The translations under genes were made by a program, and so were the position numbers. The notes beneath the pieces are model-generated. The model was not told the origin of the DNA. It was given only the letters and a program-made list of their open reading frames with translations, and searched no databases. Of a stretch of 64,000 bases of DNA, positions 1 through 64,000 are shown in pieces. The DNA comes from Pelosinus fermentans JBW45 (GTDB taxonomy: Bacteria > Bacillota > Negativicutes > DSM-13327). Where the stretch lies: NCBI RefSeq assembly GCF_000271665.2, contig NZ_CP010978.1, forward strand, positions 3,750,501-3,814,500. The letters run 5' to 3'. How positions within the stretch are numbered: the first letter of the stretch is position 1; each line of letters begins with the position of its first letter.

Positions 1-995
1 CTCTTCCTGGCAAGACCATTGCAATCCGAGCTGATATCGATGCACTAGAACTGCAAGATGAGTGCGGCAAGCCCTATCAATCGCAAAACCCTGGAGTATG
101 TCATGCTTGCGGTCACGATGGTCATACGGCCATGCTGATTGGCGTAGCCAAGACATTAGTAGAATTAAAGGATCGTTTAGCTGGTACAATCATTTTCTTA
201 TTTCAGCCTAGTGAAGAATGTTTTCCCGGGGGTGCAGCCCTCATGGTGGAAGAAGGCGCTCTTGCAGATGTTGATGCTATTATTGGAACTCATCTTTGGC
301 AAAGCCTTTCTGCCGGAACCAGCGGCATTAGCTATAACCGCATGATGGCTTCTCCTGATTCGTTTACCATTACTATAAAAGGCAGAGGCGGTCATGGGTC
401 GATGCCCCATCAAACCGTAGATGCTCTCTTAGTAGGCGCGCAAGTCGTAACAGCGTTACATACCATTATAAGCCGCAATATTGATCCCTTGGAGCAAGCA
501 GTCTTATCGATCGGTTCCTTTAAGTCAGGCGATACCTTTAACATCATTCCTGATACAGCTACTCTGATTGGCACCGTACGTTCCTTTACAATGGATATCA
601 AGAAAATCGTTTTTGACCGTATGGAGCAAATTGTCAGCGGTATCTGCCTAGCAGCAGGCGCTACCTTCCAGATTGACAAAAACCTGGGCTTCCCCCCTGT
701 CATCAATAATCCCCAAATTGCAGAAGTATTTGCAAATGCCAGCGTCGAAACTCTTGGCGCAGAAAATACCTTAACTATCGATCCTGTAATGGGTGGTGAA
801 GATTTCTCCGTTTATCTGGAGAAGGTCCCCGGGGCCTTTATCTTTATTGGTACAGGTAATAAAGATAAAGGTATTATCTATCCTCAGCATCATCCTAAAT
901 TTGATATCGATGAGAAAGCATTAGCTTACGGAACAGAGACAATGGTACGTGCTGCCCTGAAACTTTCTTCCTCCAAAGAAAATTTTAAAAGATAA
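1..995 (+). CDS. M20 family metal-dependent amidohydrolase (3' part)
   Basis: The reading frame is open from base 3, so the gene starts before the window; only the N-terminal part is missing. Zinc-dependent amidases of this family (N-acyl-amino-acid, hippurate and IAA-amino-acid hydrolases) remove an acyl group from an amino acid in the cytoplasm. Visible signatures are RADIDALELQD, the metal-binding CHACGHDGHTAM segment, an internal dimerisation domain (GRGGHGSMPHQTVDA) and the C-terminal GGEDFSVYLEKVPGAF block. The gene converges with an ABC operon and ends just before a long perfect inverted repeat. Family is clear; the substrate cannot be told from sequence. Confidence 0.9.
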   Translation, partial: LPGKTIAIRADIDALELQDECGKPYQSQNPGVCHACGHDGHTAMLIGVAKTLVELKDRLAGTIIFLFQPSEECFPGGAALMVEEGALADVDAIIGTHLWQSLSAGTSGISYNRMMASPDSFTITIKGRGGHGSMPHQTVDALLVGAQVVTALHTIISRNIDPLEQAVLSIGSFKSGDTFNIIPDTATLIGTVRSFTMDIKKIVFDRMEQIVSGICLAAGATFQIDKNLGFPPVINNPQIAEVFANASVETLGAENTLTIDPVMGGEDFSVYLEKVPGAFIFIGTGNKDKGIIYPQHHPKFDIDEKALAYGTETMVRAALKLSSSKENFKR

Positions 996-1001
996 AAAAT
1001 G

Positions 1002-1078
1002 AACCGCAGAGGCGCAGAGAACACAATAGAGAGGTATTTGTAATACTTTTCTATTGTGTTCTCTGCGCCTCTGCGGTT
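1002..1078. terminator. 28-bp perfect inverted repeat between convergent genes
   Basis: Bases 1002-1029 and 1051-1078 are perfect reverse complements (28 bp) around a 21-base loop. The repeat sits between two genes that converge, so it probably ends transcription from both sides, although neither side has a long T run. The arm is rich in GCAGAG/GCGCAGAG units, which resemble dispersed intergenic repeats of other bacteria. Confidence 0.7.
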
Positions 1079-1105
1079 TAAAAAGTCTCGACTTTTATTC
1101 AACAT

Positions 1106-1846
1106 CTACTCCCGTACTTTTTCCATCAGCCATACGCCGATTCCACAAAAAGCAGCAATGTATGCTGCCATGATGAGCAGGGATAAAACAGGAGTCTCCC
1201 CGCCAGAAACAATCGCCCGTAAGGCATGACTGGCATGGGTCAGTGGTAGAAATTCAATCAGCCAGCGTAACAGTGTCGGCAGATGGTCCGGTATAAAAAA
1301 CGTAGCACATAAGAAAGACATAGGCAATAATACATAGGTATTAAAATTAGCCATATCTTCATGAGTATTCATCACCATCGCAGCCACGAGTCCCATAGAA
1401 GCAAAGACCAGACAGTTTAGCACCAATGCAATTGCAAACCAAATAGTAATCAGGGCGTGTGCCCCAAAGGCAAATGCTAACAGGATAATAATTAAAGATG
1501 ATAATAAGCCGCGTAACGCACCTGACGCGACTTTACCAATCACAAAAGATATAGAAGATATGGGAGCAATTAGATATTCTTCCAATGTTTTATGATATAC
1601 CCTACTCATATTAAGAGGACTTCCCACTGAATTAAAACTGATATTCATCGAATTCAAGGCAATAATGCCAGGTACAATAAAATCTAAATAACTGCCTTGA
1701 TTGACCTGAATGCTCCGTCCTAATCCCCAGCCAAAGGCTACCAGATATAATATAGGTGAGACCATTCGAGATAAAATAAAGCGGCCAATGCGTCTTTTTA
1801 GCACTAGCCAATCTCGCCAAAAGACTGTCCAAATATCATATAACAT
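1106..1846 (-). CDS. ABC-2 type transporter permease (NodJ/DrrB-like)
   Basis: A 246-residue inner-membrane permease with about six hydrophobic segments and the ABC-2 family organisation; residues 60-80 (GIIALNSMNISFNSVGSPL) are typical of the NodJ/DrrB export group. It overlaps by one base the ATPase gene upstream (1846), so the two should form one exporter. They are the last two genes of the riboswitch-controlled cbiL-cbiK-btuFCD unit. Whether the exporter handles a corrinoid or related compound or has simply been attached to the operon cannot be decided from sequence. Confidence 0.85.
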   Translation of the reverse strand: MLYDIWTVFWRDWLVLKRRIGRFILSRMVSPILYLVAFGWGLGRSIQVNQGSYLDFIVPGIIALNSMNISFNSVGSPLNMSRVYHKTLEEYLIAPISSISFVIGKVASGALRGLLSSLIIILLAFAFGAHALITIWFAIALVLNCLVFASMGLVAAMVMNTHEDMANFNTYVLLPMSFLCATFFIPDHLPTLLRWLIEFLPLTHASHALRAIVSGGETPVLSLLIMAAYIAAFCGIGVWLMEKVRE

Positions 1847-2685
1847 TATCCTGCCACCTTCCGCCCAGTCAATTCTACAAATGCATCTTCTAAGTTTGTC
1901 TGACGCAGGGTAGTCGTTGTTACTAATGTAGCAGCAAAGGCGGAAGCCTCATTGCGGTCAGCGAAGAATTTTGTTTTTGTGCCTTCTTCATCTGCCCATT
2001 CCACTGCATAGGAACCAAGTCGCTGACACAATGCCCTGGGAGTATCGATGGCAATTAATTTCCCTTTTTCCATAATCGCAACCCGCTGGCATAAATTTTC
2101 AGCCTCTTCAATATAATGAGTGGTCAGCAATACAGTAAGTCCCTCATTCTTCAAGTGGCGTATCAGATCCCAAAGACGGCGGCGTACTTGCGGATCAAGC
2201 CCTACTGTGGGTTCATCTAAGAAAAGTACTTTGGGCTGATGCAATAACGCTCTTGCAATCATTAAGCGCCGCTTCATGCCGCCAGAAAATTTCTGCACCA
2301 TCTCATGAGCTCGATCTTCCAGTTCTACAAACTTTAATAATTCTTCAATCCGTTGGTTACGCACCTGAGGCATCATATGGTGAAGTCTTCCATGAAGCTC
2401 AAGATTTTCCCAGGGTGTTAAATCACTGTCTAAATTAAAATGCTGAGGGACTACACCAATGACAGATTTAATGTGCTGTTCCTGATGAGAAGCCTCACAG
2501 CCATCAATAACAATCTTGCCTGCTGTTGGTCGTGTTAGCATGGTTAGTACGCGAATGGTAGTTGTTTTCCCTGCACCATTTGGTCCTAATAAGCCAAATA
2601 TCTCTCCTTTGGCAATTTTTAAAGATAGATTATCTACAGCGGTGCGTTCACCAAATTTCTTACTAAAATTCTCAATGTGAATCAT
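1846..2685 (-). CDS. ABC transporter ATP-binding protein (NodI/DrrA-like)
   Basis: A 279-residue ATPase with Walker A GPNGAGKTT near residue 35, signature FSGGMKRRL near 135, Walker B VLFLDEPTVGLDP near 155 and the switch histidine in TTHYIEEAE. The C-terminal extension with TNLEDAFVELTGR is typical of the DrrA/CcmA/NodI export group. It partners the permease that follows with a one-base overlap, and it starts three bases after the stop of the btuD-like gene, so it is translated from the same message. Substrate unknown. Confidence 0.9.
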   Translation of the reverse strand: MIHIENFSKKFGERTAVDNLSLKIAKGEIFGLLGPNGAGKTTTIRVLTMLTRPTAGKIVIDGCEASHQEQHIKSVIGVVPQHFNLDSDLTPWENLELHGRLHHMMPQVRNQRIEELLKFVELEDRAHEMVQKFSGGMKRRLMIARALLHQPKVLFLDEPTVGLDPQVRRRLWDLIRHLKNEGLTVLLTTHYIEEAENLCQRVAIMEKGKLIAIDTPRALCQRLGSYAVEWADEEGTKTKFFADRNEASAFAATLVTTTTLRQTNLEDAFVELTGRKVAG

Positions 2686-2688
2686 CTA

Positions 2689-3492
2689 CTATCCCCTACT
2701 TCTCCTATTTATCGACGTCAGCCCCCGGATCATTACCATTGGTTTACCGGATGAATCAAAGGAGATTTCGCTTTCAACCCTAAATACTTCTCGCAGAGTA
2801 TGCTCCGTAATGACATCCACCGGTTTACCCGCTGCAAAAATTTGTCCTTGCTGCAAGACGGCAACATAGTCTGAATATCTGGCTGCATGATTGATGTCAT
2901 GCAGCACCATCACAACCGTAAGTTTATGCTCATGATTAAAAGCAGCTAGCAATTCCATGATTTCTAGCTGATGGCAAATATCAAGATAAGTAGTAGGTTC
3001 ATCCAATAATAGGATTTCTGGCTTTTGTGCTAAAGCCATGGCTATCCATACCCGCTGACGTTCACCACCAGAAAGAGTACTCACCACTCGATCAGCCATT
3101 TGTGTAAGACCTGTCTGCGTCAAAGCCCAACTAACACAATCCTCATCTTGCTCTGACTTTCCTCTCCACCAGCTTTGATGGGGAAATCGCCCAAATTCGA
3201 CTAGATCCCTTACTGTTAAATCACTGGGCGCCTGAGGAGATTGAGGTAAAACAGCCATTTGCTGCGCGAGCTTTTTTCCGCTAAGCTGAGCTAAATTCTG
3301 ACCGTCTAAATAGACAATCCCTTTATTCGGTTGTATATTCCGTGATAAGACATTCAATAAGGTACTTTTACCTGATCCATTAGGGCCTAAAATCGAAATA
3401 ATTTTCCCTTCCTCAATTGCCAGAGAAAGATCTTTCAAGACCATTTTATCATCAAAATTCACGGATAATGCTTCTGCTTTCATAATGGACAT
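2689..3492 (-). CDS. btuD: Corrinoid/iron-siderophore ABC transporter ATPase
   Basis: A 267-residue FecE/BtuD-type ATPase: Walker A GPNGSGKST (about residues 35-43), signature LSGGERQRV (about 142), Walker B ILLLDEPTTYLD (about 160). In this family it powers uptake through a BtuC dimer fed by BtuF. Its start overlaps the permease stop by one base and it lies downstream of a cobalamin riboswitch and two cobamide-synthesis genes. Corrinoid (or its cobalt precursor) is therefore a better guess than iron-siderophore, which the protein sequence alone cannot exclude. Confidence 0.88.
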   Translation of the reverse strand: MSIMKAEALSVNFDDKMVLKDLSLAIEEGKIISILGPNGSGKSTLLNVLSRNIQPNKGIVYLDGQNLAQLSGKKLAQQMAVLPQSPQAPSDLTVRDLVEFGRFPHQSWWRGKSEQDEDCVSWALTQTGLTQMADRVVSTLSGGERQRVWIAMALAQKPEILLLDEPTTYLDICHQLEIMELLAAFNHEHKLTVVMVLHDINHAARYSDYVAVLQQGQIFAAGKPVDVITEHTLREVFRVESEISFDSSGKPMVMIRGLTSINRRSRG

Positions 3493-4514
3493 TATGCATC
3501 CCTCCTTAGCAGGTAGAGAAAGAATGGCGCACCGACAAAGGCCATAATAATCCCTACTGGAATTTCAATTGGAGCAAATGCCACTCTAGCCAAGGTATCG
3601 CTTAATGTAACAACTGCGACTCCCAATAAGGCCGAGGCTGGAAGAAGATAGCGATAATCCGAACCAACCAACAAGCGTGCTGCATGGGGTACAATCAATC
3701 CTACAAAGCCCAACAGACCAACAACACTAACAGCACTTGCCGCCATTAATGCTGCCACTGCTGTCAGTGCAATGCGGGATACTTCCACATTTAGACCTAA
3801 CCCTCGGGCAATTTCATCTCCAAGATTTAGAATATTAAGTCGCCTGGCACCCAATATAGCCAAGATTCCACCAATTATCGTATAGGGCAAAATAATATCA
3901 AGATGTGGCCAGCTGCGGGCTGACAATCCCCCCACCATCCACATCAATGCTCCATGAACCCGATCACTGTAAAATACTAATAGTGCAGAAATAGCTGAAT
4001 TCAAAAAAGCCGATACAGCTACCCCTGCTAAAATAATACGTACTGGCCGAATGCCGCCTTTCCAAGCCAAAATATAAATAAAAATAGCCGCTATCATAGC
4101 ACCAAAAAAGGCAAAGGGAGTCACCAAATATTCTTTATGAGGGAACAGCACCATAATGCTTACGCCAGCTAAACCAGCTCCTGACGACACCCCAATAATA
4201 TGAGGGTCAGCCAGGGGATTTTTCATAACACCCTGTAAAATGGCTCCAGCTAAGGACAAATTAACACCTACCAATGCGCCTACTAAGGTTCTTGGCAACC
4301 GTATGTTCCATATCACTTGTCGATTTGCTCCCGGAGTATCAGAAAAAATAGCCGTTATAATTTCATTCAGACTAATGGATAGTGCTCCTACACTCAAACT
4401 GAGGGCAATCCCCCCTAGAGCAAGTAATAGGAATATCCCCAAAATAAATGCTCTCCATTCACTCCGATCACGTGTGCCTCTACATGAGAAAATCTTCTTA
4501 TTTAACATTTCCAT
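3492..4514 (-). CDS. btuC: FecCD/BtuC-family ABC transporter permease
   Basis: A 340-residue polytopic permease (about ten hydrophobic segments). Family motifs are visible: NIRLPRTLVGALVG, GAILQGVMKNPLADPHIIGVSSGAG and GFVGLIVPHAARLLVG. It is the transmembrane part of a BtuCDF-type importer in the cytoplasmic membrane. Its start lies inside the end of the binding-protein gene (17-base overlap) and its stop overlaps the ATPase, so the three are translationally coupled. Two ATGs six bases apart are possible starts; the first sits only three bases after GAGG. Confidence 0.9.
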   Translation of the reverse strand: MEMLNKKIFSCRGTRDRSEWRAFILGIFLLLALGGIALSLSVGALSISLNEIITAIFSDTPGANRQVIWNIRLPRTLVGALVGVNLSLAGAILQGVMKNPLADPHIIGVSSGAGLAGVSIMVLFPHKEYLVTPFAFFGAMIAAIFIYILAWKGGIRPVRIILAGVAVSAFLNSAISALLVFYSDRVHGALMWMVGGLSARSWPHLDIILPYTIIGGILAILGARRLNILNLGDEIARGLGLNVEVSRIALTAVAALMAASAVSVVGLLGFVGLIVPHAARLLVGSDYRYLLPASALLGVAVVTLSDTLARVAFAPIEIPVGIIMAFVGAPFFLYLLRRDA

Positions 4515-5466
4515 AAACCTCAGGATACATTACTTTTGCCATATATTCTACTGATTCATGAAAACGAATTCCAGGATTGAGTTGGAATAATTCTGCGGGC
4601 AGAAAGAATACTTGTCCTGTTTTTACTGCACGTAAACCACCCCAAGCCGGATTGCTTTCAAGATCAGCTTTCATTCTTTTTTCAATTTCAGCCATATTTC
4701 CCATGGTAACAACCAAAATAGCATCGGCGTCTCCTTCTACTAGTTTTTCTAAACTATAAGGAGTCGTTTCACTATCACCAGCGATTGGCGTACTACCTGC
4801 CGCAATGTTTTTGAGTTTCAGGATAGCAGCCACATTTCCTGCAATGCTATGCTCAAGCTCTACAGTAACATTTTTGGCGGTGGCGTGCAATATAATCACT
4901 TTTTTACTTTGATTTGGCAACTTAACTGTTACCTCATTGATTTTGGCTTGCATAACAGCAAGCAGTTTTTTGGCCTGATCTTGCGTGCCTGCAATCTCCC
5001 CAAATAACTTGACTTTCGCTAGAATATCATCATAGGTTCTCATTTTCAATATCATCACAGGAATCTTACTGCTTTCAAATGTTGGAATTAATTTATCGTG
5101 AATTCCCTGAAAACCAATTATTAAGTCTGGCTGAAGGGTTAATACTTGCTCAACATTTACATTATAAATAAAGCCTACTTCTGGAATCTCCTGCTGAGTG
5201 GGAAAAGTCTGCGGTGTTTTAGAGCTCGGTCTTCCTACTGCTTTGCCACCGACCCCATATAATACATCTAAGAAAGAGGTGGATAACACAACAATGCGTT
5301 GTGGTTTTTGTCCCAATACTACATTGCGCCCTGCATCATCCGTCATTTGCAGATAATGATCTGGAGATTTTGTTGTTGATTTTTCTTGGGTTGAAGAAGC
5401 ACATCCTACCAAGATTACACTCATTATACTTAGCATACAGACTAAATATGTCAATTTCCCTTTCAC
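4498..5466 (-). CDS. btuF: Corrinoid-type periplasmic binding lipoprotein (BtuF family)
   Basis: A class III substrate-binding protein. It opens with a basic, hydrophobic lipoprotein signal ending in ILVGC, so it should be lipidated and face the periplasm. The GTG at 5466 is chosen because GGAGAG lies six bases upstream; an in-frame start at 5484 would contain that site. The domain begins with the typical DDAGRNVVLGQKPQRIVVLS block and ends with NPGIRFHESVEYMAKVMYPEVY. It sits directly before btuC and btuD and after the exported cbiK. One of three BtuF-like proteins in the window. Confidence 0.88.
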   Translation of the reverse strand: MKGKLTYLVCMLSIMSVILVGCASSTQEKSTTKSPDHYLQMTDDAGRNVVLGQKPQRIVVLSTSFLDVLYGVGGKAVGRPSSKTPQTFPTQQEIPEVGFIYNVNVEQVLTLQPDLIIGFQGIHDKLIPTFESSKIPVMILKMRTYDDILAKVKLFGEIAGTQDQAKKLLAVMQAKINEVTVKLPNQSKKVIILHATAKNVTVELEHSIAGNVAAILKLKNIAAGSTPIAGDSETTPYSLEKLVEGDADAILVVTMGNMAEIEKRMKADLESNPAWGGLRAVKTGQVFFLPAELFQLNPGIRFHESVEYMAKVMYPEVYGNVK

Positions 5467-5551
5467 GACTCGCTCTCCTTCCACACATATAACAAATGGG
5501 AAAGGCCGGATATACTTGATCCGGCATCCCCTCTTACTACTGTCTTAACTT

Positions 5552-6478
5552 TTATTTTAAGCCTTTAATGGCATCACGTACATGCTGTACATAAATATCT
5601 TGGATTCCAGTGTTTTCACCTAAACCATGAACATAGGTTTCCACTTGATATCCGTCTGCAAGGAACGTATTCTTCCAAGAATCTTTTTCATCCCCAGCCA
5701 TATCGTTATTGGCATGATCACCAGCAACTAACATGAGTGGCATCAAGGTAATTTTTTTAATATTTCTTTCTTTTAGTAATTTTTCAACATCTTGAAGATT
5801 AGGATGATCCGTTTCTTCCACTACACCGATAATCACATGTAAGCCAGCTGCATCAAATTGCTCTTGTAAGGCTTGGTAAGCTGGATTATGTTGATGTGGT
5901 GAACCATGTCCCATAAATACCACAGTTTTACCTTGCAATTGCAATGCAGGAAGTTGTTTTTTAAGAGCATTTACAGCAATGGCGAAATCATTGGGTTTAC
6001 CATTTTCACCATGAAAGAATAATACCGGACGACCTATAGAAAGGGTATCAAAGGCTCCATTGAACTTTTCTACAGTAGCCACAACTTTTTTATCATACTC
6101 TTCACCTGGTGTCAGATGAGTTGTTTGTATAATAACTTCTTTATAGCCATCTTTTTTTAATTTATTTAATACGGTTTCCAAATCATTCACATGAATGTTG
6201 CTATTTTCCGCCAAACGTTTCATAACAATTTTGGAAGTAAAAGCTCTATATACATCATATTCAGGAAAGGCTTGGGCAATACGTTTTTCTACACTCTCAA
6301 TATTTAATTGACGAGCTTCTGCAAAAGTAGTACCGAAGCTTACCACAACGATGGCTTTTTGACTTTTTGGTACCCCTTGCGCACTTGCATTTGATAAGCC
6401 AAATGCACTAGCACCCAGTAATAAGGAAACACTTAATGCAAAACTCATAGCGATTTTATATAAAAAATTCATTTTCAT
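5552..6478 (-). CDS. cbiK: Exported sirohydrochlorin cobaltochelatase
   Basis: A 308-residue class II chelatase of the CbiK type, which inserts Co2+ into sirohydrochlorin in the anaerobic B12 pathway. Histidines that fit the family's metal site are H191 (MGHGSPH) and H255 (LVAGDHANNDMAGDE). Unlike cytosolic CbiK it has a signal peptide: a basic start, a hydrophobic stretch at about 8-25 and a cleavage-like ASA-Q at 31-34, so the mature enzyme should be periplasmic. Exported CbiK forms are known in Desulfovibrio. It lies between cbiL and btuF. A second CbiK without a signal is encoded at 19333-20172, so the two probably have separate jobs (inference: periplasmic cobalt or tetrapyrrole handling versus synthesis). 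Confidence 0.9.
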   Translation of the reverse strand: MKMNFLYKIAMSFALSVSLLLGASAFGLSNASAQGVPKSQKAIVVVSFGTTFAEARQLNIESVEKRIAQAFPEYDVYRAFTSKIVMKRLAENSNIHVNDLETVLNKLKKDGYKEVIIQTTHLTPGEEYDKKVVATVEKFNGAFDTLSIGRPVLFFHGENGKPNDFAIAVNALKKQLPALQLQGKTVVFMGHGSPHQHNPAYQALQEQFDAAGLHVIIGVVEETDHPNLQDVEKLLKERNIKKITLMPLMLVAGDHANNDMAGDEKDSWKNTFLADGYQVETYVHGLGENTGIQDIYVQHVRDAIKGLK

Positions 6479-6537
6479 TTCTACAACTCCCCACTCAGTT
6501 TTCTATGTGCTAGGTCTTTGGGGTAATCATATTGCAC

Positions 6538-7245
6538 TTAACCAAGCTTACGTTTTTTAGCCAAGATTGTAGACAAATAATTAACACTCGTTGGATCCAC
6601 TTCATCCAAATTATAACTAATTTGTTCATCAGGCAAACCACAGCGACTAATCATAACAGAATTTTCACCAAAACCATGCTGTTTTAATTTCGCTACAACC
6701 TGTCCAAAATTTTTGTAAACCTTCATTAATACAACATTATCGACGACTCCCAATATAGCATCTAACTCTTCTTCTGACATCGTCGCAGGAATAATGCTAA
6801 GTATATCATTTCCCTCTGCCAGCGGCTGACCTAATTGACTGCCAATCGCACAAAAAGCCGGAACGCCAGGTATGGTTTCAATAGCATAACCAGAGTCCTT
6901 TAACAACCGATATACATACATATAAGTGCTATAAAACATAGGATCACCCAATGTTAAAAACACAACTTTTTTCCCAGCCTGCAGTTCTGCCAGAATACTA
7001 TTTTTATTATTTTCCCATGCATTGGCTAGCGTAGCAGCATCATTTACCATCGGGAAAACCAACCTCAATATCTCAACATCTGTTTTCAAGTACGGATGAG
7101 CAATCGATAGTGCTGTACTACCTTCTTTTTTTTCTGTTTTAGGGGCAATTACCACATCCGCGTTTCTTATCACCTCCACTGCTTTTAATGTGAGCAGCTC
7201 TGGGTCTCCTGGCCCTACACCAACACCGTAAAAAATTCCTGCCAT
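6538..7245 (-). CDS. cbiL: Precorrin-2/cobalt-factor II C20-methyltransferase
   Basis: A 235-residue SAM-dependent tetrapyrrole methylase. The N-terminal GVGVGPGDPELLTLKAVEVI block, the FLTLGDPMFYSTY segment and the GVPAFCAIGSQLGQPLAEG region are typical of CobI/CbiL. The enzyme adds the C20 methyl group during corrin synthesis. ATG 7245 is used because AAGGAGG lies five bases before it; a longer in-frame start at 7347 is upstream of that site. It is the first gene after a cobalamin riboswitch and terminator. No other cbi ring-methylation genes occur in the window, so the rest of the pathway must be elsewhere if present. Confidence 0.9.
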   Translation of the reverse strand: MAGIFYGVGVGPGDPELLTLKAVEVIRNADVVIAPKTEKKEGSTALSIAHPYLKTDVEILRLVFPMVNDAATLANAWENNKNSILAELQAGKKVVFLTLGDPMFYSTYMYVYRLLKDSGYAIETIPGVPAFCAIGSQLGQPLAEGNDILSIIPATMSEEELDAILGVVDNVVLMKVYKNFGQVVAKLKQHGFGENSVMISRCGLPDEQISYNLDEVDPTSVNYLSTILAKKRKLG

Positions 7246-7437
7246 AATGGCCTCCTTAACTATAATTTGTGGTACAACATATACAAGTACATATAACGAT
7301 AACTGAGTAAAACGAGAATTTGCACCCTTAATTTTACCATTATCCAATAATCTTGACCAACACTGGTGAAAAATTAGAAAATTGGCATGAAAGCCAATTC
7401 AGCTGCAATCCTACTGGACAATCATCGTTACTAGCGC

Positions 7438-7471
7438 AAAAAATCTTCCGTCACACATAACGGAAGATTTC
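7438..7471 (-). terminator. Riboswitch-linked terminator before cbiL
   Basis: On the minus strand an 11-bp perfect stem (7441-7451 with 7460-7470) is followed directly by a T run. It lies between the cobalamin aptamer and cbiL, where a transcriptional expression platform would be. Confidence 0.8.
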
Positions 7472-7549
7472 AATAAATACAATTATAGTAGCCTGCCATC
7501 ATATAAACACGTCACTATCATGTGTAATATACAACAGTATAACTGTACG

Positions 7550-7750
7550 AATCTCCTCCCCATCTCTCGCAGGTTTTAACGGTGATTGCTGTATAGGCAG
7601 TTCTCCTGACTTTGAATCATTGCTTCCCCAAGCCTTCCCAAGTTTAATCTCAGTGGCATAATTATGGGGTTACTCCTCATTACAGTGGCGGGACCGCGCC
7701 GGAATTTAACCGGACTTCCCTATTAAGCCCCAAAGGGCACCTATACCATC
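7550..7750 (-). promoter_or_regulatory. Cobalamin riboswitch before cbiL operon
   Basis: The P1 strands pair (GTATAGG at 7591-7597 with 7740-7746). Between them, on the minus strand, are the class hallmarks: TTAATAGGGAA, the B12 box region CGGTCCCGCCACTGTAA, GCCACTGAGA, GGGAAGGC and AGGAGAACTGCC. The conserved part runs beyond P1 to about 7550 and contains CCTGCGAGAGATGGGGAGGAG, a segment shared by all five copies in the window. A TTGACA box on the minus strand (7804-7809) is a plausible -35 for the leader. Expected effect: corrinoid binding reduces expression of cbiL-cbiK-btuFCD. Confidence 0.95.
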
Positions 7751-7875
7751 CATATGAAATTTTGCTGTCCACTCTTATTTAGAGTATTATAAATACTTTT
7801 TCTTGTCAAGGACATACTTGGAAATATTCTATACTCTTCGTTTTATTTTAACGATCTTGTTATATAAGCACCAAT

Positions 7876-8643
7876 CTAACACGCAGTTAAGCCGCCATCC
7901 ACTGTCCACACTGCACCGTTAACAAAAGATGCTTGATCCGATGCCAGAAAGCAGATTACATGAGCCACCTCATGAACTTTGGCAATTCGCCCTATTGGAT
8001 ACATCGATGCCATGTCTCGCAAATATTCCTCTGGATTGTTTGCCTCTGCTAATTGCTGTTTAAGCATAGGCGTATCCACATCACCAGGGCATACGCAATT
8101 AGCACGGACACCATAGTGAATACTTTCTAAGGACAATGCCTTTGTAAAGGTCGTCACCGCTCCTTTTGAAGCGCAATAGGCAGTACATAAACAATTACCA
8201 TTAATCCCTGCATCAGAAGACACGTTAATAATTGCTCCACCACCCCTCTGCCGCAAATAAGGCAAAGCAGATTTACAAATAAAATAGGTACCTTTTATAT
8301 TGATGTTCATGATGTGATCAAACTCATCTTCCGTAACTTCACCAATGATTTTTTCCATATATATACCAGCAGCATTGATAACAATATCCAGACCGCCGAA
8401 CTGGGCTGCAGTTTTTTCTACTACTTCTTGGCATTGGCTCACAGAACTGACATCACCTTGAATAAAACATACATTATCAGCATAGGATGCTAATTCGAAT
8501 AAGGCCATTTGCCCTTTTTCCTTTTGACGTCCAATTAAGGCTGTCTTAGCTCCTTGGGCCAGCAATTGGCGAGCAGCCTCCAAACCAATACCAGAAGTAC
8601 CGCCAGTAATCATCACTACTTTTCCCGCAAATTGGTAATTCAT
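7876..8643 (-). CDS. SDR-family NAD(P)-dependent oxidoreductase
   Basis: A 255-residue classical short-chain dehydrogenase. The cofactor motif TGGTSGIG is at residues 14-21, NAAGIY near 90, the catalytic serine in NVSSDAG near 143, YCASK (Tyr-x-x-x-Lys) near 155-159, and the PGDVDTP loop near 188. The start is supported by AGGAG seven bases upstream. It lies 128 bases after tonB with no obvious terminator between, so it may be the last gene of the long corrinoid-uptake unit. The substrate is unknown. Confidence 0.88.
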   Translation of the reverse strand: MNYQFAGKVVMITGGTSGIGLEAARQLLAQGAKTALIGRQKEKGQMALFELASYADNVCFIQGDVSSVSQCQEVVEKTAAQFGGLDIVINAAGIYMEKIIGEVTEDEFDHIMNINIKGTYFICKSALPYLRQRGGGAIINVSSDAGINGNCLCTAYCASKGAVTTFTKALSLESIHYGVRANCVCPGDVDTPMLKQQLAEANNPEEYLRDMASMYPIGRIAKVHEVAHVICFLASDQASFVNGAVWTVDGGLTAC

Positions 8644-8771
8644 GATTCAACTCCTACTAAATTATCCTAAACTAGCTTGTTACTTATACTATATCACAAA
8701 TCGAATGATTGAAAATGTAATCTACTCTATAAAACTACAACAAGTACCCTGCTTTTCTACTGAGTTTCTAC

Positions 8772-9497
8772 CTACTTAAAACGAAAAGTGACTGGCATGT
8801 TTGTATAACACATAATACTGGCGCCGCTCTCTGGGTCCTTAGCCGGCACAAATCGCCATTTTTGAACCGCTGCTACCACTGCAGCATCTAATATATCATG
8901 TCCTGATGTCGCACTAATGGTTACATCGCCAGGTAATCCATTTGCCAAAATTTGAATTTTTACCACTACGGTACCTGTCAAGCCGGCTGTCCTCGCTCCT
9001 TCAGGATAATCAGGATCTACCTTAGATAAGATCTGCGGCCGAACAATCTTACCTTTTCGCCCGCCATTTCCCCCACTATTAGAGCCAACATTAGTGCCAC
9101 TGCCGCCGCTCCCACTATTCCCAACTCCATCACTGCCAGAAGAAAAATTTCCAGTCGACTCATTACTACTTGCTGACTGGGATGAAGCTACTGCTTCCAT
9201 CGCCAGCTCATTGGCCACAGTCACTACCTCAGAGGTAGCAGGCGAAGCGGCTTTACTCGCCCTTACTTGCACAGTCTGGACAGGAGCAGCACTAGGTGCA
9301 CTCTGGGAATTTGGCAATGGTTCATCTAATTCTGAATCGTCTATAGACGCATCTGTAAGTAATTCTAATTCAATGTAAGGTTCTGCTTCTATGGGTGTAA
9401 CAGCCTTACCAGCCAGCCAACCGATAACACCCCAAAATAATATATGAAAAATTATAGAAATGCCGATGGCCTTACGCCAACGTGGTCGGTATGTCAT
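8772..9497 (-). CDS. tonB: TonB energy-transducing protein
   Basis: A 241-residue TonB. One N-terminal membrane anchor (about residues 10-30), a long low-complexity periplasmic spacer rich in Ser, Gly and Asn (about 95-150), and a C-terminal TonB domain with YPEGARTAGLTGTVVVKIQI and the ALQKWRF-like AAVQKWRFVPAKD segment. It couples the inner-membrane ExbB-ExbD motor to outer-membrane receptors. It follows exbB and exbD, and the BtuB-like receptor lies in the same unit, implying a dedicated energising complex for corrinoid import. The spacer is Ser/Gly-rich, not Pro-rich as in enteric TonB. Confidence 0.92.
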   Translation of the reverse strand: MTYRPRWRKAIGISIIFHILFWGVIGWLAGKAVTPIEAEPYIELELLTDASIDDSELDEPLPNSQSAPSAAPVQTVQVRASKAASPATSEVVTVANELAMEAVASSQSASSNESTGNFSSGSDGVGNSGSGGSGTNVGSNSGGNGGRKGKIVRPQILSKVDPDYPEGARTAGLTGTVVVKIQILANGLPGDVTISATSGHDILDAAVVAAVQKWRFVPAKDPESGASIMCYTNMPVTFRFK

Positions 9498-9502
9498 GCG
9501 CT

Positions 9503-9913
9503 CTATCTTCCTTTCCGATCAGTAGCCACAGCCACCCTACGTGCCCCTGACATTTTGAGCTCATCCAATACTGCCACTACCTGACCATACTCTGCTTGTT
9601 TATCTGCTCGTACAACAAATATATTTTCTGAGTGTTTTGCCAGCTCAATACTAATTCGTTTTTGCAACAAGGAAAAAGGAATTTCCTCTTGATCAAACAT
9701 GATATTACCATTTTGTAAAATAGTAATATTAATATTCTCGGACAGTTCCTTCTGTACAGCTGCAGCTTGCGGCAAATTGATAGGAATGGTATGCTGCTCC
9801 ACCATATATAAGGTACTCATCATAAAAAAAATTAATAAAAAAAAGATAATATCAATCATGGGAATAATCATTAATTCTGGTTGTTTCTCAATGCGTAAGC
9901 TACGCAATTTCAT
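9503..9913 (-). CDS. exbD: ExbD/TolR-family motor subunit
   Basis: A 136-residue protein with a single N-terminal membrane helix (IPMIDIIFFLLIFFM, carrying the proton-translocating Asp) and a periplasmic C-terminal domain ending in VAVLDELKMSGARRVAVATD. It works with ExbB to energise TonB. Its start lies within the end of exbB (14-base overlap) and tonB starts six bases after its stop, so the three genes are tightly coupled. Confidence 0.92.
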   Translation of the reverse strand: MKLRSLRIEKQPELMIIPMIDIIFFLLIFFMMSTLYMVEQHTIPINLPQAAAVQKELSENINITILQNGNIMFDQEEIPFSLLQKRISIELAKHSENIFVVRADKQAEYGQVVAVLDELKMSGARRVAVATDRKGR

Positions 9914-10547
9914 GATTTTCCCTCCGAGTTTTTTTATTGCCCGCCAGTCGAGTCATGATGAGAGTATAGACTTGTTCCATATCCGTAACCAATTGATCTA
10001 AGCGATGAGTAAAATAGATGTGAACAACTAACGCCATAATCGCTACCATTAAACCAGTAGCGGTTGCCACTAAGGCTTCGCCAATTCCGCCAGTGATAGC
10101 CATAGGCTGACCATTTTTCACATTGAAAACGCTAAAGGAATTAATCATACCGATTACGGTTCCCAATAATCCTAACAAAGGGGATAAGGTAACAATGGAA
10201 CTTAGATAATTCAAGTATTCTCTCAATCTGGCTGCTGATAAAGCGGCTGTTCCTTCCATAATTACTTCCAGGTTACTCTCCTTTTGATAAGCCTCTAACC
10301 CTTCTGCCGCTAAGCGCCCAATTACCGCTGGCGTATGTTCACATAATTGCTGCGCCTCGGCAATTTTCTTTCTTTCCAATAAAGGCTGCAGCTTATTAAT
10401 AAACACCTGAGCATCTGTAGACATCTGGCGGAAATAAATAAACCGCTCCACTGCAATTGCCACTACAGCCAAAGAACACCCTGCAATCACATACATGACC
10501 GGGCCGCCCTTATAAAATAAACTGATGCATTGTAATAAAAAATCCAT
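9900..10547 (-). CDS. exbB: ExbB/TolQ/MotA-family proton channel
   Basis: A 215-residue inner-membrane protein with three hydrophobic segments (about 13-35, 110-130 and 155-180). The signature TLSPLLGLLGTVIGMINSF and the GIGEALVATATGLMVAI block are typical of ExbB. It forms the proton-driven motor with ExbD. It is encoded 29 bases after the btuD-like gene in the corrinoid-uptake unit. Confidence 0.92.
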   Translation of the reverse strand: MDFLLQCISLFYKGGPVMYVIAGCSLAVVAIAVERFIYFRQMSTDAQVFINKLQPLLERKKIAEAQQLCEHTPAVIGRLAAEGLEAYQKESNLEVIMEGTAALSAARLREYLNYLSSIVTLSPLLGLLGTVIGMINSFSVFNVKNGQPMAITGGIGEALVATATGLMVAIMALVVHIYFTHRLDQLVTDMEQVYTLIMTRLAGNKKTRRENHEIA

Positions 10548-10576
10548 ATTGTTTTATCACTCCTTCTTACAAACTT

Positions 10577-11818
10577 TCAATTTTTCTCTAGTAATGTAAT
10601 AAATTGCGGTAATGTCATCACGGTAACTTGAGGCATCTCTACCAATTCTGCATATAATTCACTGGCTTGACCATTAAGGAAATCCCGTTTTTCAATCGGT
10701 GTATCCTCAATCACAATTAATTTTTTAGCCATAAAAGCGGCTTGTAAATTATCAATATTTTGTTCTCCAAAGGTTAAATCTGACAATACTACCCAATCGG
10801 CTGCGCTAATTTTCCTGCGATTCTCTTGTGCCGACAGTTCATCAATGCTTGAAAAAGGTTGCCCCAGCAGGCAAGGCAAATGAAAGGCTTCTGCTACATT
10901 GGCATCCGCATCACCTGGCTGTATTACACCAAGGGTCAGACGATACCCCCTTTCATAAAGCAAACGGATAAATTTCTCCCCTGATCCCCCACCGCAAATA
11001 ATATGAACATTCGTGTCTTTATTGGGATTATCATCAGCAGCAGCATAGGTGTGGATATCTAGATTACCAGTTACTTTATTCATAAATACAGCGGCATGCA
11101 AACCATAAGCAGCTTGTAAATTTTCTTTGGTAATCACCTTCTCAGGAGAGCCGTCCGCAATCATTTTGCTATCTGCCAATAGCAGCAGCCGAGAGCAAAA
11201 TTTAGCTGACAATTTTAAATCATGCGCTACTATCAATACCGTTTTACCTTGCTTTGAGATCAATTGACAATAACGAAATATTTCTTCTTGATAGACTAAA
11301 TCCAGGCTAGCCGTCGGCTCATCTAAAAAAATAAGCGGGGTTTCTTGTGCCAGAACTTTGGCCAATAAAACACGCTGTTTCTCACCGCCTGACATCAAAT
11401 GGACCGGTTTATCCGCTAATGCTTCCACTCCCGTAAACTCCATATATTGGCGGGCAATTGCTTTATCCTCAGCCTGCTCATGCTGCCACCATTTTAGATA
11501 TGGATAACGCCCAGTTAAAACCACTTCTAAGGCCGTATAGCCAAAGCCTACATTTACTTCCTGCTGCATATAGGCAACATGACGAGCCAGTTCCTTATCA
11601 GACAAGGTTGTAATGGGGCGGCCTGCTAACTGTACCTCACCCGAAGCTAAAGGCACAAAACCACGCAAAGCTAGGAGCAAGGTACTTTTGCCTGCTCCAT
11701 TAGGGCCAATAATCCCCACAAATTCTCCAGCACTTATGCTGCAGGTAATATTCTCTAAAATTTTCTTTTCACCAAGCACAATACTACTATTACGGGCGGT
11801 TATGATTTCCTGTGTCAT
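10577..11818 (-). CDS. btuD: BtuD-type ATPase with extra C-terminal domain
   Basis: A 413-residue protein. The first 260 residues are a FecE/BtuD ATPase (GPNGAGKST about 38-46, MSGGEKQRV about 143, LIFLDEPTASLD about 165). Residues 275-413 are an added alpha/beta domain starting HIICGGGSGEKFIRLLYERGY and containing GVIQPGDADANVAEAF; it looks Rossmann-like. BtuD-type ATPases with such an extension also occur in some archaea (general knowledge); the role of the extension is unknown to me. It overlaps btuC by four bases. With btuF and btuC it makes a second complete BtuCDF set, linked in the same unit to btuB and tonB-exbBD. Confidence 0.88.
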   Translation of the reverse strand: MTQEIITARNSSIVLGEKKILENITCSISAGEFVGIIGPNGAGKSTLLLALRGFVPLASGEVQLAGRPITTLSDKELARHVAYMQQEVNVGFGYTALEVVLTGRYPYLKWWQHEQAEDKAIARQYMEFTGVEALADKPVHLMSGGEKQRVLLAKVLAQETPLIFLDEPTASLDLVYQEEIFRYCQLISKQGKTVLIVAHDLKLSAKFCSRLLLLADSKMIADGSPEKVITKENLQAAYGLHAAVFMNKVTGNLDIHTYAAADDNPNKDTNVHIICGGGSGEKFIRLLYERGYRLTLGVIQPGDADANVAEAFHLPCLLGQPFSSIDELSAQENRRKISAADWVVLSDLTFGEQNIDNLQAAFMAKKLIVIEDTPIEKRDFLNGQASELYAELVEMPQVTVMTLPQFITLLEKN

Positions 11819-12885
11819 GAAGGTCCTCCAGACTGTTGCGTTTTACGCAGCAGATATAAGAAGTAAGGGGCTCCCAGTAACGCTGTCATAATACCTACAC
11901 GAATTTCATTAGGAGGAAAAATCATTCTTCCTAAGGTATCACAGAACACTAAGAACAAAGCTCCCGCTAAGGCACTGCTTGGCAGCAGCCAGCGATGCTC
12001 CGGCCCAACTATAATTCGCATAATATGAGGTACAATTAAACCGACAAAGCCAATGGTACCACTCACACATACTGCCATTGCCGTAGTAGCAGCAGCCACA
12101 AATAATAAAAGCAGGCGCAATGCAACTACAGGCACCCCTACTGATCGAGCTTCTTGTTCCCCTAGTACAAGAACATTCAAATGCCGTGCCAGCAAGCATA
12201 AAACAATCAGACCGATGAGAATTGGACCAACTGCCAGGTAAACATGTTCCCAGCGTCGATAATCTAAGCCCCCTACCACCCAAAATAAATATTCTCGTAC
12301 CCGATATTCATTCATCAGAGTCAAAATTCCAGATGTTAGAGCTCCCATTAACATACTGACGGCTACTCCTGATAACAATAAGGTCATCACGGGGATTTTG
12401 CCCCGTGACATAGTTAAAAAAACCGTTGCGCTCACTGCTGCAAGGGCTCCCACTAACGCAAACATCGGCATAATAAATATACTAAAAGACGTTAGACCAA
12501 GAGCAATGGCAGCAACAGCTCCAAAAGATGCTCCACTGGAAACGCCAATAATTCCCGGATCAGCTAGAGGGTTACCAAATACCCCCTGCATAACGGCTCC
12601 CGATACACCTAATGCAGCTCCCACTAACACCCCTACAAGTACCCGGGGCAAACGGATATTCCACACCACAGCCTGAAATTCGGCATTAACGGAGGGGAAA
12701 TATCCGCTAATCACGGGCACATGCTGTCCAATAATTGCTAGGGTATCTTCCCATGGCACCGTTATGGTTCCCCAAGATATAGAAAATACGATCATACCAA
12801 GTAATACGATACTAAGTACTATCATAATCTTCCAAGCCTTTTTAGCCCGATTCCCTTGTGTCTTCTTTAGCATTGTTTCTCTCAT
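11815..12885 (-). CDS. btuC: FecCD/BtuC-family permease
   Basis: A 356-residue polytopic permease with the family motifs NIRLPRVLVGVLVG, GAVMQGVFGNPLADPGIIGVSSGAS and GTIGFVGLIVPHIMRIIVGPEHR. It is the membrane channel of the second BtuCDF system. The start codon overlaps the btuF stop by four bases and its end overlaps btuD, which indicates translational coupling. The N-terminus has about 18 basic residues before the first membrane helix; a start at the second Met (residue 5) is also possible. Confidence 0.9.
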   Translation of the reverse strand: MRETMLKKTQGNRAKKAWKIMIVLSIVLLGMIVFSISWGTITVPWEDTLAIIGQHVPVISGYFPSVNAEFQAVVWNIRLPRVLVGVLVGAALGVSGAVMQGVFGNPLADPGIIGVSSGASFGAVAAIALGLTSFSIFIMPMFALVGALAAVSATVFLTMSRGKIPVMTLLLSGVAVSMLMGALTSGILTLMNEYRVREYLFWVVGGLDYRRWEHVYLAVGPILIGLIVLCLLARHLNVLVLGEQEARSVGVPVVALRLLLLFVAAATTAMAVCVSGTIGFVGLIVPHIMRIIVGPEHRWLLPSSALAGALFLVFCDTLGRMIFPPNEIRVGIMTALLGAPYFLYLLRKTQQSGGPS

Positions 12886-13832
12886 GGGTTATATTGAGGA
12901 TAAGCTGCCTTAGCAACGTCCGTTACTCCTTGTACAATATATTGTGATGAAGAGCTTAAATGACGATCGGGAATCGTGAATAGCTGCTCCTCTTTGATTG
13001 CTCTAAGACTTTGAAATGCGGGATCATCTCGTACTCCCGCTTTAAATTCCTCTACGTTGGTTTTATCATTATAATTCCATGTTGGCATAATAAAAACATC
13101 GGGACTGGCAGCTATAATTTGCTCTTTAGTCATCATTTCATTCTTACCAACGCCTACTTTACTTGCCCCATTCATGACACCTGCATATCGGCAGATATCA
13201 TCAAATAAGCTGCCTTGTCCTCCGATTCCTCCCATTAAGGAGAAAAGGACTACCGTTTTCCGCTCCTCAGAGCTGACTTTCTCCAATGATTTTTGGATCG
13301 TTCCTAATTGATTCTCCATTTGGGTTACCATTTGCTGTCCCATCTGTTCTTCTCCAACAACATGGGCAATTTCTCGAATCACATGTTTTACGTCTTCAAT
13401 GGTACTTGGTGTTTTATATACATAGACAGGAACTCCTGTGTCACGAATGGTTTGAATTAATTCTATAGGCTGCCAATCAGCAATAAATAATACGTCTGGC
13501 TGTAATGCGATAATTGCTTCCGGATTGGCCTTCACCTTTTTGGATACCAATTTAGCCTGTTCACTTACGTTGGATATTTCCGGGTCATCTGCCAAATAGG
13601 TCAAAGCTAAAATGCGTTCCAAAGGAACCAAGTCCACCAGTATCTCATCTGTCCCCAAGGACAAGGACACAATTCGGCTGGGTTTATGAGGAAGTTTTAT
13701 TACATGACCTTGGAAATCCTGTACTTCATAGCCTCCTGTTTTAGGTGCATCCTGCTGTTGGTTAGAGCTGCAGCCAACTACTAACAGAAGGCAGCAACTT
13801 AAGAGTAAAGCAATAAACGACAATTTTTTCAT
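12882..13832 (-). CDS. btuF: Corrinoid-type periplasmic binding lipoprotein
   Basis: A 316-residue class III binding protein with a lipoprotein signal (LLLSCCLLLVVGC, lipobox Cys at 21). Its two-lobe domain begins VQDFQGHVIKLPHKPSRIVSLSLG and contains EAIIALQPDVLFIADW. It would hand the ligand to the BtuC encoded next (four-base overlap). It starts only three bases after the stop of the TIM-barrel gene, so these genes share a message that also encodes the btuB-like receptor. Confidence 0.9.
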   Translation of the reverse strand: MKKLSFIALLLSCCLLLVVGCSSNQQQDAPKTGGYEVQDFQGHVIKLPHKPSRIVSLSLGTDEILVDLVPLERILALTYLADDPEISNVSEQAKLVSKKVKANPEAIIALQPDVLFIADWQPIELIQTIRDTGVPVYVYKTPSTIEDVKHVIREIAHVVGEEQMGQQMVTQMENQLGTIQKSLEKVSSEERKTVVLFSLMGGIGGQGSLFDDICRYAGVMNGASKVGVGKNEMMTKEQIIAASPDVFIMPTWNYNDKTNVEEFKAGVRDDPAFQSLRAIKEEQLFTIPDRHLSSSSQYIVQGVTDVAKAAYPQYNP

Positions 13833-13835
13833 CCA

Positions 13836-14801
13836 TTAACGCTCCTTATATTGCAAGGCTTTCTGCTGAATCCTGATTTTTTCAGACCAATCATTGATCG
13901 ATGTATACATAAACTCATGTACTACATATGTAGGTTGTACACAATTTATAATCTTCTTTACACATGGAGAACTAAAGGGTAAATGCTCGTCAATGCGCAG
14001 CACATGACTCATGGCAGCTGCCAAAATATCATCTTGGGGCATATCGGTACCTCTACTCTGTTTGATATAATTCCCGGACAAGGAATGGTGCAAGTGCACA
14101 CCATGAATATAATGCTTATATTCTTCGAGATTATCAATTGTTTTCAGGACATAATCTACACCATCATCCTGATTCTTTAGTTCCGGATTCGTATTCATCA
14201 AATGGCCGATATCCAGCATAATCCCTGCCTTGGGATGTTTTACACTATCAAGTAACAACGCTGTAAGTTCTTTATCCTTCAAAGTTAATCCTGGCCACCA
14301 CAAATTTTCAAATAATAATTCCATATCCTCTGGTATGCTCTGGGCCAGCTCATTAATCACTTCAATCGTGGCTTCAATGATTTGTCGGTCAGAGAAGCTA
14401 AATTGCCAATGAAATAATTCTGGAATTCGTGTCTGACTGACATGAAAGACGGCATACTTGGCACCTGCCATTTTAGCAATACGAAGATTCTCACGATAGA
14501 CGTTTAGCCAGCCTTCACGGGTCAAAGCGCCATAACAAGCTTCAATCTCTGCATCACTGCCAAATTGCCTGAGAAGCTCCGTTCTGTCTCCTCGCCAGAA
14601 ATCCAGCCAGTTCGGCCAAAAACGCAGATGCACCCCCTGTATCCACTGCTTCTTATGGACACGTGGGTTCCAAGAATCACAAAACATCATTTCCAAACCA
14701 TCTAAATGATGATGATTCAAAAAAGCTTCTAAGCATACAGGGTTATTATGAATGAGTTCCAGATCAGATGCATAATTGGATAAATTCACAAGTTGTAACA
14801 T
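13836..14801 (-). CDS. Xylose-isomerase-like TIM-barrel protein of unknown function
   Basis: A 321-residue protein of the AP-endonuclease-2/sugar-phosphate-isomerase-like barrel superfamily. Candidate metal ligands in the usual strand-end positions are His (KYAVFHVSQ, about 125), Glu (ELLFENLWW, about 167), Asp/His (GIMLDIGHLMN, about 197-200) and His (IHGVHLHHSL, about 238-242). Members bind divalent metals and act on sugar phosphates or inositols, but no specific activity can be assigned. It sits between btuB and btuF in a cobalamin-riboswitch unit, so a role in corrinoid handling is possible. ATG 14801 has AAAGGA eight bases upstream. Confidence 0.75.
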   Translation of the reverse strand: MLQLVNLSNYASDLELIHNNPVCLEAFLNHHHLDGLEMMFCDSWNPRVHKKQWIQGVHLRFWPNWLDFWRGDRTELLRQFGSDAEIEACYGALTREGWLNVYRENLRIAKMAGAKYAVFHVSQTRIPELFHWQFSFSDRQIIEATIEVINELAQSIPEDMELLFENLWWPGLTLKDKELTALLLDSVKHPKAGIMLDIGHLMNTNPELKNQDDGVDYVLKTIDNLEEYKHYIHGVHLHHSLSGNYIKQSRGTDMPQDDILAAAMSHVLRIDEHLPFSSPCVKKIINCVQPTYVVHEFMYTSINDWSEKIRIQQKALQYKER

Positions 14802-14990
14802 AGTATAAGTCCTTTACTAAAAAGTATAATCATTTTACGAAGGAATTGCTTCTCTTTACTCCTAACTACAATATAACTACTTTTTGTGTAAATGTTTAAA
14901 GAGATTATACACTTTTAAACATAAATGGTGCTTTAATTTAATATAACCACGAAAGGGCAAGTTAAACACTTTGCCCCTTGCCCCAAAGTA

Positions 14991-16910
14991 CTAAAATATC
15001 GTTTTTAAACCAATCATATAATTTCGTCCGCCACAAGGCTTGCCAGCAGCTGTATCATAATACTTATCAAGTATATTATTTACCGTTAAAAAGGCAGTAT
15101 TACTCTTATCTAATTTATAATTAAGATTTGCATCCCACAGCCAATAGCTTTTTTCAATAAATTCACTATTGGTTCGTCCCATAGCAGCCGTGCCTCTTAT
15201 ATCGGCATTTATTTTCTTAGAGCTATAAGACATACCAATGTTCCATGTTTCATCTGCTATATTTTTATCTCTTACAAAATCACTATCATATTGGGTCTTA
15301 TTCCTAACATGTAAATAATTATAGCCAATAGAGGTTTTTAATTTAGGGGTAAGCTGCTTAGTTAACTGTAGTTCAAAGCCATCAGCCTTCTGCTTATCAA
15401 CATTAGAAGGCGTCCAATACTCTATTGCAGGATTTGTACTAACGTTTTTCCAGGCAATTGCATCATTTAGCCTACGAGTAAAAGCTGAAAAATTTCCTTC
15501 TAGTGTATTATCAAACTTGTGATTCACACCAATCTCAGCACTCCATCCAGTTTCCGGTTTTAAAGCAGGATTCCCGTCATAATGGGTCTCTGGTGATCCT
15601 GGATAGTAAGAGTCTGCAGGATCAACTGATGACGGCCAGTATAAATCATCAAAGCGTGGTGTTTGAAAGACCTTGCCCCATGATGCATAATAAGTAGTAC
15701 GATCACTTTGTTTATAATTTGCTCCTAACTGTGGCGTTGTTTTATTTCCGTATGTATCGCTATTATCATAACGAAGTCCTGGAAGAATACTAAATTTATT
15801 TGTTATATTCCATCGATCCTGTAAATAAATCGCTTTTACAGTACTATCCTTACTCTTATAGTCACTACTTTCAATCTCGTCTTTTCGCCAGTCAATTCCT
15901 GCTGTCAACATATTTTGTTCATCAATCTTAGAGTTCAATTGATAATTAAATCCCTTGGTTCTGACATCATGATCATACCGCTCCCAAGTATTATCTCCTA
16001 ATCCAACACGATGGTTGGCATTTTGATAAAATTTAATTTGATAATCAGTTTTAGTAGAAAGATTTTCTGTATAAGTGAAATCCCAATTGTGCTGATTCGT
16101 ATTTTCATATTTATTAATTAATTTAGCTTCATTTTGATGATCAAAATTTTCATAAGTAAAGCTTAAATTACCTTTATTGATCTTTTGATCCAACCGCAGC
16201 GTATAAGCTTCTTGGTCAATACCTGTGTACCTATATGATTTATTATTTCCATCTGAATAATCACCCATTTGTCTTTTATCTGCAGTAAAAAACCAACTTA
16301 AATTACCTTCTTTACCCTCATTAATTAATGTATAATTCTCACCATTCCAATTCCCGCCTGCTATTTTTACCGTTGTTTGGTTCTTCTCTCCTTTTTTAGT
16401 AATAATATTGATTACACCGCCAACAGCATCGGCACCATATAAGGCTGATCGACCACCTTTTACTATTTCAATACGTTCAATATTTTCGATACCGATTAAA
16501 CCTGTTAAATTAGAAGTAGCCATACCAAACCCGCCTATACCATTCGGTAAGTTCATACGTCTACCATCAATCATAACAACCACTTGTTCACTTCCATTAA
16601 TAAACGCGGCACTAATACTACCAGGTGTACCGTTAGATCCTATCTGTACTCCCGGGATATGCTGTAGAACTTCTCCTACATTATGATAATTCCCTTTTTC
16701 AATCTGTTCTTTTGTGATTACCGTTACATTAGCTGCGACTTCAGATAATTTTGTAGGTACCCGATTAGCTGTTACCACCAGTTGATCAAAGGAATAACTT
16801 TCGGTTTCTTCATTCTCATTCGCATACGCTCCTGATACTGGCAGCGAGATAAAACCACTTACTATACAGGCATATATCATAGCCTTCTTAATTCCTATTT
16901 GTTTATCCAC
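14991..16910 (-). CDS. btuB: BtuB-like TonB-dependent corrinoid receptor
   Basis: A 639-residue outer-membrane receptor. A signal peptide ends near AYA (residue 30), followed by a TonB box FDQLVVTANR (41-50) that resembles the DTLVVTANR box of E. coli BtuB. The plug (about 55-170) contains VLQHIPGV, VVVMIDGRRMNLP and GRSALYGADAVGGVINIITKKG; the rest is an alternating beta-barrel ending in NYMIGLKTIF with a terminal aromatic residue. Together with TonB-ExbBD and BtuFCD in the same unit it gives a complete path from outside to cytoplasm. It starts 31 bases after the nitrogenase-like gene and has a GGAGGG site. Confidence 0.93.
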   Translation of the reverse strand: MDKQIGIKKAMIYACIVSGFISLPVSGAYANENEETESYSFDQLVVTANRVPTKLSEVAANVTVITKEQIEKGNYHNVGEVLQHIPGVQIGSNGTPGSISAAFINGSEQVVVMIDGRRMNLPNGIGGFGMATSNLTGLIGIENIERIEIVKGGRSALYGADAVGGVINIITKKGEKNQTTVKIAGGNWNGENYTLINEGKEGNLSWFFTADKRQMGDYSDGNNKSYRYTGIDQEAYTLRLDQKINKGNLSFTYENFDHQNEAKLINKYENTNQHNWDFTYTENLSTKTDYQIKFYQNANHRVGLGDNTWERYDHDVRTKGFNYQLNSKIDEQNMLTAGIDWRKDEIESSDYKSKDSTVKAIYLQDRWNITNKFSILPGLRYDNSDTYGNKTTPQLGANYKQSDRTTYYASWGKVFQTPRFDDLYWPSSVDPADSYYPGSPETHYDGNPALKPETGWSAEIGVNHKFDNTLEGNFSAFTRRLNDAIAWKNVSTNPAIEYWTPSNVDKQKADGFELQLTKQLTPKLKTSIGYNYLHVRNKTQYDSDFVRDKNIADETWNIGMSYSSKKINADIRGTAAMGRTNSEFIEKSYWLWDANLNYKLDKSNTAFLTVNNILDKYYDTAAGKPCGGRNYMIGLKTIF

Positions 16911-16941
16911 TATTTCCCTCCTACTTATTTTTGTTTTACCA

Positions 16942-18264
16942 TTACGTTGCCACTACTTTTTTACACATTTTTATCTTTTTCTGTCCTTGTATATGCTGGT
17001 TCCATAAGCTCGCAACCATATGACTGGTTCCTTGCAAGCCCATAAATGGTCGATGTTTAAGGATCATTTCATCGTAAACAGGTGAGGAGATATGCTGATA
17101 TGCCACATCTTTCACTACTTTTTGATGCAGGATTGCTTTTTCTCTGCTGCTTGCCATCAGCAATCCGCCTCGTAAGCCTGCCAAGTGTTGTTCAATTTTC
17201 TGCTGATCCTTATATCCATCTAACACAATTCCAATATATTCAGGATAACTCTGCTTAAAGGGAACACCATTTTGTAATACAGTTATGATTTTCTTTGCAT
17301 TCAACCACTCCCCTCGTACTGCCTGGGATATAGCAAAGGCTACGGAGGCAGGGGCAGCAATGAAAATGCTGTCGAACCAGATAGTACCCCAAATCTTTTG
17401 CTGTTCTTTATTCATAATGCTATGTTTTTGTTCCAGGCAATCTGCTTCTTGTTGAAGAGCTTTTAGTCCATTACTTCCCCCTGACAGATAATAATTAATC
17501 GCTTTCAGCCAGTTCAAGGAACCTTGTATGCCATAAGGGGGTAATAAGGATACATAGGGCATATCATACTGCTCTTCTAATAGCTCTGCCAGCTCACGTC
17601 CTAGTTCATCATGAACTACAATATTCAGCTGCGCCTGAGTCATATTGCTAATTTCCTGCATCGAACTTCCTGCTCCTGGACAAGCGATTACTTCATAACC
17701 TGCTAAGGTTAGCATACGCCTCAGCTCTTGCAGATCATGGACTGCATTATAATAACCAACACTGCATCCTAAAAGGTTAACCGTCCTTGGCTTTATAGCA
17801 GTACGCAACTGCAGGGGCACCTCACGAAAATAGGCTTTGGCAGCTGCCTGATATCCTGCCCAAAATCCCTCTTCCAAAGCATGACGATCCAGACAAATCA
17901 CAGGACAATTCATATCTGCCTGCTTGGCAATATGCAAAAGATCCTCATTACGGGTACCGTCAGTGCAGCTGTTCGCTAGTAGCACTACAGATGGCTGAGC
18001 CGTCTGTTTTATGGATTGTAAAATATGCAGCAAATACTGTTCTGTACCAGAGAATACAGCATCTTTACTTCTTTGGGAGCAAAAGAAGCGCATTCTTGCT
18101 GTTGGACATTGTTTTTCAATATACTCATGAGCTGAAAAATAACACCATAAGGAACTGTTAAGCACCATTACAGCACCTGGAATACCTGCAAAAAAGGTTG
18201 ATGCACCTGTCAATCCACAACTATTGCCCTCTTTGCACATATAAGTTGAAAGATTCGTAACCAT
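16942..18264 (-). CDS. Nitrogenase component-1-like protein in corrinoid operon
   Basis: A 440-residue protein of the nitrogenase component-1 superfamily (NifD/NifE/BchN/CfbD). Three cysteines occur in the order and rough spacing of the NifD P-cluster ligands: C16 (NSCGLTGA), C41 (SLWCYF) and C100 (ANSCTDGT). The later block LLGCSVGYYNAVHDLQELRRML and GYEVIACPGAGSSMQEI matches the second Rossmann-like domain. No NifH-like reductase and no second component-1 subunit is in the window, so a homomeric, CfbD-like arrangement is possible. CfbD acts on a nickel tetrapyrrole in methanogens; here a corrinoid or other tetrapyrrole substrate is inference. ATG 18264 is preferred (GGGAGG eight bases upstream). 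It is the first gene after a cobalamin riboswitch and lies directly before btuB. Confidence 0.8.
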   Translation of the reverse strand: MVTNLSTYMCKEGNSCGLTGASTFFAGIPGAVMVLNSSLWCYFSAHEYIEKQCPTARMRFFCSQRSKDAVFSGTEQYLLHILQSIKQTAQPSVVLLANSCTDGTRNEDLLHIAKQADMNCPVICLDRHALEEGFWAGYQAAAKAYFREVPLQLRTAIKPRTVNLLGCSVGYYNAVHDLQELRRMLTLAGYEVIACPGAGSSMQEISNMTQAQLNIVVHDELGRELAELLEEQYDMPYVSLLPPYGIQGSLNWLKAINYYLSGGSNGLKALQQEADCLEQKHSIMNKEQQKIWGTIWFDSIFIAAPASVAFAISQAVRGEWLNAKKIITVLQNGVPFKQSYPEYIGIVLDGYKDQQKIEQHLAGLRGGLLMASSREKAILHQKVVKDVAYQHISSPVYDEMILKHRPFMGLQGTSHMVASLWNQHIQGQKKIKMCKKVVAT

Positions 18265-18306
18265 ACACAATACCTCCCTTTTTTGCAGTTCTCCAATAAT
18301 ACCTGT

Positions 18307-18344
18307 AAAAAAAATCTCTTAACCCAAAAAGGTCAAGAGATTTT
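18307..18344 (-). terminator. Riboswitch-linked terminator before nitrogenase-like gene
   Basis: On the minus strand a 13-bp stem (18332-18344 with 18311-18323, one G-T pair) is followed by eight Ts. It lies between the aptamer and ATG 18264. A separate perfect palindrome, CCGACGTATATATACGTCGG, lies at 18371-18390. Confidence 0.85.
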
Positions 18345-18427
18345 ACAATAGCATCAAGTAAATAGTAATCCCGACGTATATATACGTCGGGGAAAAATAA
18401 GCACAATAAAAAAACTATCGTACAAAT

Positions 18428-18626
18428 CCCCTCCCCATCTCTCGCAGGTTCTAACGGTGATTGCTATATAGGCAGTTCTCCTGACTTAGAATCATTGCTC
18501 CCCCATACCTTCCCAAGAACTTTGTCTCAGTGGCATATCATGGGTTCACTCCTCATTACAGTGGCGGGACCGTGCCGGAATGAAACCGGACTTCCCTATT
18601 AAGCCCCAAAGGGCACCTATACCATC
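18428..18626 (-). promoter_or_regulatory. Cobalamin riboswitch before nitrogenase-like/btuB operon
   Basis: It has all class hallmarks on the minus strand (TTAATAGGGAA, CGGTCCCGCCACTGTAA, GCCACTGAGA, GGGAAGG, AGGAGAACTGCC) with P1 strands near 18467-18472 and 18615-18620. The leader promoter is visible: TTGACA (18681-18686, minus strand) then a 17-base spacer and TAAAGT. It should control about ten genes from the nitrogenase-like gene through btuB, btuFCD, exbBD and tonB. Confidence 0.95.
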
Positions 18627-18710
18627 CATATGAAAATTTTTACATGTTATAAGATTCACTTTATAATATCTTTAAAGAATTGTCAAGCAATTCACTGTTA
18701 ACAACTTCTT

Positions 18711-19244
18711 TTAAAATTCTATCCCTTTTTGAGCCTTTATGCCCTTTTTATAAGGATGTTTAATCTCTTTCATTTCCGTTACTAAATCGGCTTTATCAAT
18801 AATCTCAGGGCGGACATCCCGCCCTGTCAGCACAAGATGCAAGGCAGAGGGCTTGTCCTCTAATAATTTTAATACTGCTTCTAGAGATAGAACGCCAAAC
18901 TTAATCGCATAGTTAATTTCATCTAAAATAATCATATCCCACTGGTTTGATCCAATTTCTTTTCGCGCCATCTCCAAGGCTTCTTCAGCTGCATGACGAT
19001 GATCAGCCATAGCATCTTCATTCGCATTGCGAACAAAACCTTCCCCCATCTGACGCATTACAAAATTAGGTCCCAAAGCCTCTGCCGTTTTTAATTCGCC
19101 ATACTTCCAGCTGCCTTTAATAAATTGTATGATCAGCACTTTGAATCCCTGTCCCCAAGCCCTTAGTCCAAGACCTAAAGCTGCTGTTGTTTTTCCTTTG
19201 CCATTTCCTGTGTTAACAAGAATTAAACCATGTCTGTTTTCCAT
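18711..19244 (-). CDS. cobO: Cob(I)alamin adenosyltransferase (CobA/CobO type)
   Basis: A 177-residue P-loop corrinoid adenosyltransferase. The P-loop GNGKGKTTAALGLGLRAWG is at residues 13-31, and MIILDEINYAIKFG and HLVLTGRDVRPEII are diagnostic. The enzyme attaches the 5'-deoxyadenosyl group to reduced corrinoid, trapping imported material as well as serving synthesis. It follows the cytosolic cbiK by 88 bases under the same riboswitch. It is close to the family's usual length. Confidence 0.93.
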   Translation of the reverse strand: MENRHGLILVNTGNGKGKTTAALGLGLRAWGQGFKVLIIQFIKGSWKYGELKTAEALGPNFVMRQMGEGFVRNANEDAMADHRHAAEEALEMARKEIGSNQWDMIILDEINYAIKFGVLSLEAVLKLLEDKPSALHLVLTGRDVRPEIIDKADLVTEMKEIKHPYKKGIKAQKGIEF

Positions 19245-19332
19245 ATCAATTCCCCCCTTATTTCCAAAACCCTTGAAACAACTTTGTAGAATATCTAGCT
19301 ATTACTCCTTTATCTATTTCGCTATCGACATA

Positions 19333-20172
19333 TCAATGCCTGCACATACCATGTCCAGCTTTTTGACTCATAGCGTCCTTTAGATGCTGCACATACAGAT
19401 CTTGAATCTTCGTATTTTCGCCTAAGCCATGGAGATAGACATCCACTGCAAAACCCGCTTTTACTAGCTGGGATCTGGCAGAATCATCCTCATCACCTGC
19501 CATGTCATTATTAACGTGATCACCAGCAACCAGCATAAATGGCATCAATATTACTTTCTTGATATCCCGCTTTTTCAACTTTACAATCACACTTTCTAGC
19601 GGCGGGAAACCTTCTACTGTATAAACAAATATATGATTCAGTCCAGCTTCTTCGATTTTCATTTGCAATGCAGCATAGGCTGTATTGGCAGGATGTACGC
19701 CACCATGTCCCATAAACACAATGGCTTCTTGGCTTTCCACTTTAGGCAATTGTGCTGTCAAAGCCTCAATGGCTTCTACATAATCATCTGGTCTGTCTTC
19801 CTGCCCTGTATAATAAAGCAAAGGACGGCCGATTACAATCTTTTCAAATACTTTTTGCTGCCCATGAATGTATTGAACGACGATTTTCTTGATCTTATCA
19901 TATTCTTCGCCGCCAACCACATGCAATGGCTGAACATATACTTCTTTGTATCCTTCATCTTCCAGCCTTTGGATTGCTTCTGCTTCTGTATCAATGTGAA
20001 TACCATCTCTGGCTGCTAACCTTTTGATAACGATTCGAGATGTAAAGGCTCTTCGAACTTCATATTCGGGAAAATTCGCTTTGATCTTATTTTCCACGCT
20101 TTCAATATTGAGTCGTAACCCTTCCTGATAGGTTGTACCAAAACTCACAACTACAATAGCCTTTTTCATCAT
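19333..20172 (-). CDS. cbiK: Cytosolic sirohydrochlorin cobaltochelatase
   Basis: A 279-residue CbiK with no signal peptide: it starts directly with MMKKAIVVVSFGTTYQEG, the first strand of the fold. Candidate metal-site histidines are H156 (MGHGGVH) and H219 (LVAGDHVNNDMAGDE). It ends with a short His/Cys-containing tail (GHGMCRH) that could bind metal. It inserts cobalt into sirohydrochlorin. It is clearly related to the exported copy at 5552-6478, sharing NIESVE, RAFTS and GRPLL/GRPVL blocks. AAGGAG lies upstream of two adjacent ATGs. Confidence 0.93.
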   Translation of the reverse strand: MMKKAIVVVSFGTTYQEGLRLNIESVENKIKANFPEYEVRRAFTSRIVIKRLAARDGIHIDTEAEAIQRLEDEGYKEVYVQPLHVVGGEEYDKIKKIVVQYIHGQQKVFEKIVIGRPLLYYTGQEDRPDDYVEAIEALTAQLPKVESQEAIVFMGHGGVHPANTAYAALQMKIEEAGLNHIFVYTVEGFPPLESVIVKLKKRDIKKVILMPFMLVAGDHVNNDMAGDEDDSARSQLVKAGFAVDVYLHGLGENTKIQDLYVQHLKDAMSQKAGHGMCRH

Positions 20173-20213
20173 TAGCCACTCCTTATTTCTTCTTTTCTGC
20201 TCGTGAATACATA

Positions 20214-20246
20214 TAAAAATCTCCTAACCAATTGGTTAGGAGATTG
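20214..20246 (-). terminator. Riboswitch-linked terminator before cytosolic cbiK
   Basis: A perfect self-complementary segment (20218-20245) gives a strong stem followed on the minus strand by a short T run. It lies between the third cobalamin aptamer and cbiK. Confidence 0.8.
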
Positions 20247-20329
20247 AAGCTTATCATTAAGTAATCTGACTCATTCTATAAAATTCCAGCTTTTATGTGC
20301 CAGAAAAAATACAACTAACATCTGTACTT

Positions 20330-20528
20330 AATCCCCTCCCCATCACTCGCAGGTCAATTGGTGATTGTTATATAGGCAGTTCTCCTGACTTAGAATCATC
20401 GCTTCCTCAAACCTTCCCAAGATTTTATCTCAGTGGTAAACCTAGGGGAATGCTCCTCATTACAGTGGCGGGACCGCGTCGGCATGTAACCGAACTTCCC
20501 TATTAAGCCCTAACGGGCACCTATACCA
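20330..20528 (-). promoter_or_regulatory. Cobalamin riboswitch before cbiK-cobO
   Basis: The aptamer shows the minus-strand hallmarks TTAATAGGGAA, ACGCGGTCCCGCCACTGTAA, CCACTGAGATAA, GGGAAGG and AGGAGAACTGCC. P1 strands are TATAGG at 20371-20376 and its complement near 20519-20525. The shared 3' extension with CCTGCGAG and GGGGAGGGG is present. Expected to lower cbiK and cobO expression when corrinoid is plentiful. Confidence 0.95.
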
Positions 20529-20545
20529 TCCATATGTACTTTTTA

Positions 20546-20594
20546 TCATACCGCTTGTATCGTATAACAAGCGGTATGATTTGTCAATGTAAGA
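20546..20594 (-). promoter_or_regulatory. Leader promoter overlapped by 13-bp inverted repeat
   Basis: On the minus strand TTGACA, a 17-base spacer and TACGAT form a promoter for the riboswitch leader. A perfect 13-bp inverted repeat (20546-20558 and 20567-20579, eight-base gap) covers the spacer and the -10 region. The position fits an operator. It could also act as a terminator for the btuF-like gene that ends at 20601, but no T run follows. Confidence 0.6.
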
Positions 20595-20600
20595 GATTCA

Positions 20601-21581
20601 TTACTGAAATAACTGTGGATAAAAAGCTTTGGCTAACCATTGTACCGTTTTACCGCTTCTGATTCCTCCATTCATATCATTGAAAGAAAAAATAACAAAT
20701 CGTCGCTTCTTGATTGCTTCTACCTCCGATAATGCCGGATTCTTTACAAGCATTTGTATTGTCTCTTGGGTTGATGACGCAGCATGTTCATTAATCACGA
20801 TCACCTCTGGATTGCGTCTTATGATCTCCTGCCAGTCTGTTTTTTCCCAGCTTTTTTCTAAATGCCCAAAAACATTATCACCGCCCGCCAAACGTATTAA
20901 ATCACTTTCCAGCGATCTTCCTGCAATTAAAACTTGATTTCCTGTCGCTGCATCAAATACCATAATTTTGACCCGTTTATCGATAATATCTGTTTTTTCT
21001 TTAACTTGCTGAATCTCATTTTTTATACTTTTAATGAGATCTTGTGCTTTTGTTTCAACATGAAAAATTTTTCCGATATTGTTAATATCATTATACACTT
21101 CCTGAACCGTTGCATGTTCCTTAAGTCCCCCTTGGGTGATATAGGACTTAATATTTTGCTTTTCCAGAACATCTGCAGTACCGATCCACTTATCCTCAAA
21201 AGCATCATTATAGCCATAAATAAAATCCGGTTTTACTGCTAATAAGGTATCTTTTGAAGGATAGGTATCCGATAGGACTAGAATTTTGTTATATTGTTCT
21301 TTGTATTCAGGCTGAATTTCACCGTCCATATGGGCTGCTCCTACTATTTTGTCCGAAAGACCCAGAGCCAGCATAATTTCAGTGGCATGCTGGTTCAAAG
21401 TAACTACTCGCTGAGGAACATTTACAAATTCAATCACACGTTTATGATTGTTTATCATAACCCTCCCTTGTTGTTCTTTAGAACCATCATTTGTAACTTG
21501 TTTATTTATGCAGCCGGTAAATAAGAATGATACCATTATTAACATCACAAAAAACAGATAATGAATTTTTTTCATACTCAT
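20601..21581 (-). CDS. btuF: Orphan corrinoid-type binding lipoprotein
   Basis: A BtuF-family binding protein with a lipoprotein signal (FFVMLIMVSFLFTGC). The domain starts RVIEFVNVPQRVVTLNQHATEIML and ends GIRSGKTVQWLAKAFYPQLF. No permease or ATPase follows, so it must use one of the two BtuCD pairs encoded earlier or a distant one. AGGAGG lies five bases before the second of two adjacent ATGs (21581), which is used here. It follows two tandem cobalamin riboswitches and a 53-codon small ORF. Confidence 0.88.
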   Translation of the reverse strand: MSMKKIHYLFFVMLIMVSFLFTGCINKQVTNDGSKEQQGRVMINNHKRVIEFVNVPQRVVTLNQHATEIMLALGLSDKIVGAAHMDGEIQPEYKEQYNKILVLSDTYPSKDTLLAVKPDFIYGYNDAFEDKWIGTADVLEKQNIKSYITQGGLKEHATVQEVYNDINNIGKIFHVETKAQDLIKSIKNEIQQVKEKTDIIDKRVKIMVFDAATGNQVLIAGRSLESDLIRLAGGDNVFGHLEKSWEKTDWQEIIRRNPEVIVINEHAASSTQETIQMLVKNPALSEVEAIKKRRFVIFSFNDMNGGIRSGKTVQWLAKAFYPQLFQ

Positions 21582-21658
21582 CATTTCCTCCTAAAATAAA
21601 TTTAATTCGGTATTCATAACTATAATTTAAATACACAAGGCTTACTGTCCTAAATGAA

Positions 21659-21690
21659 AATCCTCCAGCAACAATAGCTGGAGGATTTGG
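21659..21690 (-). terminator. Hairpin between small ORF and btuF-like gene
   Basis: A 12-bp stem (AAATCCTCCAGC type arms) with a seven-base loop, followed by four Ts on the minus strand. It may partly end transcription after the 53-codon ORF, or mask the approach to the btuF-like gene. Confidence 0.55.
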
Positions 21691-21749
21691 AAACATTTCC
21701 TCACTATCTTTAGCCCAGGTTAGCACTATATGCTGCCACCCAATTTACA

Positions 21750-21911
21750 TTAAGACAAAACAGCAATATCCCAAAACCATTGCGTCTTTGTAATATCATT
21801 CGTTGGTATTTCTTTTTTAGTCTCTTGATTTTCTTGTTTAATTGCGAAGCCCTTCTTATATTGCTGCTGTATCCCCATAATTTCTCTTGCCATTTCGCTT
21901 GTCATTTCCAT
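21750..21911 (-). CDS. Small 53-residue protein in riboswitch leader region
   Basis: An ORF of 53 codons with a strong GGAGG seven to eight bases before its ATG. The peptide begins MEMTSEMAREIMGIQQQYKK and ends TQWFWDIAVLS. It has no cysteine, no signal peptide and no membrane segment; the first half is probably helical and the last ten residues are hydrophobic and aromatic. It lies between the second tandem cobalamin riboswitch and the btuF-like gene, so its expression should follow corrinoid level. I do not recognise it. Confidence 0.6.
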   Translation of the reverse strand: MEMTSEMAREIMGIQQQYKKGFAIKQENQETKKEIPTNDITKTQWFWDIAVLS

Positions 21912-21961
21912 TTATATAACCTCCAAACGGTTTATGTTTTTTTTCATTGTTTCAATATAAA

Positions 21962-22027
21962 AATGGATCTCTCTTATAATCATCTTTGCCCCTTGCCATG
22001 AAGAGATGATTATAAGAGAAATCCATT
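21962..22027 (-). terminator. Terminator after the proximal tandem riboswitch
   Basis: A long stem of about 24 bp (arms near 21962-21985 and 22004-22027, one mismatch) is followed by a T run on the minus strand. It stands between the proximal cobalamin aptamer and the 53-codon ORF. Confidence 0.8.
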
Positions 22028-22089
22028 ATGCTTAACCATTTTAAGTAAAAAGACAACCCAAAATAGCCTATAAAGTAGACGCCTCGAAT

Positions 22090-22290
22090 AATCCCCTTCC
22101 TGTTTCCTCGCAGGTCAAACGGTGATTGTCAAATAGGCAGTTCTCCTGGCTCTGGATCATCGCTCCTTCAAACCTTCCCAGGATTTTCATCCCAGTGGCA
22201 TATACTTGAAGTCACTCACCAATACAGTGGCGGGACCGCGCCGGCATTTAACCGAACTTCCCTATTAAGCCCTTGCGGGCACCTATCTCT
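22090..22290 (-). promoter_or_regulatory. Cobalamin riboswitch, proximal copy of tandem pair
   Basis: A complete aptamer with P1 strands around 22133-22137 and 22282-22286, and the motifs TTAATAGGGAA, GCGGTCCCGCCACTGTATT, GCCACTGGGAT, GGGAAGG and CCAGGAGAACTGCC. It is almost identical to the copy at 22520-22723 over more than 200 bases, including flanks. No separate promoter is evident between the two copies. Confidence 0.95.
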
Positions 22291-22305
22291 ATTTATTCTA
22301 TTTTT

Positions 22306-22338
22306 TTAATAGAAAATTCTAAAAGAAGCAAATCCCAT
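22306..22338 (-). CDS. 10-codon mini-ORF between tandem riboswitches
   Basis: A strong AAAAGGAGG lies upstream of an ATG that opens a frame of only ten codons (MGFASFRIFY). It stands where the first gene after the distal riboswitch would be expected. It may be a leader peptide or the remains of a gene lost after the riboswitch duplication. Confidence 0.4.
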   Translation of the reverse strand: MGFASFRIFY

Positions 22339-22391
22339 ATTACACCTCCTTTTAAGAATCGTAATTTCTTTAGTTCGACTTTTGATAAATA

Positions 22392-22467
22392 AAAAAAATA
22401 GATTTCTCAACTAGTCAAACCTAACTCTTCCCTGGAAGAATTGACTATTTGAGAAACCCATTTTTCA
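22392..22467 (-). terminator. Terminator after the distal tandem riboswitch
   Basis: An imperfect stem of about 18 bp (arms near 22400-22417 and 22443-22461) is followed on the minus strand by eight Ts. It should make the distal aptamer a complete transcriptional switch on its own. Confidence 0.75.
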
Positions 22468-22519
22468 CTAGTTCCAGTTGAATGACAACCTGAAACGAAC
22501 CTATAAAATAGATGCCTCG

Positions 22520-22723
22520 AATAATCTCCTCCCTGTTTCCTCGCAGGTCAAACGGTGATTGTCAAATAGGCAGTTCTCCTGGCTCTGGATCATCGCTCCT
22601 TCAAACCTTCCCAGGATTTTCATCCCAGTGGCATATACTTGAAGTCACTCACCAATACAGTGGCGGGACCGCGTCGGCATTCAACCGAACTTCCCTATTA
22701 AGCCCTTGCGGGCACCTATTTCT
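22520..22723 (-). promoter_or_regulatory. Cobalamin riboswitch, distal copy of tandem pair
   Basis: Same motifs and nearly the same sequence as the proximal copy; P1 strands are near 22564-22570 and 22713-22719. Its promoter is visible on the minus strand: TTGACA (22783-22788), a 17-base spacer and TATTTT (22760-22765). A transcript must pass this switch and its terminator before reaching the proximal one. Confidence 0.95.
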
Positions 22724-22929
22724 TCATATTAGATTGTACCTTTTGTAACTTACCTGTTTAAAATACCATACTCAAATCCTACTGTCAATTATTTTTCACT
22801 TATATTGATTCTATTTATCTAGATACTTCTAATGAAAGCACACCCCATCATATTCTACTAACTGCCTTCATATATTTATCATGTCTATATAATAAACTAC
22901 GATGGAGTTATCTGGCAAGGAGGACAATC

Positions 22930-24663
22930 GTGCAACAAGGAAAACCCAGTCTGCATACTACTTCCTGGCAGTTAATCACCTCTTATTGGTTTTCAAGAAA
23001 AGCACCGCTGGCCTGGGGATTGCTCCTTACAACTATAACGCTAAATATAGGTATTGTTCTGATTAATTTTTATTTAAATCACTGGCAGGGAAACTTCTAT
23101 CATCAACTCCAGTATTACAATTATGCCGGTTTTATTGGTGCTTTACTTGATTTTAGCCTTATAGGCAGTGTTTACATTATTATTTCCGGGTTTCAGGTCT
23201 TTTTTCAAATGATGCTGCAAATGCACTGGCGGCAATGGATGACCCATCATTATCTGCAGCGCTGGCTTCATGATAAAACCTATTATTATATGAATCATTT
23301 ACTCCATAATGCAGATAATCCCGACCAGCGTATTAGTGAAGATGTTCATTTACTTGCCACTAACACACTCAGCCTCTTTTTAGGACTACTAAAACAAATT
23401 GCTACTCTCATTACCTTCATTATCGTTCTGTGGCAGTTATCGGGAAATCTTAGCCTTACCATTAACCAAACTCCCATAACCATTTATGGCTATCTAGTCT
23501 GGGCAGCATTAGGATATTCCATCGTAGGCACCTGCCTGATCACCCGGATAGGGCGCCCATTGGTAAAGCTAAATGTCTTGCAACAGGGCTATGAAGCTGA
23601 TTTTCGCTACGCTCTTGTCCGTTTCCGAGAGAATGACGAAAGCATCGCACTGTATAATGGAGAAACAGCCGAAAAAAATAAATTCATGCGTATTTTTCAC
23701 AATATTTATGCCAATTATGGGAAAATTACAATCACCAGTAAAAATATAACTTGGCTTACTGTAATTTATTCTCAAGTATCCATTATTTTTGCCTTTCTCA
23801 TGGCCTCTCCCCGCTATTTCAACAATGATATACAACTGGGTCAACTCTTTGAAATATCAGGAGCCTATTGGTATGTCCACTCTGCTCTCTCTTATATCAT
23901 TGATAGTTTTGGCAAAATTGCGGAATGGCAATCCATCCTCATTCGCCTTACTCAATTTACTCAAAATATGCGCAAAGCCCAACTATTACTGAAAGCAACA
24001 CAAGATCTTACGATACATCCTCCTGTAAACGACTCCTTCATCGCAAAAGACCTTTCTATACAATGCCCTCGCAAAGAGTTCTTATTAAAAAACTTGTCTC
24101 TACGGGTAACTGCCAAAGATAATATCCTCATTACAGGTCCATCTGGCTGCGGAAAAAGCACGCTATTAAAGACCTTAACCGGTATTTGGCCTTTCTCCCA
24201 AGGAACGCTTGCACACCCACCTAAGGAGAAAGTAATTCTAGTGCCGCAAAAATCTTATATTCCCATCCACACATTGTACAATGTACTCCTCTATCCTAAC
24301 CTTCACACCCCAATCACCAGACTCGCTATGCAGGAAACGTTAAAACTGTGCCAGCTCTCCTTCCTCACAGAACAATTAGAACAAGAGAATAATTGGGGGG
24401 AAATTTTATCCTTAGGTGAACAGCAAAAATTAGCAATTGCCAGGGCCATACTGCATCAGCCTGACTGGCTGTTGCTTGACGAAGCAACATCTTCTCTCGA
24501 TACAGAAACGGAGTTATATATGTATGCTCTCTTAAAAAGAACTCTGCCTAAAACCGTGCTCATCAGTGTCGGACATCAAGAAGCTTTAAAGAAATTTCAT
24601 ACATTAAAACTGGAACTAGATGGACTGGGAAGCTGGCAATTATCAAAACTGCCAGCAACATGA
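22930..24663 (+). CDS. BacA/SbmA-like ABC transporter (candidate B12 importer)
   Basis: A 577-residue fusion of an ABC_membrane_2/SbmA-BacA-type membrane domain (about six helices, residues 30-330) and an ATPase (Walker A GPSGCGKST about 402, signature SLGEQQKLAIARA about 497, Walker B LLLDEATSSLD about 515). The family includes mycobacterial Rv1819c, which imports cobalamin and hydrophilic peptides, and BacA/SbmA peptide importers. GTG 22930 has AAGGAGG at the right distance. It is divergent from the tandem cobalamin riboswitches but has no aptamer of its own. B12 import is a context inference. Confidence 0.85.
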   Translation: MQQGKPSLHTTSWQLITSYWFSRKAPLAWGLLLTTITLNIGIVLINFYLNHWQGNFYHQLQYYNYAGFIGALLDFSLIGSVYIIISGFQVFFQMMLQMHWRQWMTHHYLQRWLHDKTYYYMNHLLHNADNPDQRISEDVHLLATNTLSLFLGLLKQIATLITFIIVLWQLSGNLSLTINQTPITIYGYLVWAALGYSIVGTCLITRIGRPLVKLNVLQQGYEADFRYALVRFRENDESIALYNGETAEKNKFMRIFHNIYANYGKITITSKNITWLTVIYSQVSIIFAFLMASPRYFNNDIQLGQLFEISGAYWYVHSALSYIIDSFGKIAEWQSILIRLTQFTQNMRKAQLLLKATQDLTIHPPVNDSFIAKDLSIQCPRKEFLLKNLSLRVTAKDNILITGPSGCGKSTLLKTLTGIWPFSQGTLAHPPKEKVILVPQKSYIPIHTLYNVLLYPNLHTPITRLAMQETLKLCQLSFLTEQLEQENNWGEILSLGEQQKLAIARAILHQPDWLLLDEATSSLDTETELYMYALLKRTLPKTVLISVGHQEALKKFHTLKLELDGLGSWQLSKLPAT

Positions 24664-24715
24664 GAGAGAGGATACACACCGATTAGGATTTTATCCATTA
24701 GTAAGAATAAAAAAT

Positions 24716-24745
24716 GAGACCAACTAACCAAAGTTAGCTGGTCCT
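24716..24745. terminator. Bidirectional terminator
   Basis: An 11-bp stem (24718-24728 with 24733-24743, one G-T pair) between two convergent genes. On the minus strand it is followed by a six-T run, so it mainly serves the phosphotriesterase-family gene. Confidence 0.75.
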
Positions 24746-24765
24746 TGCTTTTACAAGTTATACCC

Positions 24766-25872
24766 TTAAAAGGCTAAAATACGAGCTGGATTTTCTACCA
24801 TTATCTTTTTGATATCGTTGTCAGACACACCGCATTTTTTTAATGATGGTACAACAGAATCTGCGAGACGCGTATAACCTTCACCCCCACCTCGACGTGT
24901 AGCCAGTTTAGTAAATACATCATTCCCTATAACGATTTGTCCTGCATAGCCCTCTCGGATCAACGACACTAACCCCGATAAAATATACCAGTCAGGATAA
25001 TGAGCAATCCCCAAAGGTTCATCATCCGCCTCAAATCCAAAAGGAGTGAAAGAAAGTATAAAGCCCATATCAAGCAACTCTCTGTGCAGGCTGATATCAA
25101 AAGGTACATGTCCAGGATTGTTCACAAGTTGTTCAATAGAAAGAACGCCCATCAGCAGCTGGACATGACACAAGATTGTCCTTTCAGGAATACACCCACC
25201 TCGAGATAGGGGCTGCAGTATATTCTGCCTCACCTCGTCCCTTGTGAGATCAGGTCCTAGGTGAACCTGCAGCGACAAGCCCGTTTCGCCGGAGACGAAG
25301 GCTGCCGCACGCAGATAGTCTTCTAATTGTTTCGTGTACACCTCATAGGCCGCCTTAATATGGCCGGGAAAAATACCAGTTTCGCCAACGCCTTGATCAA
25401 TTTCGCGGCGCAAAAATGCACCAAACTGTTCAAATGACATATCACGGTAATAAGCTGGCCATGTATATTCTGCATATAAACCTGTAGAAGCCACAATATG
25501 AACACCCGTACGTTCGGCGATCTGCCGAATGGCAAGAAGGTCATTGGGCGAACTGCGAATGCCAGGTGCGCTAACTTCAACAATTGAATCGCCACCACGA
25601 TCTTTAAATTCGCCGACTTCGGCAGTCATCATCTGCTTGTCATCTAACCTCATATTGTCCAAAGATAAAACTATGTTATGACGCACAGCTGAACGATTCT
25701 CCAGCACTAGCTTATCTTCTAGCTTCAGGTTGTGACGACTCGGGATAAAGCAGGATTTGCGAGTTCGGTTGCGAAACATGGAGCAGTCCGAAAGGACATG
25801 TTCATGCATAGAGGTGAAACCAAGCTGTTCTGGTGCGATCGGACCGCAAACCGTCATAATCTTATGCGACAT
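24766..25872 (-). CDS. Phosphotriesterase-family metal-dependent hydrolase
   Basis: A 368-residue member of the phosphotriesterase (PTE)-like amidohydrolase family. Metal ligands expected for the family are visible: H23-x-H25 (MHEHVL), the carboxylated lysine in GHIKAAYE, the CHVQLL histidine, and the Asp of VIGNDVF. The family contains lactonases and phosphotriesterases, so the substrate cannot be named. The gene is transcribed alone, with a terminator after it and a small hypothetical gene upstream on the same strand. It is slightly longer than the typical 300-340 residues because of an insert near residues 30-60. Confidence 0.88.
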   Translation of the reverse strand: MSHKIMTVCGPIAPEQLGFTSMHEHVLSDCSMFRNRTRKSCFIPSRHNLKLEDKLVLENRSAVRHNIVLSLDNMRLDDKQMMTAEVGEFKDRGGDSIVEVSAPGIRSSPNDLLAIRQIAERTGVHIVASTGLYAEYTWPAYYRDMSFEQFGAFLRREIDQGVGETGIFPGHIKAAYEVYTKQLEDYLRAAAFVSGETGLSLQVHLGPDLTRDEVRQNILQPLSRGGCIPERTILCHVQLLMGVLSIEQLVNNPGHVPFDISLHRELLDMGFILSFTPFGFEADDEPLGIAHYPDWYILSGLVSLIREGYAGQIVIGNDVFTKLATRRGGGEGYTRLADSVVPSLKKCGVSDNDIKKIMVENPARILAF

Positions 25873-26056
25873 ACTATCATCCTTTCCTTTACACTAGCGT
25901 GTCTTCAAGAACGCTTGATAGAGTCGCCCCGAAAATCAAAAGTTATTTTAACTGGAATGTTGTATATTCTGGCAGACACGACTATCCGTAATATCATATG
26001 CCCATGCAAATGCCAGAGGAACATTTTTTTATTCATTTCTATAACAGGTTTGCTTT

Positions 26057-26335
26057 TCACCCGCTCTGCCGTCTCCTGGGTTTGATTCCTTGCTCTAACA
26101 ATTCCTTGTCTAATCTTGCATAGGTAATGTCTCTATACTCTTCGAATGAAATTTCTTGAACTATTTCAGTGACTTTTCCAACCAGCGAAAGATGATATAT
26201 AGCATCTTCTTTTTGCTTCTTGACCATCACATATTCTTTCCCATCCAAATCTGTAATCAATTTAAGCGTAATGTCAGTGCTCTCTGTTTCCACACCCATA
26301 ATCGTGTCTTTCGTTGTTCTGTAGGTTCTGTACAT
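26057..26335 (-). CDS. Small hypothetical protein
   Basis: A 92-residue ORF with GAGGA eight bases before its ATG. The product is charged and soluble, beginning MYRTYRTTKDTIMGVETEST, with a beta-rich middle (LKLITDLDGKEYVMVKKQ) and a basic tail (KPRRRQSG). No family recognised. It is the only plausible gene between the phosphotriesterase-family gene and the ribose operon. Confidence 0.5.
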   Translation of the reverse strand: MYRTYRTTKDTIMGVETESTDITLKLITDLDGKEYVMVKKQKEDAIYHLSLVGKVTEIVQEISFEEYRDITYARLDKELLEQGIKPRRRQSG

Positions 26336-26521
26336 TTACAGTATCCTCATTTTGCCAGAAATCAAGTCTTGTGTCTCGTAAAGGGAACGAATATCTCCCC
26401 TTCGTTGTGGCGAGGAAGAGTCCCCGCCACACGCTGGTGCGGTGCTTTTGCCCCAGTGGTTTACTTCTTTCTTACCTTGGATTGCTACCAATTTATATCC
26501 CCCCATCTTCATCCTGTAGGA

Positions 26522-26557
26522 GGTTTCTTCTATCCCCAGTTCAGGATAGAAGAAACC
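26522..26557. repeat. 14-bp perfect inverted repeat
   Basis: Arms 26522-26535 and 26544-26557 are perfect complements around an eight-base loop. There is no T run on either side, so it is not an ordinary terminator. It lies in an 820-base gene-poor stretch. Confidence 0.55.
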
Positions 26558-26584
26558 AGCATACAGTTTGTTTCAGGGGAAATT

Positions 26585-26680
26585 AAAAAAACGCATATGC
26601 GAGGTCTTTTCAACCTACACATGCGCTTTGCTTCGTCTTGATTGCGCGCAGACGCTAAGCCTCTGACCAAAACTTCAATT
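26585..26680 (-). ncRNA. Possible small RNA, divergent from the candidate at 26739
   Basis: On the minus strand a hairpin (26592-26605 with 26612-26625, some mismatches) is followed by seven Ts, which is a good terminator with no protein gene upstream of it. A second stem (GCTT/CGTCT arms) precedes it. A weak CATAAT box lies at 26683-26688; the best -35 candidate is 20 bases away, which is too long. Tentative. Confidence 0.35.
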
Positions 26681-26704
26681 GTATTATGCCGAATGTACCA
26701 TCCC

Positions 26705-26733
26705 TTGTTTTCAAGGGAAAATCACGGTATAAT
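26705..26733 (+). promoter_or_regulatory. Sigma-A-type promoter of candidate small RNA
   Basis: TTGTTT (26705-26710), a 17-base spacer and a perfect TATAAT (26728-26733). No protein-coding gene follows on this strand. Confidence 0.7.
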
Positions 26734-26738
26734 AAATT

Positions 26739-26832
26739 GTCGTCGTAGACAGCTAGCTGTTACGTGTAGGTGCTTGTACACCTGCTCGTGCCTGGGAGTG
26801 TTACAGCACTCTCAGGACACGGCGACTTTTTT
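26739..26832 (+). ncRNA. Candidate structured small RNA with own promoter and terminator
   Basis: The predicted transcript is about 94 bases, from six bases after the TATAAT box to a six-T run. The ends pair over seven bases (26739-26745 with 26820-26826, one G-T pair), closing three internal hairpins: ACAGCTAGCTGT, AGGTG/CACCT, and a long terminator stem CGTG-CTG-GAGTG with its complement. The branched layout recalls a tRNA, but there is no T-arm or anticodon arm of normal shape. I do not recognise the family. Confidence 0.6.
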
Positions 26833-27049
26833 AATTTCCACCTATTCCTAATTATATTACTTTTTTTAGGGATTGCAAGCAAAAGTAAAGTGAAAATGAG
26901 TTCTGATTTCAAATTTTTGCCTAGTCATATATTCCTATTCGATTCATTTATTCTTTTTGAAAAAAAACAGGGTGAAAGCACTACTATTTTCTACTGGTCG
27001 GAAGATCCCCGCCTTTCAACAGGGAAACTGGTAATTTGCAACACAAGAA

Positions 27050-27084
27050 AGAGGATACACACCGATTAAGGTAGTATCCTCTTT
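27050..27084. terminator. Terminator-like hairpin after the sugar ABC operon
   Basis: AAAGAGGATAC and GTATCCTCTTT arms pair perfectly. The left arm and loop start (GAGGATACACACCGATTA) also occur at 24668-24685 after the BacA-like gene, so this is a small repeated unit. Confidence 0.6.
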
Positions 27085-27155
27085 TATCGATTCCATCACA
27101 ACCTATATATAATCACCAAAAATTTGCCCCTTATAAACCACACTTTTACTTTTTA

Positions 27156-28184
27156 CTACTTGGTTTCATTCGTAAATTGTTTTTGTTTATCTTTGCCATA
27201 CTCCACTATTTGATTGGCTTCTACCCATTTAACCGCCACTGGATAGTTATCTTGTATTTTCTCTTTCTTGATAATTTTGTCCATTACGTCAATAATGGTT
27301 TTGCCGATGGCGTAGGAATCTTGGTCTACTATACCTGTAATTAATCCTTCTTTAATTCCATTTTCCCAAGTAGGGGTATAATCAAAGCCAAAGTGATATA
27401 TTTTCCCAGCCTTGCCTTGTGATTTAATAGCCTCCATAACCCCGGTATCAGGCCCCTCGGAACCTAGAGAAAATACTGCAATTAAATCTGGATTAGAGGT
27501 TATCTGCCCTTCTAACTGTCTTTTCGATTCAGAAGCTTGATCATTATCCTGGATGGGTTCTAACCAGGAAAAACTTTGCGCATCCGCCCCCATTACACCC
27601 TCAAACCCTTTTCTTATTCCGTCTTGCCGATATGTCATAGTTGTTTGCGTAAGATTTACTGCTGCCAAAGCGATCTTACCATTTTTAATTCCTTTTCCTT
27701 TTAAATATTCTGCAGCTTTTTTCCCCAACTCTTCACCAGCCAATTTGTTATCGGTTCCCACATAAGCCGCTCGGTTGTCCTTTGTTTTGACATCTGCATC
27801 AAAAGTAACGATGGATACTCCTGCATCCTTTGCTTCTTTCACCTTCCGATCAAACATATCCGGGTCCATGGGCGCAATCGCAATTCCTACAGCGTTACTC
27901 GTTATAGCTTCCTGGAGAAATCCAATATGTTTTTCATTTTTTTGTGATTCACTAGGAGGTGAAGTCTTAAATACCAAATTATAGCCAAGTTCCTTAGCCC
28001 GCTCCTCAGCCGCCTTTTTCATCGGTGACCAGTATGCTCCTGTATCTACAATCGGGATGAAGTATAACGTCTTTTTATCTGAGCCAGACGCATTACTAGT
28101 AGATTTAGAATCGGAGCCCGAGCAGCCAGTCAATACTCCCATCATGATTCCAATGAGCAGTAATACCAGTATCTTCTTTTTCAT
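27156..28184 (-). CDS. rbsB: Ribose-type sugar-binding lipoprotein
   Basis: A 342-residue periplasmic-binding protein of the RbsB/XylF type (Peripla_BP_4). The lipoprotein signal ends VLTGC (residue 21), followed by a Ser/Lys linker. The sugar-binding domain shows GIAIAPMDPDMF, VTFDADVKTKDNRAAYVGTDN and the GIVDQDSYAIGKTIID hinge region. It delivers a monosaccharide to the permease encoded upstream in the unit. The actual sugar is unknown; a GH3 glycosidase leads the operon, so xylose, arabinose or glucose-like products are plausible. Confidence 0.88.
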   Translation of the reverse strand: MKKKILVLLLIGIMMGVLTGCSGSDSKSTSNASGSDKKTLYFIPIVDTGAYWSPMKKAAEERAKELGYNLVFKTSPPSESQKNEKHIGFLQEAITSNAVGIAIAPMDPDMFDRKVKEAKDAGVSIVTFDADVKTKDNRAAYVGTDNKLAGEELGKKAAEYLKGKGIKNGKIALAAVNLTQTTMTYRQDGIRKGFEGVMGADAQSFSWLEPIQDNDQASESKRQLEGQITSNPDLIAVFSLGSEGPDTGVMEAIKSQGKAGKIYHFGFDYTPTWENGIKEGLITGIVDQDSYAIGKTIIDVMDKIIKKEKIQDNYPVAVKWVEANQIVEYGKDKQKQFTNETK

Positions 28185-28311
28185 TTACATCTCCCCCAAC
28201 ATATTACTTATTGATACTCCTGCCGCTAGCAGCTATTATGCTGTTCTAAAAAGGATCTGCCAGAGTTTACACACCTCCTATTAAAGATTGATTGCATTTT
28301 ATGTGTTACCT

Positions 28312-29292
28312 TTATCTATTGCGGCGATAGTAATCTACAACTACGGCAATAACGATAATACCGCCAGTAACAGCCTGTTGTATAAAGGAATTTAAACCCA
28401 AAATAGCCAGTCCATTACGAAATATTTCTAAAGTAAAAATACCAACAACTGCTCCGGGGATATTCCCGACACCACCACTGAAAGCTGCCCCCCCAATGAT
28501 TGCCGCAGCCATAGCAAATAAGCCGACGCCAGCGGCTTCGCTTGGCGCTCCAACATTTAGATTGGACATTAAAAGTACACCCGCCAGAGCCGCTAGAGAT
28601 CCTTCCAGCATATATACTTTTATGATGTGTTTTTGAATATTAATCCCTGATAATCTAGCAGCTTCCTGATTAGAACCTACCGCATAACAATAGCGTCCAA
28701 AACGAGTATGGTTCATCACATAGGTCAAAGCGATGACCACTGCTGCAAAAACAAGGGTATTTGTGAAAATAAAATTTACACCCACTTTCGTATTGGATAA
28801 CAAATAAAACCAATCGGGAACACCTTTCACATAGATACCATTGGTTATAAAGAGGATAATACCACGAATCATATAGTCAGTTCCTAATGTCAAGATAAAT
28901 GAATCTAACTTAAATCTTACAATAAAGAAACCGTTGATAAATCCCCAAAACATTCCTATCACAATTGCTGCTAAAATGACCACAGGAGGTGAAAAACCTT
29001 TTACAGCCAGAAAAACAGCAGCCGTTCCTGCAAAAGCTGCGATACTTCCTGCTGACAGATCGACTCTTCCAGTTACTAACAACATCGTTATCCCAACAGT
29101 AGCGATTCCAACCGTTGGAACTTGCCGAAAAAAATTGCCAATATTGGCTTGGCTTAAGAACAATGGACTAATCAATGAAAAAGCAATTATTAACACTACC
29201 AAGACGATATACACGGAATACTTCAGAAATAAATCCTTACTATCTATTTTCCTAGCTATAGATGAACCGTCATTGAGCTTTGGGTTCAACAT
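28312..29292 (-). CDS. rbsC: Ribose-type ABC transporter permease
   Basis: A 326-residue permease of the RbsC/XylH group with eight or more hydrophobic segments; GITMLLVTGRVDLSAGSIAAFAG and GRYCYAVGSNQEAARLSGIN are diagnostic. It forms the membrane channel with the RbsA-like ATPase, whose stop lies 22 bases inside its start. A 127-base gap separates it from the binding-protein gene. Confidence 0.9.
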   Translation of the reverse strand: MLNPKLNDGSSIARKIDSKDLFLKYSVYIVLVVLIIAFSLISPLFLSQANIGNFFRQVPTVGIATVGITMLLVTGRVDLSAGSIAAFAGTAAVFLAVKGFSPPVVILAAIVIGMFWGFINGFFIVRFKLDSFILTLGTDYMIRGIILFITNGIYVKGVPDWFYLLSNTKVGVNFIFTNTLVFAAVVIALTYVMNHTRFGRYCYAVGSNQEAARLSGINIQKHIIKVYMLEGSLAALAGVLLMSNLNVGAPSEAAGVGLFAMAAAIIGGAAFSGGVGNIPGAVVGIFTLEIFRNGLAILGLNSFIQQAVTGGIIVIAVVVDYYRRNR

Positions 29293-30781
29293 GATGCCCC
29301 CCTACGGTAGCAAACGCCATAATCTTCCCTTGCGTTGCATCCTGTTTCAATATTTCTCCTGTTAATCTTCCCTCACACATGACATAAATTCTGTCTGCCA
29401 TGCCCAAAAGTTCGGGAAGTTCAGAAGATATCATAATTACAGTCTTGTTCTCTTTCACCAATTGATTCATAATTTGATATATTTCAGCCTTAGCCCCCAC
29501 ATCAATTCCTTTCGTGGGCTCATCGAAAATAAATACTTCTGAGGCAGTATTCAGCCATTTAGCCAAAACGACCTTTTGCTGATTTCCGCCTGATAAATTA
29601 CCGACCGCAGTATCTACGGATGCGGTTTTAATTCGCAGACTTACTCTGAATTTTTCAGCAATTGCCTTAAGCTTGCTATGCTTTAAAATAGCATCTTGCA
29701 TATTGGGCATGTTGATGTTTTCCGCTACCGACATGATCAATGATAATCCTTGGCCTTTTCTATCTTCGGTAAGCAAACAAATCCCTTGATTTATCGCATC
29801 TTTAGGCGTATTTATCGTGACTTTTTCTCCCCTGACTTTAATAGTTCCTTGGGATATGGGATCTGCACCAAACAGCATTCTTACGATTTCCGTTCTGCCT
29901 GATCCTACCAGACCTGCAAAGCCAACAATTTCACCTCTCTTAGCATAAAACGAGACACTTTTGACCCTGCCTGCATAGTCCGATAATTCCTGTATTTCCA
30001 AGATAATTTCCCCGATATTACCATATTCTTTAGGAAATAACTCTGTAATATCTCGACCAACCATCATCGTAATTAAGGTATTCTGGGACACACTTTTCAC
30101 ATCAACCGTCCCTATATACTGACCATCCCGCAATACGGTGGCATGGTCACATATCTCGAAAATTTCTTTTAGTCGATGTGATATATAGATGATGGCAACC
30201 CCGTCTTGCTTCAATGTATTAATGATTTTAAACAATGCGGCTACATCATCATTACCTAATGAAGTAGTTGGTTCATCAAATATAACGATTTTTGCATCCA
30301 AGCTAATTGCTCTACCGATCTCTAACAGCTGTTTTTGCGCTGTAGGCAGCGTTCCCACTATATCAGTAGGCTTTACTTTAGAACCAAGCTTTTTTAGAAT
30401 GGCTTGCGTACTCCTATACAATTCCTGATAATCAATAATTCCTAACAGTTTATTTTTATAGGGCATTCTTCCCATGAAAATGTTTTCCGCCACATTTAAG
30501 GCTTCTGCAAGATTCAGTTCTTGATGAACAAAACCGACTCCCAGTGCTTGTGCTCTTTCTGGTGTCATAACGGTACAATCAACATCATTAATGAATATCT
30601 CCCCTTTATCCTGAGGATAAATTCCGCCTAAAATTTTCATAAGTGTTGACTTTCCTGCACCATTTTCACCTAAGAGTCCATGTACCTCTCCCGCATTAAC
30701 TTCAAGATTTACACCCCTTAGAGCATATACACCCGGAAAACGTTTTTCAATTCCTGCCATTCTCAGTCTCTTTTGCATCAA
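29270..30781 (-). CDS. rbsA: Ribose-type ABC transporter ATPase (double)
   Basis: A 503-residue tandem ATPase. Domain 1 has GENGAGKST (about 38) and FDEPTTSL with TAQKQLLEIGRA; domain 2 has the degenerate P-loop GLVGSGRTE (about 290), LSGGNQQKVVLAKWL (about 398) and FDEPTKGIDVGAK. This pattern is standard for RbsA/XylG/MglA. It energises uptake of the sugar bound by the RbsB-like protein. Confidence 0.93.
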   Translation of the reverse strand: MMQKRLRMAGIEKRFPGVYALRGVNLEVNAGEVHGLLGENGAGKSTLMKILGGIYPQDKGEIFINDVDCTVMTPERAQALGVGFVHQELNLAEALNVAENIFMGRMPYKNKLLGIIDYQELYRSTQAILKKLGSKVKPTDIVGTLPTAQKQLLEIGRAISLDAKIVIFDEPTTSLGNDDVAALFKIINTLKQDGVAIIYISHRLKEIFEICDHATVLRDGQYIGTVDVKSVSQNTLITMMVGRDITELFPKEYGNIGEIILEIQELSDYAGRVKSVSFYAKRGEIVGFAGLVGSGRTEIVRMLFGADPISQGTIKVRGEKVTINTPKDAINQGICLLTEDRKGQGLSLIMSVAENINMPNMQDAILKHSKLKAIAEKFRVSLRIKTASVDTAVGNLSGGNQQKVVLAKWLNTASEVFIFDEPTKGIDVGAKAEIYQIMNQLVKENKTVIMISSELPELLGMADRIYVMCEGRLTGEILKQDATQGKIMAFATVGGHHVEPKAQ

Positions 30782-30817
30782 ACGTTATCCCCCTCATATC
30801 CTCAATAGCAAAACCAA

Positions 30818-32992
30818 TTAGTATTCCAGCTCTATAGCTTCTCCGACAACTTCTAATAGGATTTTTTCCATTACCCTGCCAGTCAGCAATTGAAGACTTC
30901 TGGAATCCGGCTGGCAGCCGCCTACATATATTTCAAATGCACCAGGCTCCAATATACAATTACCTTCTTCATTAATCAGTGCCAATTGTCTTGGGGTTAG
31001 GGTAAAGAATACTTCTTGTTCTGTGCCAGGCAGCAAATGGACTTTTTGTATGCCTTGTAATTCCAAAATAGGAACTTCTACGCTCGCCTTCACATCTTTT
31101 ATATACAGCTGTACTGTTTCATCAGATGCAAAATTCCCAGTGTTTTTAACCAATACAGAGCATTGAACATTTTCCCCAGCAGAAATTTGGGTACGATTTA
31201 GCTGCAGCTGCCGATATGCAAAAGTAGTATAACCAAGTCCGTAGCCAAAAGGATATAAAGCTTCCTTTGTCATGTATCTGTAAGTTCGATTTTTCATGGA
31301 GTAATCTGTAAACTCAGGAAGTTCTTCTGTAGTACGATAAAAGGTAATTGGTAGTTTACCTACAGGACTATATTCACCAAAAATCGCCGAAGCCAACGCT
31401 TTTCCCCCTTCTGCTCCTGGATACCAAGCTTGTATAATAGCAGGCACCTTCTCGGCAGCCCAGGTAACAGCCAAAGCACTTCCAGCAAGAAGCACCAAAA
31501 TGATCGGTTTCCCTGTTTGATAAATCACTTCCAACAGTTCCTGCTGCAATCCTGGCAAATTTAACCCCAATTTATCCCCACTGGCATATTCGTTGGAAAC
31601 GTCGCCTTCTTCCCCTTCAATACTCGCATCCAGTCCCATGCACATGACGACAATATCCGCTCGTTCTGCAGTAGAAACAGCTTCAGCAAATCGATCCCGC
31701 GCCTCTCCCAAGTTCTCTGCCTTATCTCTATACAAATGGCAGCCTTGGGCGTAGGAGACTATTGTATCTTTTCCTACTGCTTCGCGAATTCCTTCCAATA
31801 CGGTAATATAATTCGAAGCTGTACCACAATAATTGCCGGTAAGCGCCTCTCTACTATTAGCGTTAGGTCCAATAACTGCAATGGATGATATTGTATTGCG
31901 GTCTAAGGGCAGTAAATTGTTTTCATTTTTTAGTAGCACTAAGGTTTTTTTGGATACTTCCAAGGCAAACTCTCGATGCTCTTGACAATCATTTTGGTGA
32001 AAGCCAATATTGGTATATGGAACATTCTCAGCAGTATCAAACAAGCCTAGTTTCATTCTGGTAAGCATCAATCTTGTTACTGCCGTGTTTATGGCTTCCT
32101 CGGTAACTAACCCCTCCTGATATGCAATCAATAAATTAAGATACATGTTGCCACAGTTTAAATCACAGCCGTTGTTTAAAGCCAGTGCTACTGACTCCGG
32201 TGCGCTGCTGGTTACTCTATGGTTTTCATGAAAATCTTTTATCGCCCAACAGTCAGAAACCACATGTCCAGTAAAGCCCCATTCTTGTCTTAATGTTTCT
32301 TTTAAAAGCATGTTACTGCCACAGCAAGGCTCACCATTAACCCTGTTATATGCCCCCATTACCGCTTCCACATTTGCTTCTTTCACACATTCTTTAAAAG
32401 CAGGCAGATATGTTTCTCGCAAATCTTTCGGTGAAACTACAGCATCAAAACTATGTCGCTCGCTTTCCGGACCACTATGGACGGCAAAATGTTTCGCACA
32501 GGCAGCCGCCCTTAAATATTTTTTATCCTGCCCTTGTAGTCCTTTTATAAAGGACACGCCTAATCGTCCTGTCAAATAGGGATCTTCGCCAAAAGTCTCC
32601 TGCCCGCGTCCCCATCGGGGATCTCGAAAAATATTGACATTCGGAGACCAAAATGTTAACCCCTTGTATATACCATGGTCTCCTTTTCTCTGAAATTCGT
32701 GAAATTTAGCTCTGCCTTCAATTGAAATAACTTCGGCCACATCATGAATCAGCTTCTCATCAAAAGTAGCTGCCAGTCCTATTGCTTGTGGAAACACAGT
32801 AGCAACTCCTGCTCGTGCTACACCATGCAGTGCTTCACTCCACCAATTGTAAGCCGGAACACCTAACCTAGGAATAGCTGGTGAAATGTATACCATTTGG
32901 GTTACTTTTTCTTCTAGTGTCATCCTTGAAACTAAATCTTTTGCCCGTTGTTCAAAACTCAGTGTCTCATCTTGATAATCAAATATTTCCAT
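30818..32992 (-). CDS. Glycoside hydrolase family 3 (beta-xylosidase/glucosidase type)
   Basis: A protein of about 724 residues with an N-terminal GH3 barrel (FWSPNVNIFRDPRWGRGQETFGEDP, CAKHFAVHS, nucleophile Asp in HVVSDCWAI), a C-terminal alpha/beta domain (GLDASIEGEEGDV region) and a terminal fibronectin-III-like domain. No signal peptide is seen from ATG 32992, so it is probably cytoplasmic and cleaves imported beta-glycosides. The upstream in-frame start at 33070 is not used because a GGGGATGAGAG site precedes 32992. The wording of the barrel is closest to bacterial Xyl3-like enzymes. First gene of the sugar ABC operon, with a divergent AraC regulator. Confidence 0.88.
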   Translation of the reverse strand: MEIFDYQDETLSFEQRAKDLVSRMTLEEKVTQMVYISPAIPRLGVPAYNWWSEALHGVARAGVATVFPQAIGLAATFDEKLIHDVAEVISIEGRAKFHEFQRKGDHGIYKGLTFWSPNVNIFRDPRWGRGQETFGEDPYLTGRLGVSFIKGLQGQDKKYLRAAACAKHFAVHSGPESERHSFDAVVSPKDLRETYLPAFKECVKEANVEAVMGAYNRVNGEPCCGSNMLLKETLRQEWGFTGHVVSDCWAIKDFHENHRVTSSAPESVALALNNGCDLNCGNMYLNLLIAYQEGLVTEEAINTAVTRLMLTRMKLGLFDTAENVPYTNIGFHQNDCQEHREFALEVSKKTLVLLKNENNLLPLDRNTISSIAVIGPNANSREALTGNYCGTASNYITVLEGIREAVGKDTIVSYAQGCHLYRDKAENLGEARDRFAEAVSTAERADIVVMCMGLDASIEGEEGDVSNEYASGDKLGLNLPGLQQELLEVIYQTGKPIILVLLAGSALAVTWAAEKVPAIIQAWYPGAEGGKALASAIFGEYSPVGKLPITFYRTTEELPEFTDYSMKNRTYRYMTKEALYPFGYGLGYTTFAYRQLQLNRTQISAGENVQCSVLVKNTGNFASDETVQLYIKDVKASVEVPILELQGIQKVHLLPGTEQEVFFTLTPRQLALINEEGNCILEPGAFEIYVGGCQPDSRSLQLLTGRVMEKILLEVVGEAIELEY

Positions 32993-33274
32993 TCTCTCAT
33001 CCCCTTGTAAGCCATTGCTATTTGCTTCATGTCCATAAAAAATATAAGAACTTTGTTCTAAATAATGCAATACTAACAGAAACTTTTAGTTTATAATCTA
33101 TAGTATAATACTTTAATTTTTTTAAATATTCTCATTTTTTGCTACAAGATCCTCACTTCTTGCTGGATGCTATTTTACATAGGAAACCATTTCATCTTCT
33201 AATGAAATTAAGCCATATCCTTGATAATCTATTTTAATTAATCTTAAGAAAAATTATAAGTTAGGAGTGCATTT

Positions 33275-34132
33275 ATGATCATAGAAGGCTTACATGAAAA
33301 AGATATATATACCGAAACCTATCCCTTTCGTATTGAATTAAATACATTTGATAACTTTGATTGGCCTTTGCATTGGCATCATGCTGCTGAACTGGTATAT
33401 CCAGTCGAAAACGACTATAGGGCGACGGTAAATGGTCTAGAATATACGATGTGTGAAAAAGATATTCTATTTATTGCTGGTGGGGATATTCATAGCTTTC
33501 ATACCCGCAATAACAAAGGAAATCGTTTTTTTATTCAATTTGAAATCTCCACACTGGATGTGTTCGGTCAATCACATCAGCTTACTCCTTTTTTATCCAT
33601 GACAAAATTCATCTCAGCCAAAGAAGACCCCTTATTGCACACTGAATTAGAAAAAAATATTATTGCCTTAATCAATGAATACCAGCATCGAGCATTGGGA
33701 TATACGTTATATCTAAATGCCCGAATATTTGACATTCTGGTGTTGTTATCCCGCAGTGTTTGTAACAATATCAGTGCTGAAATATCCAGCAGCAGCAATA
33801 AAAAATTTCATATTCTAGAAAAATTAAATTTAGCATTTCAATATATTGAAGAACAATATCAAAATGACATCTCCCTTAAAGATGTTTCTTCTGCCGCAGG
33901 CTTTAGCGAATACCATTTTTCAAGAATTTTTAAGGAAATGACCGGTAATCATTTTTTGAGCTATTTAAATGAACGCCGTATAAAACAAGCAATTCGGTTA
34001 TTAATTGCTCATAACAAGTCCATTACCGAAATTGCCCTTTCCTCTGGCTTTAACAGCATTGCTACCTTTAACAGAACATTTAAGAAGCTAAAAGGCTGTA
34101 CACCCGTAGAGTACAAAAAAATGCAGTTTTAG
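33275..34132 (+). CDS. AraC-family transcriptional regulator
   Basis: A 285-residue regulator with an N-terminal cupin-like sugar-sensing domain (WPLHWHHAAELVYPVE, about 30-45) and two C-terminal helix-turn-helix units (ISLKDVSSAAGFSEYHFSRIFKEMTG and ITEIALSSGFNSIATFNRTFKKLKGCTPVEY). It is divergent from the GH3-rbs operon across about 280 bases and is the obvious candidate activator of it. Confidence 0.92.
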   Translation: MIIEGLHEKDIYTETYPFRIELNTFDNFDWPLHWHHAAELVYPVENDYRATVNGLEYTMCEKDILFIAGGDIHSFHTRNNKGNRFFIQFEISTLDVFGQSHQLTPFLSMTKFISAKEDPLLHTELEKNIIALINEYQHRALGYTLYLNARIFDILVLLSRSVCNNISAEISSSSNKKFHILEKLNLAFQYIEEQYQNDISLKDVSSAAGFSEYHFSRIFKEMTGNHFLSYLNERRIKQAIRLLIAHNKSITEIALSSGFNSIATFNRTFKKLKGCTPVEYKKMQF

Positions 34133-34189
34133 ATATTCCCAAAGAATACAGCATCACAATCCCTAACATCCGCCTGGTTGCCACAGCCC

Positions 34190-34256
34190 GGTACAAAAAC
34201 AAAGGAACAGGGGTGCGCCACTTTCGTGGCGCACATCTGTCCCCCCTGTCCCATTC
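34190..34256. repeat. REP-like hairpin between convergent genes
   Basis: A core stem TGCGCCAC/GTGGCGCA (34214-34221 with 34226-34233) is flanked by GGAACAGGGG on one side and CCCCCCTGTCCC on the other. The outer arms resemble the ends of the RAYT-remnant elements found at 43 kb, 50 kb and 59 kb. It probably also ends transcription of the regulator. Confidence 0.6.
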
Positions 34257-34273
34257 AGCATTAGCAACGTCCC

Positions 34274-35926
34274 TTATTCCTTAATAGAATAATAAGACAA
34301 GCCTTTACTATCTTTTAGCAATTGATAATTAAACCTAGCTGTCTCCAGCAGAAATTGCTCTCTTTGCTTACCTCTCACGATAATCAGACGATCAGATAAT
34401 GGGGGCTTCGCCCCAAATTCAACTATCCCCTGGGTCGGCATGGTGTATTTGCTTGACCAGTCTAGCTCTTCCGCCTGACGGAAAGTCACTTCCCTTGGGG
34501 GGGTAAGCTTGACTGCGACCTTGCCGCTATAAAAAACCGCCGAAGTACTGTAAAACTGATACATCCCGATCTTCTCCACTCCACGGTCGACCATACTTTT
34601 AGCAATCTCTTTTCCTGACCGGCTTTCCGCTATGATAGGGAATATAAACAGGGAAAGTACGATATATGCCCCCAATTGGCACAAACAAAGCAATTTGAAA
34701 ACATCGACCGCAGTCCGGTTTCTTGCTTTCCACACGCTGAATACCAGGAGCAGTAGCAGACCGGCTGTAGCCAGGCCAAGTTCCCACCCCGCCAGATAGC
34801 GATAAGCCGCTATCATATATCCAACCATGAGCAAGGCCACAGGAACCCCTATCCAGTAGAAAATTTCCTTCGTTTTCCCCTGCGCCAGCATCCGCTCTAG
34901 TTGAATAGCTGTTAGGATTGCCACGGGAAAGAGGATGGGAAACGTATAGGTCAGGTATTTAGTGGCCATTAACGAATAAAAGCCAAAATAAGCAGCTATC
35001 CACAGAAAAAGGAATAACAGCAGCGGGGACTTCAGGGAACGCAAGTCTTTATATCCTTGGATCAAAGCTTTTACAGCCAGAGCAGACCAAGGCAGCATGC
35101 TGAGCACAAATACAGCAAGATAATAGTAGCTCACATTATCTTTCGGATGTTCGGAAACGGTTGCCCGAAGATAGTTATGAACACCAAAAAAGTTATTGAT
35201 AAACTCCATACCGTGCAAGGTATACATGGCAGCGTACCAGGGCAGCGCCACAATGGCAAAGAGCAAAACTCCTGTCAGCAGATACATTTCTTTAAGTTCC
35301 GTCCAATTGCGCTGCAACAGAATAACTAACAGCATAACTAGAGTAGGCAGCAGAGCGCCAATCGGCCCTTTCGTCAATACAGCCAGCGCCATGCTGACAT
35401 AGGCAGCTAGATACCATCGCTTGGTGCCATCCATTTTTACATACCCCAGATAAAAAAATCCCAGAGCAGCGCAATTAAACACAAAGAACACCATATCGGT
35501 AATCACTAGTTTAGCCAACAATATATACTCGAAGGACGTTCCCATAATCACCACTGCCAATAATGCGGACCTTCGCGTATTGGTTTTGCTTACAAACCAA
35601 TACAGCAGCACGACTCCCACGGCAGCAAACAAAGCCGGCGCCAACCGAGCTGCCCACTCTGAAAAACCAAAGAGTTGAAATGATAATGCCGTAAGCCAGT
35701 AAAAAAATATTGGCTTATCAAACCAGGCATTTCCATAAATCCTTGGTGACACCCAGTCCGCTGACAACACCATTTCTTTTGCTGTAAGCGCATAGTTCGA
35801 TTCCACCGGATCGGTGATGGGTATGGCTTGGTTAAAAAACATATAACCAAAAAACGAAATCAGAAACAGGACCCCATAGATTTTAGGGGAAGCGGTAAAG
35901 TTGCTTACATCATCAAATAATTTCAT
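34274..35926 (-). CDS. GT39/ArnT-type polyprenyl-sugar glycosyltransferase
   Basis: A 550-residue membrane enzyme with about twelve hydrophobic segments. The N-terminal catalytic loop contains DPVESNYALTAKEMV and the typical NAWFDKPIFFYWLTA motif of the PMT/ArnT superfamily. Such enzymes move a sugar from an undecaprenyl carrier to a surface molecule (for example lipid A in Gram-negative bacteria) on the periplasmic face. It starts two bases after the GT2 gene stop, so the two form a carrier-charging and transfer pair. Confidence 0.88.
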   Translation of the reverse strand: MKLFDDVSNFTASPKIYGVLFLISFFGYMFFNQAIPITDPVESNYALTAKEMVLSADWVSPRIYGNAWFDKPIFFYWLTALSFQLFGFSEWAARLAPALFAAVGVVLLYWFVSKTNTRRSALLAVVIMGTSFEYILLAKLVITDMVFFVFNCAALGFFYLGYVKMDGTKRWYLAAYVSMALAVLTKGPIGALLPTLVMLLVILLQRNWTELKEMYLLTGVLLFAIVALPWYAAMYTLHGMEFINNFFGVHNYLRATVSEHPKDNVSYYYLAVFVLSMLPWSALAVKALIQGYKDLRSLKSPLLLFLFLWIAAYFGFYSLMATKYLTYTFPILFPVAILTAIQLERMLAQGKTKEIFYWIGVPVALLMVGYMIAAYRYLAGWELGLATAGLLLLLVFSVWKARNRTAVDVFKLLCLCQLGAYIVLSLFIFPIIAESRSGKEIAKSMVDRGVEKIGMYQFYSTSAVFYSGKVAVKLTPPREVTFRQAEELDWSSKYTMPTQGIVEFGAKPPLSDRLIIVRGKQREQFLLETARFNYQLLKDSKGLSYYSIKE

Positions 35927-35928
35927 TG

Positions 35929-36900
35929 CTATAAATCCTTTCTAAAGACATCTACTTGAACGACGGCTTCAGTGCCACTTTTAAATTCAGCGCTGACCCA
36001 GTATAACGGCCGCTGCTTAACCTCCTCAAAAATGCGTCCAACATATTCACCGATAATCCCCAGGCCTACCAATTGAATGCCTCCAAGCGTCAATATGCTC
36101 ACTGCGACCGTGGCCCAGCCCGGAACAGCATCAGCGGTAAACAATTTCGTGTACACCACATTCAGGGTCAAGCCAAAACTCAACACACCAAAAAGTAAGC
36201 CAAGATAAAAGGCAAAGCGCAGGGGGAGTTTTGAATAAGCCGTAATACCGGCAAGGGCAAAAGAAATCATCTTCCTGGGTGAAAACTTAGACTTTCCGGC
36301 AAAGCGTTCAGGCGCCACAAACGCCACCTGCGTTTGACGATACCCCATATCGCCAATGATCCCCCGGATAAATCGGGCTTTCTCCTTAAAGCACTGAAAA
36401 GTGTGAACAACTTTTTTATCAAGCAACCGGAAGTCTGATCCGCCTTCCACGATATGAACATCGGACATGGTATTAATTAACTTATAGAACATGCTTGAGG
36501 TAAACCTCTTTAACCAAGAGACGCCAGATGTACCTACGCGGACGGTTTGCACGACATCAAAACCTTCTTCCCATTTCGTTAGCAAAAGCGGCAACAGCTC
36601 TGGCGGGTGCTGCAGGTCGCCGTCCATGGTGATCACCACATCCCCCTGAGCGTAATCAAGCCCGCAGGTTAAGGCCACTTGGTGCCCAAAATTTCGTGCC
36701 AGAAGAACCGCTTTAACCTTTGTATCTTGCTTTGTCATGCGTTCGAGAATCACTGCAGTATCATCACTGGAGCCATCATCAATAAAAATTAATTCATAAG
36801 CATAGCTTAAAGGCTCCATATACTTACAGACTTCTTGGTAAAACACATTCACATTCTCCTGCTCGTTAAAAACAGGTACAACTACTGAGATTAGTTTCAT
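35929..36900 (-). CDS. GT2 polyprenyl-phosphate glycosyltransferase (ArnC/GtrB-like)
   Basis: An approximately 323-residue family 2 glycosyltransferase. The catalytic domain has VVVPVFNEQENV, IDDGSSDDT, ARNFGHQVALTCGLDYA and MDGDLQHPPELL; two C-terminal hydrophobic helices (about 230-260 and 265-300) anchor it to the membrane. It should load a sugar onto undecaprenyl phosphate for the GT39 enzyme. ATG 36900 is preferred because GGAG lies five bases upstream; a GTG at 36912 overlaps that site. Confidence 0.9.
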   Translation of the reverse strand: MKLISVVVPVFNEQENVNVFYQEVCKYMEPLSYAYELIFIDDGSSDDTAVILERMTKQDTKVKAVLLARNFGHQVALTCGLDYAQGDVVITMDGDLQHPPELLPLLLTKWEEGFDVVQTVRVGTSGVSWLKRFTSSMFYKLINTMSDVHIVEGGSDFRLLDKKVVHTFQCFKEKARFIRGIIGDMGYRQTQVAFVAPERFAGKSKFSPRKMISFALAGITAYSKLPLRFAFYLGLLFGVLSFGLTLNVVYTKLFTADAVPGWATVAVSILTLGGIQLVGLGIIGEYVGRIFEEVKQRPLYWVSAEFKSGTEAVVQVDVFRKDL

Positions 36901-36912
36901 TTTTTTCTCCAC

Positions 36913-37227
36913 CCTATCCGTAAAATATCAAAAGTGTATTTAAATGACCTATATGAGCTATGTCTGTAAAATGGGAGGTGAAATCGCTTAGGATATTGCT
37001 TGTCCAATTTGTCAAACTGAGTGTAACAAGTTAATCTGAAAATACGATGAAAGGGAAAGGCTGTCACCTGCAGCGGTGTATGCCGGGCAGCCTCCACCCA
37101 CGACCAGGCGAAGCAGCGCGGGCGTGTTGTTATACAGAGTAGCTCATTTCCCACTTTGCTCTCCATAATAAATACGAGAATAACTTTGCTTTGGTTCAAG
37201 GTAAGGCAATTTTTTATATAAAAAAAA
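36913..37227. other. Gene-free stretch
   Basis: I see no convincing gene here. Between about 37065 and 37125 there is a GC-rich patch with GGCTG/CAGCC arms upstream of the GT2-GT39 pair, which may be a leader structure but matches no regulatory RNA I know. Confidence 0.4.
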
Positions 37228-37253
37228 ACAAGACACAAAAAAGTGCCTTGTCT
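37226..37253 (-). terminator. Terminator of the ECF-sigma/ABC operon
   Basis: Nine-base arms (37228-37236 and 37243-37251, one mismatch) followed by about eight Ts on the minus strand, 45 bases after the permease stop. Confidence 0.8.
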
Positions 37254-37298
37254 GTATACCTACATATCTTTCTTATTTATCTTCCATCAACACTTTCA

Positions 37299-39647
37299 TC
37301 AACGAATCCTAAGCCTAAAGGATCTTGCTTCTTCTACAGAAGATAATTTCAGGGAATTCATCGTTTCCGCCTTTTGCCTTGGCCCTGTCATAATCCGATT
37401 GACTTGCTGAGTGGAATAGCCTTTTTGTAACAGCTCTTGTCCAAAATCATCCATAATGTGAAGCATATCGAGCCAGTCAAGCTCTCTGTCGTATGTGCTA
37501 ACAGATTCTGCATGGATCTTTTGCATAAAGGATTGTACACCTTCATCACCAAGCTCTGATTGCCTAATATCATCAAGGATTAAAAAAATCTCTTTTACAA
37601 CCAGGTTGTCACCCCCGGCCTGGATTCTATCCCCATCCTCGCCGGCCACCAAGTTAGGCACGGGCTTATACTGCAGCCAAAATTGTTTCACATCCTCATA
37701 ATACGCTTTGCCTAGTAGATTCTCTTTATATAAGGTATACATATAGGAAAGCATCCCGGCACTTATATTTCCTGGATCGCTTGTATCAAATGCCGGCCAC
37801 CAAAGACTTAGAACAGCCTCTTCAAAATATAGCATTTGTAATTTCTTTTCACTCGTATCTTCGTTTGGCAATAATTTTAAAAAATATTCCGAGACCAAAA
37901 TAGCATTTTTCAATCCTAGTTTTTTGCGTTCAGCAGTTTCTTCCAGCCAGCTATCCAGTAAGAATTGAGGCACCTCAACTACATTCAAATATTGCTTGTT
38001 CGCCCGTGGTATCAGGTTTTCATAAAATGTGATCCTATCCTTGGCTAGTGTAATGACCGTATTTGCGTTCTCTTCATGCAGTTTTGCACAATAAGTTGTC
38101 ATATCTCCGCTCTGAGCCGCTATTTTTACATAAGGAGCAGCTATCAAAAAAGCGTCCTGGGCAGACGAACTGAAAAAAGCAAACTTCCTACCAGTTCCCT
38201 CTGCTAGATATATACCTTCTCTTAAGGGTAATCCTGTAACAACTTCCATGTCTCTATCTATTTCAACAGTTATCGAAAAGGCGGCAGGCAGGTGGGAGAC
38301 ATTGCGCGCCGACAATATCTGGGTGGGCTCATTACTCCATCTGCTCTGATACTCAACAATGTTGTATATCGGGTTTTTACCTAAAACAGGATACCATGCA
38401 TGACCAGACCGTAACAAGGTCATCGCCGGTGAAACAAAATTAATCAATCCCCTCGGTTGGGCATCATAGTCCGTAAACCACTCCCATACTTTGCCCGAAT
38501 AATCCAAAGCAATTTCCATAGTGGCTCCGGCAACAAGAGGCGCATTTAGTTTCACCGCAATAAAGTCACCTTTTCTTTCCCAAACAAGTTCTTTGCCACT
38601 ACCATCGGTTACATGCTGAACCGTATAATAATTTTTTAAGGTCAAAGGGATCTCTTGTATTTGGCTGTCACTTGTATTTTTAAAAACCAGCTTTACATCA
38701 CAGTCCGCAGTGTTCAGGACTGTTTTCAATTTAATATCCATTACATAGCTAACAGGTTGCAGCCTATTTGACCTATCTGCTGCTTGTCCGTCATCAACCA
38801 CCGCATTGCTAAAAGACTCTTGATAACTTTGCTCGCGCGCTTTATACTCCAGGACGAATGGAATAGAACTAGATAAAAATACAGCAAAGGCAGCTGTTAC
38901 TAGCAGTATGTATGATAATCCCAATTTTCCCAAAGAACGCCGCTTACTATAATAATAATAGCTGACTAAAAACAACATTGCTGAAAGCCCCAGCTGCTGA
39001 CACAAAACCATTGGTATAAATCCATTCTTAGGAAAGCGCTCTGTAAGCTGTGAAGGAAATTCTGTAGCTGCCAGATTATAAGCCAAATTTATCGGTGGTA
39101 ACCAATATGGCAATAAGGTATTATGATCACCATCAAGAATACTAATCAATATTAGATAAAAAGCAGTTATCAATGTGGCTAAAAAAATATTCGAACGACA
39201 GATCGTCTCTATAAACAAAGTGACACATATTGAATTGATACTGATCAAAAAATAATTCAACCAATAGTTCCATAACAGGTCAAAAAAAGGCACCGGCGTA
39301 GGAAAAACGAACAGTACCATAGTCGCCACGACTAAAAACATCTGCATACCCAGCAGACCTAAAAGCAAAAAACTGCTCACTGCTCTCCCTAGCAGCAACT
39401 CCCAATCCTTACAGGGAAGCGTATTAACAATCTCTGCCGCGCCACTGCGCCAATCCCTGGCAATCATACCGATATTCCAAAAGACAAAAAAAATATAGAA
39501 AACCGATATGACTCTAAGCGCAAAGAATTGTTCCTGATATAAAGAGTAACATAAAAGACAATTGACTAAAACTACAAGTACCCAATAGCCCCCCCCTTTT
39601 ATGCCTACTCTCATTTCTTGCAAGGCAATCGCCATTATATTATTCAT
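37299..39647 (-). CDS. ABC permease fused to inactive M1-peptidase-like domain
   Basis: A 782-residue protein. Residues 1-270 are an ABC-2-type permease with about six helices (RDWRSGAAEIVNTLP near 66). The remainder resembles the extracytoplasmic part of permease-M1 aminopeptidase fusions, with beta-rich blocks such as VLNTADCDVKLVFKNTSDSQIQEI. The zinc motif expected as HExxH is absent; the best match is EEAVLSLWW (about 625), so catalysis is unlikely. It should export or process a substrate with the two ATPases encoded before it. The ATG overlaps the ATPase gene by eight bases. Confidence 0.75.
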   Translation of the reverse strand: MNNIMAIALQEMRVGIKGGGYWVLVVLVNCLLCYSLYQEQFFALRVISVFYIFFVFWNIGMIARDWRSGAAEIVNTLPCKDWELLLGRAVSSFLLLGLLGMQMFLVVATMVLFVFPTPVPFFDLLWNYWLNYFLISINSICVTLFIETICRSNIFLATLITAFYLILISILDGDHNTLLPYWLPPINLAYNLAATEFPSQLTERFPKNGFIPMVLCQQLGLSAMLFLVSYYYYSKRRSLGKLGLSYILLVTAAFAVFLSSSIPFVLEYKAREQSYQESFSNAVVDDGQAADRSNRLQPVSYVMDIKLKTVLNTADCDVKLVFKNTSDSQIQEIPLTLKNYYTVQHVTDGSGKELVWERKGDFIAVKLNAPLVAGATMEIALDYSGKVWEWFTDYDAQPRGLINFVSPAMTLLRSGHAWYPVLGKNPIYNIVEYQSRWSNEPTQILSARNVSHLPAAFSITVEIDRDMEVVTGLPLREGIYLAEGTGRKFAFFSSSAQDAFLIAAPYVKIAAQSGDMTTYCAKLHEENANTVITLAKDRITFYENLIPRANKQYLNVVEVPQFLLDSWLEETAERKKLGLKNAILVSEYFLKLLPNEDTSEKKLQMLYFEEAVLSLWWPAFDTSDPGNISAGMLSYMYTLYKENLLGKAYYEDVKQFWLQYKPVPNLVAGEDGDRIQAGGDNLVVKEIFLILDDIRQSELGDEGVQSFMQKIHAESVSTYDRELDWLDMLHIMDDFGQELLQKGYSTQQVNRIMTGPRQKAETMNSLKLSSVEEARSFRLRIR

Positions 39648-40434
39648 CTTCCTCTTGCCTCGCCGATTCTATCAATGACATATAACCATCTTTTGCACGA
39701 GCAGTATCTTTTATCTGCCAACTCATTCCTGTGGCCAACTTAACAAGTTCATCCGGTTTTCCTTGGAACACCAAACTTCCTTGACGTAATACAGCAAGCT
39801 CCGAACAACAAGCTTCAATGTCAGCAAGGATATGGGTAGAATAAACAATGGTTATCTTCCGTCCCAGTTCACTGATTACATTGCGTATATTGTTGCGCTC
39901 GACGGGGTCAAGTCCAGCTGTAGGTTCATCCATGATCAAAAGCTGGGGTTTGCCCAATAAAGCTTGTGCACATCCCAGCCTCTGTTTCATGCCAAAGGAA
40001 TATGTAGAAATCCTTTTATTCCTAACCTCTGCAAGATTAACTAGCTCAATAGCCTCATTCACCTGTATTTTTCTTGCTTGTTTATCCGTTACCCCTTTTA
40101 ATACTGCAAAATACTCGAGCATCTCAAAACCAGTCAACCTGGAGTAAAAACCAAATTCTTGGGGCAAATACCCTAATTCATTACGAATTACTGTTTTCTC
40201 AGAACATACATCTACCCCATTAACAGTTACCCTACCTCCCGTAGGCTCAATCATCGTCGCCAAAATCCTCAGCAAGGTACTCTTCCCCGCACCATTTTCC
40301 CCTAAGAGACCAAATACACCTGTGCCTATACTGCAAGTAATATCGTTCAGTGCCATACAATTATTGTTATATCTTTTACTAAGATTATTAATCTCTATCA
40401 TTATAAATACCATTTCTTTCTCATTCTGAATCAC
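39640..40434 (-). CDS. ABC transporter ATPase (second of the ECF operon)
   Basis: A 264-residue export-type ATPase: Walker A GENGAGKST, YSFGMKQRLGCAQALLG, LLIMDEPTAGLDPVERN and STHILADIEACC. It overlaps both neighbours. The GTG at 40434 lies inside the upstream gene; an ATG at 40401 is the alternative start, and neither has a strong ribosome-binding site, which fits translational coupling. Confidence 0.88.
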   Translation of the reverse strand: MIQNEKEMVFIMIEINNLSKRYNNNCMALNDITCSIGTGVFGLLGENGAGKSTLLRILATMIEPTGGRVTVNGVDVCSEKTVIRNELGYLPQEFGFYSRLTGFEMLEYFAVLKGVTDKQARKIQVNEAIELVNLAEVRNKRISTYSFGMKQRLGCAQALLGKPQLLIMDEPTAGLDPVERNNIRNVISELGRKITIVYSTHILADIEACCSELAVLRQGSLVFQGKPDELVKLATGMSWQIKDTARAKDGYMSLIESARQEEDE

Positions 40435-41293
40435 CCTGGGATACTAGATAGATATACGCATCCTCCAAGGTGGGATCCACAGAACACACTCCCGTAAGCT
40501 CCGGCCTAACATCGCTAATGATCCTTATTTCATACAACCCTTTATCAGCCCGTAAAGCACTGACTACCAATTCATTCTTTTTATCATGCCACTCGTCCTC
40601 AGATAGAGTAGCTTGCCAGACAAAACTCCTGGCAGTGTCTATCATTACAGAGATTGGACCTTTAAATCGTAGTTTTTCCTTATGTAACAGCATGATACTA
40701 TCTGCCAAAGCAGTTAATTCTGAAATGATATGGGTACTTAATAGGACGATACGTTCAGAGGATAACCGGGAAAATAAATTACAAAAATAAAAACGTTCTT
40801 CCGGATCAAGCCCAGATAATGGCTCATCCATAAGGAGAAGATCAGGATCGTTTAATAACCCTTGAGCGATCCCAACCTTTTGGCGCATCCCCTTTGTCCA
40901 GTCCCGCAAGGTTTTATTATGAAAGGAAGAGATTTGGGCAATATCCATTACCTCTTCAACCTTTGCACTAGCAACTGCAGCAGGAATCCCCTTTAATTCT
41001 GCAAAATATTTCAAAAATTTTTGCGCGGTCATTTCAGGATAAATCCCAAAATTCTGAGGTAAGTATCCCATATGGGCTTTAAACCTGACACTGTCATTAG
41101 GGAGAAACATTCCATTAAGAGATACTTGACCAGTTGTTGGCGCAATAACCCCTGCAAGGATGCGTAATAAAGTCGTTTTGCCCGCCCCATTAGGTCCAGT
41201 CAACAAATGTAATCCCTTAGGTAAAGAAAGGGACATATCATTTATCACACAATTCTTTTTAAAACATTTTGTAATGGAAGATAGCTCTAACAT
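40421..41293 (-). CDS. ABC transporter ATPase (first of the ECF operon)
   Basis: A 290-residue ATPase with GPNGAGKTT, the variant signature LRDWTKGMRQKVGIAQG, LLLMDEPLSGLDPEER and STHIISELTALA. The C-terminal part ends with DPTLEDAYIYLVSQ, as in the CcmA/bacitracin-type exporters. Together with the next ATPase it may form a heterodimeric motor for the permease(s) of the operon. Confidence 0.88.
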   Translation of the reverse strand: MLELSSITKCFKKNCVINDMSLSLPKGLHLLTGPNGAGKTTLLRILAGVIAPTTGQVSLNGMFLPNDSVRFKAHMGYLPQNFGIYPEMTAQKFLKYFAELKGIPAAVASAKVEEVMDIAQISSFHNKTLRDWTKGMRQKVGIAQGLLNDPDLLLMDEPLSGLDPEERFYFCNLFSRLSSERIVLLSTHIISELTALADSIMLLHKEKLRFKGPISVMIDTARSFVWQATLSEDEWHDKKNELVVSALRADKGLYEIRIISDVRPELTGVCSVDPTLEDAYIYLVSQGDSE

Positions 41294-41308
41294 ATTCTTC
41301 TCCCTCTT

Positions 41309-42196
41309 TTATCCCTCTTGGGAGTAATCCATATTTTCGACACGCATGCAACGTAGATATATTGCAATCAGTATGAGACCTATCACTAAAAGTATCATTG
41401 GCATTCGCTGTATCAAACCATTTCCAACTAGACTGATTTGTATCAAACTTCTTCCAACATCACTTTGTTCAAAAATAACTTTCGCTACCCACATTATAAA
41501 TGCCGTTCCACAACCATACATAGCGCCTAAGCGCAAAGAAACAGCCAACGCGACACCTAAGAAAAACACCATGGGTGCTAACCATGCAAGAATAGTCTTC
41601 CATAATAGCACTTTTTCATTTGTCAGCATATCAGAAAAAGAAAGGGCGATCATCCCCGTAGCAGTCAGACAAACGATAATCGTATATCCCAAGGTTACGA
41701 TAATTCTTGCACCAGCCAATTGGGCTGGTGTATAAGGACAAGACGCTTCCAGCTCATTTGTACCATAAAGCTCTGCCCTATGTTCATAAAAAAGCGTCAG
41801 CAAGCCTAAAATTGGCGCTCCATTTGTTAAAAAAATCAACGAATCTCTATCACCGTTCGTTAAAAAAATGCCTGCAAAAATGATCAAACTAGTCACCGCC
41901 ATAAACCGCCAACTCAAAATAGCCAACTGGGGCTTTACCAGACGTAAGACAGAGAGTAGACTGCCATCACTGGCAGACCTTTCTATCGCTACTCTATTAA
42001 TAGGTTTAAGAATTGGAACACCATCATTACTATCATTTTCCTGCAAAACTGCTTTGAGGTTATAGAGCAAGCTGCTGGTCATCGCAGCAGTAGGCTTAGG
42101 GACGTTGTATTTGGATAGTTTATTTAAAACAACAACCATCTCTTCATCATTTCCGTCTTTATCAATTTCGCTAAGAATTTCTTGATATTTATCCAA
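41309..42196 (-). CDS. Membrane protein, possible anti-sigma/permease partner
   Basis: A 295-residue protein with a soluble N-terminus of about 95 residues and six hydrophobic segments after it. Its start overlaps the ECF sigma gene by eight bases. Position suggests an anti-sigma factor with a cytoplasmic N-terminal arm, but the sequence lacks the zinc-binding HxxxCxxC motif of ZAS anti-sigma factors, and the membrane part could equally be an ABC-2 permease subunit. Comparable arrangement: the sigY-yxl operon of Bacillus. Confidence 0.6.
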   Translation of the reverse strand: MDKYQEILSEIDKDGNDEEMVVVLNKLSKYNVPKPTAAMTSSLLYNLKAVLQENDSNDGVPILKPINRVAIERSASDGSLLSVLRLVKPQLAILSWRFMAVTSLIIFAGIFLTNGDRDSLIFLTNGAPILGLLTLFYEHRAELYGTNELEASCPYTPAQLAGARIIVTLGYTIIVCLTATGMIALSFSDMLTNEKVLLWKTILAWLAPMVFFLGVALAVSLRLGAMYGCGTAFIMWVAKVIFEQSDVGRSLIQISLVGNGLIQRMPMILLVIGLILIAIYLRCMRVENMDYSQEG

Positions 42197-42752
42197 ATTC
42201 CTCGCCCCCCTCTTTAAGCAGTTTTTTAAGATTATGTAAGCCGTTAGATAACCTTGATTTAACTGTTCCTACAGGAATATTCAATACTAATGCTATTTCT
42301 TCCAGTTTCAAGTCTTCATAAAAACGAAGGACAACTACTTCACGGTGAATGTCTCCCAATTGATTGAGAACTTCGATAATCGCTTCGCGTTCATCCTGTT
42401 TCTGTAAAAATTCTTCCGGTGTATCCTCATAATCCCTAATAGTATCAGGCATCTCAAGACCATGAATCGTTTTTTGCACATATGCGCTTTTCAAATAGTC
42501 CTTACATGTGTTTGACGCAATTGTATAAATCCACGTCTTGAAAAGAAGTTCTGGATTGTACTTTTTAATATTCCGGCATATTTTGATAAATACCTCTTGG
42601 GTAATATCATTAGCACTATGATAATTTTTACTCATCCGATAGATATATGAAAATATCTTAGAATGGTAGCGAGAAACAATAGTCTCCAAAGCGGTCTCGT
42701 TTCCCTGCTGCAATTGCCTTGCAAGTTCTTCATCAGAAATAATTACTGCCAC
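42189..42752 (-). CDS. ECF (sigma-70 family) sigma factor
   Basis: A 187-residue extracytoplasmic-function sigma factor. Region 2 contains DITQEVFIKICRNIKKYNPELLFKTWIYTIASN and region 4 contains LKLEEIALVLNIPVGTVKSRLSNGLHNLKK. It directs polymerase to its own regulon, probably including this operon. First gene of a unit with a membrane protein, two ABC ATPases and a permease-peptidase fusion. The start is a GTG; a clear ribosome-binding site is not seen. Confidence 0.9.
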   Translation of the reverse strand: MAVIISDEELARQLQQGNETALETIVSRYHSKIFSYIYRMSKNYHSANDITQEVFIKICRNIKKYNPELLFKTWIYTIASNTCKDYLKSAYVQKTIHGLEMPDTIRDYEDTPEEFLQKQDEREAIIEVLNQLGDIHREVVVLRFYEDLKLEEIALVLNIPVGTVKSRLSNGLHNLKKLLKEGGEEFG

Positions 42753-42782
42753 CTCACTTGAAACCGTTAACTATTAACTAAA

Positions 42783-42905
42783 CATACCCCCTAAGCCATC
42801 TCCCAATATTGCCTTATGGATATTACTTCTTGTTGTTACGTTTTGATTACATGCTCGGAATTTTGAACCATCAATAGCAACTAATTCTTTACCAGATAAT
42901 TCCTA
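42783..42905 (-). pseudogene. IS1182-like transposase fragment
   Basis: The minus strand reads GKELVAIDGSKFRACNQNV followed by about 18 more residues, which resembles the catalytic-core start of IS1182-family transposases (typically LVAIDGSKFKA). Upstream the frame is broken by stops. This is a decayed remnant in an 890-base stretch without intact genes. Confidence 0.5.
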
Positions 42906-43261
42906 TCCTTATTCTGGCTATACACGAACTGAATTATAATTTGCCAATATAGTCATCTCTGCTTTCAGGAAACAGTATTGATTGCCTTCTTCCTTCGCAT
43001 TTTATATAGCCCATAAATCCAACTCTTCCCAATCAGAATTTATATCTACATTTTATCATATTTGTTCATTTTATGTAATTATTGTCGTTTACTTTTCACA
43101 CAGTCCGGCGTCAATAACGTGACAGGACCTCTGTTTCAAGCCTTCCTAGATCCTTGTGTGTGCTATCTGGAGGTTCTCCTTGCTGCATAGGTTTCACCTA
43201 CTAGCAGTTGCTAATCTCTTCTTAAAGAGCTGTAATTCGCGCATGAAATATTCCTCCTGTT

Positions 43262-43495
43262 ACAGAAACAGGGACAGGGATCCTGTTTCAGGCCTTCTAA
43301 ATCTTTGTGGATGATAATCCCGTTATACGTGCTATCTGGCGTATATTCGTGCCGACAACTTCTTTCATTTCTTCAATATAGCGTCTTGTTTTTCTCTCGG
43401 TTCATTGCAAATTTTTACTGCGTCAATTCCAAATTCCTGTCGGACCATTTGTCGAAGGTCATCATCACTTACATTAACCTTGATCCCCGGAATTT
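43262..43495 (-). mobile_element. RAYT-remnant element, copy 1 (diverged)
   Basis: About 230 bases matching the elements at 50610-50858 and 59620-59868. One end keeps the GGGACAGGGATCCTG motif; the other end (GGAACCGTCCC) is lost. On the minus strand it encodes the same C-terminal transposase piece ending IARITGLSSTKIWKA (43288-43492). A further decayed fragment with GACAGGACCTCTGTTTCAAG lies at about 43120-43170. Confidence 0.75.
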
Positions 43496-43549
43496 CAAGA
43501 CAAAATTGGACTTTCACCAACAAGTAAGCGCCCATGCTGGGCGCACATC

Positions 43550-43586
43550 AAAAAGGTACTTTACGCCAAGCATAAAGTACCTTTTT
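43550..43586. terminator. Terminator after murQ
   Basis: A 14-bp perfect stem (43550-43563 with 43573-43586) flanked by A and T runs on both sides, 58 bases after the murQ stop. Confidence 0.85.
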
Positions 43587-43643
43587 GTCTACGGTTTGTT
43601 GTAAAGTAATGACTTTACATATATTTGCTATGTATCATTTTTA

Positions 43644-44546
43644 TCATTCCACGCTTAATGCCTTACGGATAACCCCATGGGCTTTTTCCAACCGCATCTT
43701 AGCTTCTTCCATCGTACATGCTTGTTTACTCATAACAATTGCCAGCTTAGGGTTATAGTTAGCCTGTTCCAGAAATTCCTTTGCCTGCTCTATGGAAAGT
43801 CCGGTAGCCTGGGCAACAATTCTTTTGGCCCGTTCCAAAAGTTTCACATTGCTTGCCTTCACGTCCACCATCAAATTTCCATACACTTTTCCAATCTGGA
43901 TCATTGCAGCCGTCGTAATCATATTCAGTACCAGCTTTTGGGCCGTACCGGCTTTCAGGCGGGTAGAACCGGCTATAACCTCTGGACCGACCACCAGCGT
44001 GATGGCAATCTTGGCTATATCGCCGATCACCGAATTCGGTGAACAACTAATCGCCATGGTAGTCGCACCAAGTTCGTTTGCATACTTAAGTCCGCCCACA
44101 ACATAAGGAGTACGTCCACTGGCGGCAATACCGATCAATACATCGGACACTGACAAACCGATGTTTCGCAATTGTCTAACCGCTTCTTCCTCGTCATCCT
44201 CAGCGCCTTCGATCGCATTGCGCAAAGCATGGTCGCCGCCGGCAATCAGACCGACAACCATACTGTCATCAACCCCAAAGGTTGGCGGACATTCAGAAGC
44301 ATCCAGAACTCCCAGCCGACCGCTTGTCCCTGCACCTATGTACACCAGCCGGCCGCCCCGCGGCAGTGCTTCAACTACTTTGTCGACAGCCTGAGCAATA
44401 TTGGGGATCTCCTTTTCCACAGCATATGCCACTATTTTGTCCTCATCGTTAATCAATTTTAGCATCTCCGCTGTACTTAATTGGTCGATGTTTTCTGTTT
44501 TAGGATTTCTTTGTTCTGTCATTAAACTCTCTATATCTACTGTCAA
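43644..44546 (-). CDS. murQ: N-acetylmuramic acid 6-phosphate etherase
   Basis: An approximately 300-residue SIS-domain enzyme that cleaves the lactyl ether of MurNAc-6-phosphate to GlcNAc-6-phosphate and lactate. [48 protein letters not shown] and [21 protein letters not shown]-type blocks are conserved. TTG 44546 is used because GAGGTGG lies five bases before it; GTG 44555 would include this site and ATG 44522 is a further option. It is the last gene of the MurNAc operon and follows a murR remnant. Confidence 0.93.
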
Positions 44547-44559
44547 ACTATCCACCTCA

Positions 44560-44715
44560 CTAATATTTAGTATCCCTTACCACCTCACGGTTTTTTTCCA
44601 AATATCCGATTACCTGATTATATCGTTTGCGAGCTACGCCTACAAACAACGCATCAATAACAGACAGTTGGGCAATACGTGACGCCATTGCACCGCTGCG
44701 CAAAAGAGTACATTT
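44560..44715 (-). pseudogene. murR: Remnant of MurR/RpiR-family regulator (C-terminus)
   Basis: The minus strand reads LRSGAMASRIAQLSVIDALF then VGVARKRYNQVIGYLEKNRE and a short tail to a stop, which is the end of the SIS domain of RpiR-family regulators. The rest (about 230 residues, including the helix-turn-helix) is missing; murK follows directly upstream. An internal deletion most likely removed the local regulator. Confidence 0.75.
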
Positions 44716-44723
44716 AATACACG

Positions 44724-45647
44724 TCAAACCTTTCCAAATTTATTCAACGCTTGCAATGCCAGTATTACCGCGCCCGATACAGGTTCAGCCTCAGAACATC
44801 TGATATCCGCTTTGTCTTGCAACTTAGCAATAACCCGCTCTCGAACCTGTGGAATCTTTTGCAGAATACTGCCGAATAATACAACTTTTATCTCCGTAGC
44901 AGTAGCAAATCCTCTAGTAATAATAGCCTCGATCAAAGCTATTATTTGGTCCGCTGTATCCTTTAAAATAGCAATAGCTACCACATCACCATTCGCTGCA
45001 GCACTAACCACGACTTCGGTGAGTACAGCTACTTGATTTTTGGTTGTCTGCGGATGATATATGAAAGTAATTAAATCATCAAAGGATGCGATCTGCAAGA
45101 AAGTGAGAATGTCAGCTAACAACATGGTAGGTTGCTCCATACCTTCTGCCGCTTTAATACTTCGCACCAGGGCTTGCCGGGCAATATAGTAACCACTTCC
45201 TTCATCACTGACTACATGTCCCCAGCCACCAGCCCGAAAGCATTCGCCTTGTGCATTCACCCCATAGGCAATAGAACCTGTACCAGAAATAGCCACAATA
45301 CCTTCCAACTTGCCAATTCCAGCAACCAAAGCAATCTCCGAATCATTGCAGAGGCTATAATGCCCTTTTAATCCCAAATCATCCAGGGACATGCCAATAC
45401 TCACCTTATCCTGCTGTCGGTCGACACCTGCCAGCCCTAAAGAAATGAACCGTAAATCACTACGTTCCAGACCAGTGGCCGCAAATTCATCCAACATGTC
45501 GCTGATAAGTTGACGAAATTTAACTATGCCAATAACATGATGATTCGAGGCTCCTCTTTCTACTTTCGCTAGGATTATACCATTCCGGTCCGCAGCCCAA
45601 CCTCTAGTCTTGCTGCCGCCTCCATCAATCCCTAATACCCATTCCAT
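44724..45647 (-). CDS. murK: BadF/BcrA-type sugar kinase (MurK-like)
   Basis: A 307-residue ASKHA kinase with phosphate motif GIDGGGSKTRGWAAD at the N-terminus, AISGTGSIAYGVN and WGHVVSDEGSGYYIARQALV. MurK-like kinases phosphorylate MurNAc and GlcNAc. In a PTS operon that already imports MurNAc as its 6-phosphate, the kinase probably handles unphosphorylated amino sugar released by MupG. Confidence 0.85.
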   Translation of the reverse strand: MEWVLGIDGGGSKTRGWAADRNGIILAKVERGASNHHVIGIVKFRQLISDMLDEFAATGLERSDLRFISLGLAGVDRQQDKVSIGMSLDDLGLKGHYSLCNDSEIALVAGIGKLEGIVAISGTGSIAYGVNAQGECFRAGGWGHVVSDEGSGYYIARQALVRSIKAAEGMEQPTMLLADILTFLQIASFDDLITFIYHPQTTKNQVAVLTEVVVSAAANGDVVAIAILKDTADQIIALIEAIITRGFATATEIKVVLFGSILQKIPQVRERVIAKLQDKADIRCSEAEPVSGAVILALQALNKFGKV

Positions 45648-45679
45648 TGTTTATAAAATCACTCCTATCATGTTGCTGC

Positions 45680-46762
45680 TCATTTCTCCTTGAAGCAAAA
45701 TGAGCGACCGGGCTGAATGTACTCCAACAGAAACAATTCCTCCTTGATTACTTGAGCCACTACATTCGTTCTCGCATCAATTGGCAATTCGCGGCATACC
45801 ACTTGTAATTCACCCATATAACGGAGATACTCCACATTATCAATAGTGACCGCACCACAGGGACGGGTTAAAGCTGACCGTTTCAGAATGGTATCACGGC
45901 ACGAATTTCGAGCCTCCTGAGAACGGATAACATGTTCACCTGGATCATTACGATTGGTATGTCTGCCTAAAAGTATAGCTCTTTCCATATCGCTGATGCC
46001 AGGTTTGGTATCAACCACAAGTTCAATATAGCGTTCATCCAAGGCAGCCACTCCGGCCAACTCTTCGGTGGCTGCAAATGGGTCACCGAAAATTACTGCA
46101 TCAACCAGTTTGCTGGCAAAAAAATGTTTGGCAGCAGTGACCGGATTCATATATCGGTGTTGCTCTAAGGACGGCACCCCCTCATATATCGGTCCCCGGG
46201 GGTTATTATGTGAAGCAATAAAAGCCGCTACCGGTATACCATAACTGCGGAAAAGCTGGGACCTTTCGGCAAAAAGACCGTATGATAATCCAGTTTCCGG
46301 ACGGGGATAATAGTTATGACAAGCTCGCAAACGAGCGGAGTCAATTCCCTCACCCAAAATAGTATTAAGTATTTTCTGATCAATTGTGCTGGCGTTCAGT
46401 TCAATGTCGAATTGGCTTTTTTTAGCCAATTCGGCAGTTTCTTGAAGGTTAAACCCAAAATCCAGACGCAACGTATCAATACCGAGTTTGCATAAATCAT
46501 CGATATTCCCCCGCGTTATTCTTAGTAATTCAAATGAAGCTGGAGAAATGTCGGCAGTTATGCAAAATCCTAACTGCTTTGCATATTTGATCATATTAGT
46601 GAATTCATTCAAAATCTTTTGACTATCAGCCTCGGGAATGTGTAAGGAGGTAAATATCCGAGAATAGCCATATTGGTGTGCAGAAAACATGTATTCTCGA
46701 ATAGCCTCTTCCTTGTGACCCATGCCGACATAGACCGATATACCTTTTTCTATTGCCATCAA
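45680..46762 (-). CDS. mupG: 6-phospho-N-acetylmuramidase (MupG family, DUF871)
   Basis: A 360-residue TIM-barrel protein with a C-terminal beta domain. SVYVGMGHKEEAIREYMFSA at the start, RLDFGF and LRACHNYYPRPETGLSY are typical. MupG cleaves MurNAc-6-phosphate-GlcNAc disaccharide inside the cell. It is encoded 17 bases after the EIIBC gene. The operon may therefore import the disaccharide as well as MurNAc. Confidence 0.88.
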   Translation of the reverse strand: MMAIEKGISVYVGMGHKEEAIREYMFSAHQYGYSRIFTSLHIPEADSQKILNEFTNMIKYAKQLGFCITADISPASFELLRITRGNIDDLCKLGIDTLRLDFGFNLQETAELAKKSQFDIELNASTIDQKILNTILGEGIDSARLRACHNYYPRPETGLSYGLFAERSQLFRSYGIPVAAFIASHNNPRGPIYEGVPSLEQHRYMNPVTAAKHFFASKLVDAVIFGDPFAATEELAGVAALDERYIELVVDTKPGISDMERAILLGRHTNRNDPGEHVIRSQEARNSCRDTILKRSALTRPCGAVTIDNVEYLRYMGELQVVCRELPIDARTNVVAQVIKEELFLLEYIQPGRSFCFKEK

Positions 46763-46779
46763 TTAATACCTCCTATTTA

Positions 46780-48117
46780 TTATTCTTCATTCTTAGGATC
46801 ATCAAAACCCACAAACCAAGTAATCACAAAACCCGCGACATAAGCAATGAGAATACCAATGAGATAATACATAACGCCGCCGGGCTTAATTAAAAATGCT
46901 AATGACAGCCCGGAGACACCTAATGCGATAGACTTAACATGCATTAACGCCTGAAACGCACCGCCAAATCCGGCGCCTATACAGGCTGTTATGAAAGGGC
47001 GTCCCAGCGGCAAAGTTACACCAAAAATGAGCGGTTCCCCTATACCTAGAAAGCCTACCGGCAGTGCTCCTTTTACTACTTCCTTAATTTTTTTATTTTT
47101 GGTTTTAAAATAAACAGCAACAGTGGCTCCTACTTGACCGCCACCTGCCATGGCCAATATAGGTAAAAGCGGATTTTCCTTCAATGTATTTAGTAATTCC
47201 ATGTGGACAGGCGTTAATCCTTGATGCAGACCAGTCATAACTACAGGCAAGAAGGTACCGGCTAAAATAAAACCCGCGATAGGGCCACCCGAACTTATCA
47301 TAAATTTAAAAAAACCTATAATGCCATCCGATAGATATCCGCCTAGCGGTTGCAGGATATAGTATGTAGCAAATCCTGTAACGAGTAAAGTTAAGGTCGG
47401 AGTTACGATGATGTCAATCGCAGTCGGAACAAATTTACGTAGTCGTTTTTCCAGAACGCTCATAAACCAAGCCACCAACAGTACGCCAATTAGACCGCCA
47501 CGTCCTGGAACCAACGCCATTCCACTAATTTTTATGGAAGCAATGGCCGGATTGATAATCAAAACACCAGCTAATCCACCCATAGCAGGCGACCCGCCAA
47601 ATTCCTTAGCGGTATTTATACCGACAAAAACGCCTAGATAGGAAAAAATGCCCCAACCGATTACATTTAGTATGGCGATCAATGCGCCCTGAGGATCAGC
47701 GCCGCAGCGAATTGCCACATTAGTTATGCCGGCGACCATACCGGAACCAACAATAGCTGGCATCAGCGGTACAAAAATACTAGATAATTTCTGTAAAAAC
47801 AATTTGAAAGGAGTTCGGTTTTTATCCTTATATGCTGCTTTAAGATCAGTGACTTCTCCCATCGCTAGATTAGTCAAATCACTAAACTCTGCAGCTACCT
47901 TATTTACTACACCTGGTCCGAGAATAATTTGAAGTTGCCCTGCTTGTTCCAAAGTGCCCAAAACTCCAGAGATTTGTTTGAGCTTAGTAATATCAACCTT
48001 TTCCAAAGAACTGATTGTAAGCCTTAGTCTGGTCATGCAGTGCGTTGCACTGGCAATATTCTCTTTTCCTCCAACGGTACTAATTATTTGTTGAGCCAAA
48101 TCTCGTTCCTTTGCCAT
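46780..48117 (-). CDS. murP: PTS EIIBC component, MurNAc type
   Basis: A 445-residue glucose-superfamily EIIBC. The EIIB domain has phospho-cysteine C27 in ATHCMTRLRL; the EIIC part has about ten helices with GIGEPLIFGVTLPLGRPFI. No EIIA is fused. The gene lies between the porin and mupG, which supports MurNAc or MurNAc-GlcNAc as substrate. The only EIIA in the operon belongs to the fructose/mannitol family (see 49455-49901), an unusual pairing. Confidence 0.88.
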   Translation of the reverse strand: MAKERDLAQQIISTVGGKENIASATHCMTRLRLTISSLEKVDITKLKQISGVLGTLEQAGQLQIILGPGVVNKVAAEFSDLTNLAMGEVTDLKAAYKDKNRTPFKLFLQKLSSIFVPLMPAIVGSGMVAGITNVAIRCGADPQGALIAILNVIGWGIFSYLGVFVGINTAKEFGGSPAMGGLAGVLIINPAIASIKISGMALVPGRGGLIGVLLVAWFMSVLEKRLRKFVPTAIDIIVTPTLTLLVTGFATYYILQPLGGYLSDGIIGFFKFMISSGGPIAGFILAGTFLPVVMTGLHQGLTPVHMELLNTLKENPLLPILAMAGGGQVGATVAVYFKTKNKKIKEVVKGALPVGFLGIGEPLIFGVTLPLGRPFITACIGAGFGGAFQALMHVKSIALGVSGLSLAFLIKPGGVMYYLIGILIAYVAGFVITWFVGFDDPKNEE

Positions 48118-48196
48118 TATTCCACCCCCATAAAATTCTAATTAAGATCATACATTTACTAATTTTTTAGACTGGGTGAGTTTTTGCAACAGACTC

Positions 48197-49429
48197 CTAG
48201 AAGGAAATAGTTACATCCCATCCATATTTTTTAGCTCTTTCATTAGTAACTAGATTTTTGTAATCACCATACCAAGTTTCTGTATAAAGCTGAGGATTAA
48301 TATGATGAACAACGATAGCACGATACCCTTTAAAGCCTTGGTTACCACCAAGTACACCATATTCATTACCCCACCAAGTCAAATGGTCACCATTTTCCGC
48401 TGGAAGATTTAGATTCCCTTCTTGTTTCCAATACTGGAGAATCAGCTCATCTTTATTAATTGTTTTCCATAGTTGAAGTTTGTACATTTTATTATTATCA
48501 TCAGCTTTAGTATTTTCAGCATAACCACCTGAAATATTCAAACCGCTAGGGAGCGTATAGCCAGCAGTTACCGCAGGAATGCTAGTGCCTATAGATTTAT
48601 TTATAATAGTCTTGCTACCCGTCATATAATGAACGCCCAAATCAAAATTACCAAATTTACCACCAATCGTACCATACGCAATCGTACTATCAATATTACC
48701 TTCGTAACGACCAAGCAAGCCAAAGAAAGTAAGTTTGTCGGACAACTTCGTTGTAATATCGACACCTCTTACAGTATCATCCATGAATAAACCATTCGCT
48801 AACCAATACACTTTTTTACCAATATTAATCGTAGTATCTGGTGAGGCTTTGTAGGTAAAGAAATTTTGCCGGGTCCTCCAAGAAGTATCTTTGGTACCAC
48901 TAGCATTGTCTAAATAGTCTTTATTTTTTAATTCGTAAAGAACATTCAGCTTATCATTGATTGGTTTTTGTACACGTATACGAACTTGCATATTATATTC
49001 ATGCAGGTTCTTATTTCCATAAATATGACCATACGTATTTTCGGTTTGAGCCCACCCATTTATTTTCCAGTCATTAACGCCAGCCGTTTTCTTTTCCAGA
49101 TTATCCATGCGAACACCAAGATTTTGCAGTTCATCTTTGTATTCAGTTGCTAATTTTTCAATAGCAGCTTTTTGCTCCGCATTTGCTTTATCCGATCTAT
49201 AGATCGCTTTCCCTACTAGTTGGGCCATTTCATAACGAGTAATGCTCTTATCACCTTTAAAAGTACCATCACTATAACCGTCAATGAGACCTGCTTGCGC
49301 TAAATTTTTCACTGCACCATATGACCAATCATTTGGAGAAACATCCGCAAAGGGATTCGTCGATGCAAATGCAGTCCCTACACTCAATACACAAGCTGCT
49401 ACCACGCTGGCAATCATTTTTTTATTCAT
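48197..49429 (-). CDS. SLH-domain outer-membrane porin (OmpM-like)
   Basis: A 410-residue protein with a signal peptide ending TAFA-ST (residues 22-23), one SLH domain (NPFADVSPNDWSYGAVKNLA to YEMAQLVGKAI, about 25-77), a coiled-coil spacer (about 80-112) and a C-terminal beta-barrel ending in GWDVTISF. This is the OmpM/Mep45 plan of Negativicutes, in which the SLH domain holds the outer membrane to peptidoglycan. It is placed inside the MurNAc PTS operon, so it may be a substrate-specific outer-membrane channel. Confidence 0.92.
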   Translation of the reverse strand: MNKKMIASVVAACVLSVGTAFASTNPFADVSPNDWSYGAVKNLAQAGLIDGYSDGTFKGDKSITRYEMAQLVGKAIYRSDKANAEQKAAIEKLATEYKDELQNLGVRMDNLEKKTAGVNDWKINGWAQTENTYGHIYGNKNLHEYNMQVRIRVQKPINDKLNVLYELKNKDYLDNASGTKDTSWRTRQNFFTYKASPDTTINIGKKVYWLANGLFMDDTVRGVDITTKLSDKLTFFGLLGRYEGNIDSTIAYGTIGGKFGNFDLGVHYMTGSKTIINKSIGTSIPAVTAGYTLPSGLNISGGYAENTKADDNNKMYKLQLWKTINKDELILQYWKQEGNLNLPAENGDHLTWWGNEYGVLGGNQGFKGYRAIVVHHINPQLYTETWYGDYKNLVTNERAKKYGWDVTISF

Positions 49430-49454
49430 TCTCTTACTCTCCTTATTTATTGAC

Positions 49455-49901
49455 TCAATGAATCCTTTTCATGATTTCGTCAATGTCTTCGGCTTTTTCA
49501 ATACCACGGAGGCTACCGTCATGAATCATTTTTAAGACTAGCTCTAAGGCTTTGAAATGAGACGTAGTATCTATGGGTGCAAGGCATATGATCGTTTTCA
49601 CTGGATCATTGTATTGGCTCCCAAAGTTAACAGGTTCATCCAGGGTTATCAAACTCATTCCCAATTTCTTTACCCCATATTCTGGTCTTGCATGGGGAAC
49701 GGCTAAACCTGGATATATGACCATATAGGGCCCTATTGTCTTTATCGTCTGAACAACAGCCTCCACAAATCTTTCTTCCACATAACCATTCTGTACTAAA
49801 ATCTCCCCACCAATCCGAACAGCACCCTCCCAATTGTCAGCTTTCATATGAATTTTAATATTTTCTTTTTTTAACAGGTCTTTTAGCTTAACCTCACTCA
49901 T
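49455..49901 (-). CDS. PTS EIIA component, fructose/mannitol family
   Basis: A 148-residue EIIA domain with phospho-histidine H70 in YPGLAVPHARPEYG. ATG 49901 is used (GGTGGTGAG upstream); the frame stays open to 50030 and beyond but has no good start there. It should pass phosphate from HPr to the EIIBC encoded two genes downstream. First gene of the MurNAc operon. Confidence 0.88.
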   Translation of the reverse strand: MSEVKLKDLLKKENIKIHMKADNWEGAVRIGGEILVQNGYVEERFVEAVVQTIKTIGPYMVIYPGLAVPHARPEYGVKKLGMSLITLDEPVNFGSQYNDPVKTIICLAPIDTTSHFKALELVLKMIHDGSLRGIEKAEDIDEIMKRIH

Positions 49902-50333
49902 ACTCTCACCACCTTTTTTGTCGGAATAAAGAGGCAGAATTTTACGAAAACTATTGGTATAATCTAGTAAAAGGATATGGCTTATTGTGATTGCCTCCAC
50001 TTGTCTATTGGATGGACTTCTTATGGACACTTCTTCCTTTGGTACGATTGCTAAGTATGAAATAATTTATCACCTCCATAGTTGACTTTATGTTTTATAG
50101 AAAATCAATCTAACGTTTATTCCTTGGACAATTTTAAGTTTAGACATGCAAATCAAAAAAGTTAGTGAAGTTTGCCATCGGCAATTGCATAAGACTCAAG
50201 ACTGTGCCTATTGTCTTAAATATTCTCCCCCATCAAGCCGTCACTTTAGAGTCACCATGTTTTTTATTATATATTGCCGTCACCTAGCCGTCAATACGCC
50301 GTGCTAAATTATTTTGCGATATATTAAAATTGT
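49902..50333. other. Upstream region of the MurNAc operon
   Basis: No intact gene. On the minus strand a strong GGAGGTGATAA site (about 50067-50077) is followed by an open frame that runs into the EIIA gene but has no ATG, GTG or TTG in range, so it may be a remnant. Confidence 0.4.
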
Positions 50334-50359
50334 TATAATGACTACATGGAGGGATTGAA

Positions 50360-50536
50360 GTGCCATCAAAAATGCCCAAATTTACACTTCGTATCAATCA
50401 GGAAAGTCTTGAAAAACTTCGATATATTGCTGATAATAATTTTCGAACCGTCAATAAAGAATTAGAAATGCTCATCAAGACACATATTTCCACATATGAA
50501 AAAGAACACGGCGTAATAAAAGTCGAAAATACATAA
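50360..50536 (+). CDS. Small ribbon-helix-helix (Arc-like) protein
   Basis: A 58-residue ORF with GGAGGG before a GTG start and a TATAAT box at 50334-50339. The sequence PSKMPKFTLRINQESLEKLR then YIADNNFRTVNKELEMLIKT matches the beta strand and two helices of Arc/MetJ-type DNA-binding proteins. No toxin gene is adjacent on the same strand, so it is a stand-alone regulator or orphan antitoxin. A terminator follows directly. Confidence 0.7.
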   Translation: MPSKMPKFTLRINQESLEKLRYIADNNFRTVNKELEMLIKTHISTYEKEHGVIKVENT

Positions 50537-50554
50537 TTTCCAAAATTAATAGTG

Positions 50555-50593
50555 AAAAAGCCAATTCCCATCAAGCAAAGGGAATTGGCTTTT
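50555..50593 (+). terminator. Terminator after the Arc-like gene
   Basis: A 14-bp perfect stem (AAAAGCCAATTCCC and its complement) with T-rich 3' side. Confidence 0.85.
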
Positions 50594-50609
50594 CGCTATT
50601 ATTGAAAAA

Positions 50610-50858
50610 CAAAGGGACAGGGACTCTGTTTCAGGCCTTCCAAATCTTTGTGGATGATAACCCCGTTATGCGTGCTATCTGGCGTATATTCGTGCCGACA
50701 ACTTCTTTCATTACTTTCAATATTGCGTCTTGTTTTTCTCTCGGTTCATTGCAAATTTTTACTGCGTCAATTCCAAATTCCTGTCGCACCATTTGTCGAA
50801 GGTCATCATCACTTACATTAACCTTGATCCCCGGAACTCAATGGAACCGTCCCTTTGA
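50610..50858 (-). mobile_element. RAYT-remnant element, copy 2
   Basis: A 249-base element with inverted ends AAAGGGACAGGG and CCGTCCCTTT. Inside, the minus strand encodes the last 65-70 residues of a Y1-type transposase (DDDLRQMVRQEFGIDAVKIC and a terminal IRQIARITGLSSTKIWKA, stop at 50631). It differs from copy 3 (59620-59868) at only about four positions. It follows the terminator of the orphan immunity gene. Confidence 0.85.
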
Positions 50859-50900
50859 GTTTTTCCTTTGAGTTTTTCATCACGAGACGACACTTGAGAT

Positions 50901-50946
50901 GAAAAGCGAGGTCAGCGGATTTTTTAGTCCACTGACCTCGCTTTTT
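50901..50946. terminator. Terminator after orphan immunity gene
   Basis: An 18-19 bp stem with GCGAGGTCAGCGGA arm (50901-50919 with 50928-50946, one mismatch). The same stem sequence recurs after the second immunity gene at 59985-60030. Confidence 0.8.
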
Positions 50947-50974
50947 CATAGATATAGTTTGTTATTAGTACATC

Positions 50975-51214
50975 TCAGTTATCTCCCAACTCATTTTTCT
51001 CAAACCATTCTATTTCCCATTTATTGTAATTTATAAACTGCTCAACTTCCTCTAATGTTACAAACCAATTATCAAATCCTTCACCCTCGAAACTGATTGT
51101 TGGCGACTGAATTACAAGATACCCTCCTGTGTTTTCACTATCGTCTATAATCCAAATGTACCGGTTTACTAGTTTCCCATTATTAATTTTTCCTTTAGCA
51201 TTAACTTTTACCAT
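50975..51214 (-). CDS. Candidate immunity protein of orphan CDI module
   Basis: A 79-residue acidic protein (MVKVNAKGKINNGKLVNRYI, then DDSENTGGYLVIQS and a C-terminal EIEWFEKNELGDN). ATG 51214 has AGGAG upstream, placed at the end of the toxin gene. Small acidic ORFs directly after CdiA-CT toxins normally encode immunity proteins. I do not recognise the family. Confidence 0.65.
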   Translation of the reverse strand: MVKVNAKGKINNGKLVNRYIWIIDDSENTGGYLVIQSPTISFEGEGFDNWFVTLEEVEQFINYNKWEIEWFEKNELGDN

Positions 51215-51224
51215 TATCTTACTC

Positions 51225-51622
51225 CTAATCAATTAGTGGGATATGATTATTTACCAAAATATTTCTGTTTTCGTCGAGTATTTCGACATGAACATGAGGT
51301 TCATTTGGAGCATGCTTACCAAGAAGTGAGTTCTCATCAATCCTAAACCTATACGTTTGACTACCTACTTGTTTTTCAAAAACACCACTACCAGCCTTTC
51401 CAACTTCCTTATATCCTTGCCCCAAAAGTTTATCTCCTAAAGCTAACGCCTCATCTGTGTTAACCCTAAAATTACTAGTAATATTACCTGCACCATTTTT
51501 TGCTCCTGCAAGAGATTCCGAGATGACATCGTCAACTCCAGACAACCTCACTGCAGTATTAGGTTTTGAAAGGCCAAATGGATTAGTTGAATTTTGCAAT
51601 TCCACCTCTGGAATAACTCGCG
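51225..51622 (-). CDS. Orphan CdiA-CT-type toxin fragment
   Basis: About 132 codons that form the exon downstream of a group II intron; the frame joins intron sequence upstream without a proper start. The C-terminal half (GVFEKQVGSQTYRFRIDENS then HAPNEPHVHVEILDENRNI) looks like a small polymorphic toxin domain with an HxHxE cluster. It is followed by a small acidic candidate immunity gene. Probably a displaced toxin module of the adjacent cdiA locus, not expressed on its own unless spliced or recombined. Confidence 0.6.
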
Positions 51623-51660
51623 GTCGAGTAGAAGCGGGTCTCACGACCCAGCCCCCCTCA

Positions 51661-53499
51661 GTCGAGTAAGCCAAGGGAATCTCACTCTTAGCTTCTCACG
51701 GAACCGGACTTGAAGGTCTCCCCTCATCCGGCTCTTATCATTCAACTCATTACAACATTCCTATTACGGTATTGCCAGTGTGCAAATAGATCAGGCTCTC
51801 TTTTCTTCACCTCAGCTAGCCACATTTCTGCTTTCTTTCTGTGTCCTCGAAACCTTTTGAATTTACACATTGCCCATTTGACCAATCGCCTATCTACACA
51901 GTCTAATGAATACTTGGTCGCCTGTGGATTGTATTTGCAAAAATAATTAATCCATCCTCTAATGATAGGATTTATCACTCCGGCAATCATATCCGTTTTG
52001 CATCCTGTTTTCTTATGTATCTCCAACGATTTTATCTTCTCTCGAAAAGCCTTATTTGAATTCTTGCTAGCTGATGCTATAAAGTTTACACCTGTACTGC
52101 CATTTTTGTATTTAATGAATACTCCTTTGAATGTGTACCCAAGAAAGTCAAATTCGCTCTTTGAGTAGTCCTTCTTTCTGTCTCCATCTTTACAGTACAC
52201 AATTCTGGTTTTGTTTGGATGCAATTCTAGTAAACAGGCTTGCATCCTTTCATTAAGCGATTTCAAAATCTGTATTGCCTTTTCTTCTGTCCTACAGTGT
52301 ACTACAGCATCATCTGCGTATCGCTCAAACGGTGCTTCCGGGTAGTTTTTCACCATCCATACATCGAATACGTAATGCATAAACATATTCGCCAGAATTG
52401 GACTAATCACCCCACCTTGAGGTGTCCCAGAGGTTCTCTCAATGGTCGTACCATCTTTTAGCTTGAATGGTGCTTTTAGCCATCTTTCCACATACAATCG
52501 TATCCACGGTTCTCTAACATGTCTTTTAACCACTCTCATTAACAGTTCATGGTCTATATTATCAAATAATCCCTTGATATCCAGCTCTAAAACAAAATCA
52601 TACTTCCAACATCTTTTTCTTGCCTGTCCTATCGCATCTATAGCAGATTTGTTAGGTCGATATCCATAGGAGTTTTCGTGAAACATTGGCTCTACCACTG
52701 GCTCTATATACATTTTGGCTACCATCTGTGCTATTCTGTCATGGATTGTGGGTATTCCTAATCTCCTTGTTCCTCCTGCTTTCTTCGGTATTTCTACCGC
52801 AAGCACGGGCGATGGAAAGTAACTACCCGAACTCATCCTATTCCAGATTTTGTACAGATTGTTTTTCAGATGCTTCTCAAACTCTTCAAAGTCCATACCA
52901 TCAATTCCAGCACTTCCTTTGTTAACTTTTACTCGCCTATAGGCTTCTTTGACTACTTTTTTAGGAATATTATATGGTTTGCTCTCTTGCATCAAATCCT
53001 CCTGTTTCCAGTTGTTATCAACTTCAAGCTGAATGATGACACCCCTTTGCTCCATTCCCATTACAGTAACTTCATCGCTACTACGAGTGTCTCCGCCCCT
53101 ATACCACACATCTCTATTTTCAGCCTCACCTTTCTGTGGCTTGCGCTTTTTCGATTTACATTATGGTATAGGTTCCCACGTTTCACAATGGTGCCTGTTA
53201 TATGCTCATGCCACCTTCATACCGTCTGTCAAATAGCCAGCTTTCCAGGTTGCCGCTATTCTTGTCCCCACCCAGTTCTGAAAGGTAGGTTTTGACAGCA
53301 CTCACGCTATCGATACTTCTTCAGCGGTTCACTTTCGTTCATCTTCATATAACTCACATGACTGTTTTGACAGCCTTTTCCCTAGTTGCTCACTACCATG
53401 GCTTTTGACCACAGCAGCATAGGGTTGTTTGGTGGATCTACCTGTATAGTCCCCACCGAAGGACCTTCCTTCATCACCTTTGTGCCTTTCGTGGCACAC
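51661..53499 (-). mobile_element. Group II intron A, inserted after domain V of intron B
   Basis: 5' end GTGTGCCACG (53499), domain V at 51701-51734, 3' end CTTACTCGAC (51661). It encodes an intact RT/maturase. The flanks are GGTTCCG upstream and TGAGGGGG downstream, which together restore the domain V-VI linker of intron B. Confidence 0.85.
51742..52992 (-). CDS. ltrA: Group II intron A reverse transcriptase/maturase
   Basis: A 416-residue intron-encoded protein. RT motifs include GIDGMDFEEFEKHLKNNLYK, GTPQGGVISPILANMFMHY and RYADDAVVHC; the maturase X domain is at about 300-410 (GVINPIIRGWINYFCKYNP). There is no HNH endonuclease domain. ATG 52992 is chosen because AGGAGG lies five bases upstream; a longer frame to 53109 runs over intron RNA. 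It supports splicing and mobility of intron A. Intact and close to the introns C and D proteins. Confidence 0.92.
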   Translation of the reverse strand: MQESKPYNIPKKVVKEAYRRVKVNKGSAGIDGMDFEEFEKHLKNNLYKIWNRMSSGSYFPSPVLAVEIPKKAGGTRRLGIPTIHDRIAQMVAKMYIEPVVEPMFHENSYGYRPNKSAIDAIGQARKRCWKYDFVLELDIKGLFDNIDHELLMRVVKRHVREPWIRLYVERWLKAPFKLKDGTTIERTSGTPQGGVISPILANMFMHYVFDVWMVKNYPEAPFERYADDAVVHCRTEEKAIQILKSLNERMQACLLELHPNKTRIVYCKDGDRKKDYSKSEFDFLGYTFKGVFIKYKNGSTGVNFIASASKNSNKAFREKIKSLEIHKKTGCKTDMIAGVINPIIRGWINYFCKYNPQATKYSLDCVDRRLVKWAMCKFKRFRGHRKKAEMWLAEVKKREPDLFAHWQYRNRNVVMS

Positions 53500-53558
53500 C
53501 GGAACCGGACGAGCCCTATTAAGGCATCCGGCTCTTCATAGCAGCATTTGCCTAACAA

Positions 53559-54108
53559 TTAGCCATATATATTCACATAAATTCTTGCCCTAGCAAGTGG
53601 GAATCGTTCCTCGAGCTTTGCAAACTCTTCCCAAATTAGGCTCTTCTTCTGGCTTCTGCGATTGAGCACTTCAAACAACTTGCGCCGTATGCGGTATCCA
53701 AACGCACCAATTCCGCTGCTGTTGTCGGTCACCCCATAGTAGCGGAAGTGCCCAACCAGCTTGGAATTTATCTGTTTGATTAAGTCTCCTATCTCAGTAT
53801 GCATATTATAATGGAGCCATTCAGCGAAGACTTTTAGTTTTACTTTAAATTTCTTTCTGCTGGTTTTCCTTTTGACGCGGAATTTACCTATCTTGCTTTT
53901 GCTACAGTAGTGCGTGAATCCTAGAAAGTCAAATGTCTCCGGTTTTCCTTCCCCTCGTTTGTTCCGTCTTTCCTCGGCGAAGCGTCCAAATTCGATCTTC
54001 TTCGTTTTCTCCTCTGCGATCTCTAGGTTGAACTTCCCCAATCGATCTTTCAACTTCCCATAGAAAGCTTCAGCATCATCTTGGTGTTGAAAGAAGCAAA
54101 CAAAGCAA
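53559..54108 (-). pseudogene. ltrA: 3' part of intron B RT/maturase
   Basis: This piece continues the RT gene that breaks off at 55973. The joined sequence reads YADD then FVCFFQHQDDAEAFYGKLKD in the normal RT order. It contains the thumb and X domain (GHFRYYGVTDNSSGIGAFGY). The exact 3' splice point of intron C is uncertain by about four bases. Because the upstream part carries a frameshift, the protein is probably not made. Confidence 0.8.
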
Positions 54109-55972
54109 GTAGACCTAGGGAACTTCCCCCTAAGTCTCTCTCAGAACTGTACGTGAACCTCTCAGCTCATACAGCTCCCATTATCCAGCCGTTGGCAGTA
54201 TCCCAAATTTCCAGTGTGCAAACAGTTTTCTATCACGCTTTGCTATTTCTCCAAGCCAATGTTCAGCTCTTTGTCTTGATTTTCGATTCTTGTATTTCTT
54301 GCGAACCCAGTAAACAAGACGTCCATTAATATATCTTAATACTTCATATATCTCTGATTTATAAAAATGCGTGTAGTAATTAATCCATCCCTGTATTTGG
54401 CTATTGAACATATTTGCTATGTCCAATAAGTCCTTATCCGGTTTCAACTGCAACTTCCACTTTCTAACTACTTTTCTTATGGATTTCTTCGCCTTTTCTC
54501 CCATTGCTGGCAGAAAGTTAGTGAAGAACTTTCCACATTTATTCTTTGCATGTCTTGGTCTGAATGTATATCCCAGAAAATCAAAAGAGGTGTATTCATG
54601 ATTTCCTATTCGGTCATCATCTTTACAATATACAATTCTTGTCTTATCCAAATTTAATTCTAATCCAAAACACTCAAATCGTTCCTGTAGTCTGCGTTGC
54701 AAATATTTCGCTTGTTTAAGAGACACACAGTGTGCAATTCCATCATCCGCATATCTTGCCCACGGTATTGCTGGAAACTCTTTCGTCATATAATCATCAA
54801 ATACATAGTGTAAAAATAGATTGGCAAGTACAGGACTGATTACCCCACCTTGTGGCGTTCCTGAAGTTCTTAGAACAATCGTTCCATCCTCCATTTGAAA
54901 CGGTGCTGTCAACCACCTTTGTACATACAGAAGAATCCATTCTTCTTTTGTTTGGTGTTTTACCATTTCTATTAAGTAATCATGTCTGATGTTATCAAAT
55001 AGACCCTTTATATCAAACTCTAAAACCCAGTCTTTTCTCCAACACCTTCTCCTTGTTACTTCTATTGCCTGTATTGCTGATTTATTCGGCCTGTATCCAT
55101 AGGAATCTTCGTAAAATATCGGTTCCACGCATGGCTCAAAGTATAACTTCGCTACCATCTGCGCTATCCTGTCCTCTACGGTTGGTATTCCTAAAATACG
55201 AGTTCCACCATTCTTCTTTGGAATTGCTACTGCCTTTACAGGTTTCGGGAAATAACTTCCTGACGACATTCTATTCCAAATCTTATAGAGATTATTATTT
55301 AGCTTTCTCTCAAAATCCTCAATAGATTGCTCATCCACTCCATAGGTTCCCTTATTTGCTTTCACTCTTTCATAAGCAGTAATTACTGCTCTTTTGGAAA
55401 TACTGTATGGCTTTGTTTCTTGCATAAGTTCCTCCTCCTTTCAAAGTTGACTTATTCTTGAAACTGAATAATTCGGGTTCTTCGCTCCATTCCCATTACA
55501 GAAACTTCATCACTACTACAACCCAATCTGCCCCCATGACTGCATTGGTACTCTTATCTTGCGGTTCTTCCGCTTGATATACTCCCTTAACATCAGCCCG
55601 TGGGTTCCCACGTTCCGTACAGACGCCTGTATTAAGTTCATGCCACCTTTATGCCGCCCACCGTCTAGGCAGTAAACAGGTTTCCCCTAGACTTATCCCA
55701 GATTAACGACTACCCCCTGGTTTTGATGGAATCTCTACGCTATCGACATTTTCGTAAGTGGTTCATTTGTTCATTCATCTCCTTAATACGCACTTGACAG
55801 TTTTATCACTGCCTTTTCCTTAACGCTCAATACCATGGATTTTGGCCACAGCACCTTAAGGTAGTTTGAAACCTCCACCTGTATGGCGATTTCGGTGGAC
55901 CTACCACCATCATCTGTACAGCATGGCTGCCTTCAAGTAGCTACGCTACTTGGACACTCCTTCGTGGCGCAC
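54109..55972 (-). mobile_element. Group II intron C, inserted in the YADD codons of intron B RT
   Basis: 5' end GTGCGCCACGAAGG at 55972, domain V at 54144-54177, 3' end near GGTCTAC at 54109. It lies directly after TATGCTGACGACT, that is within the codon after the catalytic Tyr-Ala-Asp-Asp of intron B RT. It carries its own intact RT gene. Confidence 0.85.
54181..55425 (-). CDS. ltrA: Group II intron C reverse transcriptase/maturase
   Basis: A 414-residue intron-encoded protein of the same lineage as the intron A protein: MQETKPYSISKRAVITAYER at the start, GTPQGGVISPVLANLFLHY, WARYADDGIAHC, and X domain QIQGWINYYTHFYKSEIYEVL. No endonuclease domain. AGGAGGAGG precedes the ATG. Intact. Confidence 0.92.
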   Translation of the reverse strand: MQETKPYSISKRAVITAYERVKANKGTYGVDEQSIEDFERKLNNNLYKIWNRMSSGSYFPKPVKAVAIPKKNGGTRILGIPTVEDRIAQMVAKLYFEPCVEPIFYEDSYGYRPNKSAIQAIEVTRRRCWRKDWVLEFDIKGLFDNIRHDYLIEMVKHQTKEEWILLYVQRWLTAPFQMEDGTIVLRTSGTPQGGVISPVLANLFLHYVFDDYMTKEFPAIPWARYADDGIAHCVSLKQAKYLQRRLQERFECFGLELNLDKTRIVYCKDDDRIGNHEYTSFDFLGYTFRPRHAKNKCGKFFTNFLPAMGEKAKKSIRKVVRKWKLQLKPDKDLLDIANMFNSQIQGWINYYTHFYKSEIYEVLRYINGRLVYWVRKKYKNRKSRQRAEHWLGEIAKRDRKLFAHWKFGILPTAG

Positions 55973-56775
55973 AGTCGTCAGCATACCGTATTAGGTATGC
56001 TTTGCCTCTGCATTCCCGCTTTATCTTCACAGTAAACCACAAGTCCAGTACATAATGCAGGTATACATTCGCCAGTGTCGGTGAGATGACTCCCCCCTGC
56101 GGCGTTCCTGTGTCTGTCTCGTGTTCTACGCCCTCCTCTATGACACCAGCTTTTAAGAAGCGCTGTATCAGTCGCAGTAGATTCGGGTCTTGGATGCGAT
56201 CTTTCAGGAACTTCATCATCCACCCATGGTCGACGTTGTCAAAGAAGCCTTTGATATCTGCATCCACCACATAGCTGACCTTCTTGGTTTCAAGAATTTT
56301 AGCAACTTCCTTTAGCGCGTCGTGGCAACTTCTCCCTGGCCTGAAACCATAGGAGCAGTCGAGAAATTCCGGTTCGTAGATGACAATCAGGATTTCATTA
56401 AGGGCTTTCTGCACCAGTTTGTCCTCATAGGCGGGTATTCCTAGCGGTCGTTTTTTTACCATCAACTTTTGGGATGTAGACTCTCTTTGCGGGTTGCGGC
56501 TTATACGCTTGCCGCTTCATTCTTTCCAGGAGATCAGTAATGTTTTCTTGTAGCTTTTCGCCGTATTCTTCTTTGGTTACAGCGTCAACGCCGACTGCTT
56601 TGTTTGCCGACAAGACACTATGAGCTGCTTTCAGGCTTTCCTCATCAATTGCATGGATAAGGGTTTGCAGTTTGACTCTTGGTCTTTGTTTGGCTAGTTC
56701 GGCTATCCTTGTTAGTTTTGTTTCCAATGTTTCTCTCTGCCTCCAGTGCAGCATTGTTTCCCTTTTCAAGGGCAC
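55973..56775 (-). pseudogene. ltrA: 5' part of intron B RT, frameshifted
   Basis: The N-terminal part (ETMLHWRQRETLETKLTRIA onward) reads into a seven-base homopolymer (56451-56457); with one base fewer the frame would continue VDGKKRPLGIPAYEDKLVQ as in related RTs. The second frame then runs through ADIKGFFDNVDH and GTPQGGVISPTLANVYLHY to RYADD, where intron C begins. Different lineage from the A/C/D proteins. Confidence 0.85.
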
Positions 56776-57228
56776 TGTTATGTTACGCCCTTCCTTCTGC
56801 GGGCATTACCCCACTTCATCAGTACTATGGCGTAATCCGACTCCCTGCCGTCTATTTGACTTCCTCGTCTTCAACTTGTCCGCCATACTCGTTTGGAGGG
56901 CGGCAGGGTCTCCCAAGTTCACACGGAGTAACGATGTGTAGCATGCCAAGACCTACGATCCCGGGGCGCCAGACTTAACTCGCCTTATCGCTAAGCCTAG
57001 TATTGTCTTCTGCTCGTCCCATGCATCGACCATTCCCAAGAGGAATTTCGGGATTCTACATCTTCAGCTTGCGCTTTCGGCCTACTACCTCTCCTACCTA
57101 CGCTTAGACCTGGCGTTACCGCTTCAGTCCCAAGGCTGGATACTGGGTGAATGGCTACTCCTTCCCAGGCGGGATTCTCACCCGCTATACTCCGTGCGCT
57201 TCTTGGCGCACGGGACGGTTCTATCGAG

Positions 57229-57525
57229 TTACACTTTGGAAATTACAGTTTGACTCACACCTGTCACTCTTGCTATTTGCCGCGTTGACACACCGTCTAC
57301 TTCTTTCACTCTTCTTATTATCGCTTCTCGTTTTATTCTTTCCATATTTTGCAATTCAGTAGCCAACTTAACATTTGCATACTTTTGTATCATTTTCTTG
57401 ATGTCTTCATCTGTTATTCTTTTTGCTTCCTTAATTTCAATACAATTATCATCAGCTTGTTCATTCATATACTTTTTAAAACTGGTGATAGATTTTTCAC
57501 GCTCTTCAGCAAAAACGGGGGTCCG
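57229..57525 (-). pseudogene. C-terminal fragment of a second RAYT transposase
   Basis: About 98 codons reading FAEEREKSITSFKKYMNEQA and ending TRQIARVTGVSQTVISKV. This is the C-terminal tail with helix-turn-helix of a REP-associated transposase, cut off upstream by the end of another RAYT element (57526-57539). After its stop a REP-like ACTCGATAGAACCGTCCC leads straight into intron B. Confidence 0.75.
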
Positions 57526-57563
57526 GGGGTCAGGCTTGATTTATTTAAACAATTGACTTATTT

Positions 57564-58433
57564 TTATTTAATTTCCTTACTACCAACCTTAGCTTGCCAA
57601 ATTCTTGTAATATTGGCTGGATCAATCTGTAACAATTTGGCCAATTGCATTTTTGTCATTATACTCCTATTAATCGCTTCATAAATTAATCGTTTCCTAG
57701 CAGCTACCACTTGTCGTATTCGACACTTCCCAATCAATTTTTCTTGATTTACCTCTTCTTCTACAGTAATTTTCGCTACTAGTTGTTCCCACATTAGCTC
57801 TGTTTGCCCTTTTTCCGTTTCCGCTTGCAACCAAGCTTTTTGAGTCTCTTTCTCTTGTTCTTTTTCATCTTTATACTTCGGCCTATCAACAGCAGTTCCC
57901 ACTAAAGCCAAATATTTCGTCATTGCTTCATTAGGCTTAATGCTCAATATATTCAATATGAATTCTACATTTACTAATCCCTGTAATCTGCTAACATATG
58001 CTTGATGACTGCTCCAGCTATAGTTAATTCCCTCCAGAATATTTGCTTTTACTGGATTTTGATGAATATAACAAATAAGAGCCATTATATAACTCTCTTC
58101 CTCACAAATAAATGCCTTGTAGCGTTGTTCAAATACATGTCCACTGTGTTTGTGATGCCAATTGTAATATTGCGTATATCTTTGTTGAATACCTTGCATA
58201 ATTTTTGCTAATGGATCTTTACCTACTTGAAGCAGTAAGTGAACATGATTGTCCATTACAACATATGCGTACAATTTAAAGTCATATCTTTCTTTATAGT
58301 CAGCTAGAATCTTTAAATACTTCGCTTTATCTTCCTCTGACTCAAATACACGGTCTCTATTATTTCCTCTGGCCATTACATGATATATTGCATCTTCATA
58401 GTGTACTCTTGGTTTTCTTGCCAACCATCTCAC
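57564..58433 (-). CDS. REP-associated tyrosine transposase (Y1/RAYT)
   Basis: A 289-residue single-strand transposase of the IS200-like HUH family. The HUH motif is HVHLLLQ (about residues 63-69) and the candidate nucleophile Tyr is in the GHVFEQRYKAF or RYTQYY segment. The C-terminal tail (IMTKMQLAKLLQIDPANITR) is a DNA-binding helix-turn-helix. RAYTs bind REP hairpins; the inverted ends on both sides support this here. Intact, so it may still be active. Confidence 0.92.
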   Translation of the reverse strand: MRWLARKPRVHYEDAIYHVMARGNNRDRVFESEEDKAKYLKILADYKERYDFKLYAYVVMDNHVHLLLQVGKDPLAKIMQGIQQRYTQYYNWHHKHSGHVFEQRYKAFICEEESYIMALICYIHQNPVKANILEGINYSWSSHQAYVSRLQGLVNVEFILNILSIKPNEAMTKYLALVGTAVDRPKYKDEKEQEKETQKAWLQAETEKGQTELMWEQLVAKITVEEEVNQEKLIGKCRIRQVVAARKRLIYEAINRSIMTKMQLAKLLQIDPANITRIWQAKVGSKEIK

Positions 58434-58653
58434 CTGCCAATCTTACTTGATCACAGCTTAGCAAACTATTAAGTATAAGTCAATTCCCTTATAACTCAAG
58501 CCTGACCCCATTTACTCTCTATTGCATCTTCATAGTGTACTCTTGGTTTTCTTGCCAACCATCTCACCTGCCAATCTTACTTGATCACAGCTTAGCAAAC
58601 TATTAAGTATAAGTCAATTCCCTTATAACTCAAGCCTGACCCCATTTACTCTC
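58386..58653. repeat. 134-bp tandem duplication at RAYT start
   Basis: The sequence 58386-58519 is repeated directly as 58520-58653. Each unit contains the first 15 or so codons of the RAYT gene, its upstream region and the REP-like end TCAAGCCTGACCCC. Confidence 0.9.
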
Positions 58654-58954
58654 CTACTTGTGGCTCAAAATAGATTTTGGCAGTCATTTGCGCTACTCGG
58701 TCTGACACCGTGGGAACTCCGAGTATACGTTTTCCTCCATCCTTTTTAGGAATTTCTACCGCTTTAACGGGTGGGGGAAAATAACTACCAGAAGACATTC
58801 GATTCCAAATCTTATAAAGGTTCTTCTTCAGATCTGCCTCAAAATTTTCTAAGCTTTCGCCATCTATTCCAGCCGCTCCCTTGTTCGCTTTGACTCTCTG
58901 AAACGCCTCCAGCACTATGTTTTTGGAGATTTCATATGGCTTTGCTTTGTTCAT
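58646..58954 (-). pseudogene. ltrA: 5' fragment of intron D RT
   Basis: About 102 codons (MNKAKPYEISKNIVLEAFQR to TAKIYFEPQV) closely similar to the start of the intron A and C proteins. AGGGAGG lies upstream of ATG 58954. It is cut by the RAYT element. Confidence 0.88.
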
Positions 58955-59492
58955 TGGTTCCTCCCTTATCGGTTGACCATAGTTCAAAACTGGATAACAC
59001 AGCCCCTTCGCTCCACTTCAATTACAAAGTTTCATCACTACTACAGGCCATTCCGCCCCTGCGCCCCGCATCAGTACTTTCGTCCTTGTGGGTCTTCCAC
59101 TTGGAGTTTTCCCTTAACATCAGGGAACAGGTTCCCACGTTCCTAACCGAAGCCTGTACCACGTTCACGCCGCCTTCATGCCGGCCACCATCTGGACAGT
59201 AAACAGGTTTCCTCCAGATTTATCCCGGGCCAACGACTACCTCCCGGTTTTGATGACGTTCCTACGCTTTCGACACGTTATCAGCAGTTCACTTGTGTTC
59301 GTCTCCATTGGTACATACCTGACGAAGTCTAGCTTCGCCTTTTCCGTAACGCTCACCACCATGGCTTTTGACCACAGCAACTTACGGTGGTTTGGAGCCT
59401 CCACCTGTATAGCGGCTCCGAGGGGCCCACCCTCATCTACGGTCAAGCATGGCACTCGGACTGCTATGCAGTCCTTTGCCTTCGTGGCGCAC
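58654..59492 (-). mobile_element. Group II intron D, 5' fragment
   Basis: 5' end GTGCGCCACGAAGG at 59492, then the ribozyme 5' domains, similar to intron C (shared AGTAAACAGGTTTC block). It ends at the RAYT insertion; no domain V remains. It is inserted after TACGCGGATGACT, the YADD codons of yet another RT fragment. Confidence 0.85.
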
Positions 59493-59616
59493 AGTCATCC
59501 GCGTAGCGGATGACTTGCGGTTTCCAGGTGAGCCACTGCCCTGCTATCTTTTTCTGAGTAGGAAACATCGCTTCAATTTCTGTTTCTAATCCGTGCAAAG
59601 CTACGTTTGCTAGTGA
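59493..59616 (-). pseudogene. ltrA: RT fragment E, interrupted at YADD by intron D
   Basis: The minus strand reads LANVALHGLETEIEAMFPTQ and ends QVIRYADD, which is the segment between the PQGG and YADD motifs of a group II RT of a lineage different from A/C/D. The 5' part is replaced by the RAYT-remnant element. Confidence 0.8.
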
Positions 59617-59619
59617 AAA

Positions 59620-59868
59620 CAAAGGGACAGGGACCCTGTTTCAGGCCTTCCAAATCTTTGTGGATGATAACCCCGTTATGCGTGCTATCTGGCGTATATT
59701 CGTGCCGACAACTTCTTTCATTACTTTCAATATTGCGTCTTGTTTTTCTCTCGGTTCATTGCAAATTTTTACTGCGTCAATTCCAAATTCCTGTCGGATC
59801 ATTTGTCGAAGGTCATCATCACTTACATTAACCTTGATCCTCGGAACTCAATGGAACCGTCCCTTTGA
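59620..59868 (-). mobile_element. RAYT-remnant element, copy 3
   Basis: Same 249-base element as at 50610-50858 (about four differences), with ends AAAGGGACAGGG and CCGTCCCTTT. The transposase C-terminal piece stops at 59641. It lies downstream of the main cdi immunity gene. Confidence 0.85.
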
Positions 59869-59984
59869 GTTTTTGTAGGTGGTAGTTAGAGATACTCTGA
59901 TTCACGAGGTTTGATTTTTAAAAATTATCAATAGGTGATATTATCCATTTGTTGTTCGTTCACTAGAGGGCATACAGGGAACAA

Positions 59985-60030
59985 AGCGAGGTCAACGGAT
60001 TTTTTACGTCCGTTGACCTCTTCTTTTTTT
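59985..60030. terminator. Terminator after cdi immunity gene
   Basis: GAGGTCAACGGA (59988-59999) pairs perfectly with 60009-60020 around a short loop. It shares its stem and loop sequence with the terminator at 50901-50946. Confidence 0.8.
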
Positions 60031-60117
60031 ACACAGATATTTATTCTCGTTCATACCCAATGTCAATTTCAGGGTACAGTTGTGGCACTTCTATAAGATT
60101 ATACTCTATTGTTAAGT

Positions 60118-60438
60118 TTAGAAATCAAATGAATCAGCACATTCAAAATCATTTTCACAAAGCATATTTTTCTCTGAAAGCATCTCCATAAAATATTGTA
60201 TGGTATCTTCTAAAGCCTCTTCAATTGTATTCCCATGCCCAACGCCTGGAAACCCACAACCAGAATCATCTTTCAACAAAAGATTTGTATATCCTGTGTA
60301 TTTCCCTTCAACATCTTCATATATTTTAATTTTGAATTTACTGTATGGAGTTTTATTTAATTCTCCAATTTCAAACTCACCTACACATTTTCTTATATTT
60401 GCTATTCCGTCAATTTTTATTTTTTTCCATAAATCCAT
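60118..60438 (-). CDS. cdiI: Candidate CdiI immunity protein
   Basis: A 106-residue acidic protein with the HicB-like stretch GCGFPGVGHGNTIEEALEDTIQYF in the middle and an acidic tail (ENDFECADSFDF). It begins six bases after the toxin gene stop, the usual layout for CDI immunity genes. Family not certain. Confidence 0.7.
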   Translation of the reverse strand: MDLWKKIKIDGIANIRKCVGEFEIGELNKTPYSKFKIKIYEDVEGKYTGYTNLLLKDDSGCGFPGVGHGNTIEEALEDTIQYFMEMLSEKNMLCENDFECADSFDF

Positions 60439-60444
60439 AATTTA

Positions 60445-61407
60445 TCACCTCAAACCAAATGAAATAATAGTTTTGTCTGGAGCTAAATCTATATATTTCC
60501 CGTTTTTAACGTATCGATAGACACCTTCCGTTGAACCGGGGACTTGATATGATTGAGCTCCTCTTAAATTTTGCATAAAACCTTCAGCCTTGTTCAAATA
60601 TTGCGTAATGCTCGTTGCACCAACCTCATTCCCGTGCTTCATAAAGTGCTCAACCAAGCTCTCTGCACTATTTCCAATACTTCCAGATCCCCACTTATTT
60701 AAATTTAGTGTGCTCAGTTCATTAACTTGGGATTCGGTTAAAGTGTAAGCTTTATTACCATCACCAATAAGCATCTTATAGTTCCCATCTGGCATTTTGT
60801 ATAATGAAGTGTTTTCAAGTTGACCACTAATATGGGCTTTCATTGCACCAACATCATTACCAGCTTTACCCGACTCCTTAGTAACGGTATTACCAAATTC
60901 AGAGAATGAAGTAACAGATTTTCCTGCTGCACGTACTGCTGCAAATGTACTTCCTATATCTACTAGTAATTCAGCGGTCTTGGTTCCCCGCTCTTCTGGA
61001 TCGGTTATCGTCTGTAACTCATCATACTGCGTTTTCCATTTATCTAACGTAACTTGATATACTTTGCCACCAATATTTACAGTAGTATTAACAATTCCTT
61101 CATTCCATGCAGATTCTAATTGACTTGGGATACTAGAAAGCATTGCATCAATTTGTTTTGGATCACTTTCTAGCATAAATTTAGGTATTTCATCAACTTT
61201 ATTCTTTATGCCTTTCCCAAAACCTATTGCATATTCTTTAGCCTCTGCATACGTATATCCCTTGCTTCCATTGAACGTTATAGATGATATACCAGGAGAT
61301 AAATAGGCGTCTGTTCCATCAAGGTTTACTCCTACCTTTTCAAACCAGAGTCCATCAAGTACTAGATTTCCATTTATGTCAAATTTCCCTATTGCATTTC
61401 CTGATGT
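60445..61407 (-). CDS. CdiA C-terminal toxin region (frame separated from CdiA)
   Basis: An open frame of 320 codons without a start at its upstream end; the first ATG is at 61176. It begins TSGNAIGKFDINGNLVLDGL and runs through a linker to a C-terminal domain with SLVEHFMKHGNEVGATSITQYLNKAEGFMQ, a layout seen in small nuclease toxins of CDI systems (BECR-like, tentative). It overlaps the CdiA frame by 19 bases but in a different phase, so a frameshift separates toxin from carrier. The immunity gene follows. Confidence 0.7.
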   Translation of the reverse strand, partial: TSGNAIGKFDINGNLVLDGLWFEKVGVNLDGTDAYLSPGISSITFNGSKGYTYAEAKEYAIGFGKGIKNKVDEIPKFMLESDPKQIDAMLSSIPSQLESAWNEGIVNTTVNIGGKVYQVTLDKWKTQYDELQTITDPEERGTKTAELLVDIGSTFAAVRAAGKSVTSFSEFGNTVTKESGKAGNDVGAMKAHISGQLENTSLYKMPDGNYKMLIGDGNKAYTLTESQVNELSTLNLNKWGSGSIGNSAESLVEHFMKHGNEVGATSITQYLNKAEGFMQNLRGAQSYQVPGSTEGVYRYVKNGKYIDLAPDKTIISFGLR

Positions 61408-64000
61408 TCACTTTCCCATTTTTGATCTTGTTCCTTATCAATTTTCTCGTATTCCGCTTTTATAGTAGCTTTTTCTTTTTCCTTTTCTTCAGGCGATTTA
61501 TTACTTTTATCCACCTGATCGAGTTCTTCAAGCATTTTGCGATATTGTTCATGGCTCAAGTAGTTATTCTTCGTCTCACTAACTGCTACACTTGCTCCTG
61601 TCTGTGCATTACCACCTATTACTTTAGCAGAGGCTGCACCTACAACCGCACTAGCCCATTGCAGTAATGCTGGATCTTTTATATTAGCTAATTCCTTCAT
61701 CACAAGTTGTGTTATACCACCACTGGCAGCGCCTGACAAGAAGTCTCCACCACCTAGTTTAGCCATTAAGCCACCCACGAAGAAATCGATAGCAGCCTTT
61801 TCAGAGCTACCTTCTTTTAACTTAAGATTACCAACTGCTTTAAATACTTCTTCACCAAATACCTTAGCTAATTCTTGTTGTTCTTGAACAGTCTTTTTGT
61901 CAAAGATTTTACCTAACACATTCAAAGAATTATTAGTATCACGGCTCAAATTGCTTAGGTCTTGCGTTTGGTTACCAGTAATTGTGATTGTACCAGGAGC
62001 TATTGCTGATTTAGTGGTACTATCGGAATCTCCTGAAACCTTTACACCAATATTAGGAGTGAGTCCAGCATCTTTTTTCTCGGCGCCTTTTCTTGTATCA
62101 AGGTTAACCCCTGAACTACTCGCGCTGTACTCCGCCTTATTTTGAATATCGGAGTAAGTAAGTGTACCTGTAGAAAGTTTGTTTTTATCTGGAATCGCGT
62201 CACTGGCAATGACCGCACCTTTCAGGTCGGTGTTCTTACCAACGTGGATATCGAAACCGCCTTCGCCGGCATGGATACCTGCTTGTTCTGTAACGCTGGC
62301 ATAGGTGGAATCTGTTTTTCCCTTGCTTACAGAACCTGTTATACCACCTTTAGGTCCTGTGCTAATTCCAAATCCACTGCTTTGATTCTTCGAGGTATAG
62401 TCGTCTGTATCCTGCTTGCTGACGATGTTTAAATTTCCATCAACATTAGCGACTACTGTATCACCCTTTACTTGGGATCCAATGATATTCGTGTCTGCGC
62501 CTGATTTAATTTTCAAGGTATCATTGGCATCAATAACACTTCCCGTATTGGTGGTAGCATTTTCGTTTTCTTTGCCGCTCCCTTTACTTACATTACCAAA
62601 GAAGCCGCTTCCTATTGTTCCACCAAATGCCCAAGAAGATGAGCTCGTATTCGTAGTTGTCTGCTGTTTGTTTTCTGCCGCACCAATATTAATGTTTTCT
62701 GCAGCATCTAATGTGATATTCTTTGCGTTGATATTCGTTCCTTTAAGGTTGACATCATCTTCTGTAGCTTTTATGGTGACATCTCCACCGGCATTCATAT
62801 TAGAGGTATTAACGGTTTCTGTATGCACTGTTTGCTCAGAAGTCATTTTAGTGCTGCCAATACTGATACTGACTGAAACATCTTTTTTTAGATTTTCTTT
62901 TGATACACCTTTACTAAGTTGATCATTAATTTTATCTAGATCCTTGATCGCTTTATAATCATAAAGGGCTTGCAGACGTTCATCTTCCACTTGTCCTGAA
63001 CGCTCGATATTGTTATAAGCACTTGTAGCAGTATTAACAATACCGCCGCCCAATGACACACTAAGACCACTTTGCTTAAATTCATACTTGGTTTGACTGT
63101 CATAGGTGTCTACAGTGTTATCAATGGTAACCTCTTTGCCAGTGATGCTTAAGTCATTACCGCTGACAAAAGTCGTCCCTTCGCTATTTACTTTTTCTCC
63201 TGCTGTAATAGAAACATTACCATCAATGGATCCTATGGTACTGCCAACTTCACCAAGGGTTTGCTCCTTGGTTGTCGTCTTCGTACTTTGGCTGCCAATG
63301 GTGAAACCTAGGCCACCACCACTGAAGAGACCGGATTTCTTGGTATAGGAGTAGTGTTCATCTGCGCCAGTTTCTGCGGCACTTGTAATAGTAACATCAT
63401 TTTGAGCAGTAAAGGTAACATCATTTGTACCGACTACATTACTGCCTTTTACGGTCAGGTCATTACCAGATATAACAGCTACTGTGTCGCCGGAGATAGT
63501 ACTGCCTACGACTTCATTAATTAAGGCATGATTCATTGTATCAGTAGTTTTGCTAGATAAGAAACCACTCTTTTTTTTGTGAGTAACAACAAGGGATTCA
63601 TGCTTCTCGGTCACATCCTGAATGGTTATATCTTTATCAGCAGTAATTTCTACTTTGCCATTGTCACTGGCAATATGACTGCCTTCGATATTGATATTTC
63701 CTTCAGTGGAATTAATTTCTGTACTGCCTGGAAGATGCCCTGCGGTAATCGTGACTTTATTATCACCTTGCAAAGTAGTACCAATAACCGTTTCGTCATC
63801 TGTTTTAGTTTTTTTCCAGCCGTGCCTAATATCTATGGTTTGGTCCGAAATAGTTTCGTCTTTAACTGCAGAAATATTGATATTCCCAACGGCAGCTATA
63901 TCCAAGGCATTACCTGCAGCAACTTGTGCACCTTGCAGGTTTGTGTCTCCTGTAGATATGATGCTTACATTATTTCCTGCAGTAATGTTACTAGCAACGT
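61389..64000 (-). CDS. cdiA: CdiA/FhaB-type hemagglutinin exoprotein (5' end outside window)
   Basis: At least 870 residues of a very long secreted beta-helix protein; the frame is open to the window edge. Repeats of the form NINI, DVTI, NLNIVS and GDTVAVISGNDLTV with alternating Gly/Asn turns are the FHA-2-type repeats of CdiA. Near the end is a pretoxin-like Ala/Gly-rich block (LLQWASAVVGAASAKVIGGN AQTGA). Such proteins are exported by an outer-membrane TpsB partner, not seen here. It stops at 61389 with an acidic Lys/Glu-rich tail just where the toxin frame begins. Confidence 0.85.
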   Translation of the reverse strand, partial: VASNITAGNNVSIISTGDTNLQGAQVAAGNALDIAAVGNINISAVKDETISDQTIDIRHGWKKTKTDDETVIGTTLQGDNKVTITAGHLPGSTEINSTEGNINIEGSHIASDNGKVEITADKDITIQDVTEKHESLVVTHKKKSGFLSSKTTDTMNHALINEVVGSTISGDTVAVISGNDLTVKGSNVVGTNDVTFTAQNDVTITSAAETGADEHYSYTKKSGLFSGGGLGFTIGSQSTKTTTKEQTLGEVGSTIGSIDGNVSITAGEKVNSEGTTFVSGNDLSITGKEVTIDNTVDTYDSQTKYEFKQSGLSVSLGGGIVNTATSAYNNIERSGQVEDERLQALYDYKAIKDLDKINDQLSKGVSKENLKKDVSVSISIGSTKMTSEQTVHTETVNTSNMNAGGDVTIKATEDDVNLKGTNINAKNITLDAAENINIGAAENKQQTTTNTSSSSWAFGGTIGSGFFGNVSKGSGKENENATTNTGSVIDANDTLKIKSGADTNIIGSQVKGDTVVANVDGNLNIVSKQDTDDYTSKNQSSGFGISTGPKGGITGSVSKGKTDSTYASVTEQAGIHAGEGGFDIHVGKNTDLKGAVIASDAIPDKNKLSTGTLTYSDIQNKAEYSASSSGVNLDTRKGAEKKDAGLTPNIGVKVSGDSDSTTKSAIAPGTITITGNQTQDLSNLSRDTNNSLNVLGKIFDKKTVQEQQELAKVFGEEVFKAVGNLKLKEGSSEKAAIDFFVGGLMAKLGGGDFLSGAASGGITQLVMKELANIKDPALLQWASAVVGAASAKVIGGNAQTGASVAVSETKNNYLSHEQYRKMLEELDQVDKSNKSPEEKEKEKATIKAEYEKIDKEQDQKWESEHQEMQ

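Follow-up and report, generated by a model that had tools for sequence, protein, structure and literature searches.

The substrates known for relatives of nitrogenase are N2, precursors of chlorophyll and of F430, and organosulfur compounds. Group IV, as published, comprises Cfb, Mar, Isr and Nfa (PMC11423573). In the full-text papers that were searched, there was no description of the clade analysed here and no nitrogenase-like link to corrinoid uptake, btuB, CobN or Sporomusa. The gene under study lies on the reverse strand of a 64,000-nucleotide stretch of the Pelosinus fermentans JBW45 genome (the window). It is a member of a nitrogenase-related branch for which no description was found, probably acting on B12-type molecules, in which an iron protein (H) and two component-1 subunits (D and K) are encoded as a triad; the window gene is a K that stands alone.

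The closest solved fold to the window protein is BchB/ChlB of DPOR, a two-subunit tetrapyrrole reductase with an ATP-driven iron protein. The AlphaFold2 model (pLDDT 85) showed the Rossmann-type, three-domain fold of component 1, and the PDB fold search based on this predicted structure gave top matches that were all component-1 proteins, BchB being the first (TM 0.80). BchB was also the best NCBIfam model, at 96.1 bits against an equivalog cut-off of 490.35. However, the identity to BchB is 15-17%, the paired K proteins carry three cluster cysteines, and the linkage is to corrinoid rather than chlorophyll genes; with no bch genes linked and a separate branch in the tree, the window protein falls outside DPOR BchB.

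The closest solved relative of D is MarHDK, the methylthio-alkane reductase of Group IV Nfl (144 bits, top fold match), which has the same 3+3 cysteines. MarDK holds an [Fe8S9C] cluster, whereas the aligned cofactor cysteine is missing from D, and the context of the new clade is corrinoid uptake, not sulfur scavenging. CfbC/CfbD, also nitrogenase-like, has a corrin-related tetrapyrrole as its substrate. Compared with CfbC (cut-off 402), the triad H reaches 372 bits, but K and D do not exceed 13-46 bits with CfbD (cut-off 268), and the triad has two different component-1 subunits where Cfb has one. NifE and NifD share the fold, and the paired K finds its best sequence match in NifE (115 bits), but the clade is separate from them and the FeMo-cofactor ligands are absent from D. 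The CobNST/ChlHID class I chelatases and the HmuS de-chelatase (PMC7689651, PMC12583661) resemble neighbours of the triad and are not homologues of the window protein.

The window gene and its operon

The open reading frame is intact, with 440 aa counted from the ATG and a GGGAGG ribosome-binding site upstream. The PF00148 (Oxidored_nitro) match spans residues 16-422, nearly the whole profile, with a Pfam cut-off of 28.6 bits, while the CfbD equivalog gave 12.8 bits (cut-off 268.4). The cysteines C16, C41 and C100 are invariant across the family alignment. The reading frame is uninterrupted in seven genomes, and the dN/dS of 0.09-0.20 indicates purifying selection comparable to that on the neighbouring BtuF gene. 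The following features, all on the reverse strand, surround the gene.

8772..9497, reverse strand: TonB (PF03544)
9503..9913, reverse strand: ExbD (PF02472)
9900..10547, reverse strand: ExbB (PF01618)
10577..11818, reverse strand: BtuD-like ATPase with a C-terminal extension ("corrinoid ABC transporter ATPase" NF007082, 300 bits, under the cut-off)
11815..12885, reverse strand: BtuC-like permease (PF01032, 333 bits; best model BtuC, under its cut-off)
12882..13832, reverse strand: BtuF-like substrate-binding protein (PF01497)
13836..14801, reverse strand: TIM-barrel protein, conserved in corrinoid operons (PF01261, 40.8 bits)
14991..16910, reverse strand: TonB-dependent receptor, BtuB-like (TIGR01779, 219.6 bits, under the cut-off of 599.7; PF00593/PF07715)
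16942..18264, reverse strand: K-type nitrogenase component-1 protein, solo, 440 aa (PF00148, 141.7 bits; K clade; predicted BchB-like fold)
18370..18391, reverse strand: terminator-like hairpin in the riboswitch-gene interval, possible expression platform (chance level 1.4 per region)
18454..18635, reverse strand: cobalamin riboswitch 5' of the solo gene (RF00174, 111.7 bits; gathering score 31.5)
18711..19244, reverse strand: BtuR/CobA cob(I)alamin adenosyltransferase, upstream neighbour (PF02572; TIGR00708, 207.5 bits, above the cut-off)
19333..20172, reverse strand: CbiK-type cobaltochelatase (PF06180, 327 bits)
20358..20539, reverse strand: cobalamin riboswitch 5' of the cbiK-btuR unit

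The end of the solo gene is separated from the receptor gene by 31 bp. Because the receptor scores under the cut-off of its best model, TIGR01779, BtuB can be no more than a tentative name for it; models of heme and siderophore receptors match this protein as well. Given its chance level, the hairpin is weak on its own. The TIM-barrel protein, for which no NCBIfam match was found, recurs beside corrinoid uptake genes in many lineages, with K or btu genes as its neighbours at L049, L053, L058, L059, L069 and L070. The island contains five cobalamin riboswitches, together with CbiK, BtuR and ABC transporter genes. Elsewhere in the window, several group II introns are clustered at 51661-59434 on the reverse strand.

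The initial annotation had described a component-1 homologue with C16, C41 and C100 at the head of a riboswitch-led operon encoding BtuB, BtuFCD and TonB-ExbBD. The PF00148 match and the alignment bear out the first part, and the operon is confirmed with the receptor's name as a best guess only.

The K clade and the H-D-K triad

The phylogenetic analysis of 85 proteins showed that K and D form two clades, each with an SH-aLRT of 100, separate from the Nif, Vnf and Bch proteins, from Mar-like Nfl and from those Nfl proteins of the window strain that are linked to iron transport. Mar was represented in this tree by Mar-like Nfl proteins, supplemented by PDB profile matches outside it, and CfbD was compared by profile score instead of by tree. 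The window clade is nested inside the K clade with the paired K of Sporomusaceae. None of the NCBIfam equivalogs came near its cut-off for D or K.

The orthologue of the window gene is the third gene (K) of an H-D-K triad in Sporomusa ovata, Anaerospora, Pelotomaculum, Phascolarctobacterium, Succiniclasticum, Dialister, Selenomonas and further Negativicutes. The triad H (PF00142, 364 bits) retains the P-loop GKGGIGKS, C94 and C128, and the triad D matches PF00148 with 181 bits. A D gene, or in one case a D remnant (L063), is present at 42/42 named K loci. At 21 of these 42 loci a CobN gene is present within 10 kb; ChlI/ChlD-like genes occur at 17, CbiZ at 14, and BtuF/C/D-like genes at 29 when some generic ABC matches are counted. 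Genes for BtuB and BtuR are also frequent neighbours of the triad. The neighbouring CobN passes TIGR02257 (896.7 bits, cut-off 822) and is adjoined by ChlI- and ChlD-like genes. Moreover, CobN was found in 12/13 D-positive genomes versus 8/47 D-negative ones (Fisher p 1e-6, relatedness ignored). HmuS is a CobN relative that takes iron out of heme (PMC12583661), and by this precedent the CobN-type neighbour may either insert or remove metal.

In the corrinoid clusters, CobN is often followed by genes for a radical SAM protein and a carbon-nitrogen hydrolase. The radical SAM protein that follows CobN at L068 18978-20811, L073 8107-9957 and L076 16993-18030 is distantly like the CbpB "cobopep" maturase.

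A cobalamin riboswitch lies directly 5' of the triad in Sporomusa ovata, Anaerospora, Phascolarctobacterium faecium, genomes G046, G041, G039, G044, G051 and G057, and others. It was not found in the fetched DNA around several Phascolarctobacterium, Dialister and Succiniclasticum triads; at some riboswitch-less triads its place is taken by a divergent MerR gene. These results were obtained with a profile trained on Rfam hits and with Rfam itself, which replaced a regular-expression scan that had missed 25/41 known sites. The btu/riboswitch linkage is thereby conserved well beyond Pelosinus. The two findings that could have spoken against the initial annotation, placement in a characterised non-corrinoid clade and an unconserved btuB/riboswitch linkage, were both looked for, and neither was seen.

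Cysteines at the P-cluster positions number three in 24/24 D and three in 24/24 paired K, and the same 3+3 ligand pattern is described for MarDK (PMC12552129). The FeMo-cofactor cysteine (NifD C275 position), which Mar-like proteins, NifD and NifE carry, is absent in 24/24 D, where Gly, Ser or a different residue stands in its place. D also has no cofactor histidine. By the logic of DPOR and Mar set out in PMC12552129, these features together would fit a cluster from which electrons pass to an organic molecule bound by the enzyme. Since D is without the cofactor cysteine, the active site is predicted to resemble that of the tetrapyrrole-binding DPOR.

The search of viral contigs found no relatives, and that of plasmids found distant nitrogenase components only. 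The triad on an Acholeplasmataceae MAG contig (L104) is near-identical to that of an Acidaminococcaceae MAG (L074), and this contig is therefore probably misbinned.

The solo state and the residues lost

PF00148 matches number eleven in the genome of the window strain: those of nifDKEN, those of three further pairs, and the window gene. The profile of the partner D (A2) gave at best 109 bits in this genome, not above the Nif background, while true members exceed 250; that of the partner H (A4) gave at best 384 bits, from NifH and other NifH-like proteins only, with true members above 528. Besides nifH, at least three other NifH-like proteins are encoded, so that only the cognate H and D are missing. 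The cognate genes are likewise missing from the Pelosinus genomes G002, G005 and G006, where the best D-profile matches (148-151 bits) are other nitrogenase-like genes. The description of the protein as a solo component 1 thus holds for this genome, in which no matching D or H gene occurs, but not for the orthologues elsewhere, which belong to complete triads. The suggestion that its reductase is encoded elsewhere does not hold in the strict sense, as the profile search found no H of the clade in this genome; other NifH-like proteins could in principle serve.

Two other H-D-K clusters of the same genome, L039 7200-10460 (~305 kb) and L040 7166-10531 (~3896 kb), adjoin FecCD-type ABC transporters; no cobalamin riboswitch was found at either, and a similar set is located on a Sporomusa termitida plasmid (L110). 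Several Pelosinus genomes have long arrays of Mar-like D/K pairs, accompanied by genes for ABC transporters, cysteine synthase and radical SAM proteins (L112-L114, at G002:C1:2091001-2139000; G001:C78 51-94 kb; G005:C7 63-112 kb; G006:C1 2961-3018 kb), which the genome of the window strain lacks.

In Pelosinus propionicus (G001) and in G007, a D+K pair with CbiZ but without an H of its own lies beside the window orthologue, and in G004 this pair has collapsed to a short fused D-K remnant. This arrangement identifies the window gene as a second, diverged K, an offshoot within Pelosinus.

Residue losses were counted at the positions that at least 90% of 24 paired K share: in the window clade they amount to 13/27 up to residue 133 versus 3/43 beyond it (p 1e-4), and the C-terminal two-thirds of the window protein is intact. 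The LIGDD motif after the third cysteine and G128/G129 are conserved in 23-24/24 paired K and degraded throughout the window clade, LIGDD being lost in 7/7 genomes, while C16, C41 and C100 are kept in 7/7. A second solo K is situated within a btu operon, in the BtuD-ExbB interval, at L058 9194-10507 (G017) and L059 10004-11263 (G034). It likewise lacks LIGDD and G128/G129, lost 19/27 N-part versus 4/43 C-part positions (p 1.6e-7), and keeps C41 alone. The tree test does not reject an origin shared by the two solo lineages (p-AU 0.17), so that separate origins are not demonstrated.

Shorter frames of the K type were also noted. A 229-aa truncated K that keeps C41 alone lies beside CobN and TonB/ExbD genes at L030 1276-1965 (G035) and L031 1420-2109 (G018), and 274-aa open frames occur at G044:C2 (~344.5 kb) and G051:C16 (~79.6 kb).

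Possible roles of the solo K

We favour, with evenly divided confidence, the reading that the window gene arose by duplication and specialisation of the K of an undescribed H-D-K system of corrinoid uptake and processing, and now handles imported corrinoid. The window protein is most likely a corrinoid-handling pseudo-subunit and not a complete reductase. In the relatives, H, the ATP-driven iron protein, would pass electrons through the 3+3-cysteine Fe-S cluster between D and K to a corrin-type tetrapyrrole bound in the triad enzyme. The triad would then be an ATP-driven reductase of the corrinoid cobalt or ring, working beside the CobN-ChlID chelatase, CbiZ and BtuR under cobalamin scarcity. 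K would carry much of the substrate site, which could be used without electron transfer. The Pelosinus copy, under its own cobalamin riboswitch, has lost its partners and the cluster-side motifs and retained the presumed substrate half. It would most likely bind imported corrinoid after BtuB-BtuFCD uptake and then hand it on or stabilise it, possibly still with an Fe-S cluster, and would be controlled by the very molecule it serves.

Some observations run counter to this reading. The three cysteines retained in every genome of the window clade are more than a pure binding protein needs, the conserved C-terminal residues could reflect the fold rather than the substrate, some triads have no riboswitch in the fetched DNA, and most Succiniclasticum triads lie away from btu genes. 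CbiD, moreover, is nearly universal in the class, and the hosts are therefore not simply B12 auxotrophs dependent on salvage.

The retained cysteines would also suit a solo K that still takes part in reducing the corrinoid cobalt or ring, with a different D as its partner and with NifH or some other iron protein of the genome. The genome does hold NifH, other NifH-like proteins and other component-1 pairs, and the D+K pairs without an H of their own in G001 and G007 make a borrowed iron protein plausible there. Nevertheless, this is rather unlikely given the degradation of LIGDD and G128/G129 in the entire window clade and the missing cognate D in G000 (the window strain), G002, G005 and G006. 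The initial annotation had proposed an undescribed enzyme that reduces or remodels an imported corrinoid or related tetrapyrrole: a component-1 clade not described before and linked to the uptake of corrinoids is indeed present, but the loss of motifs of the paired K makes the window protein itself doubtful as a reductase.

A different substrate, such as heme or a metallophore, with an indirect link to B12, would agree with the receptor, which scores under the B12 cut-off and matches heme and siderophore models, and with the iron removal from heme by HmuS, a CobN-family protein (PMC12583661). We consider it improbable, as cobalamin riboswitches accompany the genes in many lineages and CbiZ and BtuR are corrinoid-specific. 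There is also small likelihood that the protein acts on its own as a homodimer, either as an Fe-S enzyme or in electron transfer, as in the case of CfbD, a one-subunit component-1 enzyme (PMC12552129, PMC11423573). Three cysteines under purifying selection and this precedent speak for it; the very low CfbD score, the absence of the clade H and the paired ancestry of the family, which argues for loss and not for a CfbD-type design, speak against it. A decaying relic, suggested by the lost D and H and the adjoining fused remnant in G004, is very improbable because of the purifying selection on a frame intact in seven genomes.

Returning to the corrinoid reading, H-D-K may, more tentatively, constitute a new functional class: an ATP-driven P-cluster-type corrinoid reductase coupled to a cobaltochelatase, from which K was freed once or more as a stand-alone corrinoid handler, the window gene included. 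If true, corrinoids would join the substrates of nitrogenase relatives, and a 3+3-cysteine cluster with an organic-substrate pocket would stand between DPOR and nitrogenase. The clade occurs in anaerobes of the gut and of sediments (Phascolarctobacterium, Dialister, Sporomusa, Pelosinus), where it is tied to B12 uptake and cobaltochelatase, and corrinoid salvage by gut anaerobes would become directly testable. A simple salvage by B12 auxotrophs was considered and rejected: CbiD was found in 52/60 relatives.
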